From: Sphingomonadales bacterium
GTDB taxonomy: Bacteria; Pseudomonadota; Alphaproteobacteria; Sphingomonadales; Sphingomonadaceae
DNA length: 64,000 nucleotides
Reading direction: 5' to 3'
Assembly (NCBI GenBank): GCA_027490095.1
Contig: JAIXYT010000051.1
Location: forward strand, 101,794-165,793
Made by a program: the position numbers and the translations under genes. Numbering within the stretch: the stretch's first letter is position 1; each line of letters starts with the position of its first letter. Positions 1 through 64,000 of the stretch are shown piece by piece. The notes below the pieces were generated by a model, which worked only from the letters and a program-made list of their open reading frames with translations, did no database searches and had not been told where the DNA came from.

Positions 1-444
1 GCAAGTCAATTGGGATCTTGAGTTTCTGACCGGCCTAGAGCGTGCCGGAGCCTATGCCAGTGAATCTACTCGGACGATATCGCGGCTATCGATCCCGCCG
101 ACGAGGTCAGGGCCACATCGCGCTTGGTCGCGGTCACAACGATCTCGCCGCCCAGATCGTCGCTCGCCGTCTGGGCCAGCGTAGCGTTCGCCAGCGGCAC
201 GCCTCACGGCACGGGAACTACGCTGGCATCATATCTCATGATCTGTCCTCCCAGATCAACGGCGTTATTGATCACAAATCACAACGTCAATCCAACACAG
301 GCAGAATGCCGGCATCCCACAGGGCGGGTGCAACCAGCTGGGGAGAAATGCCAAATCACCGACAGCCAAGCCGGAGGTTGGTGGCGCAGCGCGTGCTCGC
401 CGCCAGACCGGGGCAGCCCCGCCGATTTGTGGCGTGCACGAACC

Positions 445-1638
445 CTATCGCTGGGCGGCGCCCGTCCGGCCCATGATACGCCAAATGTCCGTGACTTCGC
501 CCAAATCGGACATCACGTAGATTTTGTCGAACGCACTTGTCGTCATGTCGAGCCTAGTGGGGAATAGCTCTACCTGGTCGCCCAGCGCAACTCCGGCACC
601 CTCCGTCCAGCTCAGGGATCCGTATTCCGCGCCCGTCACGTCGACGCGCAGATCCGGCCGCGCCTTGACCCGGTCGGAGGGGCGGACCTGCGCCTTGCCG
701 CCGGCGTCTATGGACGCGCGCCCTGGCCGCGTTGCGCTGATTACAGTTGTGAGCACGGTCAGTGCCGGTTCGAACGCGTTGAGTTCAGGCGCGTTGTAGC
801 GACCGCCGATCGCTTGGTAGGCGGTGTCCATGAATACATAGGATCCCACCTGGAGTTCGGACAATGTGCCGTGGTCGATATCGAACGTTCCGGTGCTTCC
901 GCCGGTTAGCGTTTCGGCCGGAAGCCCCAGCGAGCGGAAGGCGTCCCTGACCGCCACACCGAGCGCAAGATCGGCCTGCGACCGTGCATATCGCTCGGTC
1001 CAGCCCAGTGTGTGCGCCGCATCGCCGGAATATGCCATGATCCCCGCCAGGCGGAGAGTAGAAGACGACGCAATCAGCTGGGCAAGCGCGACGGCGTCCT
1101 TCACCGACCCGACGCCCTGGCGACTCATGCCCGCGTCGACATCGACAAGGACGTTCATGCGCGAACCGGCCACGGCTCCTTCCCGCTCAAGCTGCATGAC
1201 GATCGAAGGCGAATCGACGACGAGCTGGAAGGCAGGCTGGCGTGCGGCGAGTTCACCCACTCTGCTGATTTTGTTCGTTCCCGCCGGCTGGCTGGTCAAC
1301 AGCACATTGGGCAAACCATGATCGACCAAAAGCTCGCACTCCGCGACGGTCGCGGCGCTGATCCCGATCGCTCCCAACTCGATCTGTCGTTTGGCAACCT
1401 CGATGCATTTGTGCACCTTGAAATGGGGTCGGAGGGCGACCCCGGCGGCATTGGCATGCGCGGCCATCTTGACTACATTGCGGTCATAGGCCGAGCGGTC
1501 GAGAAGAAGTGCCGGCGTCGCGATGGAAGCGCGCTCATGCGGCTCGCGGTCCGTGCGCGCAATGGATTGTGGCTTGGCCAGCTGCGTGAGGCCTGCCGAA
1601 CCGACGACCGCTTCGCAACGTGTCAGCTCCACCTTCAT
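445..1638 (-). CDS. D-threonine aldolase / D-serine dehydratase-like (alanine racemase N-terminal fold) PLP enzyme
   Basis: ORF 397 aa; 'TPALLLDRSAYDRNV..RPHFKVHKC' and C-terminal D-Ser dehydratase-like domain residues. Confidence 0.8.
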   Translation of the reverse strand: MKVELTRCEAVVGSAGLTQLAKPQSIARTDREPHERASIATPALLLDRSAYDRNVVKMAAHANAAGVALRPHFKVHKCIEVAKRQIELGAIGISAATVAECELLVDHGLPNVLLTSQPAGTNKISRVGELAARQPAFQLVVDSPSIVMQLEREGAVAGSRMNVLVDVDAGMSRQGVGSVKDAVALAQLIASSSTLRLAGIMAYSGDAAHTLGWTERYARSQADLALGVAVRDAFRSLGLPAETLTGGSTGTFDIDHGTLSELQVGSYVFMDTAYQAIGGRYNAPELNAFEPALTVLTTVISATRPGRASIDAGGKAQVRPSDRVKARPDLRVDVTGAEYGSLSWTEGAGVALGDQVELFPTRLDMTTSAFDKIYVMSDLGEVTDIWRIMGRTGAAQR

Positions 1639-2382
1639 ACCCTCCCGACTGACGGCGTCGGACCGTGAAATCTACTGCATTGCGCAGGCATATGCAGACC
1701 GACGGCGGTCTCCAACCACTATAGTGGATGTGATCATAAATCAAACGAGGTGGCATTGAGGCGTGGTGTTGACGTGGTCGCTACCTCCCTCCCATCGAAG
1801 TTTCAGATAACCGGTTTGCTGATCACATCATGTCTGCCCTCCGGCAAGAGCCACAGCTCGACGCTTAATCGACAATGCCGGCAGCCACCCCCGCCTGCCG
1901 CTTGCACCGGACGCTTTATGCCGCGCTTCGCTGCAGAGCCGCCAGTCCGCAAACGGCCCCAATTCCGCCGTTCCCAGTGGCGTCGCAATCTCCCGCCAGT
2001 GGCTGCGCGCAGCTACGCCCTTTGTCGTCGTGCCCATGACATCGCAGAGGCCGAACGCTGAAGCCACACAGCCTCCGGACCATGGCCACTCCGCCTGCCC
2101 GTCCGAACCCAGCGCCCCAGGGGTTGTGCGCCATCGCGCACTGTTCTTCTTGACGAAGCCTCTGATATTCTTTCACTTTTCTTGATCCCGGGCTTGCGCC
2201 CGCCAGTGAGCATGCCTATTCAACCCCCAGCTCTTCGGAGCCACTCTTCAAGCAGATCCTTCTGACCCGACCGGGCCAGCATCGAAGGCAGCATGAGAGG
2301 TTTTCACCAACCGCGGCACGCGGTGGGTGGGTGCCTTCTTCTGCCCATCCGCATGCGTGTCGTCAGCACGAAGGACCTCATT

Positions 2383-3906
2383 ATGAAGCTCTCCCCTAAA
2401 GACCGGGCCAAGCAGGCAGCAGCCGATGTGGAACGGCAGCTGCACCGCGTCGTGACCCCCGACCGGATCGAGCAGGTGCCGATCTCCAGCCTCAAGCCCT
2501 ACGCCCGCAACGCGCGCACCCACAGCCCCAAGCAGATCGCCCAGATCGCGGCGTCCATGAGCAGCTTCGGCTTCATCAACCCGGTGCTGGTGACGGCAGA
2601 GTCCGAGATCATCGCCGGCCACGGGCGGGTGGAAGCCGCCAAGCAGCTGGGCATGCACCAGGTCCCGGTTCTCCGGATCGAAGGCCTGACCGAAGCCCAG
2701 ATCGCGGCCTACCGCCTCGCCGACAACAGGCTTGCCGAACTTGCCGGCTGGGACGCGGACATCCTCGCCATCGAGTTCCAGACCCTGTCCCAGCTGGATA
2801 CGGGCTTCGAGCTGTCGGTCACCGGTTGGGATATGCCGGAGATCGATCTGCTGATCGATCCGCCTTCGGCCAAGGCTCCCTCGGAATCGGACCCCGACGA
2901 CATCGTTCCAGCGCTTGCTGCCGCTCCTGTCTCGCGCGTGGGCGACCCCTGGATGCTTGGCCGGCATCGTGTTGTCTGCGGCTCGGCGCTCGATCCTGAG
3001 GTCTACACCCGCCTGCTGAAGGGCGAGCAAGTCCGCATGGTCTGCCAGGACCCGCCCTGGAACATCGCGGTCTCCACCATCTCGGGGATGGGGAAGACCC
3101 AGCATCGGGAGTTTCCGATGGCGAGCGGGGAGATGACCGACGCCGAGTTCCGCACCTTCCTGACCGACACCATCCGCCTGGCCGCTGCCCAGTCTATCGA
3201 GGGCGCCATTCTCCAGCTGTTCATCGACTGGCGGGGCGTCGAGAAGATGATCGCGGCGGGTGAGGGCCTCGGCCTTCGCCTCATCAATCTCTGCGTCTGG
3301 GCCAAGACCTCGGGGGGGATGGGATCTCTATACCGCTCGCAGCACGAGCTCGTGGTCGTGTTCACCAAGCCCGGCGCGCCGTACCGCAACAATGTCCAGC
3401 TGGGCAAGTTCGGGCGCTACCGCACCAATGTCTGGACCATGGCCGGCCAGAACAGCTTCGGGGCCGAGCGGATGGCCGCGCTCGAGAGCCACCCGACCGC
3501 CAAGCCGGTGGCGCTGATCGCGGAGGCCCTGCGCGACGTGACCGACCGGGGCGATCTGGTGCTCGACAGCTTCCTCGGCTCGGGCACGACGCTGATGGCA
3601 GCGGAGCGCACTGGCCGGGTGGCGCGCTGCATCGAGCTCGACCCGCTCTATGTGGACACAGCCATCCGCCGCTGGGAGGCGAGCACCGGCGAGACGGCGG
3701 TTCTGGAGGCAACCGGGCAGACGTTCGCGCAGGTGGCCGCGGAACGGGCGAGCGCCGATGACAAGGTGCCGGACAGGGGCAAGGTCAGTATCGACCCCGC
3801 GCCGGGGCTGACCGCGAGCACTGACGTCCCCGTCGGGAAGCAGCCGACCCGCGTTCGTACCCGCAGCGCGGCCATCGCTGCCCTGAAGGAGACGGCCAAT
3901 GGCTGA
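2383..3906 (+). CDS. ParB N-terminal domain fused to a beta-class DNA methyltransferase
   Basis: ParB-like 'ISSLKPYARNARTHSPKQIAQIAASM..FGFINPVLV..IIAGHGRVEAAKQLG'; MTase motif IV DPPW precedes motif I 'LDSFLGSGTT'; ATG chosen at 2383. Confidence 0.9.
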   Translation: MKLSPKDRAKQAAADVERQLHRVVTPDRIEQVPISSLKPYARNARTHSPKQIAQIAASMSSFGFINPVLVTAESEIIAGHGRVEAAKQLGMHQVPVLRIEGLTEAQIAAYRLADNRLAELAGWDADILAIEFQTLSQLDTGFELSVTGWDMPEIDLLIDPPSAKAPSESDPDDIVPALAAAPVSRVGDPWMLGRHRVVCGSALDPEVYTRLLKGEQVRMVCQDPPWNIAVSTISGMGKTQHREFPMASGEMTDAEFRTFLTDTIRLAAAQSIEGAILQLFIDWRGVEKMIAAGEGLGLRLINLCVWAKTSGGMGSLYRSQHELVVVFTKPGAPYRNNVQLGKFGRYRTNVWTMAGQNSFGAERMAALESHPTAKPVALIAEALRDVTDRGDLVLDSFLGSGTTLMAAERTGRVARCIELDPLYVDTAIRRWEASTGETAVLEATGQTFAQVAAERASADDKVPDRGKVSIDPAPGLTASTDVPVGKQPTRVRTRSAAIAALKETANG

Positions 3907-4456
3907 TCCTGCCAACAAGGCCCCGGTCCGCATCCGCGTGCGGCGCACCGTTGCTGACAACCCGACCATGGACGACCTGGAGGCCGCTGACGCGGCTTCC
4001 AGCGACCAGTCGGTCGAGGAGCGCCTGGTGGCCACGGAGCCCAGCGATCCCCCTGCTGGCAAGAAGAAGCGCAAGCCCAACAAGGGAAGCTTCAAGCCCG
4101 GGGTGTCCGGCAACAAAAATGGTCGCCCCAAGGGCGCCAAGGGCACCAAGACCATCGTCCGCAAGGTGCTGGGCGAGAAGGTGGAGATCCGGACCCCGGA
4201 AGGTCCCAAGAAGGTGACCCTGTTCGAGGGTCTCCTTCGCAAGGAGGTCCAGCGCGCCGCCGACGGCGACTGGCGCGCACGCAACACTGTGCTGATGCTC
4301 GCCCGCTGGGCGCTGCCCGAGCTGTCGCCCAGCGACAGTGATGCGGCTTCTGGAACTCCTGCTGTCGACACCGAGACCGACAACGCGATCATTGCCTGGT
4401 TCTCGGGCAAGCTGCTGGGCGGCGATGACGTCCCTGATGCAGGAGTGCCGCAGTGA
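3899..4456 (+). CDS. DUF5681 domain-containing protein
   Basis: 'FKPGVSGNKNGRPKGAKGTKT' motif typical of DUF5681; overlaps the neighbouring genes on both sides. Confidence 0.8.
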   Translation: MADPANKAPVRIRVRRTVADNPTMDDLEAADAASSDQSVEERLVATEPSDPPAGKKKRKPNKGSFKPGVSGNKNGRPKGAKGTKTIVRKVLGEKVEIRTPEGPKKVTLFEGLLRKEVQRAADGDWRARNTVLMLARWALPELSPSDSDAASGTPAVDTETDNAIIAWFSGKLLGGDDVPDAGVPQ

Positions 4457-5961
4457 GCGACCGTCAGGCAGCCCTTGCTGCACTCACCCGCCAGCACCTG
4501 TTCGTCATGCTGATGCGGGCGTTCGCCATGTTCCACCCGGGGCAGAGCCTGCAGCCCAGCTGGTATCTGGAGGCCACGTGCCACTGGCTGGAGGGGGTGG
4601 CGCTTGGCGAGCGTCCCCGCTCCATGATCTGGATCCAGCCACGGACCCTGAAGTCGTTCACGACCGCGGTGGTGTTCCCCTGCTGGGTGCTGGGCCGTAA
4701 TCCGTCCGCCAAGATCATGGTCGCAGCTTACGGCGAGGCCCTGTCACGCGAGCATGCCGAGAAGCGTCGACAGATCATGGAGAGCGACTGGTACAAAGCC
4801 CTGTTCCCGGGCACCCGGGTATCCGAGAGCCGCGTCCTCGAGCTGAAGACCACCAAAGGGGGCTCCTGCCAGGCGGTGTCGGTGGGTGGCCCGGTCACCG
4901 GACGCGGTGCCGATCTCATCATCCTCGACGACTGCATGAAGGCCGAGGACGTCACCAGCGAGGCGGAACGCGGCAACATCAAGAACTGGTTCTCCAACGC
5001 GCTCTCCACCCGGCTCAACGACAAGCGGGACGGCGCCATCGTCTCCATCCAGCAGCGGCTGCACGAGGATGACCTGCCCGCATACCTCGCCGACAAGGGT
5101 TACACCTGCCTCAACCTCCCGGCCGTGGCCGAAGAAGATCATCTTGTCGCCATCGGCTACAAGCACACCTACCTTCGCAAGGCCGGTGAGCTTCTGGACC
5201 CGGTGCGGTTCCCCCAGGAGGTGCTGGACCAGGAGCGGCTGAACCTTGGGCCCCAGGCCTATTCCGCGCAGTATCTCCAGAACCCGGTCTCGCCCGAAGG
5301 CAACCTGCTGCGCATGGAGCAGTTCCGGGTCTACCGTACCGACATCCCGCGCGAACGTTTCGACAAGGTCATCCAGAGCTGGGACACGGCAGCTTCCGAG
5401 CTTCCAACCTCCGATTACACGGTCGGCACCACCTGGGGCTATCTCGCGGGCCGGGTGTTCCTGCTGGACATCTACCGCAAGCGGGTCTCCTACCCGGACC
5501 TGAAACGGGCCGTGCTGGCGGCACAGCACAAGTGGCAGGCCGACATCGTGATCATCGAGAACGCCAGCACGGGCCAGGCGCTGCTCGGCGAACTGATCCG
5601 CATCAACAGGCCCTACCAGCTGTTCAGTGCGCCCATGGGCCGGCTCAAACAGCGCAGCAAGGAAGACCGGCTGATCGCCCAGACCGGGCAGATCGAAGAA
5701 GGCCGGGTCTGGCTGCCTGCCCGGCTCGACGGGCTGGACGTGTTCCGGAACGAGCTCAGGGCGTTCCCCAACGGGCGTCATGACGACTGCGTCGACACCC
5801 TCACCCAGCTGCTCGAACTCCTGATGCACCGCTGGCAGGAGTTCCACAAACGGTACACGCCCGAAGGGAGGCTGGTGGATCACATCCGCGGGGACAGGCC
5901 GCCGCTGCCGAAACTGCCGGCATGGATCGAGGGGGAGGAAGAGGAGGAAGGTGAATGCTAG
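4453..5961 (+). CDS. terL: Phage terminase large subunit
   Basis: 502 aa; terminase ATPase/nuclease signatures ('ADLIILDDCMKAEDVTSEAERGNIKNWFSNALSTRL', 'VIQSWDTAASELPTSDYTVGTTWG', 'HDDCVDTLTQLLE'). Confidence 0.88.
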   Translation: MSDRQAALAALTRQHLFVMLMRAFAMFHPGQSLQPSWYLEATCHWLEGVALGERPRSMIWIQPRTLKSFTTAVVFPCWVLGRNPSAKIMVAAYGEALSREHAEKRRQIMESDWYKALFPGTRVSESRVLELKTTKGGSCQAVSVGGPVTGRGADLIILDDCMKAEDVTSEAERGNIKNWFSNALSTRLNDKRDGAIVSIQQRLHEDDLPAYLADKGYTCLNLPAVAEEDHLVAIGYKHTYLRKAGELLDPVRFPQEVLDQERLNLGPQAYSAQYLQNPVSPEGNLLRMEQFRVYRTDIPRERFDKVIQSWDTAASELPTSDYTVGTTWGYLAGRVFLLDIYRKRVSYPDLKRAVLAAQHKWQADIVIIENASTGQALLGELIRINRPYQLFSAPMGRLKQRSKEDRLIAQTGQIEEGRVWLPARLDGLDVFRNELRAFPNGRHDDCVDTLTQLLELLMHRWQEFHKRYTPEGRLVDHIRGDRPPLPKLPAWIEGEEEEEGEC

Positions 5962-6114
5962 GAATTGACGACAAACCTGTTGCACCTCGCGTTCATAAGA
6001 CTGCTTAACGCGCCCATTTTGGTCACTCGGCCCAACGGCTGGCGCTCCCAATAGCCGCCACTGTCCCGAACTTCTCGGCGTCGTCGTGTTAGTCGAAAAC
6101 CAGCCCGTGACCGC

Positions 6115-8271
6115 TCAGGCGGCGAGGTGCTCGAGGTCGTAGCGCTTGAGCCAAGGCAGGAGGGGCTTCACTGAACTTGCTGGATAGCGCGAATTCCGTG
6201 CGAAATCGGCGACCCGCGCTAGCTCGTTTTTTAGGAAGTCCACCGCCACGTTCTCGGCTGAGATGTGCCCATCGGGCATCACGACGACGAAGTCGTAGAT
6301 GGTTGCGTGGTCCTTCCCCGGCGAACGACGCAGGATGCGGCCGCGACGCTGGATGAACTGCCGGGGATTGCGTGAGCTAGCGATTAGGTAGGCGGTCTGG
6401 CACGCTGGAACGTCGATGCCTTCGTCGAGACACTTAATCGCCACCATCGCCTCGGTCTCGCCGTCCTTAAACTGCCTGAGGATCTCGCGTCGCTGCCAAC
6501 GGTTCTCGTCGGAGGTGAAGGGGGAGACCCGCACGCCGCGGCGCAAAAGCATCTGCGCGACCGCATGCCGCTGCTTGACCTCAGCATAATCCGTATCGAC
6601 CTCGTCCTCGTAGTCATCATCGACGAGCGTCCTCCCGTCGCTGCAATAGAACAGCGAATGTCGTTCGACCTTCGATGTATCGAGCAGTCGCTCGAGCTCG
6701 ACCATCTTGTTTTCGGCCGCACCAACGAGCCGGGCCCGCCGCATCAAGAGCGCCTTCAGCCGCTCGCCGGAAGGTGAGCCCATGTCGCTCCGAGCAGCGG
6801 CGAACGCGCGCGCGATCTGATCACTGAGGTCCAGGTAGTCCTGAGCCTCCCGGTTCGTTAGCTCGACCGGGACGGGGATGTATTCGTAGGGCGTGAGGAC
6901 CTTGTCGCGAACCGCGTCCGCCAGCGAGTATTGGAAGATCGAGCGATCGTAAACATCCCTCAGACGCTGGTTCGCGGCATCATCGAGGTAATGGAAGGGC
7001 GTCGCCGAGAGGCCGAGCCGGAAGCGTGCGCCCGGCAGAAGCTTGCCGACGTAGCCCGCTCCCCCGTGATGGTGGCACTCATCTCCAATGAAGAAGAGTC
7101 GCTCGACGTCTAACTGTGAGGCGAAAGCTTGGAAGTGTGCCGACTTAAGGGTCCTATTGACCACGACGACCGCGAGGAACTCGCGCTGCCCACCTCGATT
7201 GCGTCTTAGATAGGCCTGCGCGACTGATTCCCACTCGGCCCGCGATCCGTAGCATCTGACCGCATGGATGTTGAAGCGCGCCAGCTCCTCGCACCACTGG
7301 TCGGCAAGGTCCTGGTAGGGAACAGCAACTACCAGCGCGATGCCTTCGTTAGCTTCGGCAGTGCGCGTCGCCGCGTAGATCGCGGTTATCGTCTTGCCGG
7401 CCCCCGTCGCGAGCTCTAGGATGCCATTATAGCCGTTCGCGCTCCAGGCCCGCAGCGCCTCGAGCTGGTGGTTTCGCATTGCGAAGGGCGAACCGTGCAC
7501 CGTGGCCGGCACCGAGGGCCGCGGAGAGCCTGGATCCATGCGCCGCCTAAAGAATGCGCGCACCCTTTCGTCCTCCTGCTCCGGCGAAGGCATCTCGGGG
7601 AACCGATCCATCACAAAGCGAAGTCCTGCATCGATGGCTTCCGGTACGCCGCATACTACCGTTGAGCTTCCGGTGTTCCCCGACCACAGTCGCTCGAATG
7701 CATCGGCGTGGTTTTGGACATAGGCGCGCTGCCCCTCGTTCCACGAACCGAAAACGGTAATTTCCTCAGAGTTGAACCTCGGGTCGAGCGCACTCATCGT
7801 CTCGTTCATCGATCCGCTAAATGAAACCATGTCGCCGAGTTTATCCTCGAGCAGGCCGATCTTCTGATGGAACATGCCCTTGGGGCGGACGGCGACCTTT
7901 ATCTCGAGCCGCCCGGCATTGAACAGCCACGCTAGCACTCTGATACGGAACTCGAGGAGATCACCGCGGTGCTCCCCAATGAGCCGCTCGAAACTTGGCA
8001 ATTCATCGTCAGACCAGGGCCGACTCTCGCCCTCCCGGATCGCTTCGAAGTCTTCAGGGGAGACCAGTTTGCCAAAGATCAACCTGATCCGCCCTTCGCC
8101 GGCGACGATCCCGGACATCGCGGCCGGGGCGTTGAGAAGCACCCCGAGCGAAAAGAAGCCCACGGCGCGCCGGTAATCCACAGCGCTGCTAAGAGACGGC
8201 AGGAAAAACTCCTCATAGAGGTTGTCCGTCTCGGATGAGTAGTTGGTCCTGAGACCGAGCTTGCGCAGCAT
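6115..8271 (-). CDS. DEAD/DEAH helicase with N-terminal phospholipase-D-like domain; putative phosphorothioation-system helicase
   Basis: 'FHQKIGLLEDKLGDMVSFSGSMNE' PLD/HKD-like; Walker A 'LATGAGKTITA', 'GDECHHHG', 'GLSATPF', 'QFIQRRGRILRRSPGK'; start ATG 8271 overlaps the upstream stop. Confidence 0.85.
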   Translation of the reverse strand: MLRKLGLRTNYSSETDNLYEEFFLPSLSSAVDYRRAVGFFSLGVLLNAPAAMSGIVAGEGRIRLIFGKLVSPEDFEAIREGESRPWSDDELPSFERLIGEHRGDLLEFRIRVLAWLFNAGRLEIKVAVRPKGMFHQKIGLLEDKLGDMVSFSGSMNETMSALDPRFNSEEITVFGSWNEGQRAYVQNHADAFERLWSGNTGSSTVVCGVPEAIDAGLRFVMDRFPEMPSPEQEDERVRAFFRRRMDPGSPRPSVPATVHGSPFAMRNHQLEALRAWSANGYNGILELATGAGKTITAIYAATRTAEANEGIALVVAVPYQDLADQWCEELARFNIHAVRCYGSRAEWESVAQAYLRRNRGGQREFLAVVVVNRTLKSAHFQAFASQLDVERLFFIGDECHHHGGAGYVGKLLPGARFRLGLSATPFHYLDDAANQRLRDVYDRSIFQYSLADAVRDKVLTPYEYIPVPVELTNREAQDYLDLSDQIARAFAAARSDMGSPSGERLKALLMRRARLVGAAENKMVELERLLDTSKVERHSLFYCSDGRTLVDDDYEDEVDTDYAEVKQRHAVAQMLLRRGVRVSPFTSDENRWQRREILRQFKDGETEAMVAIKCLDEGIDVPACQTAYLIASSRNPRQFIQRRGRILRRSPGKDHATIYDFVVVMPDGHISAENVAVDFLKNELARVADFARNSRYPASSVKPLLPWLKRYDLEHLAA

Positions 8272-8735
8272 CAGAAAGTCGGCACAACCACGTCCGGCGT
8301 TGGGCCGTCCGAGGCGGGTGGCCGGACGCCGATGGAGTTGAGCCCCTTCCAAACCGCATCCTCGACATCGAGATCCGCAAAGCGGTCGATCCACGATTGA
8401 ACGAGCTCGAGGCCACCGTTCGAGTATTCCTCGTAGATTTGGATGCAGTCCCGCTCACGGTCGGGCCTCAAAACGTCCGAGGTCTTGCTCTCGGCAAGTG
8501 CGAGGGCGAAGACCATATCCACCGCCTCGTTGATTTGGTATTGAGCGCCGGCAATGTCCTCGGTGCCCGCGTTGGGGTCCAGCGGCACGCGGCGACGCTC
8601 TTTGTAGCCAAGGATAGCGCAGAACGTCAGCGCCTCCCTGAGAGTCGGGAACATCGTGGCGTCCTTGCCGCCGAGTTTTTGCAGCGTCTGCTCGAACGAC
8701 TTGCTGCGCTTAACGGGAGCGTGGATCAGTCGCAT
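8271..8735 (-). CDS. dnd system-associated protein 4-like small protein
   Basis: 154 aa; 'LREALTFCAILGYKERRRVPL...IYEEYSNGGLELVQSWI' resembles the dnd_assoc_4 family; located between the dndD-like gene and the helicase. Confidence 0.65.
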   Translation of the reverse strand: MRLIHAPVKRSKSFEQTLQKLGGKDATMFPTLREALTFCAILGYKERRRVPLDPNAGTEDIAGAQYQINEAVDMVFALALAESKTSDVLRPDRERDCIQIYEEYSNGGLELVQSWIDRFADLDVEDAVWKGLNSIGVRPPASDGPTPDVVVPTF

Positions 8736-10765
8736 CAGCGCACCTCCGTTATCCGAGTGCCCTCGATCTCGCTGCCGTAGGTCGTGAGGTCGTAGGTCAC
8801 GCCGCGGATCTCCACCGTCTCAGCCTGCTTGCCGACGCCGTCGTGCTGACTGTTCCGGGTGAGGACGTATTCCTGGCCAATCTTATCCGCTAGGGTGGTC
8901 ATGACAACGTCGGAAGCTTGCGACGTCGACACCAGCAGGATCACCTGGGTCGCGAGATTGGGCAGGAACTCAGCGACGCCTCGCCGATAAAGAGGATCCA
9001 GGTGCCCGAAAGGTGAGTCGACTACGAGCGGTGCCACGGTGCCTGGCAGCAGAATATCGTCAGCCGCGTTCTCGCGCATCTTTGCATATTTTGCTATCGC
9101 CCCCGTGAAAGCGAGGCCGAGCAGTTGGTTCTCGCCGGTGCTCTTCGCCATCTCGGCGCCGCGCTCATCAAAAAGGCGCAGCTGGTAGTTGCGGTCCAGC
9201 TCGACCGTGGCCGGCTTGCGCATGAAGCGCTTCACGATTGCGTCGATCTCGCGTTCGATCGCTTCGCGCGCGCCCTCCTCCTCGGCCTTGAGCCTGCCTT
9301 CGAGCCTGGCGGTGAGCGCCGCGGCCAGCTGGGCACGCTTGACGAACCGCCGAGCGGCCTCTGACTTGCGCACCAGCTCATCACGCCGACCCTCATATTC
9401 AGATAGCGACCGGTCGAAGCCGTTGATGGCAGATTGAACGTCGACCTTCCGGCTCATTGCCTGATTGCGCTGCGACTTCGCGCGCTCGCGGGCAGCCTCT
9501 TTCTCCGCAATGTCTGTCACGGGATTGGCAGCCAGCTCCTTCGAGATCTCGAGCAGGTCGGCGTCAAGCTGCTGAATCTCGGCTTCGACCTTGCGCAGGT
9601 CTTCTGCGTTGCGTTCGTAGTCGCTCCACGCCCGCTCGGCGCGCTGCTCGAGGCGACCTAGCGCCGTACTCGTCGTCATAACGCGCGACATGACCGCCTG
9701 ATCGCCAGCGGTATCGAGCAAGGACTTGATGCGATCATATTCGATGCTGCCTTTCTCGATCTCGCGCCCGCATACACACCTCCCATCGGAGAGGATCTCG
9801 TCTACGAACTTCTGATCGTACGGGGCCGGCAGCTTCCCTCGGGTGTCCTCATTCTTGATTACGGCAGAAGCCTCGGCGACCAGTTCCTCCGCGAGCACGG
9901 AAGTCAGGAAGGTCTGCATCCATCCCTGGGAACGATGGAGCGCCTTCGCCCGCTCAGCCTCCCTCGTCGCCATCTGTGCCTCGATCCGAGCCCGGCGCGC
10001 CTGGGCTTCCTTGGCAGGCTTGGTCTCAGCGAGCTCTTGGTTGAGCTTGTCGATCCGTGCCGTTGCCGCCTCGATTTCCTCGTCTAACTTGAGAAGGTCC
10101 TCCCGAGCCTTTGCGATCCGGCGCGCCGCTTCCTCGATCGCGGCCTCCGCCTGTCGGGCCTCGTCACTGGTGTTGTCCGAGGCTTGCTTGTTGTAATCCT
10201 GCCAGGCCTTGCGGAGATCCTCGAGCGCCATCCGCGCGATCGTCGACCCGAGAATCCCCTTCACGGCCTCACCGAACTTCTTTGCGCCGGTCGAGCCCGT
10301 ATAGCGGCTCGTCGCCTCTCCGTAGAAGAAGAAGTGTGGGGCCATCTCCTTAGGGATGACGGAGTTGATGAAGCGGTCAGGCCGATCCTTGAAGACCGGG
10401 ACCTCGCCGCCGTCGACCAGCTCGCACAGCCGCAATGGGTTTGTCGTTTGCGTCTTCTGGTCGTAGCTGCGGCAGGCCCGATATGTCCGGCCCTCGTGGA
10501 TGAAGTCGATTTCGACGACCGTGCGATGCGCGCCGTCCTTCTCCGCCGCGAACGCGTTCACGAGGCGCGTCGGCCCTTCAAACTCGCTCTCGGGCGGCAG
10601 AATGCCAAAAAGGCACCAATTGATAGCGGCGAGCAAGCTGGTCTTTCCAACGCCATTCTCTGCGCGGATCAGCGTCAGGTTCTTGACCGGGTCCTTTGAG
10701 ACGAAGAAGTCGTTGACCCCGTAAAAGCTGCGCCAGTTCTCGATGCGGATGAACTCTATCAGCAT
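8735..10765 (-). CDS. dndD: DndD-like SMC/ABC ATPase (DNA sulfur modification)
   Basis: 676 aa; 'ENGVGKTSLLAAINWCLFG' Walker A, long coiled coil with 'CVCGRE' hook-like motif, 'STGENQLLGLAFTGAIA' signature, 'LVVDSPFGHLD' Walker B/D-loop. Confidence 0.85.
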   Translation of the reverse strand: MLIEFIRIENWRSFYGVNDFFVSKDPVKNLTLIRAENGVGKTSLLAAINWCLFGILPPESEFEGPTRLVNAFAAEKDGAHRTVVEIDFIHEGRTYRACRSYDQKTQTTNPLRLCELVDGGEVPVFKDRPDRFINSVIPKEMAPHFFFYGEATSRYTGSTGAKKFGEAVKGILGSTIARMALEDLRKAWQDYNKQASDNTSDEARQAEAAIEEAARRIAKAREDLLKLDEEIEAATARIDKLNQELAETKPAKEAQARRARIEAQMATREAERAKALHRSQGWMQTFLTSVLAEELVAEASAVIKNEDTRGKLPAPYDQKFVDEILSDGRCVCGREIEKGSIEYDRIKSLLDTAGDQAVMSRVMTTSTALGRLEQRAERAWSDYERNAEDLRKVEAEIQQLDADLLEISKELAANPVTDIAEKEAARERAKSQRNQAMSRKVDVQSAINGFDRSLSEYEGRRDELVRKSEAARRFVKRAQLAAALTARLEGRLKAEEEGAREAIEREIDAIVKRFMRKPATVELDRNYQLRLFDERGAEMAKSTGENQLLGLAFTGAIAKYAKMRENAADDILLPGTVAPLVVDSPFGHLDPLYRRGVAEFLPNLATQVILLVSTSQASDVVMTTLADKIGQEYVLTRNSQHDGVGKQAETVEIRGVTYDLTTYGSEIEGTRITEVR

Positions 10766-10768
10766 GTC

Positions 10769-10948
10769 TCAGACCCGGTCGATGCTAGCTTCGATGATCT
10801 TCTTAACCTCCGCCGGAATGCCTTTGCTCGACTCCCCGTTTTGCAGGAAGTTGCCCCGCACCTTGTCGACAACCTGCCGGATGATTTTGTCCATCTCGCG
10901 CTCGTCGAACGCCTGCACGCCCTGCGCCGAACCGCCTTCTACCTCCAC
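10769..10948 (-). CDS. Small ORF (59 aa) between the dndC-like and dndD-like genes, not in the supplied ORF track
   Basis: GTG start at 10948 preceded by GAGGGGG; in-frame TGA four codons upstream; translation (M)EVEGGSAQGVQAFDEREMDKIIRQVVDKVRGNFLQNGESSKGIPAEVKKIIEASIDRV; stop 3 nt before the dndD start. Confidence 0.6.
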   Translation of the reverse strand: MEVEGGSAQGVQAFDEREMDKIIRQVVDKVRGNFLQNGESSKGIPAEVKKIIEASIDRV

Positions 10949-11044
10949 AGGTCCCCCTCAAGCAAACCTACTAAGAACGCCATAGCCTGGAAGGTGCCCG
11001 AAGGCGATGTACCATTCAAGGTCAAGTTCGCTAAGGCATCGCCG

Positions 11045-11875
11045 CTACTTGTGGCATGCGAGGCAAACCTTGGCCTGACCGTAGAGCTCGTCAATGTCCA
11101 TCTCACCGGCGCCGGGGCGTAGCGGATTGACGCGGCGCTTGGCGGCGGCACGCTCGACACGCTTTTGATGCTCCGCCCTTATCTGCGCGATGCGTTCGGG
11201 ACGGGCGAGTTCGTCTAGCGACTCGCCGGCACTCCAGGTGAACGGAGAGCCATGTTCGAGCGCATTCTTCTCATAGGATCGCGCCTCGTCGAAGCTGTCT
11301 GGATGCCGCTCCATCAGCCGCACCCACTCGATCTTCTGCTGGAAGAAGCAGAACGTGCAGCCCGATCGTGACCGCCACTCGTAATAGCTCGGAAGCCCGA
11401 GACCACTCGCCTCGAGTGTGTCGATTACCCCCGCCTTGTCGATACCTGCTTCCCGGAAAGGCAACGAAACCGTCAGGTTGGGGTGCGTGGAAGAATAGCC
11501 TTCCCGGTAATTCTCATCCGAGCGGATGGCGACATAGCTGACGACGCGATCGCCAGCATCGAGCGCCGGCCACAGCCACTTCTCGAAAGGTAGGATCTTC
11601 AGCTGCCGCGTGCACCACCTCGTACGCGGGCTAGGCAAGAAGTTGTTATACTGCCGCAGCCAAAAATCGAAGTCGCGGTCCGGGTTAAGCCGTTCGATGG
11701 GCCTCCCGAGGAAACCCTCGAGGCGACCCAGATACTCGTAGACTTCCGGAAGCTCCTTACCGGTGTCGGTAAAGAAGTATTCCATCTCCAATTCGGGACG
11801 GGTGCGGGCCATGTGGACGGCAAGCGCAGCGCTATCTCTGCCGCCCGACAGTCCCAGCACATGACGCATCCTCAT
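11045..11875 (-). CDS. dndC: DndC-like phosphoadenosine phosphosulfate reductase family protein (PP-loop, Fe-S cysteines)
   Basis: 276 aa; 'VLGLSGGRDSAALA' PP-loop; 'RWCTRQLK', 'GCTFCFFQQKIEW', 'CLACHK'. Confidence 0.82.
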   Translation of the reverse strand: MRMRHVLGLSGGRDSAALAVHMARTRPELEMEYFFTDTGKELPEVYEYLGRLEGFLGRPIERLNPDRDFDFWLRQYNNFLPSPRTRWCTRQLKILPFEKWLWPALDAGDRVVSYVAIRSDENYREGYSSTHPNLTVSLPFREAGIDKAGVIDTLEASGLGLPSYYEWRSRSGCTFCFFQQKIEWVRLMERHPDSFDEARSYEKNALEHGSPFTWSAGESLDELARPERIAQIRAEHQKRVERAAAKRRVNPLRPGAGEMDIDELYGQAKVCLACHK

Positions 11876-14800
11876 CGTGCACCTCCGGCGGCCCGGCGGC
11901 GGTCGCCTTCGGTCCCGTTCTCCTCCGCAAGAGAAGCCGCCAACTCGACGGCGGCGGCAAGCGCTACCTCGCGCGACACCTCGCCGCCAACGACCGCGCG
12001 CAGCGAGGCGGCCAGCTCGCGAGCGCGGGCGAGTTCCTCGGCGTCGATGCTGACCTCAGGCGTGATCAGACCCCCGCGGGCCGGGTCCGACATGTAGACC
12101 GCGAACGCGAACCTGCCGTCCCCACGACCCTGCACGTGGGCCAGGCCCTCGGCACGCAGGAACTCTCGCGCGAGCGCTGCCAGTTCGACGCGCGCCGCGT
12201 CGACGTCCCGGTCCACCCAGTCGCGGGGCGGGCGGTTAGCTGCGAGGCTCGCGATCCCCTCGATCGCCTCCCTGCTATCATCGAACGTGGACAAGCGAGC
12301 TGCGAAAGCGTCCAGCCTGAAGTTGCCGGTGACGCCCATCACCGCCTTCGCGCGTCGCCGCAACTCCTTCACGCTATCCCGATCTCGAACCCGAAGCTCG
12401 CGAACCAGCAGGTCACGCAGGTCTGCGAGCATTGCCGGGTAGAGACCTGCAAGCTGGGCAAGCCCTGTCCTTAGACCTTCGATGAGGTCACCAACCTCCG
12501 CACCGCGACCCGCCATCCGCGGAAGATCGTCCAGCATGAACTTGTTAGGATCGTGGGCTGATAGGGCGAGATCCCGCACGCGGAGTGCCGGCGGGTCCAG
12601 CCTCTGCGTCCGGCGCACCCAGGCAGGTGCCTCCATCACTAGCGCGACAAGCTGCCGCCCCACTGAGAGAGGATCAATCCAGCCGGAGACGGTGCCGCCC
12701 GACAGCTCCGCGACCACGCCCGCGATCCCCCGCAGGATGGCCGTGTCCCGGGCGCTCAGCTCGCTAAGGCGCAACCTGACCGAGGACGCGTCCTGGAGTA
12801 GTCGATCCACAAGCAGGTCGGTCACGCTCGAGCAGAAGACGCCGTCGAGGTAGACGGACGAGCGCGCACGTTCGGCTAGTACGAAAGCGAGGCCAAGTAT
12901 CGGCAAAAGTCCGTCCTTCACCCCGTAAGGGCGAGCCCGCCACAGCGCAAAGAGGTCGTCGAGGCCAAGTCCAGCTGAGCCACGCTCGACCAACAACCCC
13001 TGCGCAGCCGACCAGAGCGGCGACAGCTGGTGGCCGGTGTGGTCGGGTTCCGGAGGGTAGAAGCCGAACGCGCCGTCCTCACCGCGCCGGTGCAGGCCCG
13101 TCCGTTCGAGGATCGCGGAGTAAAGTCCGCCCTCCGCAGGGAAGTCGACGATCCCGAGCCGCGGTTCCTCAGCACGTGACGCCATCGCCACCATAAGCGT
13201 CCTCATCGCCGCCATCGCGTTCGACGACGGCTTCGCGCGGTTTAGGAGCTCGTTCCTGATCCTCGGGGACTCGGGATAGAGGGCGGATGCCATGCGCGAG
13301 GCGATCACCGACAGTCCGGCCGCAGCCGACGCGCGCAGCTCGTCCCCGCTCACGGCGGGCACACGCCAAGCGGTGGTTGCCAAACCCAACCTGAGGCGGT
13401 CCTCGAGCTCGCCCGCGACGCGTGCCAGCCTGCTCGCTACCTCGCGGCGGGCAACAGCGTCTCCCTTGAGTTCCGGCCGGGTCGCCTGCACCCGTTCGAG
13501 CGCCACAAGCTCGTGGCTCAGCTCGCGTAGCATGTAGCTGTCGCCGGACAGCCCAAGCGCGACCGGCAGGTCGCCGATCCGCCCAGCAACCCGGTCCATG
13601 CTGCGCCGGACCCGCGCCGGATTTTCACCCGCCTCGTTGATGAGCAAGAGGAAAAGGCCCGCAGCCCCGGAGCCGGGCCTGAACGCCCCGACCCGCTGCT
13701 CGGCCTGCTCGAACGTCGCGACGTCGACCTCGAACCAACGCATGGCCCCGGTCTCGTGGTATTCACGCTTCGCCAGGATGGGCGTGAGGACCCCGGTCGC
13801 TCGAAGCCGCCCGTAGTCGCACGTCGGCATCTCAGCACGCGCTTCCTCGACTGCAGCCTCGATGTCAAAATCGGAGCCCGCATAGACCGCGTATGCGCCG
13901 AGATGGCGCCGGAACACGATCGCCGAGCGGCGCGCGAGAGCCTCCAGGGCCCGGTGCGCGTCCTCGAGATCGATGCTGAGCCCGGCCGCGACCAGCTCAG
14001 GACTTGCCGACAGCCCCGAGCGCTCCCGGAAAAGGTCGAGAAGCGCGACCGTCTTCAAGACCGCCAGCTCGGCCTGGCTGGCACCGCGCTCCTCCACTCG
14101 CTCGACGGCATCCACGGCGATCGACCAGCGGTGCCCGTCGGGCGAGGCCAAGATGGAGGGCTCCAGGTTCGCGCGGAGATAGCTCCACAGCCATACCGGG
14201 TCGTAGAGGCTCCGCGCGTCGGCCGGGACGGACCGCAAAAAGTCTTGGAAGCCGAAGGGCTCGGCAGAACCGAGGAAACCGAAGATGCTCCGCTGGTTCT
14301 GACCGAACCGGCGACGCGACAAGGGGCCGAGCAGGCAAGCGACAACCGGACTCAGCGGCCAGCAGCGACGAAGGCGCTCGCGCAGCTCCTCCGTCCTGCC
14401 GCCGCGACCGAGCGTCTCGGCGACGACATCCACCGAACGGACCTCCCCAGAAGGCCTAGATTCTATCGCCCGCGAGAGCAGCTCGACTTGCTCCTCGGCG
14501 GTTGGCGCTAGCGGCACGTCGACGAAGCGACCCTGGATCTTCAGCCAGTCGTCCCTCGTCTCGCGTGCCAGGCGATAGGCGTAGTCGTCGAACGCCTGGT
14601 GGAGCACGCCGACAACAACGAGCCTGCCACCGGAGCGGTTGGCGGCTTCGGCGAGCTCCTGGAAGAAGAACGCATCCCCTCCACCCGTCGCCGCGTGTTC
14701 GAGCAGCTTTCCCATCTCGTCGATGATAAGCAACAGTCCGCACGTCTCTTCGGCCGCCATCCTCGACAATTCACGGATGGTGTCCGACATGGCGAATTGG

Positions 14801-15201
14801 CCGGGCAGCGCTTCCGCGATCACCGCGGCCGCGGCGGCGCGCCGCCCCACCACCGGCACCACGCGCCAACCTTCCACCTGCCAGCGCATGGCGTCGGCCA
14901 ACCGGGCCCGCAGGCCGTCGGGCAAAGCCGCCAAGGCATGGTCGCGCGTGGCGCCGGCAGCACCGAGCGCCGCTGACAGCACGACCGCGAGCGTCGACTT
15001 CCCACAGCCATAGGGTCCGGTCCAGGTGAAGGCGCAGTGCCCGAGCGAAGAGACGTGGTCGATCGTCGTCTGGATCGCCTGCGAGGTCGTTGCGGTGCAA
15101 ACGAATCCCTCGACCTCGTCGGCCCCGGCGTCCGCACCAACGCGCACCGACCGCCGGAATCGGCGGCGGACCGAGACGAGATCTGACAGCGTGCCGGTCA
15201 T
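11872..15201 (-). CDS. Large P-loop ATPase of the phosphorothioation-like cluster
   Basis: ~1109 aa from ATG 15201; Walker A 'WTGPYGCGKSTLAVVLSAAL', Walker B 'GLLLIIDEMGKLLEHA'; ATGA overlaps with both neighbouring genes. Confidence 0.75.
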   Translation of the reverse strand: MTGTLSDLVSVRRRFRRSVRVGADAGADEVEGFVCTATTSQAIQTTIDHVSSLGHCAFTWTGPYGCGKSTLAVVLSAALGAAGATRDHALAALPDGLRARLADAMRWQVEGWRVVPVVGRRAAAAAVIAEALPGQFAMSDTIRELSRMAAEETCGLLLIIDEMGKLLEHAATGGGDAFFFQELAEAANRSGGRLVVVGVLHQAFDDYAYRLARETRDDWLKIQGRFVDVPLAPTAEEQVELLSRAIESRPSGEVRSVDVVAETLGRGGRTEELRERLRRCWPLSPVVACLLGPLSRRRFGQNQRSIFGFLGSAEPFGFQDFLRSVPADARSLYDPVWLWSYLRANLEPSILASPDGHRWSIAVDAVERVEERGASQAELAVLKTVALLDLFRERSGLSASPELVAAGLSIDLEDAHRALEALARRSAIVFRRHLGAYAVYAGSDFDIEAAVEEARAEMPTCDYGRLRATGVLTPILAKREYHETGAMRWFEVDVATFEQAEQRVGAFRPGSGAAGLFLLLINEAGENPARVRRSMDRVAGRIGDLPVALGLSGDSYMLRELSHELVALERVQATRPELKGDAVARREVASRLARVAGELEDRLRLGLATTAWRVPAVSGDELRASAAAGLSVIASRMASALYPESPRIRNELLNRAKPSSNAMAAMRTLMVAMASRAEEPRLGIVDFPAEGGLYSAILERTGLHRRGEDGAFGFYPPEPDHTGHQLSPLWSAAQGLLVERGSAGLGLDDLFALWRARPYGVKDGLLPILGLAFVLAERARSSVYLDGVFCSSVTDLLVDRLLQDASSVRLRLSELSARDTAILRGIAGVVAELSGGTVSGWIDPLSVGRQLVALVMEAPAWVRRTQRLDPPALRVRDLALSAHDPNKFMLDDLPRMAGRGAEVGDLIEGLRTGLAQLAGLYPAMLADLRDLLVRELRVRDRDSVKELRRRAKAVMGVTGNFRLDAFAARLSTFDDSREAIEGIASLAANRPPRDWVDRDVDAARVELAALAREFLRAEGLAHVQGRGDGRFAFAVYMSDPARGGLITPEVSIDAEELARARELAASLRAVVGGEVSREVALAAAVELAASLAEENGTEGDRRRAAGGAR

Positions 15202-16136
15202 GCCGCCTCCGCCATATCCGGAAAGAGGCCATCGAGCAGGGGCAGGGTGTCGATCGAACAAACCTCCACGCGGGCCGAAACCTGCCGGAGTCCCGCGCCC
15301 TCGTCCCACACCAGGGATCCGCCCGTCACCTGAGCGATGCATTCCAGCCGTTCGGCAAGCGACTCCTCGTCCATAAGGAACACGCGCCCGGGCGAGCCCG
15401 GCTCATGGGCGACCGTCTCGATCGAGAGCGTTCCACGTGTGGGGAAGTGGGCCTGCCAGAACTCCACCAACGCGAAGGCGAACACCTCGTCCGGCAGCGA
15501 CGGCTTGGGCCCGCGCCTGAACTGCAACGCCCCTCCAGCGAGCGGCGCGACCAGCCCCAACTCGGCGAACGGGCTCTCGAGCCCATCCTCGATGACGCCC
15601 TTCCGGGACGACCGGCTGACGTAGGTCCGGACGAAGCACTCCGCGTCCCTGTCGACGGTCGCGCGCGCAATCCGCCCGGTCGCTAGCCGACCACCATCGC
15701 GCAGTTCCTCGATGCGCGCCATCAGCCGCGCAGCGAGGGTCTCCCGAGTGAAGATCGCGTCGTTGAACTCGCTGAACGCGAAATACCACATCGTGGCGCG
15801 CCCGGGCACTGCGGCAAGCCGCCAATGCAGGATCCAAAGAGAGCCCGGATGTTCCAAGAACGGATCCCCTCTTCCGAAGATCATTCTGGCGATAGGAGAA
15901 ATGGTGAGAAGCTCGATACGGCCACCCCTGATGCTCGCCTCAAGCACTCCACACGCAATTGCCCAATGACGCATCGCCGCCACCATATTCTTGCCGATAC
16001 CAAAATCAGCAATGGCCTGATTGGGGTTGAATACAGCCATGATCCGATCATGGCCCTCACCTTCGACTTCTTGCACGGCGTCGAACGACTTCTTCAACCA
16101 ACCATAGCGGCATGGAAAGGTCTCGTGTCCCGACAT
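15198..16136 (-). CDS. DUF4007 family protein
   Basis: 'MSGHETFPCRYGWLKKSFDAVQEV...IADFGIGKNMVAAMRHWAIACGVLE' is typical of DUF4007; first gene of the minus-strand cluster. Confidence 0.8.
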   Translation of the reverse strand: MSGHETFPCRYGWLKKSFDAVQEVEGEGHDRIMAVFNPNQAIADFGIGKNMVAAMRHWAIACGVLEASIRGGRIELLTISPIARMIFGRGDPFLEHPGSLWILHWRLAAVPGRATMWYFAFSEFNDAIFTRETLAARLMARIEELRDGGRLATGRIARATVDRDAECFVRTYVSRSSRKGVIEDGLESPFAELGLVAPLAGGALQFRRGPKPSLPDEVFAFALVEFWQAHFPTRGTLSIETVAHEPGSPGRVFLMDEESLAERLECIAQVTGGSLVWDEGAGLRQVSARVEVCSIDTLPLLDGLFPDMAEAA

Positions 16137-16188
16137 TTGCAGACGGGTGTCGGGTCGATCAAGCAGACTCCGCAATTCCACCCCTTTC

Positions 16189-16220
16189 GCTAACTGGACA
16201 AATCCTCCAGCGAGGTTAGC
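16189..16220. promoter_or_regulatory. Inverted repeat GCTAAC-N20-GTTAGC in the divergent intergenic region
   Basis: Read directly; lies between the DUF4007 and cysteine desulfurase starts. Confidence 0.35.
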
Positions 16221-16234
16221 TTGACGCGGCGCTG

Positions 16235-17422
16235 GTGACAACCGCCAGCGCGGCTTTTCGGCAGAAGGAGGCGAAGCTGATCTATCTCGACCACCAAGCG
16301 TCGACGCCCATGCACCCGCGCGCAGCCGCCGCGATGCGCGCCTCCGTAGAGGAAAACTTCGCGAACCCCCATGCGTCGGAGCACGCATTTGGCTGGGGAG
16401 CCGGTGACGCAGTCGAGCAAGCCCGAGACAGCGTCTCCGAAGCGCTTGGGGCTGATCCCGATGAAATCGTCTTTACGTCAGGCGCGACCGAGGCGGACAA
16501 CATAGCGCTTCTCGGGTTGGGCGACCCGTCGACGCATAGGCGTCGCATCGTCATCGGAGCCATCGAGCACAAGGCGGTGATCGGGCCGGCGAGGGAGCTC
16601 GCCCGCCGGGGCTACGAGGTCGCCAAAGTCGGCGTAACACGGGGCGGCGTCGTCGATGCCGAGGAACTTGAGCGCCTTGTCAACGAGGACACGCTGCTTG
16701 TCTCCCTCATGCTCGTGAACAATGAGATCGGGACCGTGCAACCCGTACAGCGCGCAGCCGCCGCTTGCGCGCGAGAAGGTGCACTCCTGCATGTCGATGC
16801 GGCCCAAGCGCTTGGATGGATGCCTATTGACGCCGTCGCGCTCGGCGCAGACCTGATGAGCCTGTCTGCCCACAAGATGGGAGGACCCAAAGGCGTCGGC
16901 GCCCTTTTTGTGCGCCGCGAAGTTCGCCAGAGACTTCAGCCCATCATGCATGGCGGCGAGCAGGAAGACGGGCTGAGGCCTGGCACTTTGCCAACACCAC
17001 TCTGCGTTGCATTCGGGGTCGCGTGCGAGGAGCTGCCAGACGAGAACGAGATCGCCGCCTGGCGTGAGCGGAGCCGCAGGCTCGAGGCCGGATTGCTAAC
17101 GCTATGGCCGGGAGCATGGATAAACGGAGCCGACGCCCCCCGCCACCCCGGCGCAAGCAGCGTCACGTTCCCGGGACTCTACGCGGATCAGCTCGTCGCG
17201 CAGCTGCAGCCGCATGTCGCGGTGGCGAGGGGGTCGGCCTGCACCTCGGGCACACCCGAGCCCAGCCACGTGCTCCGGGCGATTGGACTCGCTCCCGACC
17301 TTTGCAACGCAACGATCCGAGTCAGCGTCGGAAGGTTCACACAGGACAGAGAGATCGAACAGGCGCTCTCCGCCTTCGCAACTGCGCTGTCGCGCGCAAT
17401 CAGACAGCCTGGGATAGCTTAG
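16235..17422 (+). CDS. Cysteine desulfurase (DndA/IscS/NifS-like)
   Basis: 'IYLDHQASTPMHPRA', 'TSGATEADNIAL', 'HVDAAQALG', 'SLSAHKMGGPKGVGAL', 'ARGSACTSG'. Confidence 0.92.
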   Translation: MTTASAAFRQKEAKLIYLDHQASTPMHPRAAAAMRASVEENFANPHASEHAFGWGAGDAVEQARDSVSEALGADPDEIVFTSGATEADNIALLGLGDPSTHRRRIVIGAIEHKAVIGPARELARRGYEVAKVGVTRGGVVDAEELERLVNEDTLLVSLMLVNNEIGTVQPVQRAAAACAREGALLHVDAAQALGWMPIDAVALGADLMSLSAHKMGGPKGVGALFVRREVRQRLQPIMHGGEQEDGLRPGTLPTPLCVAFGVACEELPDENEIAAWRERSRRLEAGLLTLWPGAWINGADAPRHPGASSVTFPGLYADQLVAQLQPHVAVARGSACTSGTPEPSHVLRAIGLAPDLCNATIRVSVGRFTQDREIEQALSAFATALSRAIRQPGIA

Positions 17423-17562
17423 CCAGAAGGGGCGATTGCGGCTCGAGCGGCTGCGCAAGCGGCGGCCGGTCAATTCGCTAAGGACGTGACACAAAACGTT
17501 CGACGATCGTTACATCATCGAAGAACCCGCAGGCGAGTGCGCGACCTGCCATAAACTAAGTG

Positions 17563-19905
17563 TCAGGGCTTCGCCGGAGTATCCGGGCCGAGCCAACCAA
17601 TTAGATTGTCATAGGCCAGCTCGGCGAGGCGCGTCGAACGCCGATCTATGGTTTCCACGGTCCAATCAGCGGTGTGAGCGGCAATCGACCGGCACATCGG
17701 CATATAGGCGGAGCTCGCCAGTATGGTATCGCCGGTCACGCTGACGGCAAGACCGGCCGGCTGAAATTCGGTGCGCACGGATTCAGCCTCGGCGTCAGTC
17801 GCGGCCGAGAAGAAACGATAGAGCAGCAGCTTGTGCGCCCAAGTCCGGTTGCTGACATATTCATTGGCGGCACGCGGCAACAATGTCAGATTGCCGAGCC
17901 GGTTGAAGGCCTCTTGGCCGGGTTCATAGATCGCAGGATCCCATCCATTCGAACGGGCTTGGGGGGCGACATGCTCGACCGTGAACACGGTATCGTTGCG
18001 CCAGGCGTCCGTCCGCATGGTGGAGGCTATACCGGGCCGTCCGCGTTCGATGAGACCCAAATCCTTGGCATCGGGGGTGGTGTCGTGGCTGGCGCAAATC
18101 ACAAGGAATTTCGCAACTTCGCGCGAGTGCTGATAGATTGGCACCCGGCTCGCAGCCTTCACCCACTCCTCTTTCGTCGGAAACTCCTTGACCAAACGGC
18201 GCCGCAGCAGCCGGCGATAATTGGTAAGTGAAGGAACACCGCGGACGGGCCCCACGCGCTTGGCGAGCGGCGGGATGCTCGCGCCGGGCTCGCCATCCCG
18301 CATGATCGTCCGGTAGAGCATGTCGATATTCTCGGTGCCACCCTTGGCGCCGCGCCAGAGCATCGAGAAAGCGGTCGTTGCCTTGATAGCGTCTCCGAGG
18401 TCGCTAGCGCGAGCTGACGCTTCCTCCGGGCTAGCGCGCCTCAGCTCATCATAAAAGCGAGAGATCGCGCCGATCACGACATTATGCTTCAGATTTCGCA
18501 GCGCTTGAAAGGCGAAGCCGGTGGCATCGTCGAAGTTGACGACACCCTCGATCCGCGGCGCTTCGTCGAGCGGGACTGTCCAGCCCGTTTCCATGAAGGT
18601 CGCAAGATTAGCCATAGAAACCACGGCATTCCGCTTCTCGTCGATTGTCTGAAGCTTGTCGAACGTATCGCGCAGGTAGCGGCGTTGGTCGCTGAGGTTC
18701 TTCTGAAGCTTGTCGCCCGTCTCGGCGAGCGCGAACGGGATCAGCATTTCGGCGGTGGCCCGCTGCCGGTCATCTGCCTTCTTGAAGGCTTCGAGATAGC
18801 GGTCGATGCGGCTGAGGCCTTCGTGCGAGGGCGAGTTTTCAAACAGCTCGAGCGTCTCGGCTTCGATAACCTTAGGCCGGAATGTCTCATAGGCAGTGAG
18901 GGGCTCGCCGGTGGTGTTCAGCGCTTCGAACATATCGAAGGCGTCGTCCTCGGTGCGAGTGGTCACGACAGTCAGCGCCATGCGAGTACAGAAATACTTG
19001 AAAAGGATTAGCGTCCTAAGCAGTTGGACATAGTGGGGGAAAAACCGGCTGTCAGACCCCTCGGTGGTGAACTTGACGACCGCCTCTGGTGCTGGAAATG
19101 ACCACAATGATTCGACATAGGCCGGCTTATTGATCAGTTGCTGCACGTCAGGAAAGTCATGTTTTCCAGGTGAGCGAACGATATTCCGGAGCTGACTGCC
19201 GATATAGTCGAAGACATCGACAATAGGCTGATGCTTAGGGTCAGGCTTACCGTCCGTTGTTCTCAACTGGTGTTTGAAATCCTTCCTTTCGTCAGAAGGT
19301 TGCTCGACGTGCAGGACGTAGGCCCAGATGAGTGCGGCGATAGGCGAATTGTAAACAGCTTGGTTCTGGCGCTTCGACCAGACATCCTCCATCGCTCGAA
19401 TGACACGCGGATAGTGACGATAGACCGGCGGTGTGCCAACGGCCTGCTCCAGCACGAATGTCCGCCACAGTTCGACCAGCGCCTGTTGGGCCTGTTCCCG
19501 GATCCACTCAAATTCCTCACCTTGGGCAATACCAAGGCGGCCCAGGAGACTACGGATTTGGGCGTGGAGCGCGATGTTGATCATCGCGGACGTGCTTATC
19601 CTCTGCTGGCCGTCAATAATTGTCATCACTCGCTGCGCGACTTCCGACTTGTAGACCGGCTTGACAGTAATGAATTGCGTATCGTGGATCGCGATGAGTG
19701 TACCAAGAAAACTAATCGCGTCGGGACGAGTGAGGAGGTGGTTGAGTCCATTGATAACGTCTTCGAAGAGCCGGTCGACATTGTCCTTGTCCCAGGCATA
19801 GGCGCGCTGATAGGCTGGGATGTAGCATCCTTGACCGACGGTACTGAGGAACGCTTGGATGTTCTCGGCCTTGGCAGTGAAAATCTGATCGATCTGAACC
19901 GTCAT
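17563..19905 (-). CDS. DUF262 domain protein with C-terminal HNH/DUF1524-like nuclease motif (SspE/GmrSD-like)
   Basis: 'YIPAYQRAYAWDKDNVDRLFEDV', 'IIDGQQRIST' and 'FTVEHVAPQ...FNRLGNLTLLPRAANEYVSNR'. Confidence 0.82.
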   Translation of the reverse strand: MTVQIDQIFTAKAENIQAFLSTVGQGCYIPAYQRAYAWDKDNVDRLFEDVINGLNHLLTRPDAISFLGTLIAIHDTQFITVKPVYKSEVAQRVMTIIDGQQRISTSAMINIALHAQIRSLLGRLGIAQGEEFEWIREQAQQALVELWRTFVLEQAVGTPPVYRHYPRVIRAMEDVWSKRQNQAVYNSPIAALIWAYVLHVEQPSDERKDFKHQLRTTDGKPDPKHQPIVDVFDYIGSQLRNIVRSPGKHDFPDVQQLINKPAYVESLWSFPAPEAVVKFTTEGSDSRFFPHYVQLLRTLILFKYFCTRMALTVVTTRTEDDAFDMFEALNTTGEPLTAYETFRPKVIEAETLELFENSPSHEGLSRIDRYLEAFKKADDRQRATAEMLIPFALAETGDKLQKNLSDQRRYLRDTFDKLQTIDEKRNAVVSMANLATFMETGWTVPLDEAPRIEGVVNFDDATGFAFQALRNLKHNVVIGAISRFYDELRRASPEEASARASDLGDAIKATTAFSMLWRGAKGGTENIDMLYRTIMRDGEPGASIPPLAKRVGPVRGVPSLTNYRRLLRRRLVKEFPTKEEWVKAASRVPIYQHSREVAKFLVICASHDTTPDAKDLGLIERGRPGIASTMRTDAWRNDTVFTVEHVAPQARSNGWDPAIYEPGQEAFNRLGNLTLLPRAANEYVSNRTWAHKLLLYRFFSAATDAEAESVRTEFQPAGLAVSVTGDTILASSAYMPMCRSIAAHTADWTVETIDRRSTRLAELAYDNLIGWLGPDTPAKP

Positions 19906-20377
19906 GTTCTTCCAGTCTCTTCTCGCCGTCGGCATTCCGATTCGGGTCCGCGTCGCTTAACCGTCTACTGAAACTGCTTTCGTTCCACCATGCGCGGTGC
20001 ATTGGTCACCGACCCGAGAAGCTAGAGGGCAACTCATGCCGGAGCCGTACCTCGATGCCGAGCTAAAGAGACGGTTCGCGCATTAAGTAAGCGTCCACTT
20101 CGACGACGTGAATGGGCGCACACTGAACTTCCCTCGTGCAGCGCCTGCGTGCGTCGTCGTTATCCTGGCTGACTCCAAGCGGAACTCCCGTGCGTTCGCT
20201 ACTCTCAGGCCCTCATTCAGGCGCCGCCCGATAGTGTCACAGCGACGTCCGTAGTAGGCCTCCAGCGATCTCATAGCGGCCGGTCCGTGCCCGGTCCCCT
20301 AGCTGACATTCCACTCGACTTGCCTCTGCAAGCAAGCATTGCTGACTGCGCGCCGAACGGGTGAGTGGCAGGCGCAC

Positions 20378-20455
20378 AGCCCCTGGAGGTCACGTACCTC
20401 GGGGCTTTGGGTGGTGGGAGCAGCGAGGTGCTGCTCCAGAACCAGGAGACCACCC
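20378..20455 (+). promoter_or_regulatory. Structured 5' leader of the DUF3489-DUF2924-recombinase operon
   Basis: Hairpin AGCCCC..AGGT-cacgt-ACCT.GGGGCT-TTT (20378-20408), then GGAGCAGC-gaggt-GCTGCTCC (20417-20437) enclosed by GGGTGGT/ACCACCC (20409-20415/20449-20455) ending at the ATG. Confidence 0.55.
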
Positions 20456-20746
20456 ATGCCCAAGACCTCCAACAAGCCTGCCGCCGATCAGCAGCAGGAC
20501 CGCCCCGCATCCGCAGAGCTCGGCACGCGCAAGCCAAGCAAGCTTGACCTGATTGCAGAACGGCTTCGCGCCCCGATGGGAGCCACGCTCGACGAACTGA
20601 TGACAGCAACTGGTTGGCAGTCACACAGCGTCAGGGCCAGCATGACCGGCCTGCGGAAGCAGGGCCACAGCATTGTTCGTACGACCGGCAATGGCATCAC
20701 CCGCTTCGCCATTGCTGCTCCGGCCTCCACTTCCACGGACGCCTGA
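20456..20746 (+). CDS. DUF3489 domain-containing protein
   Basis: 'KLDLIAERLRAPMGATLDELMTATGWQSHSVRASMTGLRKQGHSI'. Confidence 0.85.
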   Translation: MPKTSNKPAADQQQDRPASAELGTRKPSKLDLIAERLRAPMGATLDELMTATGWQSHSVRASMTGLRKQGHSIVRTTGNGITRFAIAAPASTSTDA

Positions 20747-21180
20747 TGTCGAAGCGCAGCCTGGAAGCCGAACTCGACCGGCTTGAGAGCCTGGACCTGG
20801 AGGGCCTGCGCCATGTGTGGCGGAAGCGGATACGAACAGAACCGCCGAGCGTGAGCGCCGCCCTCCTCCATCTGGCGCTCGCCTATGAACTCCAGGCCAA
20901 AGCCTTCGGAGGACTCCCAGTGGCATCCAAGAAGGTCCTTGACGGACTGCTAGACGGGCCCGGCCGCGCTCCTTCCCGGCCAGCAGCTGCCCGACCAGGC
21001 ATGCGGCTGGTCCGGGTCTGGAACGACACCACGCATGTAGTGACCGTGAACGATGACGGTGCCATCGAATGGAACGGCAAGATGTGGAAGAGCCTCAGCG
21101 TGGTCGCGCGTACCATCACAGGCACCCAGTGGTCGGGGCCGAAGTTCTTCGGAGTTGCGGCCCGAAAAGCTGCGGCATGA
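20746..21180 (+). CDS. DUF2924 domain-containing protein
   Basis: 'LEAELDRLESLDLEGLRHVWRKRIRTEPPSVSAALLHLALAYELQ'; TGATG overlap with DUF3489. Confidence 0.88.
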   Translation: MSKRSLEAELDRLESLDLEGLRHVWRKRIRTEPPSVSAALLHLALAYELQAKAFGGLPVASKKVLDGLLDGPGRAPSRPAAARPGMRLVRVWNDTTHVVTVNDDGAIEWNGKMWKSLSVVARTITGTQWSGPKFFGVAARKAAA

Positions 21181-22577
21181 AGCGGGTCCGGTGCGCCATC
21201 TACACCCGAAAGTCGACCGAGCAGGGGCTGGAGCAGGATTTCAACAGCCTGGACGCGCAGTATGCCGCCTGCTCCGCTTATGTTGCGAGCCAGGCGAGCG
21301 AGGGCTGGACACTCTTGCCGAACCGTTACGACGATGGCGGCATCTCCGGCGGAACCCTTGAGCGGCCTGGCCTCCAGTCACTCCTGGCCGACATCGCGGC
21401 AGGCCATATCGACATCGTCGTCGTCTACAAGGTCGACCGGCTGACCCGCTCGCTGCTGGACTTCTCGAAGTTGGTGGAGGCGTTCGATGCGGCAGGCGTC
21501 AGCTTCGTCTCGATCACCCAGTCGTTCAACACGACCACCTCGATGGGCAGGCTCACCCTCAACATGCTGCTCTCGTTCGCCCAGTTCGAACGCGAGGTGA
21601 CGGCCGAGCGGATCAAGGACAAGATTGCAGCCTCCAAGCAGCGCGGCATGTGGATGGGGGGAAGGCCTCCCCTTGGATACGCCGCCCGGAACCGGACCTT
21701 GGTCATCGTGGAGGAGGAGGCCGAGCTCGCCCGGTTCCTGTTCCGGCGCTACTTGGAGCTGGGCTCGGTCCGGCAGCTGCTTGATACCCTGAACCGGGAC
21801 GGGATCCAGATGCCGGATCGGATTGCAGCCAACAGCCGGGTTCTTCCGGGAGGACCGTTCACCAAGACGAAGCTGTTCACGCTGCTTCGCAACCCCATCT
21901 ATGCCGGGCTCATTCCGCATGGCGCCAAGCGCTATCCCGGCCATCATCCGCGGTTGATCGACCATGAACTTTGGCAGGCTGTCCAAGCCAGGCTGGACGC
22001 CAACCGCGATGGCGAGCAGCAGGCGCCGACCGAGAAGCGTGTGAGCCCGCTGGCAGGACTGGTGTTCGCGGCTGATGACGAGCCACTGATCGCGAGCCAC
22101 GCCAACAAGGGCAAGGTGCGATATCGCTACTATGTGAGCCGGCACCTGACCGGGCCACTGGAGGACAGGGCGCATCGCGCAACCTCCTTGCGGGTTCCAG
22201 CACGCGAACTCGAAGGGCTCGTGCAGCGCGCGCTTGCGGAACGGATCGCAGACCCATTCCGGTTGATGCAGGATTGTGGGGCGGAGGGGCTGCTCTCGAC
22301 CGTGAGCGCCGACCTCGACGCCAAGGCGCGAGTAGTAGCAGAGGAATTGCGCAGCTCTCGGGCCGTTGCCCAGGCGCTGATGCGGATTGCCACCGCGAAG
22401 TTGGTCATTCATCTCGACCGGGTGGAGATGGAGATCCGAGCCGAAGAACTCCTCCGCAAGCTCGGAACAAACCCTGGCGCCCCCCATCAGCGTAGCAATT
22501 CCCGTGAGGGTGAAGCGCAGCGGTCGTGCGGTCCGGCTCATTACGCACGGCGGCCAGAGTGCCTCCGCGACTGCTGA
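21177..22577 (+). pseudogene. Large serine recombinase, main reading frame (N-terminal resolvase, recombinase and zinc-ribbon-like domains); probably frameshifted
   Basis: 'MKRVRCAIYTRKSTEQGLEQDFNSLDAQ', 'VYKVDRLTRSLLDFSKLVE', 'FAQFEREVTAERIKDKI'; the frame leaves the conserved protein at C6 run 22480-22485. CDS assignment of the domains is firm; pseudogene status is uncertain. Confidence 0.75.
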
Positions 22578-22860
22578 TCCCAGCATCCTGCTCGGGATCG
22601 CGCGGGGCCGAGACTGGTGGGCAACCCTCACTGCCGATCCAACGCTGTCGGTCCGGACGCTGGCCCAACGCGAGGGGCTCGACCCTGGCTATGTTGGCCG
22701 CATGCTCAAGCTCGCGTTCCTTGACCCGAAGCTGGTTCAGCAGTTCGTCAACGGGATAGCGCCAGCGCACATCACCCAGCGCAGGTTGCTGCGGGATGGC
22801 ATGATCGTTCCACGCTGGTCCCAGCAGCGCGTCGCGCTCGAGTCCACAGCCTCGAACTGA
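22484..22860 (+). pseudogene. C-terminal segment of the serine recombinase in the +1 frame
   Basis: 'ISVAIPVRVKRSGRAVRLI...DPSILLGIARGRDWWATLTADPTLSVRTLAQREGLDPGYVGRMLKLAFLDPKLVQQFVNGIAPAHIT' fits the usual C-terminus of this recombinase family but is in a different frame. Confidence 0.75.
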
Positions 22861-23059
22861 GGCAGCTGACGGCGCCGCGATGCGGCCAGCCGGCTCAACA
22901 ACGTATAGACTCGGCGAAATCGCCTTCTGAGACAGGGGGCGATTTTCGGGGAATTCCGCCCTGCTCCAGAGAGTCTCTGGTCTACACGCTTCCGCAAAGG
23001 CACGGAAAAGGCCGGCGAATTCGGCGGTGCAGCGAAAAGGCTGAATCACGCAGAACGGC

Positions 23060-23135
<76 letters not shown>

Positions 23136-23180
23136 ATGTCCAGCCTGTGCGAAGCGGGCCCTCTAGGCGGTTGGCGTGTT

Positions 23181-23711
23181 TCAATCAACCGGGCGCGGGC
23201 GGCGGAGGCGGGCGGCCATGTGGCGCACGGAGAGATTGAGTCGCGGGTGGCGCCAGTCGGGCCAGACGCTGAGCAGGGGCTGGAGAACGAACTGGCGCTG
23301 GTGGAGCGCGGGGTGGGGCACGGTGAGGCCGGGTTCGTGCACGATCGCCTGCCCGAAGGCGATGAGGTCGCAATCGAGCACGCGGGCTGCCCAGCGGCGG
23401 CTGCGGCGGCGGCCGAAATCGGCCTCGGTTCGCTTGAGGAGGGCAAGCAAATCGCGGGGGGTGCCCGACCAGCGGGCGAGCAGCGCGCCGTTGGCATAGC
23501 GCCGGTTCGAGGGGCCGAGCGGGGCGGTTTCGAGGATGGGCGAGACGCGGCGGACCTTGAGGCCGCCCTTTTCGAGCGCCTTCACGGCGGCGCGAAGAAT
23601 TGCGAGGGGCCGCCCGTGCTTGCCGTGGCAGCGGTTGCTGCCGAGCGCGACGAGCACGGGTGTCGGCCCGGCTGGCGGTTGCTGCGATCGATGGCTAGTG
23701 AGCTTCCCCAT
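23181..23711 (-). CDS. folK: 2-amino-4-hydroxy-6-hydroxymethyldihydropteridine diphosphokinase
   Basis: 'VLVALGSNR', 'RRWAARVLDCDLIAFG', 'LTVPHPALHQRQFVLQPL'. Confidence 0.9.
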   Translation of the reverse strand: MGKLTSHRSQQPPAGPTPVLVALGSNRCHGKHGRPLAILRAAVKALEKGGLKVRRVSPILETAPLGPSNRRYANGALLARWSGTPRDLLALLKRTEADFGRRRSRRWAARVLDCDLIAFGQAIVHEPGLTVPHPALHQRQFVLQPLLSVWPDWRHPRLNLSVRHMAARLRRPRPVD

Positions 23712-24339
23712 GCAGCCCGACCCTAATTGCCAGCTCTGCCCGCGGCTAGCCGCGCATCGCGACATGTTGCGGGCCCGGGAGCCGGACTGGTTCAACGCGC
23801 CGGTGCCGAGCTTCGGCGACGCGAATGGCTGGCTGGCGATCGTGGGGTTGGCGCCGGGCGAGCGCGGCGCGAACCGGACGGGGCGGCCCTTCACCGGGGA
23901 TTTCGCGGGGCATCTGCTCTATGCGACGCTGATCGAGCTCGGGCTTGCGACGGGGAGCTATGGCGAGACTCCGGACGATGGGCTGGTGCTCGACGGCGCG
24001 CTGATCGTGAATGCGGTTCGCTGCCTGCCGCCCGCCAACAAGCCGGAGCCTGCCGAAATCCACCAGTGCCGGCCCTTCCTGGTCGATCTGCTGAAGGCGA
24101 TGCCGAACCTGCAGGTGGTGCTGGCGCTGGGGCAGATTGCGCACCAGTCTGCGGTGAAGGCGCTGGGCGGCAAGCTGCCGAAGCATCCGTTCGGCCATGC
24201 GGCAGTGCACCGCCTGCACACGGGCTACACGCTGGTCGATAGCTATCATTGCAGCCGGTATAACCAGAATACGGGACGCCTGACGTCGGAAATGTTCCGG
24301 GCGGCTGTGGAAACGGCGATCGCCGCGCGAGGCGCCTAG
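23710..24339 (+). CDS. Uracil-DNA glycosylase (family 4/5-like, probably UdgB-type)
   Basis: 'CQLCPRLAAHRD', 'GLAPGERGANRTGRPFTGDFAGHLL', 'VNAVRCLPPANKPEPAEIHQCRPFL', 'DSYHCSRYNQNTGRLT'. Confidence 0.9.
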   Translation: MQPDPNCQLCPRLAAHRDMLRAREPDWFNAPVPSFGDANGWLAIVGLAPGERGANRTGRPFTGDFAGHLLYATLIELGLATGSYGETPDDGLVLDGALIVNAVRCLPPANKPEPAEIHQCRPFLVDLLKAMPNLQVVLALGQIAHQSAVKALGGKLPKHPFGHAAVHRLHTGYTLVDSYHCSRYNQNTGRLTSEMFRAAVETAIAARGA

Positions 24340-25364
24340 CCGCGGAAGATCAGGTGTGCCGGCTGGGTGTCATTCCCGCCGACCTTGCGGGCACCGCCCA
24401 GCAAGTGGATTGCGCCGTCGGCTGCAACGGCGCCGAGGCCGTGCAGCGGCATCGGCATGGTCGGGGCCTGATCCCACCGGTCGGTTGCGGGATCATAGGC
24501 GAATGCCTCGTCGTGCGCCCGGCCGTCCGCGCCGAAGCTCTCGCCGCCGAAGCAATAGAGGCGTCCGCCCAGCACGGCGGCGGCATGGCCACCGCGCGGC
24601 TGGGGCATGGGGGCGAGCGTGATCCACGCGCCGCGCTTGGGATCCCAGGCTTCGTGGGTGGTGAGGTTGGTGAGGCCGTTCGGGCCGACGATGCGGCCGC
24701 CGGCGACATGGAGGCGGCCGTTCAGGACGGCGGCGGCGGAGCTGTTGCGCGGGGTCGGCAGTGGCGGGAGGGCCTCCCACCGGGTCGCGCCCGGCGCCAG
24801 CGCCCAGGCAGACCCGGTGTCGGCGTGATCGGCATATTGGCCGTTTGCCGTGCCGCTGGGGGTTCGGCCGCCGGCGAGGATGAGGCGCCCGTCGATGACG
24901 CCGGCTGCGACCTCGGCCTGCGGGGCTGGAAGCGGCGGTCCTTCGCGCCAGGACCCTTCCGGCGTGTCGAGCAGCCAGCACTGCGCCTGCATGGTCCAGA
25001 CGGCTTGCGGCGTTGCGGAGAAGCCGCCGACGGCAAGCAACCGTTCGCCTTGCGCGGCCAGCAGCGGGTGGTGGCGCGGTTCGGGGAAGGACGGGAGCGC
25101 GGACCAGCTGTCGGCACCGAGGGCCATGGTGACCACATCTGCGGCCGGGCGGAGGTCGGCGATCTTCGTGACGGGGCCGGGGCCGCTGCTGCGAAAGCCC
25201 CCGCCGACAACGAGCCGCCCGCGCCAGAGGGTCGGGTAGATTTCCTGCACGGCGAAGGGGAGCGGAACACCGGCGCTCCAGCGGGACTGCGGTTCGGCCG
25301 CGAAGGTTCGACCGGCGACGAGCGCGGCGGTGCCCGCGAGGACCGAGCGGCGCTGGAGCGTCAC
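24336..25364 (-). CDS. Secreted kelch-repeat beta-propeller protein
   Basis: Signal peptide 'MTLQRRSVLAGTAALVAGRTFA'; repeated 'GRL.VAGGR' blades. Confidence 0.75.
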   Translation of the reverse strand: MTLQRRSVLAGTAALVAGRTFAAEPQSRWSAGVPLPFAVQEIYPTLWRGRLVVGGGFRSSGPGPVTKIADLRPAADVVTMALGADSWSALPSFPEPRHHPLLAAQGERLLAVGGFSATPQAVWTMQAQCWLLDTPEGSWREGPPLPAPQAEVAAGVIDGRLILAGGRTPSGTANGQYADHADTGSAWALAPGATRWEALPPLPTPRNSSAAAVLNGRLHVAGGRIVGPNGLTNLTTHEAWDPKRGAWITLAPMPQPRGGHAAAVLGGRLYCFGGESFGADGRAHDEAFAYDPATDRWDQAPTMPMPLHGLGAVAADGAIHLLGGARKVGGNDTQPAHLIFRG

Positions 25365-26218
25365 CGGTCTTCCGCCAGGAGGCCGTAGAGGTTGGGGCGG
25401 CGGTCGCGGAAGAAGCCGAAGGCGGCGCGGTGGCGGGCGATCTCGGCGAGGTCGAACTGGGCGGTGAGGACGCCTTCGCTGCCGGTGTCCATTTCGGCGA
25501 CCATGTCGCCGCGCTGGTTGCAGATGAAGCTGTTGCCATAGAAGTGGGCGCCCTGCCCATCAGTGGTCGGTTCCACGCCCACGCGGTTGGCGGCGACCAC
25601 GGGGACAACGTTGGAGACGGCGTGACCGACCATTGCGCGGACCCAGAGGCGGCGGGTGTCGAGCGACGGGTCGTGCGGTTCGTTGCCGATTGCCGTGGGG
25701 AAGAACAGCACATCGGCGCCCATCAGCATCATGGCGCGGGCGGTTTCGGGGTACCACTGGTCCCAGCAGATGCCGACGCCGATCACGCCGTGCGGCGTCG
25801 GCCAGACCTTGAAGCCGGTGTTGCCGGGGCGGAAGTAGAATTTCTCCATATAGCCTGGGCCGTCGGGGATGTGGCTCTTGCGGTAGACGCCCTGGACCAT
25901 GCCGTCGTCGCCCACGAAGGCGAGGCTGTTGTAGTAGTGGTGGCCGTCGCGCTCGTAGAAGCTGGTCGGGATGAAGACGCGCTCGGTGCGGGCGACTTCG
26001 CGCGCGGCCTGGACTGCGGGGTGGGTTTCGACCGGGGCTGCGGTTGCGAACACGGCCTCATCCTGGCTCGTGCAGAAATAATGGCCCTCGAAAAGTTCGG
26101 GGGGGAGGATGACCTTGGCGCCCTGGGCGGCGGCCTTGCGGACGAGGGCCATCGCGTGGGCGATGTCGTCGTCGCGGCGGCCGCTCATCGCCATCTGCAC
26201 CAGTCCGACGTTGAGCAT
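25361..26218 (-). CDS. aguB: N-carbamoylputrescine amidase (carbon-nitrogen hydrolase)
   Basis: 'ILPPELFEGHYFC', 'GVGICWDQWYPETARAM', adjacent to agmatine deiminase. Confidence 0.9.
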   Translation of the reverse strand: MLNVGLVQMAMSGRRDDDIAHAMALVRKAAAQGAKVILPPELFEGHYFCTSQDEAVFATAAPVETHPAVQAAREVARTERVFIPTSFYERDGHHYYNSLAFVGDDGMVQGVYRKSHIPDGPGYMEKFYFRPGNTGFKVWPTPHGVIGVGICWDQWYPETARAMMLMGADVLFFPTAIGNEPHDPSLDTRRLWVRAMVGHAVSNVVPVVAANRVGVEPTTDGQGAHFYGNSFICNQRGDMVAEMDTGSEGVLTAQFDLAEIARHRAAFGFFRDRRPNLYGLLAEDR

Positions 26219-26223
26219 GTTCG

Positions 26224-27183
<960 letters not shown>

Positions 27184-27282
27184 GCGGCCTCCCCTACAAG
27201 GGCGGGCATTGAAGTTCCACCGTGCGGGGCCATATGACGGCACCGAGAGAGCGGGACCCTTGTCGGAAAGAGACCTGCAACA

Positions 27283-27504
27283 ATGTTGAATGTGTTGTCG
27301 CTGCTGATCGGCGTTGCCGCCGGTGTCGTTGCCCTGTTCGGAATCATCCCCTTCGTCGGCTGGGCCAACTGGTTCGTGCTGCCGATCGCAGGCCTTGGCC
27401 TGGTGCTGGGGCTGATCTCGTCGCGCAAGGAAGGCCAGATCCTGAACCTGGTGGTGATCGCGATCGCGCTGGTGCGCCTGAGCCTTGGCGGAGGGATAAT
27501 CTGA
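27283..27504 (+). CDS. Small membrane protein
   Basis: 73 aa with two or three hydrophobic segments. Confidence 0.6.
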   Translation: MLNVLSLLIGVAAGVVALFGIIPFVGWANWFVLPIAGLGLVLGLISSRKEGQILNLVVIAIALVRLSLGGGII

Positions 27505-27531
27505 TGTCCTCACGCGCGCGGCGCTCCGGAC

Positions 27532-27666
27532 GGGGCGCCGCATGAGCGGCGGCGCGCCGTCGCGCTTGCGGGCCTGCGGCCCGTCTCTTGCGCTCTCGGG
27601 CGTAGCCCTCCGCGGGGGCGCCGCATGAGCGGCGGCGCGCCGTCGCGCTTGCGGGCCTGCGGCCCG
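27532..27666. repeat. Two perfect 52-bp direct repeats (27532-27583 and 27615-27666)
   Basis: ggggcgccgcatgagcggcggcgcgccgtcgcgcttgcgggcctgcggcccg occurs twice, start-to-start 83 bp. Confidence 0.9.
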
Positions 27667-27676
27667 GGATCTGATT

Positions 27677-28387
27677 TTATCCGCCGGGGGTGAGGTCGTC
27701 GGTCTTGCGGCCGGTTGCGACGAGATAGGTCTCGCTCGATTCCTTGCGGCTGGACGGCGGCTTGGCGTGGCGGACGCTTTCAAAGCGACGCTTGAGTTCG
27801 GCGACCAGCGGGCCTTCGGCGCCGCCGCCGAGCACCTTGGCGACGAAGGCGCCGCCGGGCTTCAGAACCCTGACCGCGAAGTCGGCGGCGGCTTCGACCA
27901 GGGCCATGGTGCGTAGATGATCGGTCGGCGGGTGGCCCACGGTGTTCGCGGCCATGTCGGAGAGCACGAGATCGGGCTGGCCACCGAGCATCTCGATCAG
28001 CCGGTCGTCCATGCCTTCGGCCAGGAAATCGCCCTGGAGAAACACGAGACCGGCCATCGGCTCGACCTCCAGCAGGTCGATGCCGACAATGCTCGCCTTC
28101 GGGCGGCGTTTCAGGACCACCTGCGACCAGCTGCCCGGCGCAGCGCCGAGATCGACCACGCGATCGGCATTGGCGAGAAGGCCGAAGCGCTCGTCGAGCT
28201 CGATCAGCTTGAAGGCGGCGCGGGCGCGCCAGCCTTCGGCCTGCGCGCGCTTCACATAGGGGTCGTTCAGCTGGCGCTCGAGCCATCGGGCGGAGCTGAC
28301 CGACCGGCCGCGGCGGGATTTCAGGCGCGTGCGGCCGCCAAGCGACCGCCCGCCACCGCTGCGCGTGCCCGAGCCCCGGCTGCTCAT
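27677..28387 (-). CDS. rlmE: 23S rRNA (uridine-2'-O)-methyltransferase RlmE/FtsJ
   Basis: '[31 protein letters not shown]', '[14 protein letters not shown]'. Confidence 0.93.
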
Positions 28388-29541
28388 GGCGGCCCCATCC
28401 TTGCCGCATCTTCCCGCGCGATCATGGAGCGGAGGATGCCTTCGCGGATGCCGCGGTCGGCCACGCGGAGTTGAGGGGCGGCGCCGAGATCGATCAGCGC
28501 TTCGAGGATGGCGGCGCCGGCGACGACGAGGTCGGCCCGGTCGGTGCCGACGCCCGGAATGCGGGCACGTTCCTCGGGCGACTTGACCGCAAGGTCGTGG
28601 CTGAGGGCAACCAGTTCGGAGGTGAGGGCGAGCGAGCCGTCGATCAGGCGGCGATCATATTGCGGCAGGCCCATGTTCAGGCTGGCCAGCGTGGTCACCG
28701 TGCCGGAAGCGCCGAGCAGATGCACCTCGCCCTTCATCCGGGTCTTGAGCGGTGCGAGATGTTCGGCCACCCGGGCCTTCATGCGGGCATAGGCCTCGAG
28801 GCGGCGGACGGGGTTGCCTGCGTCGGCCGGCTCGGTTTCGCCGAGCGAGACGACCCCCCAGGGGACGCTGACCCAGGCCTCCATCCGAACGGACGGTTCG
28901 GCCGCGCGCGTGCCGTTGACCCGCTCGAGCAGCACGACTTCGGTCGAGCCCCCGCCGATGTCGAAGACGAGGGTGCGTCGGGCCTTGCGGTCGATGAGGG
29001 TCTGGCAGCCGAGCACCGCCAGGCGGGCTTCCTCGGCCGGCGTGATGACATCGAGCGCAAGGCCTGTTTCGGCATAGACGCGGCGGACGAAATCCGGGCC
29101 GTTTTCCGCCCGGCGGCAGGCCTCGGTCGCGACGCTGCGGACCTGGGTGACACCGCGGCGGGCAAGCTTGTCGGCGCAGGCCGAGAGCGCTGCGATTGCC
29201 CGGTCCATGGCCGGTTCGGACAGCCGGCCTGACTGGAGGAGTCCCTCGCCCAGGCGGACGATCCGCGAATAGGCGTCGATCACCTGGAAACTGCTGTCGC
29301 CGGGCGGGCCGTTCACGCGGCGGGCGATCAGCAGGCGGCAGTTGTTGGTGCCCAGATCGAGCGCCGCAAACGGGCCACGCGGCGCCTGCAGGCGGCTGTC
29401 CCTCGGCCGGGGCTCGGGATCGCGCGGGGGCCGGACTGTGGAAGCCGGCCCGGTTGGCACAGGGTCGGGGGCCATGTCGGGGCGCCTCCCCCGAGTCCCG
29501 CCGCCGGCGCTGCTGGCGCCGCCAGCTCGCGTGTAAGCCAT
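28384..29541 (-). CDS. Ppx/GppA family phosphatase
   Basis: '[17 protein letters not shown]', '[16 protein letters not shown]'. Confidence 0.9.
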
Positions 29542-29720
29542 CGTCTCGTCGTCCTGTCTCCGCCTGAAGCAGCAGCCCGCTCAGGCACTTGCACACAGGC
29601 TAGCAGGCGTGTCGGAATTCACAAGGGGGCCCGGATCGGCCCGGCCGGGGGGGCCATTGCATCGGCGGGCGCGCATGGCTATAGGCCCGGCTTCCCAAGG
29701 CCTGGGCCCCTGGACAAGAC

Positions 29721-29796
29721 GGGGACGTAGCTCAGATGGGAGAGCGCAGCAATCGCACTGCTGAGGTCAGGGGTTCGATCCCCCTCGTCTCCACCA
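29721..29796 (+). tRNA. tRNA-Ala (anticodon CGC)
   Basis: GGGGACG..CGTCTCC acceptor with G3:U70, anticodon loop ATCGCAC, encoded CCA. Confidence 0.95.
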
Positions 29797-29898
29797 GGCC
29801 TGAAGGCGGCTGTGGCTATCGCCAAAGGCGATAGCCCACAGACTCGCCGCAAGGCCGGCCGGCGTGCAGTCGGCACGGCCGACCGACACGTCCGACGA

Positions 29899-29925
29899 CG
29901 CGGCTTCGCTGCGGTTTTTGTTTTT
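29899..29925 (+). terminator. Candidate terminator downstream of tRNA-Ala
   Basis: CGCGGC-ttc-GCTGCG followed by GTTTTTGTTTTT, an unusual T tract in GC-rich DNA. Confidence 0.55.
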
Positions 29926-30026
29926 GCCCCTCAGACGCCAGGCGGCGGGCGTCCGCCCGCCTTGGCTTCCTTCGCTTCGCTCCGGGCGCGCGGTCGCGCT
30001 TGCGGCGGCTGCGCCGCCGAGGGCTC

Positions 30027-30935
30027 TCAGCTCGCCCGCCTCGGCCTCAGCAGCGCTTCCTGCGCCGTGCTTGCCACCAGCCGCCCGTCGGCTGCGTAGA
30101 TCAGCGCGCGCGACAGGCCCCGGCCGGCCTGGGCCGACGGGCTTTCGCAGGCGAACAGAAGCCACTCCTCCACCCGTGCCGGACGGTGGAACCACATGGC
30201 ATGGTCAAGGCTCGCCATGAAGAGGTCGGGGCTGGGCATGGGCAGCGTGTGCGGCAGGGCGGCCGTGCCAGCCAGCCAATAGTCCGACAGATAGGCGAGA
30301 AGCGCCGCCTGCTCGGCCGGGCCGGCGCCCTCTCCGCTGGGAAGGCGCATCCAGATCGCGCGTTCGGGCGCGGCGCCCTCGCGGCGAAGGAAGCTTTCGG
30401 GATCGACCGGCTTGACCTCGATCGGTCGGGCGCTGCTCCACCGCGATCGCACCCAGTCGGGCAGGTGGTCTGCCATGGAAACGGCAAGCTCCTGCAGGGA
30501 CTGCAGCGATCGGGGGCCCGGGACGCCGGCCGGAAGAGGCGACTGGTGATCGAACCCCTCTTCGCGGGCATGGAAGCCGCATTCCATGTGGAAGATCGGC
30601 TCGCCCCCCTGAATTGCGATCACCCGCCGGGTCGAAAAGCGCCCACCATCGCGGGTGCGGTCCACCTGATAGATGACAGGCAGATGGGCGCGCCCGGCCC
30701 GCAGGAAATAGCCGTGGAGCGAGTGCACACCCCGTTCGGCGCCCGGCGCAGCGCCGGCATCCTCGACCGTTTCGACGGCGGCCGTGAGCGCCTGCGACAG
30801 CACCTGCCCGCCGAACAGGGCATCGTTCGCGTTGGTCTGGTTGAGCCGGTTGCGGAACAGATCCCGGTCCAGCCGTTCCAGCATCAGCAAGGCGCGGGCG
30901 TCCAGGCCATCCCAGCTCTCGATCGGGCTCGTCAC
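30027..30935 (-). CDS. tesB: Acyl-CoA thioesterase II
   Basis: 'FGGQVLSQALTAA', 'SLHGYFLRAG', 'ASLDHAMWFHRP', GTG start. Confidence 0.9.
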   Translation of the reverse strand: MTSPIESWDGLDARALLMLERLDRDLFRNRLNQTNANDALFGGQVLSQALTAAVETVEDAGAAPGAERGVHSLHGYFLRAGRAHLPVIYQVDRTRDGGRFSTRRVIAIQGGEPIFHMECGFHAREEGFDHQSPLPAGVPGPRSLQSLQELAVSMADHLPDWVRSRWSSARPIEVKPVDPESFLRREGAAPERAIWMRLPSGEGAGPAEQAALLAYLSDYWLAGTAALPHTLPMPSPDLFMASLDHAMWFHRPARVEEWLLFACESPSAQAGRGLSRALIYAADGRLVASTAQEALLRPRRAS

Positions 30936-31039
30936 GTCTGCAGGTCTCCTCTTGTCCGCGACATCCCGGCAACGGATGCGACAACCTGTGCCTTTTCGCG
31001 GAGCGACAGGCGCCGCTGCCATGGCTATCCAAAGGGCAT

Positions 31040-31672
31040 ATGGCAACTTTTCCTGACGGTCCGTCCCGTGCCAAGCCCGGGTCGCGCGGGGCGCGAACCC
31101 GAGCCCGGCTGATGGATGCGGCGAGGGACATGCTGAAATCGGCATCACCGATCGAACTGACGGCAATCGCCGTCAGCCGCGCCGCCGGGATCGCGCCACC
31201 CAGCTTCTATGTCTATTTTGCGGACACGCGCGATCTGCTGCTTGCGCTGGCAACCGAGGCTTCGGAAGCCATGAAGGCGATGCAGAGGCACTTCGAGCCG
31301 CCGCATCTGCCCACGGCCGATCCGGTCGGCTGGGCGGGCGCGTTCGTCGCGGAGTTCGTTGCCACCTGGGATGCCCATTGCGAGGCGCTCGCCTACCGAA
31401 ACCTGGAAGCCGACCGGGGCGACAGGGACTTCGACGAACTGCGGGTCGACTCGTCGCTTCCGGTGCTCAACGGCCTGACTGACCTGATGCTGGCGCAAAG
31501 GGCGCCCGGCACCCCGCGGGTCAACGTGTTTTCGGAGGCCGTGATCTTCTATGCCGTGCTGGAGCGGCTTGCCACGATCGAGCGGACCACGCAGGCGATC
31601 CGGCTGCAGCCGAAGCACTACAAGGCGGCGCTTGCTCGGATGATCGGGGATGCGGTGGGACGGCGCACATGA
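31040..31672 (+). CDS. TetR/AcrR family transcriptional regulator
   Basis: N-terminal HTH 'ARLMDAARDML..IELTAIAVSRAAGIAPPSFYVYFADTRDLL'. Confidence 0.88.
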   Translation: MATFPDGPSRAKPGSRGARTRARLMDAARDMLKSASPIELTAIAVSRAAGIAPPSFYVYFADTRDLLLALATEASEAMKAMQRHFEPPHLPTADPVGWAGAFVAEFVATWDAHCEALAYRNLEADRGDRDFDELRVDSSLPVLNGLTDLMLAQRAPGTPRVNVFSEAVIFYAVLERLATIERTTQAIRLQPKHYKAALARMIGDAVGRRT

Positions 31673-32427
31673 ACAGGCCGGACCCTTCCGGCGCGACGGC
31701 CGCAGCGACGGTGATCATCGCCCGCGATTCGGCCTGCGGGCTTGAGGTGCTGGCGATCGAGCGGGCGAAGGGCATGGGCTTTGCCGGCGGCGCGATCGCC
31801 TTCCCGGGTGGCAAGGTCGATGCGACCGACAGCCCCGAAGGGCCGGCCTTCGCCGGCTTCGAGGGCCTGGACCCGATGGACGCGACGGGGCGCGTGGCAG
31901 CCGCGCGCGAGGCGTTCGAGGAATGCGGCATCCTCCTGTCGGCCGGGCCGCCGGTCGATCCTGCGCTCAGGGCCATTCTCCGCCCGGAATCCGACACCCA
32001 TGCGATCGGCTTTGCAGAGCTGCTGATCCGGATCGGCCATGTCCTGCACGCCGGTGCGCTGAGGCCCTTTGCGCGGTGGCTGCCGCCCCACGGGCTGCAC
32101 AAGCGGTTCGACACGCTGTTCTTCGTGGCGGCGCTGCCCGACGGCGAGGTGATGCTGGCCGACGGGCATGAAGCCGTGAAGGCGCATTGGGCCCGCCCGG
32201 CCGACCTGCTGGCAGACGCCGATGCCGGACGCAGCAGCCTGCTGTTCCCAACGCGGTGCAACATTGCCCGTCTGGCGCAGTTCGAAACGGCGGCGGACCT
32301 GTTTGCCGACCCGACGCTGCCGCCCTTCGTGCAGCCCGACATCTCGGCGGATGGCTGGCTGACCATTCCGGACGGGATCGGCTACCCTTACACGCGCGAG
32401 CGACTGGAGAACATGCGTCGCACCTGA
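31669..32427 (+). CDS. NUDIX hydrolase
   Basis: 'FPGGKVDATD..AAAREAFEECGILL'. Confidence 0.85.
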   Translation: MNRPDPSGATAAATVIIARDSACGLEVLAIERAKGMGFAGGAIAFPGGKVDATDSPEGPAFAGFEGLDPMDATGRVAAAREAFEECGILLSAGPPVDPALRAILRPESDTHAIGFAELLIRIGHVLHAGALRPFARWLPPHGLHKRFDTLFFVAALPDGEVMLADGHEAVKAHWARPADLLADADAGRSSLLFPTRCNIARLAQFETAADLFADPTLPPFVQPDISADGWLTIPDGIGYPYTRERLENMRRT

Positions 32428-32433
32428 CCCGGG

Positions 32434-32464
32434 GGGCGGGTCTGCCGGCCCGGCAGACCCGCCC
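32434..32464. terminator. 31-nt perfect palindrome between convergent genes (possible bidirectional terminator)
   Basis: GGGCGGGTCTGCCGG-C-CCGGCAGACCCGCCC; no T tract. Confidence 0.5.
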
Positions 32465-32478
32465 AAGACGGCGCGTGC

Positions 32479-33090
32479 TCAGCTGCTGTGCACGGCCATC
32501 CGCCTCCGGCGGGCCGACACCCCGACCAGCCCGAAGCCGGCAATCAGGAGGGCCCAGGTCGCAGGCTCGGGGATTACGTCGCCCCGGACATTCAGGAACA
32601 CGAACTCGATGTCCTCGTAATCGAGGTCGCCCCCGCCGGGCAGGTCCTCGAAGCCGACATAGGCGTATGTTCCCGGCACGAAGGTTGCCAGCCCGCGGGT
32701 GTCGCCGCCGCCATAGGCTTCCGAATAGACGTGGTTGAGCCCGCCGGGGTTCAGCGATGGATCCGAGAAGTAGGTGTTGCCGTCGCTGACGCGGATATAG
32801 AACAGCAGTTCAGTTCCGGCGGCGACGAAGCCGTAGTTGAAGCTGGCCCCGAGCGGAAGTGAATCGGTGAGGCCGATCCCGAGATCAACGCCACCGGCGA
32901 TGACGCCGAGCCGCAGGCGAAGGCTGCCGCCGTCGCCAACGAAGAAGGCGGTGAGGTCGCCGTCGCTGAGCTTGGTGAAATTGTAGGTGACGGGGTTCTG
33001 CACCCCCGGGTTCGTGTAGATGGGAATCGCCGCGTGGGCGGCTGGTGCCATCAGGGCAAGTGTCAATGCCGTTGCCATCTTCTTGCGCAT
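32479..33090 (-). CDS. PEPxxWA-CTERM sorting-domain secreted protein
   Basis: Signal peptide 'MRKKMATALTLALMAPAAHA'; C-terminal 'VIPEPATWALLIAGFGLVGVSARRRR'. Confidence 0.93.
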   Translation of the reverse strand: MRKKMATALTLALMAPAAHAAIPIYTNPGVQNPVTYNFTKLSDGDLTAFFVGDGGSLRLRLGVIAGGVDLGIGLTDSLPLGASFNYGFVAAGTELLFYIRVSDGNTYFSDPSLNPGGLNHVYSEAYGGGDTRGLATFVPGTYAYVGFEDLPGGGDLDYEDIEFVFLNVRGDVIPEPATWALLIAGFGLVGVSARRRRMAVHSS

Positions 33091-33313
33091 GAAATCGACC
33101 TTTCGTTTTCGACCCACCCTTGCAGCAGCAAGTTGCGGGCCAACCGGAGCCGAAGGCAGAATGCTGCATTGCAACAGGCTGTTGCGAATTCGGCATGGAA
33201 ACTGCTGGAAATTCAATCTGTAAGACATTCCGACACAGCAGCGGAAGCGGCACTGGCATGGTCAGGAAATCGGCCCCTGTTCTGGCTGGGGGCGTGTCGG
33301 GAAAACGAGGCCG

Positions 33314-34861
33314 CTAGGGGCGCAGGCCCCGTCCTTTCCGCCCGGGCCTGAGGGCTCGCTGGGCGGTTGCCGCAAAGGCGCAAAGTTCGGCGCGGGTCTC
33401 CTCGGGCGCGATGATCGCCTCCACCCCGAAGCGTTCGGCCGTGCGAAAGGGGCTCCGCACGCGTTCCAGCCGGGCCTTGATGTCGGCAAGGTGCGCGACC
33501 GGGTCGCCGGCTGTCTCCAGCTCGCTGCGGTAGGCGGCCTCGAGACCGCCCGAGATGGGAAGGCTGCCCCAGTCGCCGCTGGGCCAGGCCATGCGCCAGC
33601 GGAAGCGGTCTGCCGGGGCGTGGGCGGAGCCGGCCATGCCATAGGCCTTGCGCAGGATGACCGAGGCCCAGGGGACGCTGGCCTGGTAGATGGCCGTGAG
33701 CGCGCGGCTGCCCCAGCGGATGGTCGCCTCGTCCTCGGCGCGGCGGCCGATGAGGAAGCCGGGGTTGTCGACCAGGTGGACAACCGGCAGGTGGAAGGTG
33801 TCGGCGAGGTCGACCATGCGTTCGACCTTGCGGGCGGTGGCGGCGGTCCAGAGGCCGCCGAGCGCCTCGGGGTTGGAGGCGATGATTGCCACTGCGTAGC
33901 CATCGAGGCGGGCAAGGCCGGTGACGACGCCGAGGCCCCATTCGCGGCCGATCTCGAACCAGGAGCTCTTGTCGACGATCGCCTCGACGATCGGGCGGAT
34001 GGGGTATAGGCGGCGGCTGTCGCGCGGGACTGCAGCGTTGAGCCAGGCTTCCTTGCGGTCTGCGCGGTCGCGGGTTTTCAGGCGGGCCGGGAGTTCGTCG
34101 GCGCTGGACGGCAGGTAGGAGAGGAAGCGGCGGAGGCGGTCGAAGGCTTCGGCCTCGGTCGCGACGCGGTCGTCGACTGCGCCGTTCTTCGCATGGATGT
34201 GGGCGCCGCCGAGCTCTTCCTTGGTGCGCACCTCGCCGGCGGCGGCGACGACCGGCGGGCCGGCGACGAACATCTGCGACAGGCCTTCGACGAGCAGGCT
34301 GTAGTGGGCCATGACCATTCGGCCGGCGCCGAGGCCGGCGACGGGGCCGAGGCCCAGCGCGACCACGGGCACCTCGGCGAGGTTGGCGACCATCGCCTCC
34401 CAGCCGGGGATTTCGGGGACATAGGTGTGGCCCATGGTCTCGAGGCTCTTCACCGAGCCGCCGCCGCCGGTGCCTTCGATCATGCGAAGGAGGGGCATTC
34501 GGTAGGTGGTTGCGAGGCGCTCGGCCTCGAGCAGCTTGCGGTGGAGCGCCGCGTCGGCTGCGCCGCCGCGGACGGTGAAATCGTCGGCGGTGACGACGAC
34601 CGGGCGGCCGTCGACCTCGGCCCGGCCGAACAGGAAGTTGGCGGGGAGGAAGCTGACGAGTTCGCCGTCCTCGGCATAGCCTGCGAAGCCGGACAGCTCG
34701 CCGATCTCGCGGAAGCTGCCGTCGTCGACAACGGCCGCGATCCGCGCGCGGGCATCCAGCCGTCCGGCGGCCTTCTGGCGGGCGAGCTTTTCGGGCCCGC
34801 CCATCCGGCGCGCGAGCGCCTGGCGGCGGCGCAGTTCCTCGATTTCGGCTTCCCATCCCAT
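33314..34861 (-). CDS. Acyl-CoA carboxylase carboxyltransferase subunit
   Basis: 516 codons; 'GGGGSVKSLETMGHTYVPEIPGW', 'VDNPGFLIGRRAED'. Confidence 0.88.
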   Translation of the reverse strand: MGWEAEIEELRRRQALARRMGGPEKLARQKAAGRLDARARIAAVVDDGSFREIGELSGFAGYAEDGELVSFLPANFLFGRAEVDGRPVVVTADDFTVRGGAADAALHRKLLEAERLATTYRMPLLRMIEGTGGGGSVKSLETMGHTYVPEIPGWEAMVANLAEVPVVALGLGPVAGLGAGRMVMAHYSLLVEGLSQMFVAGPPVVAAAGEVRTKEELGGAHIHAKNGAVDDRVATEAEAFDRLRRFLSYLPSSADELPARLKTRDRADRKEAWLNAAVPRDSRRLYPIRPIVEAIVDKSSWFEIGREWGLGVVTGLARLDGYAVAIIASNPEALGGLWTAATARKVERMVDLADTFHLPVVHLVDNPGFLIGRRAEDEATIRWGSRALTAIYQASVPWASVILRKAYGMAGSAHAPADRFRWRMAWPSGDWGSLPISGGLEAAYRSELETAGDPVAHLADIKARLERVRSPFRTAERFGVEAIIAPEETRAELCAFAATAQRALRPGRKGRGLRP

Positions 34862-34917
34862 GGGGGCAGCATAGCGGGCAGGAATGTCGTGCAAACCCCC
34901 GGCTTGCAGGAGTGTTT

Positions 34918-35301
34918 TCAGCAGTCGCCGGTGCGGCGCCATTCGCTGCGGTTGGCGAAGGGGTGGCCGTTCTCGAGGCCCTGCGCGTCGACCACATAGA
35001 GGCCGTGCGCGTCGCGGCGAAGCTGGGTGCGGCCCGAGCGGCCGGCCGCGCAGCGGTAGGTCACCGTGGCGGCATCGGCGCTGTCGGCGATCACGCTGAA
35101 GCTGCACTCCTGCGCCGGGCGGCCGCCTGTCAGCAGGTCGGACGGATCGGCAAGGCACTGGCTGACGCTGCTGGCGCCCCCGAGCGCCTTCACGGCCCAG
35201 GCGCCGGGCCGGAACCCCTTGAGGGCCGCGAGCGACGGGGGGGCCGCCGCCACCGCGGCGGTTGCCATCAGCAGGGCTGCGAGGGGGAATTGGAAACGCA
35301 T
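34918..35301 (-). CDS. Hypothetical secreted protein
   Basis: Signal peptide 'MRFQFPLAALLMATAAVAAAP'; 127 aa. Confidence 0.6.
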   Translation of the reverse strand: MRFQFPLAALLMATAAVAAAPPSLAALKGFRPGAWAVKALGGASSVSQCLADPSDLLTGGRPAQECSFSVIADSADAATVTYRCAAGRSGRTQLRRDAHGLYVVDAQGLENGHPFANRSEWRRTGDC

Positions 35302-35365
35302 ATGGCTGACCATAGCCGCAGAGTTGGACAAATGCATGGCCGCAGCCGGCCAAGGTCGGTGCTGG

Positions 35366-36277
35366 TCAGATCTCGAGAAGGAACTGGCGGGAGCAGAATT
35401 CGCAGTCGACCGAGATGACGCCGTCGGCGTTGCGCATCTCGGCCCGTTCGGCTTCGGGAAACTGGCCGAGCACGTTGCGGATATGTTCGACCGAGCAGCG
35501 GCAGCCCTTGCTGAGCGCCTGGGCAGGGAAGACCCGGACCTCGTCTTCGTTGAAGAGGCGCCAGAGGAGCGTTTCGAGCGGCAGGTCGGTGTCGGCGAGC
35601 TCTGGGTCGGAAACGGTGGTCGCGAGGGCCTGCACATGCTCCCAGTCGGCAAGGCCTGCGCCCGGGGTGGCGCCATCGCTTTCGACATGCAGGCGGGCGG
35701 CGCCGACTTCGGCGCGGGGCAGGTGCTGGAGCAGGAGGCCCCCTGCCGTCCAGCGGCCATCGGCGTCGCGGGCAGCGGCGAGGCGCACGAAGGTGGGAAG
35801 CTGCTCGCTGTTCTCGAAATAGCCCTGGGCGGCGGCCTGGAGGGTCTCGCCGCCGAGGTCGACGATGCCCTGGTAACGCTCGTCGGAACCGGTCTGATCG
35901 AGGGTGATGACGAGATGGCCCTCGCCGAACAGCCAGGCGAGGGTGGCGGACTTGCCCTCGTCGGCGGCAGCGAAGCGGCGATCGAGATCCTGCGAGGCAT
36001 AGCCGCGCAGCGCGCCCTCGCGGAAATCGGACACGAGGAGCCGCACCGGGCCGCCCTTGCCCTTGGCCTGGACGGTGAGCTGCCCGTCGGTCGGACGGAA
36101 CAGGGCGCCGAGCATGGCGGTGAGTGCGAGCGTTTCGGCAAGCAGCCGGGCGATCGGCTCCGGATAGGCGTGGGCGGACAGGATGTCGGCGAGGACGCCA
36201 TCGAGGCGCACGATCCGGCCGCGTGCGCCGCGGCCGGGCAGGGTGAAGCCGAGGATGCGGTCGTTCTCGGGTGCCAT
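35366..36277 (-). CDS. hslO: Hsp33 family redox chaperone
   Basis: Hsp33 fold residues; C-terminal 'GCRCSVEHIRNVL...CEFCSRQF' with redox cysteines. Confidence 0.92.
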   Translation of the reverse strand: MAPENDRILGFTLPGRGARGRIVRLDGVLADILSAHAYPEPIARLLAETLALTAMLGALFRPTDGQLTVQAKGKGGPVRLLVSDFREGALRGYASQDLDRRFAAADEGKSATLAWLFGEGHLVITLDQTGSDERYQGIVDLGGETLQAAAQGYFENSEQLPTFVRLAAARDADGRWTAGGLLLQHLPRAEVGAARLHVESDGATPGAGLADWEHVQALATTVSDPELADTDLPLETLLWRLFNEDEVRVFPAQALSKGCRCSVEHIRNVLGQFPEAERAEMRNADGVISVDCEFCSRQFLLEI

Positions 36278-37242
36278 CAGTCGAGCCAGCCGAGCGCCCA
36301 GAGGAGGATCGCCTTCTGGGCATGGACCCGGTTTGCGGCTTCGTCCCAGACGGCGGATTGGGGGCCGTCGATCACGGCGTCTGTCACCTCCTCGCCGCGG
36401 TGGGCCGGCAGGCAGTGCAGGAAGACTGCGTGCGCTGCCGCCCGGGCCATGAGGTCGGGGTTCACCTGAAAGGCGCGGAAGGCATGCAGGCGCGCGTCGG
36501 CATCGGTGTCGCCCATGGAGACCCAGGTGTCCGTCACCACGATGTCCGCGCCGCAGGCGGCATGGGCGGGGTCGTCGATCACTTCGATGGAAGCGCCGCG
36601 CATGCGGGCGGCGTCCAGCAGAGCCGCGTTGGGCCCGTAGGCGGATGGGCAGGCGATCACGAGATCGAAGCCGAGCAGGCCTGCGGCCTCGATGATCGAG
36701 TTGCAGACATTGTTGCCGTCGCCGATCCAGGCCCAGCGGGTGCTCGCAACCGGCCTGCCGAGGCGTTCCTCGACAGTCATCAGGTCTGCGACGATCTGGC
36801 AGGGGTGCGACAGGTCGGTAAGGCCGTTGATGACGGGCACGCCGGCGGCAGCTGCGAGCGCCTCGACATCGGAATGCCGGTTGGCACGGATCATCACGGC
36901 ATCAACGAAGCCGGAGAGCACGCGGGCGGTATCCGCAATCGTTTCGCCCCGGCCGAGCTGCATGTCCCCGGCGGCGATGGTGATCGCCTCTCCGCCAAGC
37001 TGGCGCATGGCGATGTCGAACGACAGGCGGGTGCGGGTGCTGGGCTTTTCGAAGATGGCGGCAAGCACATGGCCGGTGAGCGGCGCATCATCGTCCACCG
37101 TGCCGTTGGGGCGGCCTGCGCGCGCCTGCTTGCGGGCGTGGGCGGCATCCAGGAGGCGCCGCAGCCCGCCCGGCCCGAGGTCGGACAGGGCGAGGAAGTG
37201 GCGAACGTCCGTCACGCCAGGCCCGATCGCGATCCCGCTCAA
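36277..37242 (-). CDS. argF: Ornithine carbamoyltransferase
   Basis: '[21 protein letters not shown]', '[11 protein letters not shown]', '[13 protein letters not shown]'; TTG start overlapping the argD stop. Confidence 0.95.
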
Positions 37243-38426
37243 GCTGCCTTCGGAACCTGGAAGGCGGCGGCGGCGGCCGACAGCTTTTCCACGCACTCGC
37301 GGATATGGCTTTCGTCGATGTTGAGCGGGGGCAGGATGCGCACGACATTGTCGCCGGCGGCGACCGTAAGGAGGCCGTGGTTGGAGCGCGCGTGGGCGAC
37401 GAAGGCGCGGCTGTCGGCCGTGAGCTTCAGGCCGAGCATCAGGCCCATGCCGCGAACATGGTCAAACAGATCATGATTGGGGATCATCTGTTCGAGCGCA
37501 GCGCGCAGGCGTTCGCCCTTCGCCTTCACCTCGGCGAGAAAGGCAGGCTCGGCCACGACGTCGAGGACGGCGCCGCAGGCTGCCATGGCGAGCGGGTTGC
37601 CGCCGTAGGTGGAGCCGTGGGTGCCGGCGACCATCCCGGTCGCGGCCTTTTCGGTGGCAAGGCAGGCGCCCACCGGGAAGCCGCCGCCGATGCCCTTTGC
37701 GACTGCCATCACATCCGGCGTAACGCCATATTGTTCATGGGCGAACAGCGTACCTGTTCGGCCGACGCCGCACTGGACCTCGTCCAGCGCAAGCAGGATG
37801 CCGTGCTTGTCGGCCAGCGTGCGCAGGCCTGCCAGGAACTCGGGCGTTGCCGGGCGGATGCCGCCTTCGCCCTGGATGGGTTCCACCAGAAATCCGCCGA
37901 TCGAGTCGTCGATGGCGGCCTCTGCGGCTGCGAGATCGTTGAAGGGCAGGACAGTGAACCAGTCCGGCAGGGGTTCGAAGCCCTTGCGGAGCTTTTCCTG
38001 GTCGGTCGCCGAGATGGTTGCCAGCGTGCGCCCATGGAAGGCGTTGGAGAAGGTCAGCATCCGGTACTTCTGCGGATTGCCGGTGGCATAGTGGTAGGCG
38101 CGCACGGTCTTGACCGTGCATTCGATGGCTTCGGCGCCTGAGTTGGTGAAGAAGACGGTGTCGGCGAAGGTGAGCTCGGTGAGCCGCCGGGCGACCGCCA
38201 TCTGCTGCGGCGAGCCATAGAGGTTCGACACGTGCATCAGCGTGGCGGCCTGCTTCTGGATCGCCTGGGTGAGGTGCGGGTGGCCGTGTCCCAGCAGGTT
38301 GACGGCGATGCCGGAGGCGAAATCCAGCCATTGCCGGCCGTTCGCATCGTAGAGATAGGCGCCCTCACCGCGCACCGGCTCGACCTCGCACCGGGGGTAA
38401 ACGGGCATCAGGGGAGAAATCGCCAT
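37239..38426 (-). CDS. argD: Acetylornithine aminotransferase
   Basis: '[20 protein letters not shown]', '[20 protein letters not shown]', '[16 protein letters not shown]'. Confidence 0.95.
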
Positions 38427-38544
38427 CTCGTCCTCACATACCAGGGGCCGGGCCAGGGCCGGGTCTTTTGGAAATTCTGCGTCGGGGCCTCAAAAAGCGA
38501 AAGGCGGCGAACCGCCGCCCTTTCGAGAAGCCCGACATAGCTTT

Positions 38545-39384
38545 TCAGGCGCGGAGTTTCCACCCCGATTTGAGCAGCGCATAGCAGCCCCACCAGAGCG
38601 TGAGGCAGAGCCCGCCGACGATTGCCGCCCCCAGCAGGACCGGGGCTTCGGCGACCCCGATGAAGCCGGCGCGGAAGCCATCGATCATGTAGAAGAAGGG
38701 GTTGGCGCGGCTGAAGGCCTGGATGGCGGTCGGCAACTGGTCGATCGCGTAGAAGGTGCCCGAGAGCAGGGTGAGCGGCTGCACCAGGAAGTTGGTGACG
38801 GCAGCGCCGTGGTCGAACTTGTCGGCCCAGATTCCGGTGAGGACGCCGAGCAGACCGAGCATGAGTGCGCCCAGCGTTCCGAACAGGAACACCTGCGCCG
38901 GGTTGGCGATAGCAACGCTGACCCCTGGCCAGAACAGCATGGCGACCCAGATGGCGACGCCGACGAACCAGGCGCGGGTAACGGCGCCCGCGACGTAGCA
39001 GAACAGCAGCTCGCCATGGCTGAGCGGCGGCATGAGCACGTCGACAATGGTGCCCTGCACCTTGGCGATGATGATCGACGACAGGCTGTTCTGGAAGGCG
39101 TTCTGCACCATGCCCATGATGATGAGACCGGGGGCGAGGAAAGTGGCATAGGGAAGTCCCAGCACCTCGCCCTTCGCGCCCCCGAGCGCGAGGGTGAAGA
39201 TGGCGAGGAACATGAGCGTGGTGATGGCGGGCGCCCAGACCGTCTGCATCTGCACCTTGAAGAAGCGCCGCACTTCCTTCACATAGAGCGTGCGTATTCC
39301 CAGCCAGTTGATGCCGTGGATGACCGGGACCCCGGGTTCCGCATGCAGCGGTGCGGCAGGCTGGGAGGGAAGTTGCGCTTGCAT
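38545..39384 (-). CDS. ABC-2 type transporter permease
   Basis: Multi-pass membrane protein; 'LGLPYATFLAPGLIIMGMVQNAFQNS..SIIIAKVQGTIVDVLMPPLS'. Confidence 0.85.
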   Translation of the reverse strand: MQAQLPSQPAAPLHAEPGVPVIHGINWLGIRTLYVKEVRRFFKVQMQTVWAPAITTLMFLAIFTLALGGAKGEVLGLPYATFLAPGLIIMGMVQNAFQNSLSSIIIAKVQGTIVDVLMPPLSHGELLFCYVAGAVTRAWFVGVAIWVAMLFWPGVSVAIANPAQVFLFGTLGALMLGLLGVLTGIWADKFDHGAAVTNFLVQPLTLLSGTFYAIDQLPTAIQAFSRANPFFYMIDGFRAGFIGVAEAPVLLGAAIVGGLCLTLWWGCYALLKSGWKLRA

Positions 39385-39472
39385 TGCCCTCGCCGTCTAT
39401 CGGTGCCCCCTGCCCGGGGCAAGTCCGCAACGGCACGGCCTGCAAGCCGATCGAACGAGAGCGGACATACGA

Positions 39473-40066
39473 ATGGCCTGGACCGACGAGCGCATCGCGC
39501 TGCTGAAGCAATATTGGGAAGAGGGGCGCTCGGCGAGCCAGATTGCCGAACTGCTGGGCGAGAGCCTGTCGCGCAATGCGGTGATCGGCAAGGCGCACCG
39601 GCTGGGGCTCGCCTCACGCCCGTCGCCGTTGAAGACGGGCGAGGCCAAGGCCGAGCCCAAGGCGCCGCGCGCGGAGCCCAAGGCGGCATCCCCCAAACCG
39701 GCGCCGGCACGCCCGGCACCGGCCGCCCCTGTGGCTGCCCCCGCGCAAGCCCAAGCGCCGGAACGGCCGGCGCCTGTTTCCGCGGCCGAGCCGGTTGCGA
39801 TGGAGCCTGCATCCGTTGCCGCCCGGACGGCTCCGCGCCCCAAGGGTGGACGGGTGACCCTGCTCGACCTCAACGACCGCATCTGCAAATGGCCGATCGG
39901 CCACCCGGACGAGCCGGATTTCCATTTCTGCGGCAAGCCGGTGAACCCGGGCTTCCCCTATTGCGGAGAGCATTGCCTGGTTGCCTATCAGGCGCAGATG
40001 CCCCGGCGTGACCGGCCGACCGGGCCGCCGAGGCCGTTTGGGCCGAACCTTCCCCGCCCGCGCTGA
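39473..40066 (+). CDS. gcrA: GcrA family cell cycle regulator
   Basis: N-terminal 'MAWTDERIALLKQYWEEGRSASQIAELLGESLSRNAVIGKAHRLGL', C-terminal 'CKWPIGHP..FHFCGKP..GFPYCGEHCLVAYQ'. Confidence 0.95.
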   Translation: MAWTDERIALLKQYWEEGRSASQIAELLGESLSRNAVIGKAHRLGLASRPSPLKTGEAKAEPKAPRAEPKAASPKPAPARPAPAAPVAAPAQAQAPERPAPVSAAEPVAMEPASVAARTAPRPKGGRVTLLDLNDRICKWPIGHPDEPDFHFCGKPVNPGFPYCGEHCLVAYQAQMPRRDRPTGPPRPFGPNLPRPR

Positions 40067-40073
40067 GCGGCTT

Positions 40074-41264
40074 TCAGAGCTGCCGGCGGCGGGCTTCGAG
40101 CCAGGCCCTTACCGCGGGATCGCGCGCAAGCAGGATTGCGGCCGCGTAGGCTGACCCTGCGTCCGACGGCCGGCCGGCGCGCGCCAGCAGGTGGGCGCGG
40201 GCAGCCGCGTGCGCGAGATGACCCGGCGGGGCCTCGAGGCTGTCGAGAAGCCGGAGGCCGGCTTCCGGCCCATGCACCTCGGCTGCAGCGACCGCACGGG
40301 CGACCTCGCTTCCGAAGGTGGGGGCCAGGGTGGACAGCCGATCGTGCAGCGCGAGGATCTGGGGCCATGGTGTCTCTCCGCCGGCCCGGCGCCAGCAATG
40401 GGCGGAGTGGATGGCGGCTTCGAGCTGGAAGCGGCCTGGCCGGCCGGCGGCGGCAGCGGCCTTGAGCTCGGCTTCGGCCCGGTCGATTGCGGCATGGTCC
40501 CAGGTGGCGGGATCCTGCTCCTCGAGGGGCACATAGTTTCCGCCCGGGGTGCGGCCGGCCGCGCGACGGGCCAGGAGAAACAGGAGGAGCGCGAGCAGGC
40601 CGCGGACTTCGGGCTCGCGCGGGAGTTCGGCCGCGAGGAGGCCGGCCAGGTGCACGCCCTCGCCGAGCAGTTCGCCGTCGCCATCGGAGAGGGCGGCGAT
40701 CGCGTAGACGGCCTCGAGCACGGTTCCGAGCCGGTCGGTCCATTCGGCCCGGTCGGGAAGCGCGAAGGCGATGCCGGTTGCCTTCACCCGCGCCTTGGCA
40801 CGCACCAGCCGCTGGGAGAGGGTGGCCGGCGGCTCCAGATAGGCGGCGGCCACCCGCTCGGCGGTGAGGCCCTGCACGAGGGTGAGCATCATCGGCGTGC
40901 GGGCGGCAGGGTCGATCGCAGGGTGGGCGCAGACGAACATGAGCTCGAGACGGGGGTCGGTGGCCGGGCCGGCCTCGGCGCGCTCGTCGATGCGGCGGAC
41001 GATCTCGGGCTCGGCAAGGGCCTGGACCTCGCGGTGGCGTGCGGCGTTGCCGTCGACGCGGCGGGCGACCGTGAGGAGCCAGGCTTCGGGGTTGTCGGGG
41101 ATGCCGGTTTGCGGCCAGGTCTCGATGGCGCGGGCGAAGGCTTCGGCGAGCGCGTCTTCGGCGGCGGCGATGTCGCGGGTGCGCGACGCCAGGAGGCCGA
41201 CGAGGCGGCCATGGGATGCCCGCGCGGCGCGTTCGGCGGCCGCGCGGGCATCCGGCGGGCTCAC
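40074..41264 (-). CDS. RNA polymerase sigma factor (ECF, DUF6596/ECF42-like)
   Basis: 'EDALAEAFARAIETWPQTGIPDNPEAWLLTVARR' sigma-2 region; long C-terminal domain; linked to YCII genes. Confidence 0.88.
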   Translation of the reverse strand: MSPPDARAAAERAARASHGRLVGLLASRTRDIAAAEDALAEAFARAIETWPQTGIPDNPEAWLLTVARRVDGNAARHREVQALAEPEIVRRIDERAEAGPATDPRLELMFVCAHPAIDPAARTPMMLTLVQGLTAERVAAAYLEPPATLSQRLVRAKARVKATGIAFALPDRAEWTDRLGTVLEAVYAIAALSDGDGELLGEGVHLAGLLAAELPREPEVRGLLALLLFLLARRAAGRTPGGNYVPLEEQDPATWDHAAIDRAEAELKAAAAAGRPGRFQLEAAIHSAHCWRRAGGETPWPQILALHDRLSTLAPTFGSEVARAVAAAEVHGPEAGLRLLDSLEAPPGHLAHAAARAHLLARAGRPSDAGSAYAAAILLARDPAVRAWLEARRRQL

Positions 41265-41611
41265 TGGCCCGTCATCGGCATCAGGGGCCGCACCTCGACC
41301 ACGCCGTTGAGGGCTGCCGGGCATTTGGCGGCCCAGTCGAGGGCGGCGTCGAGATCGGGCACGTCGATCACGAAGAAGCCGCCCAGCTGCTCACGGGTTT
41401 CGGCATAGGGCCCGTCCTGCACCAGGCGGCGGCCTTCGCGCAGGCGGACAGTGGTGGCGGTCTCGGGCACCTCGAGCGGGGCGCCGCCGGTGGTGACCGC
41501 GTTCATCTGTTGCGAATAGGCCATCCAGGCGCCCCAGTAGGCACCGTCGGGCGGGGACTTCCGGTCTTCGAAGCCGGACTGGGGTTCGTAGATCAGGATC
41601 GCGTAGCGCAT
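41261..41611 (-). CDS. YCII/DGPF-domain protein
   Basis: 'MRYAILIYEP...VQDGPYAETREQLGGFFVIDVPDLDAALDWAAKCP'. Confidence 0.9.
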   Translation of the reverse strand: MRYAILIYEPQSGFEDRKSPPDGAYWGAWMAYSQQMNAVTTGGAPLEVPETATTVRLREGRRLVQDGPYAETREQLGGFFVIDVPDLDAALDWAAKCPAALNGVVEVRPLMPMTGQ

Positions 41612-41649
41612 GGTTTCATCCTTTCGTGGCTGGGGGATCGGCGCAAGCC

Positions 41650-42027
41650 TCAGCGCGCCATGGCGGGAAGATGTTGGCGGATTTCGACGCGGCCGCCCTT
41701 GGCGGCGGGGATTCGCTGGGCCCAGCTGCTTGCCGTTGCGAGATCTGGCACGTCGATCACGAAATAGCCGCCGAGCGCGGACGGCAGGGGTGCGCCAGAG
41801 CCGACTGCGGGGCCAGCGGCCTCCACCCCGGCGCCGCCGCGCATGACGCCGGCCTTGCCCGCCTCGGCGGCAAAGGCGGCATAGCCGCTCCAATAGGCCT
41901 TGGCGCGCGCCGGATCGGTGCGGGCGGCGATCTGGTCGGCGCTTTCGAAGATGAAGAGAGTGTACTCGGCAGCTTGGGCGGCCGGGGCGGCCAGCAACAG
42001 GACGAGGGCAGCGAGTCTGGTGCGCAT
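41650..42027 (-). CDS. YCII-related protein with predicted signal peptide
   Basis: 'MRTRLAALVLLLAAPAAQA' then 'EYTLFIFES...LGGYFVIDVPDLATASSWAQRIP'. Confidence 0.8.
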   Translation of the reverse strand: MRTRLAALVLLLAAPAAQAAEYTLFIFESADQIAARTDPARAKAYWSGYAAFAAEAGKAGVMRGGAGVEAAGPAVGSGAPLPSALGGYFVIDVPDLATASSWAQRIPAAKGGRVEIRQHLPAMAR

Positions 42028-42172
42028 CGGTTGGTCTCCGTTTGGTCGAGGCCTTGATGGCTCTCGACTGGATGAGCCGCCGGATCGGGCGATTTCGACA
42101 TCCGGGGGACGGGAGGGTGAAAAAAATCTCGGCGGCTTGTCCGGCGGCGGGGCGATGAAGGGAAAGAAGAAG

Positions 42173-42270
42173 GGCGCGGCAAAGCCGCGCCGTCGGACCT
42201 GTCGGCTGGCGTGGCCAGCCGCAGGCCGGCCGCGCTTTCGCGGAGTCCTGCGACCAGTGCTGCGCACTGG
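42173..42270. repeat. Cluster of three intergenic hairpins upstream of the amtB terminator
   Basis: GGCGCGGC-AAA-GCCGCGCC, CGGCTGGC-GTG-GCCAGCCG, CCAGTGC-TGC-GCACTGG. Confidence 0.7.
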
Positions 42271-42287
42271 CGCTGGCCCGCTTCAGC

Positions 42288-42318
42288 AAAAAATCCCCGG
42301 CAGGTTGCCCTGCCGGGG
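42288..42318 (-). terminator. Rho-independent terminator of amtB
   Basis: Minus strand CCCCGGCAGGGCAACCTGCCGGGGATTTTTT. Confidence 0.9.
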
Positions 42319-42367
42319 AGGTTGGTTCCTTGGGGAGGAATGGGGTGGCGGGAGGGCCCGCCGAAAC

Positions 42368-43894
42368 TCAGTAGTTGTAGGCCCGCTCTCCGTGCGAGGT
42401 GACGTCGAGGCCTTCGCGTTCGGCTTCCTCGGTGGGGCGGAGGCCCATGGTGAACTTGACGAGGGTGAAGAGCACGGCCGAGCCGACGCCGGACCAGACG
42501 ATCGCGATGAGAACAGCCTTCACCTGGATCCAGAGCTGCGTGGCAGCGCCGGGGAAGGTGAACTCGATCACGCCGGGTGTCTTCAGATAGTCCGCAATGC
42601 CCTGGCCGCCGAGCGCCGGATCGACGAGGATGCCGGTGGCGATTGCGCCGACGATGCCGCCGATGCCGTGGATGCCGAAGACGTCGAGGCTGTCGTCATA
42701 CTTCAGCGCATGCTTCACGCTGGTGCAGAAGAGGTAGCAGATGGGCGAGACGAGGAGGCCCAGCACCACCGAGCCGGCGGGGCCGGCGAAGCCGGAGGCC
42801 GGGGTGACGGCAACAAGGCCTGCGACCGCGCCCGAGACCGCGCCGAGAAGCGACGGCTTGCCCTTTGCGATCTGCTCCACGACCACCCAGCTGACGGTGG
42901 CAGCTGCGGTTGCGAGGAAGGTGTTGATGAAGGCGACTGCCGCGACCCCGTTGGATTCGAGGTTGGAACCGGCGTTGAAGCCGAACCAGCCGACCCACAG
43001 CAGCGAGGCGCCGATCATCGTCATCACCAGGCTGTGCGGGGGCATCGGTTCCTTGCCGTAGCCGATGCGCGGACCAAGGATGAGGGCGCCCACCAGGCCT
43101 GCCACGCCGGCGTTGATATGCACGACTGTGCCGCCGGCGAAGTCCAGCGCGCCCATGTTGAAGAGATAGCCCGAGTTGGCGGTTGCAGCCGCCCAGGCCG
43201 CTTCGCCTTCCTTTGCGGCCGCGACGAAGGCGTCAGGCCCGTCCCAGTACCAGACCATGTGGGCCATCGGGAAATAGACGATGATGAGCCAGAGCGTGAT
43301 GAAGACCATGAGCGAGGAGAATTTCACCCGCTCGGCAATGGCGCCCACGATGAGTGCCGCTGTGATGCAGGCGAACGACATCTGGAAGGCGACGAAGGTG
43401 AGTTCCGGGATCACCACGCCGGTGGAGAAGGTGGCCGCAACGGTTGTCGCGTCGACGCCGGAGAGGAAGATCTTGGAGAAGCCGCCGAAGAAGGGGTTTC
43501 CGGCAGTGAAGGCCATCGAATAGCCGAGGGTGAACCAGACAAGCGCGGCAATGGCCACGATCACGAACACCTGGGTGAGCACCGACAGCATGTTCTTGGT
43601 GCGCACAAGGCCGCCGTAGAACAGTGCGACGCCGGGCACGCACATCATGAGAACGATGAGGGTGGAGACCATCATCCAGGTGGTGTCACCCTTGTCGGGC
43701 ACCGGGGCGGCGGGGGCCGCCTCTGCGGCGGCTTCTGCAACCGGCGCCGCTGCGGCGGCGACATCGGTCGCGGCGGCGGCGGTCTCGGCTGCTGCCGCTG
43801 CCGCCTCCTGTGCCAGCGCCGGGTGGGTGGCCGCGATGCCGGCCAGGCCCAGGCCAAGGGCGATCTTGCCCCATGGCAGGTCTGCGAGATGCAT
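42368..43894 (-). CDS. amtB: Ammonium transporter
   Basis: 'FYGGLVRTKNMLSVL', 'DFAGGTVVHINAGVAGLV', 'FGIHGIGGIVGAI'; next to a P-II gene. Confidence 0.95.
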   Translation of the reverse strand: MHLADLPWGKIALGLGLAGIAATHPALAQEAAAAAAETAAAATDVAAAAAPVAEAAAEAAPAAPVPDKGDTTWMMVSTLIVLMMCVPGVALFYGGLVRTKNMLSVLTQVFVIVAIAALVWFTLGYSMAFTAGNPFFGGFSKIFLSGVDATTVAATFSTGVVIPELTFVAFQMSFACITAALIVGAIAERVKFSSLMVFITLWLIIVYFPMAHMVWYWDGPDAFVAAAKEGEAAWAAATANSGYLFNMGALDFAGGTVVHINAGVAGLVGALILGPRIGYGKEPMPPHSLVMTMIGASLLWVGWFGFNAGSNLESNGVAAVAFINTFLATAAATVSWVVVEQIAKGKPSLLGAVSGAVAGLVAVTPASGFAGPAGSVVLGLLVSPICYLFCTSVKHALKYDDSLDVFGIHGIGGIVGAIATGILVDPALGGQGIADYLKTPGVIEFTFPGAATQLWIQVKAVLIAIVWSGVGSAVLFTLVKFTMGLRPTEEAEREGLDVTSHGERAYNY

Positions 43895-43926
43895 GAATGA
43901 CCCCTCCTTGAAGTGCCGCGGCGTCA

Positions 43927-44265
43927 TCAAAGCGCCGTTTCGTTGGTTTCGCCGGTGCGGATACGGACCACGCCGGACATGTCGAAAACGAAGATCTTGC
44001 CGTCGCCGATGGCGCCCGTGTGGGCGGCTTGCTGGATCGCCTCGATGGCGCGAGAGGCAAGATCTGCCGCCACCGCCACCTCGATCTTCACCTTGGGCAC
44101 CATGTTCGTGGTGTATTCGGCCCCGCGGTAGATTTCGGTTTGGCCTTTCTGGCGCCCGAAGCCCTTGACCTCGGTTACGGTCATGCCCGTTACGCCCAGC
44201 GCGGTCAGCGCCTCGCGGACGTCATCGAGCTTGAACGGCTTGATTACGGCGACGATGAATTTCAC
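43927..44265 (-). CDS. glnK: P-II family nitrogen regulatory protein
   Basis: 'MKFIVAVIKPFKLDDVREALTALGVTGMTVTEVKGFGRQKGQTEIYRGAEY'. Confidence 0.96.
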   Translation of the reverse strand: MKFIVAVIKPFKLDDVREALTALGVTGMTVTEVKGFGRQKGQTEIYRGAEYTTNMVPKVKIEVAVAADLASRAIEAIQQAAHTGAIGDGKIFVFDMSGVVRIRTGETNETAL

Positions 44266-44429
44266 GACTGCCGAACCCCCTTTTCTGCTGCGGCTGCATT
44301 CAGCCCGACGACGGTCAGACCCGCCGCGTTGTTCATGGCATGCACGAAGCGTGCCAAATTTCAGCAATGTTGCAGTGCGGCAGATCGGGCCGATTTCTGC
44401 TCAAATTCGCAGCAGCGGGAAAGGAGCTC

Positions 44430-44645
44430 TTACAGGGTTGCCTCATTTTCAGGCAGGTCGAGCAGTCGTCGGGCCTGGGGGAGGTCCGCTTCCGGCACCA
44501 TGAGCCGGATGCCGGGGTAGCCGCCCCCGAGCAGGCCGGAAAAGCCTGCGTCGAACAGTTCGGCGTCGATCCCGTCGGCTTGCAGGCGCCCGAGAAGGAT
44601 CGACGCGAGAGGCACGTCGTTCACCGTCACGAGCTCGACCAGCAT
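44430..44645 (-). CDS. DUF2007-like domain protein
   Basis: 'MLVELVTVNDVPLASILLGRLQADGIDAELFD..RLMVPEADLPQARRLLD'. Confidence 0.75.
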   Translation of the reverse strand: MLVELVTVNDVPLASILLGRLQADGIDAELFDAGFSGLLGGGYPGIRLMVPEADLPQARRLLDLPENEATL

Positions 44646-44656
44646 GTCGTGGCGCT

Positions 44657-46066
44657 TCAGGCCGTGCCGCCGACGGTAAGCCCTTCGACCAGCAGGGTCG
44701 GCTGGCCGACGCCTGCCGGGACGGACTGGCCGCCCTTGCCGCAGGTGCCGATGCCCTCGTCGAGCGCCATGTCGTTGCCGATTGCCGAGATGCGCTGCAT
44801 CACCTCGGGGCCGTTGCCGATGAGGGTTGCGCCCTTCACCGGTGCGCCGATCTTGCCGTCCTCGACCAGGTAGGCCTCGGTGCAGCTGAAGACGAACTTG
44901 CCGGACACGATGTCGACCTGGCCGCCGCCGAAGCTCTTCGCGTACAGGCCGCGCTTCACGCTGCGCAGGATCTCGCCCGGATCCTCGGTTCCGCCGGCCA
45001 TGAAGGTGTTGGTCATCCGCGGCATCGGCGGGTGGCGGAAGCTTTCGCGCCGGCCGTTGCCGGTGGCGGCGACGCCCATCAGGCGGGCGTTCATGCGGTC
45101 CTGCATGTAGCCCTTCAGGATGCCGTCCTCGATGAGGACGGTGCGCTCGGTCGGCGTGCCTTCGTCGTCGACACTGAGCGAACCGCGCCGGCCGGCCAGC
45201 GTGCCGTCGTCGATGACGGTGACGCCCGGCGAGGCCACGCGTTCGCCGACCCGGCCCGAGAAGGCCGAGCTGCCCTTGCGGTTGAAATCGCCCTCGAGGC
45301 CATGTCCGACCGCTTCGTGCAGAAGGATGCCGGGCCAGCCGGGGCCGAGGACCACGGGCATCACGCCGGCGGGCGCGGGCACGCTTTCGAGGTTCACCAG
45401 CGCCTGGGCGAGCGCGAGGTCGATCGCGCGGTTCCACTCCGCCTCGTCGAACAACCGGTCGTAGAGCTGGCGGCCGCCGAAGCCCCAGCTGCCGGATTCG
45501 CGGCGGCCATCCTTTTCCGTGACGATTCCGACGTTCAGCCGCACCAGCGGGCGCACGTCCTTCACGCGGGCACCGTCGGCGCGAATGATCTCCACATGGC
45601 TCCAGCTGGCGGCCAGGCTGGCATTCACCTGCACGACGCGTGGATCCCGCGCGCGGGCTGCCGCATCGATGCGCTCGAGGAGCTTCACCTTGTCGGCGAA
45701 GGGGACGGCCGCGAGCGGGTCGGCATCGGTGTAGAGCCGGGCGTTGGTGCCGCGCGGTGGCTCGGCCGGCGCCACCCCGCCATGGCCGGCGCGCACGACG
45801 CCGATGGTCTCGGCTGCGCGGCGGATGGCTGCTGCCGAAATCTCGTTGGCGTGGGCGTAAGCGCTGACTTCTCCGACCACGCCCCTGAGGCCGAAGCCGC
45901 GGGTCTGGTCGAAGCTGGCCGATTTAAGCCGGCCGTCGTCGAAGGCAAAGCTCTCGGAGCTGGCCACCTGCAGGAACAGCTCGCCATCCTCCAGGCCGCT
46001 CAACGCCTCCGCCGTCAGGCGTTCAGCGTCCGCAGGGTCGAGTTCGGCGTAGAGAAGACTGTCCAT
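44657..46066 (-). CDS. tldD: TldD metalloprotease
   Basis: 'LLHEAVGHGLEGDFNRKGSSAFSGR', 'GGGQVDIVSGKFVFSCTEAYLVEDGKIGAPVKGATLIGNGPEVM'. Confidence 0.95.
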   Translation of the reverse strand: MDSLLYAELDPADAERLTAEALSGLEDGELFLQVASSESFAFDDGRLKSASFDQTRGFGLRGVVGEVSAYAHANEISAAAIRRAAETIGVVRAGHGGVAPAEPPRGTNARLYTDADPLAAVPFADKVKLLERIDAAARARDPRVVQVNASLAASWSHVEIIRADGARVKDVRPLVRLNVGIVTEKDGRRESGSWGFGGRQLYDRLFDEAEWNRAIDLALAQALVNLESVPAPAGVMPVVLGPGWPGILLHEAVGHGLEGDFNRKGSSAFSGRVGERVASPGVTVIDDGTLAGRRGSLSVDDEGTPTERTVLIEDGILKGYMQDRMNARLMGVAATGNGRRESFRHPPMPRMTNTFMAGGTEDPGEILRSVKRGLYAKSFGGGQVDIVSGKFVFSCTEAYLVEDGKIGAPVKGATLIGNGPEVMQRISAIGNDMALDEGIGTCGKGGQSVPAGVGQPTLLVEGLTVGGTA

Positions 46067-46155
46067 GCCTGCCGAAATAGGGGCTTCGGGCCGAAACGCC
46101 AAAGCCAATCTGTCACGCGCCGACGGGCGCTTGCGATGGTGTCTGCCGCCCTACG

Positions 46156-46344
46156 TCAATGGTGGTCGCCGCCACCATCGCCTTCCAGCACGAACCGGCG
46201 GTCGCAATAGGGGCAGTCGACATGGCCACGATCGTCGACCTGCAGCCAGACGCGCGGGTGACCGAACGGACCTTCGTCGCCGTCGCAGGCGACGCGGCGG
46301 CTGTTCACGATCCGGGTTTCGGGCGGAGGCGGCGCTGTCATCAT
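46156..46344 (-). CDS. Zinc-finger domain-containing small protein
   Basis: 'VACDGDEGPFGHPRVWLQVDDRGHVDCPYCDRRFVLEG'. Confidence 0.85.
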   Translation of the reverse strand: MMTAPPPPETRIVNSRRVACDGDEGPFGHPRVWLQVDDRGHVDCPYCDRRFVLEGDGGGDHH

Positions 46345-46502
46345 GAGCCGTCCTCTAGCCGGTTGTTGAGGCGTGCGGAAGTGCCGCGGCACCCCGGCGA
46401 AGATGCCCTTTTCACTGCATCGCAACAAAGCTGTCGCTGCACCGCAACAAAGAGGAGGCAGCAGGCGCGGCACGCGTCAGGCCTCTCGTGGAGCACAACC
46501 GC

Positions 46503-48815
46503 ATGAAATCCGCCCTTCTGCTGTCCGCCACTCTACTCGTCGCGCATGCGCCTGCCATGGCCCAGGAGGTCGCGTCTGCCGACGGTGCCGAGGAGATCCT
46601 CGTGACCGCGCAGAAGATCGAACAGCGGCTGGTGGATGTGCCGATCACCATCACGGCCTTTACCGGAAAGACCCTGCGGCAGCTGGGCATCACCCAGTTC
46701 GACCAGCTCGCGGCAATTGTTCCGGGCTTGAACGTCCAGGAACAGTCTCCGAACAACCCGGGCTTCGTGATCCGCGGGATCACGTCGGATACCGGCAGCT
46801 CGCAGGGCGCGCCGGCGGTGACCATCTATCTCAACGGCGTGGATGTGTCGCGTTCGCGCGGGTCCTACTTCGATCTCTACGACCTCGAGCGGGTCGAGGT
46901 GGTGAAGGGCCCGCAATCCACCCTGTTCGGGACGGCAGCGGCCGTCGGCGCGGTCTCGGTGATCACGAACAAGCCGCAACCGGGCTTTGCCGGCGAGGTC
47001 CGCGCTGCCTACGGCAACTTCAACCAGCGCCGGCTCGATGGCTTCGTGAACCTGGGCAACGACAAGGTGGCGCTGCGCGTCGCAGGGCAGATCAAGCTGC
47101 GGCACGGGGTGGTGGAAAACATCGCCGGGGAGCCGGGCTCGCAGACCCCGAACGGCCCCGAGATCGACGATCTGAACGGGCAGGGCCAGTATGGCGCGCG
47201 GGTCTCGCTGCGCTTCACGCCGGACGACGCGATGACGCTCGACGTGGTCGGCACCTATGATGGCCAGCGCGCGCCGGGCACGGCCTTCACCAGCGGCACC
47301 TTCGCGCCGACCGGGGGCGACACCTCGCCCTACACCTTCGTCGAGATCGCCGGCTCGCCGTTCAGCGAGGCGGCCCTTGGCGCCGAGCAGCCGAGCCTCA
47401 GGCGCAACGTCTATGACCTGAACGTCACGGCCAACTATGCGCCGCAGGGGCCGTGGAGCTTCACGGCCGTTGCCGGCTACCGCAACTTCGACAGCCTCGA
47501 GGTGTTCGACGCCGACGGCAGCCAGGCCTGGTATCTGGAGTTTGCCGAGGACGCGCGCGGCGAGCAGATGAGCTTCGAGGGCCGGGTGAACTACACGGGC
47601 GAGCGCTTCCGGGCCTTTGCCGGCGCCAACTATTTCTGGGAAACGGGCTTCCAGCGGGTGCCGTTCAGCAGCGAGGAGGGCACCTTCCTGCAGTGCGCGG
47701 CCCGGCTGATCCCCGGGCTCCCCTGCGTGAACAACGCGACCGGCGTGGTGACGGCCCGCCAGGCGACTGCGATCCTGACCCGCGGGGCGGCAACGGTGCT
47801 GCCCTATTCGGCCGTCCTGTTCCGCAACTCGGCCGATATCGAGACCTTCAGCCTGTTCGCGGACGCGACCTTCATCCCCATCCCGCAGCTGGAGATCAAC
47901 GTGGGCGGCCGCTGGCTGACCGAGGATCGCAAGAGCGCCTTTTCCAACCGGATCCCCAATACCGTGATCACCGGCGGGCCGCTGATCCCCGGCGGGGTGA
48001 ACACCGGCGGCGTGCCCGTTCGCGGGGAAGGCAGCTTCGATGCCTTCCTGCCGCGGGCGAACATCCTGTTCCGCGCGACCGACGGGCTGAACCTCTATGC
48101 AACCTATTCGCGCGGTCGCCGTTCCCCGGTGGTCGACGTGACCGCGCGCCGGGTGGCGGGCCAGGTGGTTCCCAGCGAACGCATCGTGCCGGCCGAGATC
48201 CTCGACAATTTCGAGATCGGGGTGAAGGGCAGCTTCGGCGCCGCCAACTTCAGCCTTGGCGCCTATCTGATGAAGTACAAGGACTTCCAGATCTCGGTGC
48301 CGCAGCAGGGGGCGCCTGCCCGGATCGAAAGTGCCGACGCCACCAACAAGGGGGTGGAAGCCGAGATCTCGGCGGTGCTGAGCCCGCATGTGTCGCTGTT
48401 CGCGAATGGCGCCTACATCGATGCCCGGGTGAACGACGATGCCCGCTTCGGCGTGTTCGCCGGCGACCGCTTCCGCCTGCAGTCCGAATGGCAGGGCGCG
48501 CTGGGCGGCACGTTCAGCGTGCCGGTCTCGAACGACATCCAGCTGTTCGCCACGCCGACCCTCACCTACCGCTCGTCGCTGTTCTTCGAGCTGCCGAACA
48601 ACCCCGTCACGTCGCAGGGGCCGGTGACACTGGTGAACCTGAGGGCGGGCATCCAGGACCGGAACGGCCGCTGGGAGCTGCTGGGCTATGCGACCAACCT
48701 GTTCGACAGGGAGTATCTGCTGGATGCCGGCAACACGGGCGGCGCGTTCGGCATCCCCACCTTCATCCGCGGCCTGCCGCGGCTGTTCGGGGTCGAAGCC
48801 GTCTACCGATTCTAA
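46503..48815 (+). CDS. TonB-dependent receptor
   Basis: Signal peptide; plug 'EEILVTAQKIEQRLVDVPITITAFTGKTLRQLGI..DLERVEVVKGPQSTLFG'; C-terminal aromatic F. Confidence 0.94.
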   Translation: MKSALLLSATLLVAHAPAMAQEVASADGAEEILVTAQKIEQRLVDVPITITAFTGKTLRQLGITQFDQLAAIVPGLNVQEQSPNNPGFVIRGITSDTGSSQGAPAVTIYLNGVDVSRSRGSYFDLYDLERVEVVKGPQSTLFGTAAAVGAVSVITNKPQPGFAGEVRAAYGNFNQRRLDGFVNLGNDKVALRVAGQIKLRHGVVENIAGEPGSQTPNGPEIDDLNGQGQYGARVSLRFTPDDAMTLDVVGTYDGQRAPGTAFTSGTFAPTGGDTSPYTFVEIAGSPFSEAALGAEQPSLRRNVYDLNVTANYAPQGPWSFTAVAGYRNFDSLEVFDADGSQAWYLEFAEDARGEQMSFEGRVNYTGERFRAFAGANYFWETGFQRVPFSSEEGTFLQCAARLIPGLPCVNNATGVVTARQATAILTRGAATVLPYSAVLFRNSADIETFSLFADATFIPIPQLEINVGGRWLTEDRKSAFSNRIPNTVITGGPLIPGGVNTGGVPVRGEGSFDAFLPRANILFRATDGLNLYATYSRGRRSPVVDVTARRVAGQVVPSERIVPAEILDNFEIGVKGSFGAANFSLGAYLMKYKDFQISVPQQGAPARIESADATNKGVEAEISAVLSPHVSLFANGAYIDARVNDDARFGVFAGDRFRLQSEWQGALGGTFSVPVSNDIQLFATPTLTYRSSLFFELPNNPVTSQGPVTLVNLRAGIQDRNGRWELLGYATNLFDREYLLDAGNTGGAFGIPTFIRGLPRLFGVEAVYRF

Positions 48816-49020
48816 CGGACGGCCGGGGACGGGCTGCCATTCGTCGAAGCGGATGTGGCGTCTGTCGAAGTGCATGGCAGTCGCCGAACGGGGGAGCGCC
48901 CTTGTCGAGCAGGGCGCGACGTGCGGACGGGGACCGGGCACATGGGGGCCATGGTGCTGCCGGGGTCGTCTACCCCCTCTCTGAAGGCCCCGGCAGCATC
49001 GACCGAACAGGAGAGTTCCG

Positions 49021-49395
49021 ATGCCCGCCTTTTCCCGCACCCGCACCTTCATGCCGCTCGCCCTTCTGGCCGCAGTCGCGATGACCTGCCTCCAGGGCGC
49101 CGCCTTTGCCGGCACCGTCCCGATGGAGCCCACCCACCATTCGGTGAAGGTGCCGATCGGAGGCCTGAACCTTGCCAACCCGGCCGGCGTTGCGAAGCTC
49201 GATGCCCGCCTGCGCGCAGCCGCCAAGCAGGTCTGCGCCCCGGCGGATTATCGTGATCTGCGCGCCATGGCCGACCGTGCCTCGTGCCAGCGTACCGCGC
49301 TGGAGCGGGCAACCGCCAAGCGCGATGTGCTGGTGGCGCGCGCCCAGGCCGAACAGTTGGCCTCGCGCGTCCAGCCGTCAGCCGCCACCAACTGA
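49021..49395 (+). CDS. UrcA family secreted protein
   Basis: 'VPIGGLNLANPAGVAKLDARLRAAAKQVCAP..CQRTALERA'. Confidence 0.88.
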   Translation: MPAFSRTRTFMPLALLAAVAMTCLQGAAFAGTVPMEPTHHSVKVPIGGLNLANPAGVAKLDARLRAAAKQVCAPADYRDLRAMADRASCQRTALERATAKRDVLVARAQAEQLASRVQPSAATN

Positions 49396-49423
49396 GCCCG
49401 ACCTCTACCCTGTCAGTCCGACT

Positions 49424-49454
49424 GGCCCGCCTCCTCGCAGGAGGCGGGCCTTTT
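49424..49454 (+). terminator. Rho-independent terminator after the urcA-like gene
   Basis: GGCCCGCCTCCT-CGC-AGGAGGCGGGCC-TTTT. Confidence 0.92.
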
Positions 49455-49477
49455 CTGTGCGTCGGTGCGCTGCGCCC

Positions 49478-50227
49478 TCAGCCCCGGGTAATGCTGCTGC
49501 GAACGCTCGCGAGATAGGTGCGGCCGATCCGGAGTTGCTCGCCCGTCTGCAGCTCGGCGGTCCAGTTTCCCTGCCCGTCGTGGGCCAGGCGGACGATGCG
49601 ATCGCGCCGCACGATGGCCGAGCGGTGGAGGCGGATGAAGAGGGCGGGATCCAGCCGCGCCTCGAGCGCGCCGATCGTCTCGTGGATCAGCCAGGACCGG
49701 TTGCCGGCGTGCAGCCGCATATAGTCGCGCTCGGCCTCGATGCGGTCGATGTCGGCCACGGCGACCCGGGTGAGTTCGCCGCGGTTCGGGACCCAGAATT
49801 CCTGCGCATAGCGCTGCGCGGGCGCGTCGCCCGGCAGCGCGGAGGGCACGTCGGTCTGCCGCCGGCGCTCCTGCACGCGCTGCACGGCCCGCACCAGCCG
49901 TTCGGGCGCAACGGGCTTCAGCAGATAGTCGACAGCTGCTGCGTCGAAGGCCGCCACGGCGAACTGGTCGAAGGCAGTGACGAACACGATGGCCGGAAGG
50001 GTCGTTCGGCCTTCCAGCGAATTGGCGACATCGAGGCCGGTGAGGCCCGGCATGGCGATGTCGAGGAAGACGAGATCGGGCTCCAGGGCCTCGATGAGCC
50101 GCAGGGCTGCCTCGCCGTCGGACGCCGTGCCGACCAGCTGGAGCGCGGGCAGCCGCGCACACAGGATCTGCATGCGCTCGACCGCAAGCGGCTCGTCATC
50201 GACGATCAGGGTCTTCATAAGGGTCAT
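49478..50227 (-). CDS. LytTR-type response regulator
   Basis: Receiver 'LIVDDEPLAVERM..DLVFLDIAMPGLTGLDVA' plus LytTR 'IEAERDYMRLH..FIRLHRSAIV'. Confidence 0.92.
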   Translation of the reverse strand: MTLMKTLIVDDEPLAVERMQILCARLPALQLVGTASDGEAALRLIEALEPDLVFLDIAMPGLTGLDVANSLEGRTTLPAIVFVTAFDQFAVAAFDAAAVDYLLKPVAPERLVRAVQRVQERRRQTDVPSALPGDAPAQRYAQEFWVPNRGELTRVAVADIDRIEAERDYMRLHAGNRSWLIHETIGALEARLDPALFIRLHRSAIVRRDRIVRLAHDGQGNWTAELQTGEQLRIGRTYLASVRSSITRG

Positions 50228-50298
50228 GTCGAGAGGAAGTGCCCCGCTCCGGGCCGGACTGCAAGAGCTCAGGCGCGCATCATGGGCATTGCTCGCCG

Positions 50299-51486
50299 TC
50301 AGGCGCGCATCATGGGCATCGTCAGTCGGACAAGCCATCCACCTGCGGACGGGCGCCCCGCGACGCAGTCGGCGGCGTCGCCATAGCTGGCCCTCAGCCG
50401 CGCCTCGACATTGGCGATGCCCACGCCGCAGCCGGCTTCGGCATGGGTCGGCGATGCCTCGCCGTCGTCCCGGACCCACAGCTCCAGCTTGTCGCCGACC
50501 TGGTCTGCCGCGATGGTCACCGTGACCGGCCGCTGGCTGCGGGAGACACCGTATTTGATCGCGTTCTCGACCAGGGGCTGGAGGATCAGCGCGGGGACCA
50601 GTGCATCGCCGAGCGATGCGGGGACTGCGACCTTCACCACCAGACGTTCCGGGAAACGGACCTTTTCGATGTCGAGATAGAGGAGCTGAAGCCGGAGCTC
50701 TTCGGAAAGCGGCACATTCTCGGTCGCTTCGCGGGTGAGAGAGGCGCGGAAGAAGGTCGAGAGGTTGAGGATCATCTGCTCGGCCTCGTCGTTGCGGTGG
50801 CGCATCACGAGCGAGGAGAGCGAGTTCAGCGTGTTGAACAGGAAATGCGGATTGACCTGGTAGCGCAGCGCCCTCAGTTCGGACGCCTGCGCGGCCTGGC
50901 GGAGCTCTGCGGCCTCCCGCTCGAAGGCACGGACCTTGGCCGAATAGGAGAGCGCCACCCACATGACAGCCCAGGCAGCGATGAAGAAATACCATTCGAG
51001 TGCGCTTGCCGAGATCACCGACGCCGGGTCCGTCCGGTACAGTTCCTCGCCACCCGGCTTGTCGAACGACATGTCCATGTGCTCGGCGATGGGGAAGCCG
51101 TAGAAGGCGATGTAGTTCACCGTGGCGTAGGCGAAGGCGAGCGGGATGGAGGCTGCAAAGGCGATGGTGAGCAGCTTGCCCGTGCGCGCGGCCTCGAACC
51201 GGCGCAGGAGGGCATAGAGAAGGCCGGTGAGCGCCATGGCCGCGAGCGTGACGATTGCCCGGCGCAGAAGCATGTCTCCCTGGGCCGGCAGGTCCGCGAC
51301 GAGGGCGCGGGCCGTCGCAAGCACGAAATAGACGAGCCAGAAGCCGACGATCGAGGCAAACGCCATCCATGCGCCGGCCTCCGCCTCGCCCGCCCGCCGG
51401 TGCCGGCCCTGTGTCCCGGACGACTCGCCCTCGGCAGACGTGGGAATGGCGCCCTGGACTTTCGGACGAAATGGCTGGTTCATCAC
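50299..51486 (-). CDS. LytS-like sensor histidine kinase
   Basis: 'LRYQVNPHFLFNTLNSLSSLV', 'LQPLVENAIKYGV'. Confidence 0.92.
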   Translation of the reverse strand: MMNQPFRPKVQGAIPTSAEGESSGTQGRHRRAGEAEAGAWMAFASIVGFWLVYFVLATARALVADLPAQGDMLLRRAIVTLAAMALTGLLYALLRRFEAARTGKLLTIAFAASIPLAFAYATVNYIAFYGFPIAEHMDMSFDKPGGEELYRTDPASVISASALEWYFFIAAWAVMWVALSYSAKVRAFEREAAELRQAAQASELRALRYQVNPHFLFNTLNSLSSLVMRHRNDEAEQMILNLSTFFRASLTREATENVPLSEELRLQLLYLDIEKVRFPERLVVKVAVPASLGDALVPALILQPLVENAIKYGVSRSQRPVTVTIAADQVGDKLELWVRDDGEASPTHAEAGCGVGIANVEARLRASYGDAADCVAGRPSAGGWLVRLTMPMMRA

Positions 51487-51627
51487 ACCACCCTATCGAA
51501 GTGGGCGGCGGGAGGCGACGCCCTTCGTCGAGCGAGCGCGGTCGTTCGTCGAAGCAGTTCAGCCGCCGTTAACCTGCGAAATCGCCCTTTTCGGCGCACG
51601 GGAGAGCAGCTAGCGCTCATTGCGACG

Positions 51628-52809
51628 ATGTCTTCCGATACCCTTTCCCCTGGAGCCTGCGGCTCCGGCCCGTTGAGCGGGCTTCTGGTCGTCGACCTGA
51701 CACGGGTCCTGGCCGGCCCCTATGCGACCATGCTGCTGTCGGATCTCGGCGCACGGGTGATCAAGGTGGAGGCGCCCGGCAGCGGCGACGACAGCCGGGC
51801 GATCGGGCCCTTCGCAGGCCCCGGCGACAGCGCCTATTTCACGAGCGTCAACCGGGGGAAGGAATCGGTTGCCCTGGACCTGAAGGTGCCAGCGGACCGC
51901 GCGCTGTTCGAGGCCCTGCTGGCCCGGGCCGACGTGCTGGTCGAGAATTTCCGCCCCGGCGCGATGGAACGCCTGGGCTATGGCTTCGAGGCGCTGCATG
52001 CCCGGTTTCCGCGGCTGATCTATGCGGCCGCTTCGGGCTTTGGCCACACCGGCCCCGATCGGCTGCGCCCCGCCTATGACCTCATTGTCCAGGCGATGGG
52101 CGGGATCATGTCGATAACCGGGCATCCGGGCACGGAGCCGACGCGCGTCGGCACGTCGCTGGGGGACATCACGGCCGGGCTCTTCACGGTGATCGGAATC
52201 GAGGCCGCGCTGATCGACAGGGCGCGGACGGGGAAGGGCCAGAAGGTGGATGTGGCGATGCTGGACTGCCAGATCGCGATCCTGGAGAACGCGATTGCGC
52301 GGCTTCAGGTGACCGGCGAAAGCCCCGGGCCGCTGGGGAGCCGGCATCCATCGATCACCCCCTTCCAGGCCTTTGCCTGCCAGGACCGACCGATCGTGAT
52401 CGCGGCAGGCAATGATGCGCTGTGGGCCGGCTGTTGCCGCGCGCTCGGGCTGGAGGCGCTTGCCGACGACCCGCGCTTTGCCAGCAACGAAAGCAGGACC
52501 ACCCATTCCGAGGCGCTGGCAGCAGCTGTGGGCGCGCGGCTGCTGACGGCGCCGGCCGCCCACTGGCTGGAGGTGCTGGGCGCGGCGGGGATTCCGGCCG
52601 GGCCGCTCAACACGGTCGGAGAGGCGCTTGCCATGCCGCAGGTGGCCGCGCGGAACATGCTGGTCCAGACGGCAACGCCGGCGGGCCGGGCGCTGAAGGT
52701 GGCAGGCAATCCGGTGAAACTGTCGGCCCATGCCGACCCGGCGAACCGCGCGCCTGCCCCGAAGTTGAACGCCGGCAGGGGCAGGCTGGAGGCCGAGTTC
52801 CTGGCATGA
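51628..52809 (+). CDS. CaiB/BaiF-type CoA transferase
   Basis: 'LLVVDLTRVLAGPYATMLLSDLGARVIKVEAPGSGD', 'DVLVENFRPGAMERLG'. Confidence 0.94.
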   Translation: MSSDTLSPGACGSGPLSGLLVVDLTRVLAGPYATMLLSDLGARVIKVEAPGSGDDSRAIGPFAGPGDSAYFTSVNRGKESVALDLKVPADRALFEALLARADVLVENFRPGAMERLGYGFEALHARFPRLIYAAASGFGHTGPDRLRPAYDLIVQAMGGIMSITGHPGTEPTRVGTSLGDITAGLFTVIGIEAALIDRARTGKGQKVDVAMLDCQIAILENAIARLQVTGESPGPLGSRHPSITPFQAFACQDRPIVIAAGNDALWAGCCRALGLEALADDPRFASNESRTTHSEALAAAVGARLLTAPAAHWLEVLGAAGIPAGPLNTVGEALAMPQVAARNMLVQTATPAGRALKVAGNPVKLSAHADPANRAPAPKLNAGRGRLEAEFLA

Positions 52810-53576
52810 CGATCGAAGCCGACATCATACTCATCCAGCGCCTGGCGGCCGCCGCAGACCGTGCGGTCGCCCCCTTTTTCCGGGGCAATTCGGCGGTCGA
52901 GCAGAAGGCGGATTTCTCGCCGGTGACGGCCGCAGACCGGGCGGCGGAGACCGCGATCCGCCAGATGCTGTCGGATGACCGGCCCGGCGACGGCATTTTC
53001 GGCGAGGAGTATGGCATCAGCCGGGGTCGCACCGGCCGGATGTGGGTGATCGACCCCATCGACGGCACACGGGGGTTCATTGCGGGGCGACCGCTCTATG
53101 GCACGCTGATTGCCCTGGTCGAGGACGGACGCCCGATCCTCGGCTTCCTGTCGGCGGGCGCCGCGGGGGACCGCTGGCTGGGCTGCACGGTCGGGACACC
53201 GCGCACCGTGCTGAACGGCAGGCCGGTCCGGACGCGAAGCTGTGCCGGCCTCGGCACGGCGCGGGCGGCCTCCACCCACCCGCTGGTCTTTTCGGCGGCA
53301 GGCCATGCAAGCTTCCAGCGGATCGGTCGGTCGGTTGCCGACATGCTGTTCGGCGGGGATTGCCACAATTACGGGCTGCTGGCCGCCGGGCACCTGGACC
53401 TGGTGATGGAGGAAAATCTGAAACCCTATGACTGGGCTGCGCTTGTGCCCATCATCGAGGGCGCCGGTGGTTTGATCACCGACTGGCGGGGACGGCCGCT
53501 GACGCTGGCGAGCGAGGGGCAGGTGCTGGCGGCCGGCGACGCGCGGGTCCACGCCGAGGCGCTGGAGCGGATCTAG
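52806..53576 (+). CDS. Inositol monophosphatase family protein (possible histidinol-phosphatase)
   Basis: 'FGEEYG', 'WVIDPIDGTRGFIAGRPLYGTLIAL', 'DLVMEENLKPYDWAALVPIIEGAGG'. Confidence 0.85.
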   Translation: MTIEADIILIQRLAAAADRAVAPFFRGNSAVEQKADFSPVTAADRAAETAIRQMLSDDRPGDGIFGEEYGISRGRTGRMWVIDPIDGTRGFIAGRPLYGTLIALVEDGRPILGFLSAGAAGDRWLGCTVGTPRTVLNGRPVRTRSCAGLGTARAASTHPLVFSAAGHASFQRIGRSVADMLFGGDCHNYGLLAAGHLDLVMEENLKPYDWAALVPIIEGAGGLITDWRGRPLTLASEGQVLAAGDARVHAEALERI

Positions 53577-54070
53577 GCGCCAATTCCCTGAACCCTGTTA
53601 TGCAGGCTCATCCGGTCGAGCTCGCGGATCGGCAGGCTGGTGAAGAGGCGCACCCGCTGCAGCAGCATTCGGTAGGCATCCTCGTAGACGGCGTAGATCT
53701 CTGCCTCGGTGCCGGTGAAGCGTGTCGGGTCGGGGACGCTCCAGTGGGCATGCATGGGGTCGCCGGGCCAGGCCGGGCAGGGTTCTCCGGCGGCTTCGTC
53801 GCAGACGGTGAAGATGAAGTCGAAGGCGGGGGCGCCGGGCTCGCGGAAGACGTCCCAGTTCTTCGGCTGCAGCCCGCTGGTGTCGTGGCCGAGCTTGCCG
53901 AGCAGGTCGATCGCGACCGGGTTCGGCGCGTCGGCCGGGCGCGCGCCGCCGGAGTAGGCGCGAAACCGCCCCTCACCCTCGCGGTTCAGGATCGCCTCGG
54001 CGAACAGCGAGCGGCCGCAATTGCTGTTGCAGACGAACAGTACCTCGAAGGGCGGGTGTTGGTCGGTCAA
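53573..54070 (-). CDS. Arsenate reductase ArsC / LMW-phosphatase-fold protein
   Basis: 'VLFVCNSNCGRSLFAEAILN' CX5R loop. Confidence 0.82.
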   Translation of the reverse strand: MTDQHPPFEVLFVCNSNCGRSLFAEAILNREGEGRFRAYSGGARPADAPNPVAIDLLGKLGHDTSGLQPKNWDVFREPGAPAFDFIFTVCDEAAGEPCPAWPGDPMHAHWSVPDPTRFTGTEAEIYAVYEDAYRMLLQRVRLFTSLPIRELDRMSLHNRVQGIGA

Positions 54071-54235
54071 GCGCGTTTCCCCCTTGTGACGCGCCAGGGG
54101 ATAATGGGGTTTCGTGACACATTGGTGTCGTGATCCTGCGCCCTTCCCTTCTCAGACAGGTTTGCGGATGCGGAGCCCGCCCCTATTGTCGGCGCTCACC
54201 GAGGCATTACGCAGACCAGAGGGGGAGCCCCGCCA

Positions 54236-55687
54236 ATGACCATCGCCGCCGACGCCATCGCCCGTGACACCGCCGCGATGCAGGCACTGTTGATGAAGCA
54301 GCGCGACGCCTTCCACGCCGAGCTGCCCGTCAGCGCCGCTTTCCGCAAGGACCGGCTGACCCGGGCGCTGAAGCTGGTGCTGGATTACAAGGACCGCTTC
54401 GTCGCCTCGCTGTCGGACGACTTCGGCCATCGCTCGGCCGAGATGAGCCTGGTGACCGACATCATGGCCTCGGTAAAGCCGCTGAAGCATGCGCTGAAGC
54501 ATGTCGACCAATGGATGGCGCCCGAGAAGCGCAAGCTCGATTTCCCGCTGGGGCTGCTGGGCGCCAAGGCGATGGTGGAGTGGCAGCCCAAGGGTGTCGT
54601 CGGCATCATTTCGCCGTGGAACTTCCCCGTCAACCTGACCTTCGCGCCGCTCGCCAATGTGCTGGCCGCGGGAAACCGGGCGATGATCAAGCCGTCCGAA
54701 TTCACGCCGGCGACCAGCGAACTGATGAAGGCGGCGATCGCGCAGTATTTCGACGAGGCCGAAGTGGCAGTGGTGACTGGCGGCCCCGAGCTGGGCAAGG
54801 CCTTTTCCGAGCTGCCCTTCGACCATCTGATCTTCACCGGCGCGACCTCGATCGGCCGGCACGTGATGGCGGCGGCTGCAAAGAACCTCGTGCCGCTGAC
54901 GCTGGAACTCGGCGGCAAGTCGCCGACCATCCTCGGCCGCTCTGCCGACCTTGCCCAGGCGACCGAACGGGTCGCGATGGGCAAGCTGATGAATGCCGGC
55001 CAGATCTGCCTGGCGCCCGACTATCTGCTGGTGCCGGACGAGAAGGAGGAGGAGGTCGTCGAGGGGCTGAAGGCGGCGACCGCGCGCATGTACCCGACTC
55101 TGCTGGCGAACGACGACTATACCAGCGTGATCTCCAAGCGGCACCGCGACCGGCTGGAGGCCCATATCGAGGATGCGCGCGCCAAGGGGGCCGAGATTGT
55201 CGAGGTGAACCCGGGGAACGAGGATTTCTCGAAGCAGAACACCAACAAGATGCCGCTGACCATCATCCGCAACCCGACCGACGAGATGACGGTGATGCAG
55301 GAGGAGATCTTCGGCCCCGTGCTGCCGGTCAAGCGCTACAAGACGGTCGACGAGGCGATCGCCTACATCAACGCGAAGGACCGGCCGCTCGGCCTCTACT
55401 GGTTCGGCACCGACCAGGCGGAGGAGCGCCGCGTGCTCGACCGCACCATCTCGGGCGGTGTAACCGTGAACGACGTGCTGTTCCACGTGTCGGTCGAGGA
55501 CCTGCCGTTCGGCGGCATCGGGCCGGCGGGCATGGGCAACTATCACGGTTTCGACGGCTTCAAGGCCTTCAGCCACCCGAAGAGCATCTACCGCCAGCCA
55601 AAGCTGGACCTTGCAGGGCTTGCCGGCTTCAAGCCGCCCTATGGCGAAAAGACGCGAAAGGCGCTGGCGCGGGAGATCAAGGCCTAG
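54236..55687 (+). CDS. Aldehyde dehydrogenase (coniferyl-aldehyde-dehydrogenase-like)
   Basis: 'PWNFPVNLTFAPLANVLAAGNRAMIKPSEFTP', 'LELGGKSPTIL', 'NAGQICLAPDYLLV'. Confidence 0.93.
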   Translation: MTIAADAIARDTAAMQALLMKQRDAFHAELPVSAAFRKDRLTRALKLVLDYKDRFVASLSDDFGHRSAEMSLVTDIMASVKPLKHALKHVDQWMAPEKRKLDFPLGLLGAKAMVEWQPKGVVGIISPWNFPVNLTFAPLANVLAAGNRAMIKPSEFTPATSELMKAAIAQYFDEAEVAVVTGGPELGKAFSELPFDHLIFTGATSIGRHVMAAAAKNLVPLTLELGGKSPTILGRSADLAQATERVAMGKLMNAGQICLAPDYLLVPDEKEEEVVEGLKAATARMYPTLLANDDYTSVISKRHRDRLEAHIEDARAKGAEIVEVNPGNEDFSKQNTNKMPLTIIRNPTDEMTVMQEEIFGPVLPVKRYKTVDEAIAYINAKDRPLGLYWFGTDQAEERRVLDRTISGGVTVNDVLFHVSVEDLPFGGIGPAGMGNYHGFDGFKAFSHPKSIYRQPKLDLAGLAGFKPPYGEKTRKALAREIKA

Positions 55688-55751
55688 GGCGTCCCCGCCC
55701 CGGGCGCCAATCGTCTGGCCAAGGGCCGTTTCGCGGACCCGGCAGCCCGGT

Positions 55752-56150
55752 TCAGGCCTGGGCGACCCTGAGCCGCACGCCGATCGCGGGCCCCACCCCG
55801 CGCGCCCATTCGGGATCGGCCTCCAGAACCATGTCGGCGCGCCAGCCCTCGCCGGCCAGAACCGGTCTGCCGTCGATGTCGATCGCGGCCGCCTCGACAA
55901 GCCGGAGCCTGGCGATCACGCCCTCCGCCTCGCCTGTCAGCAGCAGCAGGAGAACCCACGAGATGCTGGCCTTCTGGTCGGCGAGATGGCGGCCGGACAT
56001 CTTGCTGACATCGGGCACGGGCTGCATCGAATGAACGGTGATGCGCAACGCGGGGCCGTCAATGGTGGCGCCCGAGCCCAGCTCCACCGGCTGGTGCAGG
56101 ACCTCGGCCAGGCGCGCGGCAAGGTGGGAGAGGGCTTCGGCAGCGATCAT
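55752..56150 (-). CDS. Hypothetical protein
   Basis: 132 aa; overlaps the acyl-CoA ligase stop in a TCAT junction. Confidence 0.55.
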   Translation of the reverse strand: MIAAEALSHLAARLAEVLHQPVELGSGATIDGPALRITVHSMQPVPDVSKMSGRHLADQKASISWVLLLLLTGEAEGVIARLRLVEAAAIDIDGRPVLAGEGWRADMVLEADPEWARGVGPAIGVRLRVAQA

Positions 56151-57874
56151 GCGACATCCTTCTTGAGTTCGGTCTTCAGGATCTTGCCGTTCGCGTTGCG
56201 GGGCAAGGGCTGGTGCCGCACATACACGGCAACCGGCACCTTGAAGCGCGCCAGGCGTTCGGCAACGAAGGCCTGGAGTTCGGCTTCCTCGACCGTCATG
56301 CCCGGCTTGGTCGACACGAAGGCGACGGGCTCTTCGCCAAGGGTCAGGTGCGGCTTGCCGACGAGGGCTGCGTCCATCACCGCCGGATGCTCGCAGAGCA
56401 CGCCTTCGACTTCCACGCAGTAGATGTTCTCGCCGCCGCGGATCAGCATGTCCTTGGCGCGGTCGACGATGGTGATGAAGCCCTCGGAGTCGATGCGGGC
56501 GAGGTCTCCGGTGCGGACCCAGCCGTCGGGGAAGGTCTCGGCGGTGGCTTCGGGCTTGTTCCAATAGCCTTTCACGATGTTGGGGCCGAAGCCGTAGAGC
56601 TCGCCGACGGTGTCGGGCGGCTGGACCTGGCCGTCGGGGCCGCGGACTTGGGCGTCGCAGACGGAGACGGGCGGGCCGCAGCTGTCGGGGCGGTTCAGAT
56701 AGTCCTCGGCCATATGGTGGCTGAAGGTGGCGCTGGTTTCCGTCATGCCCCAGCCGTTGCCGGGCGCGGCGCCGGCAGCGCCGATCTGACGTACGAGTTC
56801 AGGCGCCGACGGCGCGCCACCGTAGGAGATCGCTTCCAGGCTGGAGAGGTCATGCTTGTCGCGATCGGGGTGGGTGAGGATCTGCCAGGCGATGGTGGGC
56901 ACGCCGCCGGCCGATGTTATGCGTTCGGCTTCGATCAGCTTCAGCGCTTCGCCGGCGTCGAACTTCTTCTGCATCACCAGCTTGGCCCCGGCGACCAGCG
57001 AGGGGTTGAGGATCGCGTGGCAACCGGTTGCGTGGAAGAAGGGCACGCTGAGCAGGGTCGCCTTCTGCGGGCCGGAAGGGTCAGGCACGGGCGGCGTCTC
57101 GCCCCGACGCAGATAGCTGCGGGCGGCCGAGAAGCCCGACGACAGGATGTTGGCGCAGATGTTGCGGTGCGTGCCCAGCGCGCCCTTGGGGCGCCCGGTG
57201 GTGCCGCTGGTGTAGAAGATGGTTGCGTCGTCCTCCGGGCCCAGGAAGGGCGCAGGTGTCGGCACGGCGGGGAGGTCGGCCCAGCTTTCCGGCGGGCCGA
57301 TCACGGCCTCGAGCGCCTTTGCGTCCGGCCGCGAATTCCCGGCGCGGCCCTGGTCGGCACCTCGACTGACGAGCACATGTGCGAGCGCAGGAAGCGCAGC
57401 GCGGTGGGGGGCGATCCTTTCCCAGCGTTCGGCGTCGGCGACCAGCAGGGATGCGCCGGAATCGGCGAGGCCATATTCCAGCTCGGCGCCCGTCCACCAG
57501 GCATTGAGCGGGGTGACGATCGCGCCGGCGAGCTGCGCGGCGTAGAAGGCAACCGGCCATTCGGGCACATTGCGCATGGCGATCGCGACGCGGTCGCCGG
57601 GCTTCACGCCCAGCGCACCCATGTGCTCCGCCAGCCGGATCGTGGCGCGGGCGAAGGCTTCGAAGGTCACGCGCTCGCCTTCGTGCACCAGGAAGATGCG
57701 GCTGCCGTGGGCACGGCCCGCGGCGAAGCAATGCTGCAACGACGGGGGCGCATTCTTCCATGTCCGGGTGGGCCGGCCGCGAATCTCCAGCGTCTCCATC
57801 TCGAACGGTGCGCCCGGCGCGGTCAGCAGGGCCGTCGCTTCGGCAATCGTCATTGCAGGCCAGTTGTTGCTCAT
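56147..57874 (-). CDS. Acyl-CoA synthetase (AMP-forming)
   Basis: 'IFYTSGTTGRPKGALGTHRN', 'WGMTETSA', 'DGWVRTGDLARIDSEGFITIVDRAKDMLIRGGENI'. Confidence 0.94.
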   Translation of the reverse strand: MSNNWPAMTIAEATALLTAPGAPFEMETLEIRGRPTRTWKNAPPSLQHCFAAGRAHGSRIFLVHEGERVTFEAFARATIRLAEHMGALGVKPGDRVAIAMRNVPEWPVAFYAAQLAGAIVTPLNAWWTGAELEYGLADSGASLLVADAERWERIAPHRAALPALAHVLVSRGADQGRAGNSRPDAKALEAVIGPPESWADLPAVPTPAPFLGPEDDATIFYTSGTTGRPKGALGTHRNICANILSSGFSAARSYLRRGETPPVPDPSGPQKATLLSVPFFHATGCHAILNPSLVAGAKLVMQKKFDAGEALKLIEAERITSAGGVPTIAWQILTHPDRDKHDLSSLEAISYGGAPSAPELVRQIGAAGAAPGNGWGMTETSATFSHHMAEDYLNRPDSCGPPVSVCDAQVRGPDGQVQPPDTVGELYGFGPNIVKGYWNKPEATAETFPDGWVRTGDLARIDSEGFITIVDRAKDMLIRGGENIYCVEVEGVLCEHPAVMDAALVGKPHLTLGEEPVAFVSTKPGMTVEEAELQAFVAERLARFKVPVAVYVRHQPLPRNANGKILKTELKKDVA

Positions 57875-57983
57875 GTCCGTCCTCCCGCACGCTGATTGGG
57901 GGAAGGCGCGGTTGCCCGCAAGCCTGTCGCAAAGCCGGGGTCTTTGGGCTGTGCGGGGCCCTGCGGTTGCGCTAACAGGCGCC

Positions 57984-60776
57984 ATGCCGGCCCCGCACCT
58001 CACGCTGATCGACGGCTCGGGATTCATCTTCCGGGCCTACCACCGCCTGCCGCCCCTCACCGATCCGGAAGGGACCCCTGTGGGCGCGGTGTTCGGCTTC
58101 ACCTCGATGCTGTGGAACCTGATCGAGGGCGCCCGCAAGTCGCCGGAGGACGATTACCTCGCGGTGATCCTGGACGCGGGGAAGAAGAGCTTCCGCAACG
58201 AGATCTACCCCGACTACAAGGCGAACCGGCCGGAACCGCCGGAAGACCTGGTGCCCCAGTTCCCGCTGATCCGCGATGCCGTGAACGCGCTGGGCGTGCC
58301 CTGCATCGAGAAGCCGATGTACGAGGCCGACGACCTTATCGCCTCTTACGCCGAAGCCGCGATGGCAGCCGGCATGACGGTGACGATCGTGAGCTCGGAC
58401 AAGGACCTGATGCAGCTGATCCGGCCCGGGCTGACGCTGCTGGATACCATGCAGAACAAGCGCTTCGCGGAAGCCGAGGTGCTGGAGAAATGGGGCGTCG
58501 CTCCGGCTGCGCTGGCCGAGGTGCTGGCCTTGATGGGCGACAGCGTTGACAATGTGCCGGGCGTGCCCGGCATCGGCCCCAAGACGGCCGCGGACCTGGT
58601 GCAGCAGTTCGGAACCGTGGAGGGCGTGCTCGCCAATCTTGAGGCCATCAAGCGGCCCAAGTTGCGCGAGAATCTGGAGGCACATGCCGAGGCCGCGCGG
58701 ATGAGCCGGATCCTCGTGGAGCTGAAGCGCGACCTGCCGCTGGAGCCGGCGCTCGATACGCTGAAGCTCGACCACCGCGAGGACCCGGAGAAGCTGGCTG
58801 CCTTCCTTGCGAAGCACGGGTTCCGCAGCCTGCTCGCGAAGCTCGGCGACCTGGGCAGGGCGGCGGCCGACACCATCCAGAAGCCGAAGGCGGAGGAGGC
58901 CGACGCGCCCGCGGAGCCGCCGTTCGACCTCGACGCCTATGAGACGGTGGTGACGGCCGAGCGGCTGGCATGGTGGATCGACGAGGCGCGGCGGCTGGGC
59001 GTGGTGGCCTTCGACACCGAGACGACGAGCCTCAATGCCTGTTCGGCCCGACTGGTGGGCTTCAGCCTCGCGACCGGACCCGGCAAGGCCTGTTACGTGC
59101 CGCTTGCCCATGAATCGGGCGAAGGGCTGCTGGCCGAGCGGGTGAACCAGCTGTCGCCGGACGTCGCGCTGCCGCTGCTGAAGGGCCTGCTGGAAGACCC
59201 GGGCGTGCTGAAGGTGGGCCAGAACCTGAAGTATGACATGGTGGTAGTGGCCCGCCACGGCATCGAGGTCGCGCCATTCGACGACACGATGCTGCTCTCC
59301 TATGCGCTGGCGGCCGGCCAGCATGGGCACGGCAGGGACGAGCTGTCGGAGCGGCACCTGGGCCATACGCCGATTTCATTCAAGGACGTGGCCGGCGCGG
59401 GCAAGGCGCAGGGGACCTTTGCAGCCGTGCCGCTGGACCAGGCGACCCGCTATGCCGCCGAGGATGCCGATGTGACGCTGCGGCTGTGGCAGCGGCTGCG
59501 CCCGCGGCTGTGGCGCGAAAAGGTGACGCGCACCTACGAATGGTCGGACCGGCCGCTGGTGCCCGTGCTGGCCCGGATGGAGCGGCGCGGGATCAAGGTG
59601 GACCGCGCGGAGCTGTCGCGCATGTCGGCCGAGTTCGCTGGCGAGATGGCGCGGCTGGAGGGCGAGGTGCACGGCATTGCCGGGCAGCCCTTCGCGCTGG
59701 GAAGCCCCAAGCAGCTGGGCGAGATCCTGTTCGAGAAGATGGGCCTGCCCGGCGGCAAGAAGGGAAAATCGGGGCAGTATTCGACCGACGTGACCGAGCT
59801 GGAGCGGCTGGCCGCACTCGACCTTCCGGGCGCGGAACTGTGCCGCAAACTGCTCGACTGGCGCCAGGTCCAGAAGCTCAGGTCCACCTACACCGAGGCG
59901 CTGCAGCAGCAGATCAATGCCGAGACAGGGCGGGTCCACACCAGCTTCTCGCAGGCCGTCGCCTCGACGGGGCGGCTGTCCTCGACCGACCCGAACCTGC
60001 AGAACATCCCTATCCGGACCGAGATGGGCCGCCGCATCCGCGACGCTTTTGTGGCCGAGCCGGGCAACGTGATCCTGTCGGCCGACTACAACCAGATCGA
60101 GCTGCGGCTGATGGCGCACATCGCCGACGTGCCAGAGCTGAAGGAGGCCTATGCGAGCGGCCAGGACATCCACGCCCTGACCGCGCGGCAGATCTTCGGC
60201 CTTGCCCCCGATGCGCCCGTTGACCGCGACCTGCGCGGACGCGCCAAGACCATCAACTTCTCGATCATCTACGGCATTTCGGCCTTCGGCCTCGCCCAGC
60301 GGCTGGGCATCCCGCGCCCCGAGGCGGCGGATTTCATCGAGCGCTACCTCGACCGCTACCACGGCATCCGGCGCTACATGGCCGAGACCATCGCGAAGGT
60401 GAAGGAGGACGCCTTCGTCACCACGCTCTACGGGCGGCGCATTCACGTGCCGATGATCCGGTCCAAGGTGCAATCCGAGCGGGCAGGTGCCGAGCGGGCG
60501 GCAATCAATGCGCCCGTGCAGGGGACGGCGGCCGACATCATCAAGCGTGCGATGATCCGGATAGACGACGCCCTGGCGCAGGCCGGCTTGACGGGCGCGC
60601 GCATGCTGCTGCAAGTCCACGATGAACTTGTTTTCGAGGTTCCGGAAGCCGAGGTCGCAGGCGCAACCGACGTCATCCGGTCTGTCATGGAATCGGCCGC
60701 CGGCCCTTCCCTTCAGCTCAGCGTGCCGCTGGGCGTGGAGATCGGGACCGGGCCAAACTGGGGAGCTGCCCATTGA
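57984..60776 (+). CDS. polA: DNA polymerase I
   Basis: 5'-nuclease, 3'-5' exonuclease 'FDTETTSLN' and 'LSADYNQIELRLMAHI', 'RGRAKTINFSIIYGISAFGLAQ', 'QVHDELVFEVP'. Confidence 0.97.
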   Translation: MPAPHLTLIDGSGFIFRAYHRLPPLTDPEGTPVGAVFGFTSMLWNLIEGARKSPEDDYLAVILDAGKKSFRNEIYPDYKANRPEPPEDLVPQFPLIRDAVNALGVPCIEKPMYEADDLIASYAEAAMAAGMTVTIVSSDKDLMQLIRPGLTLLDTMQNKRFAEAEVLEKWGVAPAALAEVLALMGDSVDNVPGVPGIGPKTAADLVQQFGTVEGVLANLEAIKRPKLRENLEAHAEAARMSRILVELKRDLPLEPALDTLKLDHREDPEKLAAFLAKHGFRSLLAKLGDLGRAAADTIQKPKAEEADAPAEPPFDLDAYETVVTAERLAWWIDEARRLGVVAFDTETTSLNACSARLVGFSLATGPGKACYVPLAHESGEGLLAERVNQLSPDVALPLLKGLLEDPGVLKVGQNLKYDMVVVARHGIEVAPFDDTMLLSYALAAGQHGHGRDELSERHLGHTPISFKDVAGAGKAQGTFAAVPLDQATRYAAEDADVTLRLWQRLRPRLWREKVTRTYEWSDRPLVPVLARMERRGIKVDRAELSRMSAEFAGEMARLEGEVHGIAGQPFALGSPKQLGEILFEKMGLPGGKKGKSGQYSTDVTELERLAALDLPGAELCRKLLDWRQVQKLRSTYTEALQQQINAETGRVHTSFSQAVASTGRLSSTDPNLQNIPIRTEMGRRIRDAFVAEPGNVILSADYNQIELRLMAHIADVPELKEAYASGQDIHALTARQIFGLAPDAPVDRDLRGRAKTINFSIIYGISAFGLAQRLGIPRPEAADFIERYLDRYHGIRRYMAETIAKVKEDAFVTTLYGRRIHVPMIRSKVQSERAGAERAAINAPVQGTAADIIKRAMIRIDDALAQAGLTGARMLLQVHDELVFEVPEAEVAGATDVIRSVMESAAGPSLQLSVPLGVEIGTGPNWGAAH

Positions 60777-61501
60777 GACGCGCACTGAAGATTCTCCTGT
60801 CGGCAGCCTTCCTGGGGGTCGCTGGAGCTGCAGTCGCCCAGACGGAACCATCCGTGCCGGCAACGGAGGCCCAGCCGCCGGTGCCACCGCCCGCCGACCC
60901 GTCCCTGCTGCCGATGCGCAACGCGATGGAGTTTGTCTGTGGCGACGGCCAGCTGGTCGTGCTTGAACGCGACGATCCCGCAGGGCTTATCCGCGGGGTT
61001 CGCGCTGGCGAGACCTTCACCCTGTTCCGGCAGCTTGGCTACAATCCGCCACGCTATGTGAACGGGTCCGACTCGGTGGACCTAGACGAGGATGTGGCCC
61101 AGCTTCGGCGCGGCAAGTCGGCCCGACAGTCGTGCCAGCGGATTCCGGCACAGCCCACCCCGGGCGTCGTTTGGGGGACGATCACCAAGCTCGACCGCAT
61201 GGCGCTGCCCGCCGGAACCCGCGCCAAGGTGCTGGTGGTCGACGGCGCCCGGATGGACGCGCCTGCCGTGGAACTGGGCTCGACGGCAATCACCACGTCG
61301 GGGAACCAGGTGCCGCTGCACTATCTGGTGAAGTTCGACCCCGCCCGCACGGCCGGGCCGGCGAAGCCCATGCTGCAGGCCCGCATCGAAACGGCCAAGG
61401 GCCAGCTGATGTATGTCAGCGACACGGTGAATGCGCTGCCCAACGAGACGGCGCCTGCCTCCCCCATCGAGCTGCGGCTGGTTCGAACCGGCGGCCAGTG
61501 A
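60773..61501 (+). CDS. Hypothetical secreted protein
   Basis: TTG start overlapping the polA stop; signal peptide 'MRRALKILLSAAFLGVAGAAVAQ'. Confidence 0.6.
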   Translation: MRRALKILLSAAFLGVAGAAVAQTEPSVPATEAQPPVPPPADPSLLPMRNAMEFVCGDGQLVVLERDDPAGLIRGVRAGETFTLFRQLGYNPPRYVNGSDSVDLDEDVAQLRRGKSARQSCQRIPAQPTPGVVWGTITKLDRMALPAGTRAKVLVVDGARMDAPAVELGSTAITTSGNQVPLHYLVKFDPARTAGPAKPMLQARIETAKGQLMYVSDTVNALPNETAPASPIELRLVRTGGQ

Positions 61502-62391
61502 CCGGCCTTCACGGCTGGATCGTGGTCGACAAGCCCGTCGGTCCATCGAGCGCGCAGGTTGTCGGGAAGCTGAAATGGGCGCTGCGGCAGGGCGGCCACG
61601 GCAAGGTGAAGATCGGGCACGGTGGCACTCTGGACCCGCTGGCGTCGGGCGTGCTGCCAATTGCGCTGGGCGAGGCGACCAAGCTGACGGGCCATCTGCT
61701 GAACGGCCCCAAGGCCTATCGCTTCACGATCCGCTTCGGCGCGGCGACCGAGACCGACGACGCCGAGGGCGCGGTGGTGGCGGAAAGCCCCGTGCGCCCG
61801 GACGCGACTGCAATCCACGCGGTTCTGCCCGGTTTCACCGGGCCGATCCGCCAGCGCCCGCCCGCCTACTCGGCGCTGAAGGTGGATGGCGAGCGGGCCT
61901 ATGCGCTCGCCCGGGCCGGAAAAGCGCCGGAGCTCGCCGAACGGGACCTCGTGATCCACGCGCTGGATCTGGTCGCCTGCGACGCCGACAGTGCGACGTT
62001 CGACGTGCACTGCTCGAAGGGCACCTATGTCCGCAGCCTCGCGCGCGACATCGCCGAGGCACTTGGCACGGTGGGGCATGTGTCGCTGCTGCGGCGCACG
62101 GCAGCAGGCCCATTCACCCTGGATCAGGCCATGAGCCTAGACAAATGGGTGGAACTCGTGCATGGGCCCGCGCCTGAACAGGCCCTTTTGCCGCTGACTG
62201 CCGGACTGGACGACATCCCGGCCCTGGCAGTCGAACCCCACGAAGCCGCCGCCCTGAAGCAGGGCAAACGCCTGATGGGGGCCCGTGTGAAGCCCGGCCA
62301 ATATCTCGCCACCCTCGGGTCTGTTCCGGTGGCGCTGGTCGTGGTTTCCGAACAGGACATGACAGTCCTGCGGGGTTTCAACCTGACGTAG
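61498..62391 (+). CDS. truB: tRNA pseudouridine(55) synthase
   Basis: '[17 protein letters not shown]', '[25 protein letters not shown]', '[14 protein letters not shown]'. Confidence 0.95.
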
Positions 62392-62402
62392 GAGATCTTG
62401 TG

Positions 62403-62672
62403 ATGTCGATCACGCTCGAGCGCAAGGCTGCGCTCATTGCCGACAATGCCCGCGCCAGCGGGGATACGGGCAGCCCGGAAGTCCAGGTCGCCATCCTCAC
62501 CGAGCGCATCCAGAATCTGACCGAGCACTTCAAGACCCACGCGAAGGACAACCACTCGCGCCGCGGCCTGCTGATGCTCGTGAACAAGCGCCGTTCGCTT
62601 CTCGATTATCTGAAGCGCAAGGACGAAGCCCGCTACCAGGCGCTGATCGCCAAGCTGGGTCTCCGCAAGTAA
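62403..62672 (+). CDS. rpsO: 30S ribosomal protein S15
   Basis: '[54 protein letters not shown]'. Confidence 0.98.
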
Positions 62673-62677
62673 CCCCG

Positions 62678-62702
62678 AAGGGCGCCCCCAGCGGGCGCCC
62701 TT
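62678..62702 (+). terminator. Terminator-like hairpin after rpsO
   Basis: AAGGGCGCCC-CCAGC-GGGCGCCCTT then CCTTC. Confidence 0.7.
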
Positions 62703-62867
62703 CCTTCATCCGGCGCCCGGGTCTCCGGGCGCCTGGCGCGGCAGCGCCGCCCATCGGGGCAAATATGCAACCGGGGCACTCCGCCCCCCCAAGGCCTCGC
62801 CGATCCCGGTGGGGCATGTCCGAACTGCCTCTGGCAATTGGGTCAGGGGCTTGGAGTATGCAGACTG

Positions 62868-64000
62868 ATGTTTACCATTGCCAAGCAATCGATCGAATGG
62901 GGCGGCCGCACGCTGACCCTGGAAACGGGCAAGGTTGCCCGCCAGGCCGACGGGGCCGTGATGGCCACCTACGGCGAGACCGTGGTGCTGTGCGCCGTGA
63001 CGGCCGCCAAGTCGGTGAAGGAAGGACAGGACTTCTTCCCGCTGACCGTCCACTATCAGGAGAAGTTCTCCGCTGCCGGCCGCATCCCTGGCGGCTTCTT
63101 CAAGCGCGAGCGCGGCGCGACCGAGCATGAGACGCTGACTAGCCGCCTGATCGACCGACCGGTGCGCCCGCTGTTCCCCGAAGGCTTCTACAACGAAATC
63201 AACGTCATCGCGCAGGTTCTCAGCTATGACGGCGAGAACGAGGCCGACATCGTCGCGATGATCGCCGCGTCTGCCGCGCTGACCCTGTCGGGCGTGCCCT
63301 TCATGGGCCCGATCGCAGCCGCCCGCGTTGGCTACGCCGATGGCGAGTATCAGCTGAACCCCTCCAAGGAGCAGCTGAAGGAAGGCCGCCTCGACCTCGT
63401 CGTCGCCGGCACCCACGACGCCGTGATGATGGTCGAATCCGAAGCCAAGGAGCTTTCGGAAGACGAGATGCTGGGCGCCGTGATGTTCGCGCACCGTTCG
63501 TTCCAGCCGGTCATCAAGGCGATCATCGGCCTTGCCGAAAAGGCCGCCAAGGAGCCCTGGGAGCTAAAGCTCGCCGACGATTCGGAAATGCTTGCCAAGA
63601 TCCGCAAGGAAGTCGGCAAGGACATCACGGCCGCCTACAAGCTGACCAAGAAGGCCGAGCGCCAGCAGGCGCTGGCCGACGCCAAGGCCAAGATGAAGCC
63701 GCTGTTCGCCGATGCCGACAGCGCCACCCAGCAGAAGGCCGGCAAGCTGTTCAAGAAGCTCGAGGGCGACATCGTCCGCGGCGCGATCCTGAAGGACGGC
63801 AGCCGCATCGACGGCCGCGACACAAAGACGGTCCGCCCGATCATCGGCGAAGTCGGCTTCCTGCCGCGCACCCATGGCTCGGCGCTGTTCACCCGCGGCG
63901 AAACGCAGGCGATCGTCACCACCACGCTCGGAACCTCCGATGCCGAGCAGATGATCGACGGCCTCGACGGGCTGAAGTATGAGCGCTTCATGCTGCACTA
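62868..64000 (+). CDS. pnp: Polyribonucleotide nucleotidyltransferase, 5' part (runs off the window)
   Basis: '[73 protein letters not shown]'; open to the window end, so absent from the supplied ORF track on this strand. Confidence 0.97.

What the first reader, a model, noticed from the sequence alone, without database searches (positions are those of the whole stretch)
6115..17422. Atypical DNA-phosphorothioation-like defence operon built around DUF4007 and a giant ATPase
Seen: seven minus-strand ORFs in the order DUF4007, ~1110-aa P-loop ATPase, short PP-loop/Fe-S DndC-like protein, 59-aa ORF, DndD-like SMC ATPase, dnd-assoc-4-like protein, PLD-helicase. Start/stop codons overlap (ATGA or TGATG) at 15198-15201, 11872-11875, 8735 and 8271, so the genes are probably co-expressed. 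A cysteine desulfurase diverges from the first gene. Known: DndA/C/D (or SspA/C/D) chemistry moves cysteine sulfur onto DNA backbones, and archaeal DndCDEA-PbeABCD is a PT system that blocks replication rather than cutting. Inference: this is a Dnd/Pbe-related module whose exact composition differs from canonical DndABCDE-FGH and SspABCD-E.
Basis: partly seen in the sequence, partly recalled or inferred. Interest (0 to 1): 0.85.

Follow-up and report, generated by a model that had tools for sequence, protein, structure and literature searches.

The report
Ssp sulfur-DNA defence with Pbe arm
This is a mobile bacterial anti-virus locus that combines a known DNA-sulfur-marking enzyme set (SspABCD) with two different attack arms (SspE and PbeABCD); the Ssp-Pbe pairing turns out to be widespread, and I found no published description of it.

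Summary
The genes are real and co-oriented as described, but they are not Dnd genes. DUF4007 is SspB, the "giant ATPase" is SspC, the "DndC-like" protein is SspD and the diverging desulfurase is SspA: a complete single-strand phosphorothioation (PT) writer. The 59-aa ORF, "DndD-like" ATPase, "dnd-assoc-4" and PLD-helicase are PbeB, PbeC (CxC Zn-hook ABC ATPase), PbeD (DndE-like fold) and PbeA (PLD nuclease plus SF2 helicase): a complete PbeABCD module, known so far as the partner of the double-strand writer DndCDEA. In 79 PbeC loci examined, 50 have Ssp within about 10 kb, 11 have Dnd, none have both. Ssp-Pbe occurs in at least ten phyla, in tandem and convergent layouts, and the two modules evolve separately (identity rank correlation 0.22 between modules, 0.84-0.92 within). 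Published surveys left most sspBCD and most pbeAC without a partner; this pairing explains part of both gaps. The locus sits on a ~66-kb island inserted at tRNA-Lys. Parts known, combination apparently undescribed: a new variant of a known kind. Antiviral function and PT chemistry here are inferred, not shown.

The parts
16235..17422 (+). sspA, cysteine desulfurase (sulfur donor), diverging from sspB
   Evidence: PADLOC SspA 421 bits, DndA 406; PLP lysine motif SAHKMGGPKG and catalytic GSAC
16137..16234 (.). about 98-bp divergent intergenic region between sspA and sspB, presumed promoter region
   Evidence: gene coordinates; no consensus promoter was found there
15198..16136 (-). sspB (DUF4007), triple-wHTH DNA nickase / target recognition
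   Evidence: Pfam DUF4007 7e-75, PADLOC SspB 317 bits, matches solved SspB 6juf at 5e-33
11872..15201 (-). sspC, about 1109-aa ORC/Cdc6-type AAA+ ATPase
   Evidence: PADLOC SspC 1180 bits, BrxC 360; Walker A GPYGCGKS
11045..11875 (-). sspD, PP-loop ATP pyrophosphatase / sulfur transferase
   Evidence: PADLOC SspD 445 bits over its full length, DndC only 23; SGGRDS, CTFC, CLAC
10769..10948 (-). pbeB, 59-aa small protein
   Evidence: 62-75% identical in L026-L029; the same position holds a PbeB-like ORF in Ssp-linked, Dnd-linked and archaeal loci
8735..10765 (-). pbeC, CxC-type (Zn-hook) ABC ATPase
   Evidence: PADLOC PbeC 777 bits against DndD 152; CVCG at residues 330-333, CxC in 78 of 79 homologues
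8271..8735 (-). pbeD (dnd_assoc_4), DndE-like fold
   Evidence: TIGR04062 2e-15 but below its cut-off; AF2 model pLDDT 88; the four best of 350,542 PDB chains are all DndE
6115..8271 (-). pbeA, PLD/HKD nuclease domain plus SF2 helicase
   Evidence: PADLOC PbeA 759 bits; H135, K137, G153, S154, N156, N167, E169 invariant in 49 homologues; model matches NucT, Zucchini and SauUSI
   Evidence: PADLOC SspE 876 bits, PDB SspE 491-561 bits; PAYQR, DGQQR and HNH motifs intact
21069..22577 (+). large serine recombinase near the island end
   Evidence: Pfam Resolvase 2e-38, Recombinase 2e-16
23060..23135 (-). tRNA-Lys(TTT), insertion site of the island
   Evidence: ARAGORN; homology with four genus mates begins exactly at 23060
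1..23059 (.). right part of a ~66-kb genomic island that carries the system (left end about 42.6 kb before the window start)
   Evidence: empty site in genus mate G788 (L148); GC 0.60-0.65 against 0.68-0.70

Best explanation
A composite PT-based restriction-modification locus: one writer, two effectors. SspA takes sulfur from cysteine, SspD carries it, SspB nicks and selects the target and SspC supplies ATP-driven scanning, so that host DNA carries single-strand PT marks. SspE senses PT, hydrolyses GTP and nicks invading DNA. PbeABCD is a second arm: the CxC ABC ATPase PbeC with the DndE-like PbeD scans DNA and reads whether it carries the mark, PbeB regulates or tunes the complex, and the PLD-helicase PbeA translocates on DNA and cuts or blocks DNA judged foreign. 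Shown here by sequence or structure: identity, completeness and intact motifs of all nine genes, and repeated Ssp-Pbe linkage with Ssp and Dnd excluding each other at Pbe loci. From the literature on homologues: SspABCD chemistry, SspE mechanism, PT-dependent replication block by PbeABCD. Inferred: that Pbe reads the Ssp mark, the division of labour inside Pbe, and DNA cutting by PbeA.
For: Profile identities and motifs. SspE matches solved SspE; its motifs sit at the offset expected for Y30/Q31 and D96GQQR100. Of 79 PbeC loci 50 have Ssp, 11 Dnd, 0 both; P = 4e-6 if independent, against 10 of 385 class genomes with SspD at all. About 20 of 50 loci are tandem Ssp>Pbe, five of them with touching or overlapping sspD/pbeA ORFs, and 27 are convergent. 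SspE co-occurs in 11 of the 50. The two modules re-pair: identity correlation 0.22 between and 0.84-0.92 within modules. PbeD has a DndE-like fold; PbeA has a PLD nuclease fold with an invariant active site. Literature: most sspBCD without sspE/sspFGH, 58% of pbeAC without dndCD, two effectors can share one Ssp writer.
Against: No phage or PT assay. PbeABCD has been tested only with DndCDEA, where no viral DNA cleavage was seen. 18 of 79 Pbe loci have neither writer nearby, although a writer lies elsewhere in several of those genomes. The seed alignment was mostly from Ssp-linked loci, so the 50/79 is not an unbiased frequency. Weak correlation between modules would also fit plain neighbours in a defence island. 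Foldseek E-values for PbeD against DndE are only 0.3-1.7.
Confidence: 0.74

Rival explanations
1. Two independent defence systems that merely sit side by side: SspABCD-SspE, and a stand-alone PbeABCD (CxC) system that does not use the PT mark.
For: The modules evolve independently; 18 of 79 Pbe loci have no writer nearby; published argument that CxC systems occur without Dnd and may act on their own; the locus lies on a mobile island.
Against: Ssp and Dnd exclude each other at Pbe loci (0 of 79 with both); linkage recurs in at least ten phyla with touching or overlapping sspD/pbeA ORFs; in archaea Pbe needs PT.
Confidence: 0.18
2. PbeCD is an extra target-selection arm for modification: like DndD-DndE, it would guide SspD to a second motif, so Pbe widens PT marking rather than restricting.
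For: PbeD has a DndE-like fold and PbeC is the cognate of DndD.
Against: In the archaeal system DndCDEA alone modifies DNA, and pbeB, pbeC and pbeD are needed for defence; PbeA carries a nuclease fold.
Confidence: 0.06
3. A BREX type 4 or SspABCD-SspFGH system under other names.
For: SspC also matches BrxC (360 bits); BREX4 shares SspB/C/D homologues; SspFGH can share a writer with SspE.
Against: No PglZ, BrxL or FtsK-like gene in the locus; SspC fits SspC profiles far better (1180 bits); SspFGH is described as lacking homology to annotated genes apart from Walker A and FtsK, unlike Pbe.
Confidence: 0.02

Closest known systems
SspABCD-SspE (Vibrio, Streptomyces, E. coli)
   Same: Complete sspA, sspBCD and sspE with intact PT-sensing, NTPase and HNH motifs
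   Different: Adds a complete PbeABCD module directly downstream of sspD
DndCDEA-PbeABCD (haloarchaea and bacteria; CxC-DndE system of Rakesh et al. 2024)
   Same: PbeA, PbeB, PbeC and PbeD all present, CxC hook, DndE-like PbeD, HKD-SF2 PbeA
   Different: The writer is SspABCD (single-strand PT), not DndCDEA (double-strand PT); Pbe gene order is B-C-D-A
SspABCD-SspFGH (Vibrio anguillarum FF-93)
   Same: SspBCD writer with a multi-gene restriction arm, able to coexist with SspE
   Different: SspFGH (Walker A SspF, FtsK-like SspH) is unrelated to Pbe as described
BREX type 4 (BrxP/BrxC/PglZ/BrxL)
   Same: Shares homologues of SspB, SspC and SspD
   Different: No PglZ or BrxL here; separate SspB and SspD genes
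SauUSI (ATP-dependent type IV restriction enzyme)
   Same: PLD nuclease plus SF2 helicase in one protein, like PbeA
   Different: A lone enzyme that cuts modified DNA; not part of a PT system

Membership tests
SspABCD PT writer | Four genes sspA-D with SspB (DUF4007), large SspC ATPase, short SspD PP-loop, cysteine desulfurase | tested here: met
SspABCD PT writer | Single-strand PT at 5'-CpsCA-3' | not testable with these tools
   Needs LC-MS/MS or mapping; the motif of this SspB is unknown
SspE | DUF262 NTPase with PT-sensing YQ patch and DGQQR, DUF1524 HNH | tested here: met
   Full-length match to PDB SspE; motifs at 40 (PAYQR), 108 (DGQQR), 654 (EHVAPQ), 678 (NRLGNL)
PbeABCD | PbeC is a CxC ABC ATPase | tested here: met
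   CVCG at 330, CxC in 78 of 79 homologues
PbeABCD | PbeA = HKD nuclease + SF2 helicase | tested here: met
PbeABCD | PbeD is a DndE cognate | tested here: inconclusive
   The four best PDB hits are all DndE, but E-values are 0.3-1.7; hhalign P 0.004, probability 8%
PbeABCD | Small PbeB present | tested here: met
   59-aa ORF, conserved family upstream of pbeC
PbeABCD | Pairs with DndCDEA | tested here: not met
   No Dnd writer at the locus; only a 93-bit DndC-like protein, below the family cut-off, elsewhere in the genome
PbeABCD | PT-dependent block of virus replication | not testable with these tools
   Needs phage assays
Dnd (DndABCDE / DndFGH) | DndC, DndD, DndE homologues over curated cut-offs | tested here: not met
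   DndC 18.9 of 290 bits, DndD 139.8 of 246 bits, no DndE hit
SspFGH | Walker A SspF, FtsK-like SspH | tested here: not met
   No FtsK-like gene in the locus; family description
BREX type 4 | PglZ and BrxL | tested here: not met
   Absent among the locus proteins

The most novel reading that the evidence does not exclude
PbeABCD is a writer-agnostic PT reader-effector: the same machine works with single-strand PT made by SspABCD and double-strand PT made by Dnd, two unrelated target-selection machineries, so it must recognise something common to both (the PT backbone or a nicked intermediate, through the DndE-like PbeD) rather than a sequence motif. Ssp-Pbe would then be a main resolution of the 'orphan' sspBCD and 'solitary' pbeAC seen in earlier surveys.
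Probability: 0.35. Interest if true: 0.74.

Novelty: new variant of a known kind. Interest (0 to 1): 0.58.

Why it matters
Two published surveys left open what partners most sspBCD (84% without sspE or sspFGH, as printed) and most pbeAC (58% without dndCD) have. A widespread, repeatedly re-formed Ssp-Pbe pairing gives both a concrete, testable answer. It also poses a sharp question: how does one effector complex read marks made by two unrelated writers, one single-stranded and one double-stranded? A locus with SspABCD, SspE and PbeABCD together is a compact test bed, since each arm can be removed in turn.

Tried and rejected
Dnd membership of the PP-loop and SMC-like proteins: rejected on scores. 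SspFGH: my first guess for the three downstream genes; rejected after reading its description. BREX4: rejected for lack of PglZ/BrxL. Claim that Ssp-linked PbeC arose at least twice: the tree puts Dnd-linked rows between two Ssp clades (4 changes) but an AU test did not reject a single clade (p 0.051), so I do not claim it. PbeD against DndE by hhalign was weak; the predicted structure was more telling. My first labels marked Dnd loci as 'Ssp-Dnd' because the SspD profile also hits DndC; corrected. No real PbeC in viral contigs: 12 weak hits, at most about 240 residues of the ATPase N-terminus. No match in phage records; one plasmid record, Rhizobium indigoferae, itself Ssp-linked. Promoter/terminator scans no better than shuffles. 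No duplicated tRNA-Lys end found at the left boundary of the island.
Full report
What is there. The seven minus-strand ORFs and the diverging desulfurase are intact and overlap as described. Profile scans identify all of them. SspE matches solved SspE over its full length and SspB matches solved SspB 6juf. The SspE residues known to sense PT (Y30, Q31) and to hydrolyse GTP (D96GQQR100) in the Streptomyces protein have counterparts at a constant offset of 12 (PAYQR with Y42, DGQQR at 108), and the HNH residues are present.

The Pbe module is complete. The 59-aa ORF is PbeB: it is 62-75% identical in four close loci, and a 50-100-aa ORF with a recognisable family pattern sits just before pbeC in nearly all related loci, Ssp-linked, Dnd-linked and archaeal alike. 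PbeC carries the CxC hook (CVCG at 330), found in 78 of 79 homologues. PbeD was modelled from 61 sequences (pLDDT 88); the four best of 350,542 PDB chains are all DndE (TM 0.55-0.61 on the target), though with E-values of 0.3-1.7; profile comparison alone was weak. The N-terminal domain of PbeA (pLDDT 83) matches PLD nucleases NucT and Zucchini and the PLD-helicase restriction enzyme SauUSI (E 5e-6 to 2e-5); H135, K137, G153, S154, N156, N167 and E169 are invariant in 49 homologues. That favours the nuclease view of Rakesh et al. over the original 'no nuclease site' view.

The pairing is not a one-off. A scan of 85,000 species' genomes with PbeC gave 77 loci. In a set of 79 PbeC loci (scan loci long enough to score, plus the window and loci found otherwise) 50 have Ssp, 11 have Dnd, none have both and 18 have neither within view (first count: 46, 11 and 20 of 77). 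If independent, zero overlap has P = 4e-6, with the caution that related loci are not independent. SspD is found in 10 of 385 genomes of the class at all, and three of those ten loci carry Pbe (window, L016, L018). The 50 Ssp-Pbe loci lie in Pseudomonadota, Acidobacteriota, Actinomycetota, Planctomycetota, Verrucomicrobiota, Nitrospinota, Binatota, Latescibacterota, Poribacteria, Rhodothermota and a divergent Bacillota case. Layouts: 27 convergent, about 20 tandem Ssp then Pbe (five with touching or overlapping sspD/pbeA ORFs), two Pbe then Ssp, one divergent. SspE is present in 11 of the 50. Of the 20 scan loci with neither writer in view, five genomes have SspD elsewhere and DndC turned up elsewhere in at least five.

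The modules swap. Across 45 Ssp-Pbe loci, pairwise identities correlate within modules (PbeC-PbeA 0.84, SspC-SspB 0.92) but hardly between them (PbeC-SspC 0.22, PbeA-SspB 0.35). For example, against the window, L032 has SspC 61% but PbeC 35%, while L029 has SspC 34% but PbeC 70%. So the pairing is kept while the partners are exchanged. Whether Ssp linkage of PbeC arose once or more is open: the tree suggests more than once, the AU test does not reject once (p 0.051).

Context. The locus lies on a genomic island. In four genus mates, homology starts exactly at 23060, the 3' end of tRNA-Lys. In G788 the empty site shows the gene that lies about 42.6 kb left of our window start next to tRNA-Lys, which gives an island of about 66 kb. 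Its GC is 0.60-0.65 against 0.68-0.70 outside. It has a serine recombinase at 21069-22577 and phage-type genes (terminase, ParB-fused methylase) at 2293-5961. Nearest relatives by PbeC and SspBCD are Alphaproteobacteria such as Sphingobium algorifonticola (L027, PbeC 82%, SspD 88%, same order); the host is probably one as well (inference).

Mechanism. Writer: SspA-D as established for homologues. Effector 1: SspE. Effector 2: PbeABCD, inferred to read absence or presence of PT through PbeC-PbeD and to translocate and cut or block through PbeA. In haloarchaea PbeABCD needs PT in the host and blocks virus replication; DndE-type proteins prefer nicked DNA, and SspB makes nicks, which suggests, but does not show, a common handle. 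One Ssp writer can serve two effectors at once with additive protection, as shown for SspE plus SspFGH.

Novelty. Each module is known. I found no description of the pairing in the open library: nine papers mention both SspABCD and PbeABCD, and those I read treat them as separate systems; the 2026 BREX survey does not mention Pbe. A microbiome survey counted pbe together with any PT genes without separating ssp. The SspFGH paper found 2211 of 2678 sspBCD without sspFGH or sspE and proposed unknown restriction partners; the Pbe paper found 58% of pbeAC without dndCD and proposed other modifications, and does not mention Ssp. Subscription papers were not available, so an earlier mention cannot be excluded. 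The 50/79 figure is biased by the seed alignment, mostly from Ssp-linked loci.

Noticed in passing
L014:2797-7201, L015:11879-16296, L019:10154-14506, L021:362-4836: In other SspABCD loci of the same class that lack Pbe, a conserved three-gene set sits next to sspD: SF2 helicase (~540 aa), GHKL/HATPase ATPase (~600 aa, MzaB-like) and a PLD-nuclease-like protein (~310 aa; HAK and GSAN in all four). It does not fit the description of SspFGH and may be a further un-named Ssp partner.
   Followed up: partly
L015:10011-11791 and L016:10744-12521: A 173-aa ORF and a ~420-aa DndB-family protein follow sspD directly, in one Pbe and one non-Pbe Ssp locus.
   Followed up: no
own genome, L023:5211-6611 (C39): A 466-aa DndC-like PP-loop protein (103 bits in PADLOC, below the NCBIfam DndC cut-off) next to a 926-aa ORF without PADLOC hits, far from the Ssp locus.
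   Followed up: no
window 23060-23135 and L147:10293-11429: tRNA-Lys(TTT) is an integration hot spot in this genus: one genus mate has a tyrosine integrase beside the same tRNA.
   Followed up: partly
window 2293-5961: ParB-like N-terminus fused to an N6/N4 methylase, followed by DUF5681 and a terminase large subunit, on the island and convergent with pbeA.
   Followed up: no
L028: Novosphingobium percolationis has pbeB and a PbeC match that ends at residue 476, with no PbeD, PbeA or Ssp nearby: probably a decayed or interrupted copy.
   Followed up: no
L094: Very divergent Ssp-Pbe operon in a Bacilli MAG (SspB 26%, SspC 22% identity) in the order SspD-B-C-A-PbeA-PbeC.
   Followed up: no
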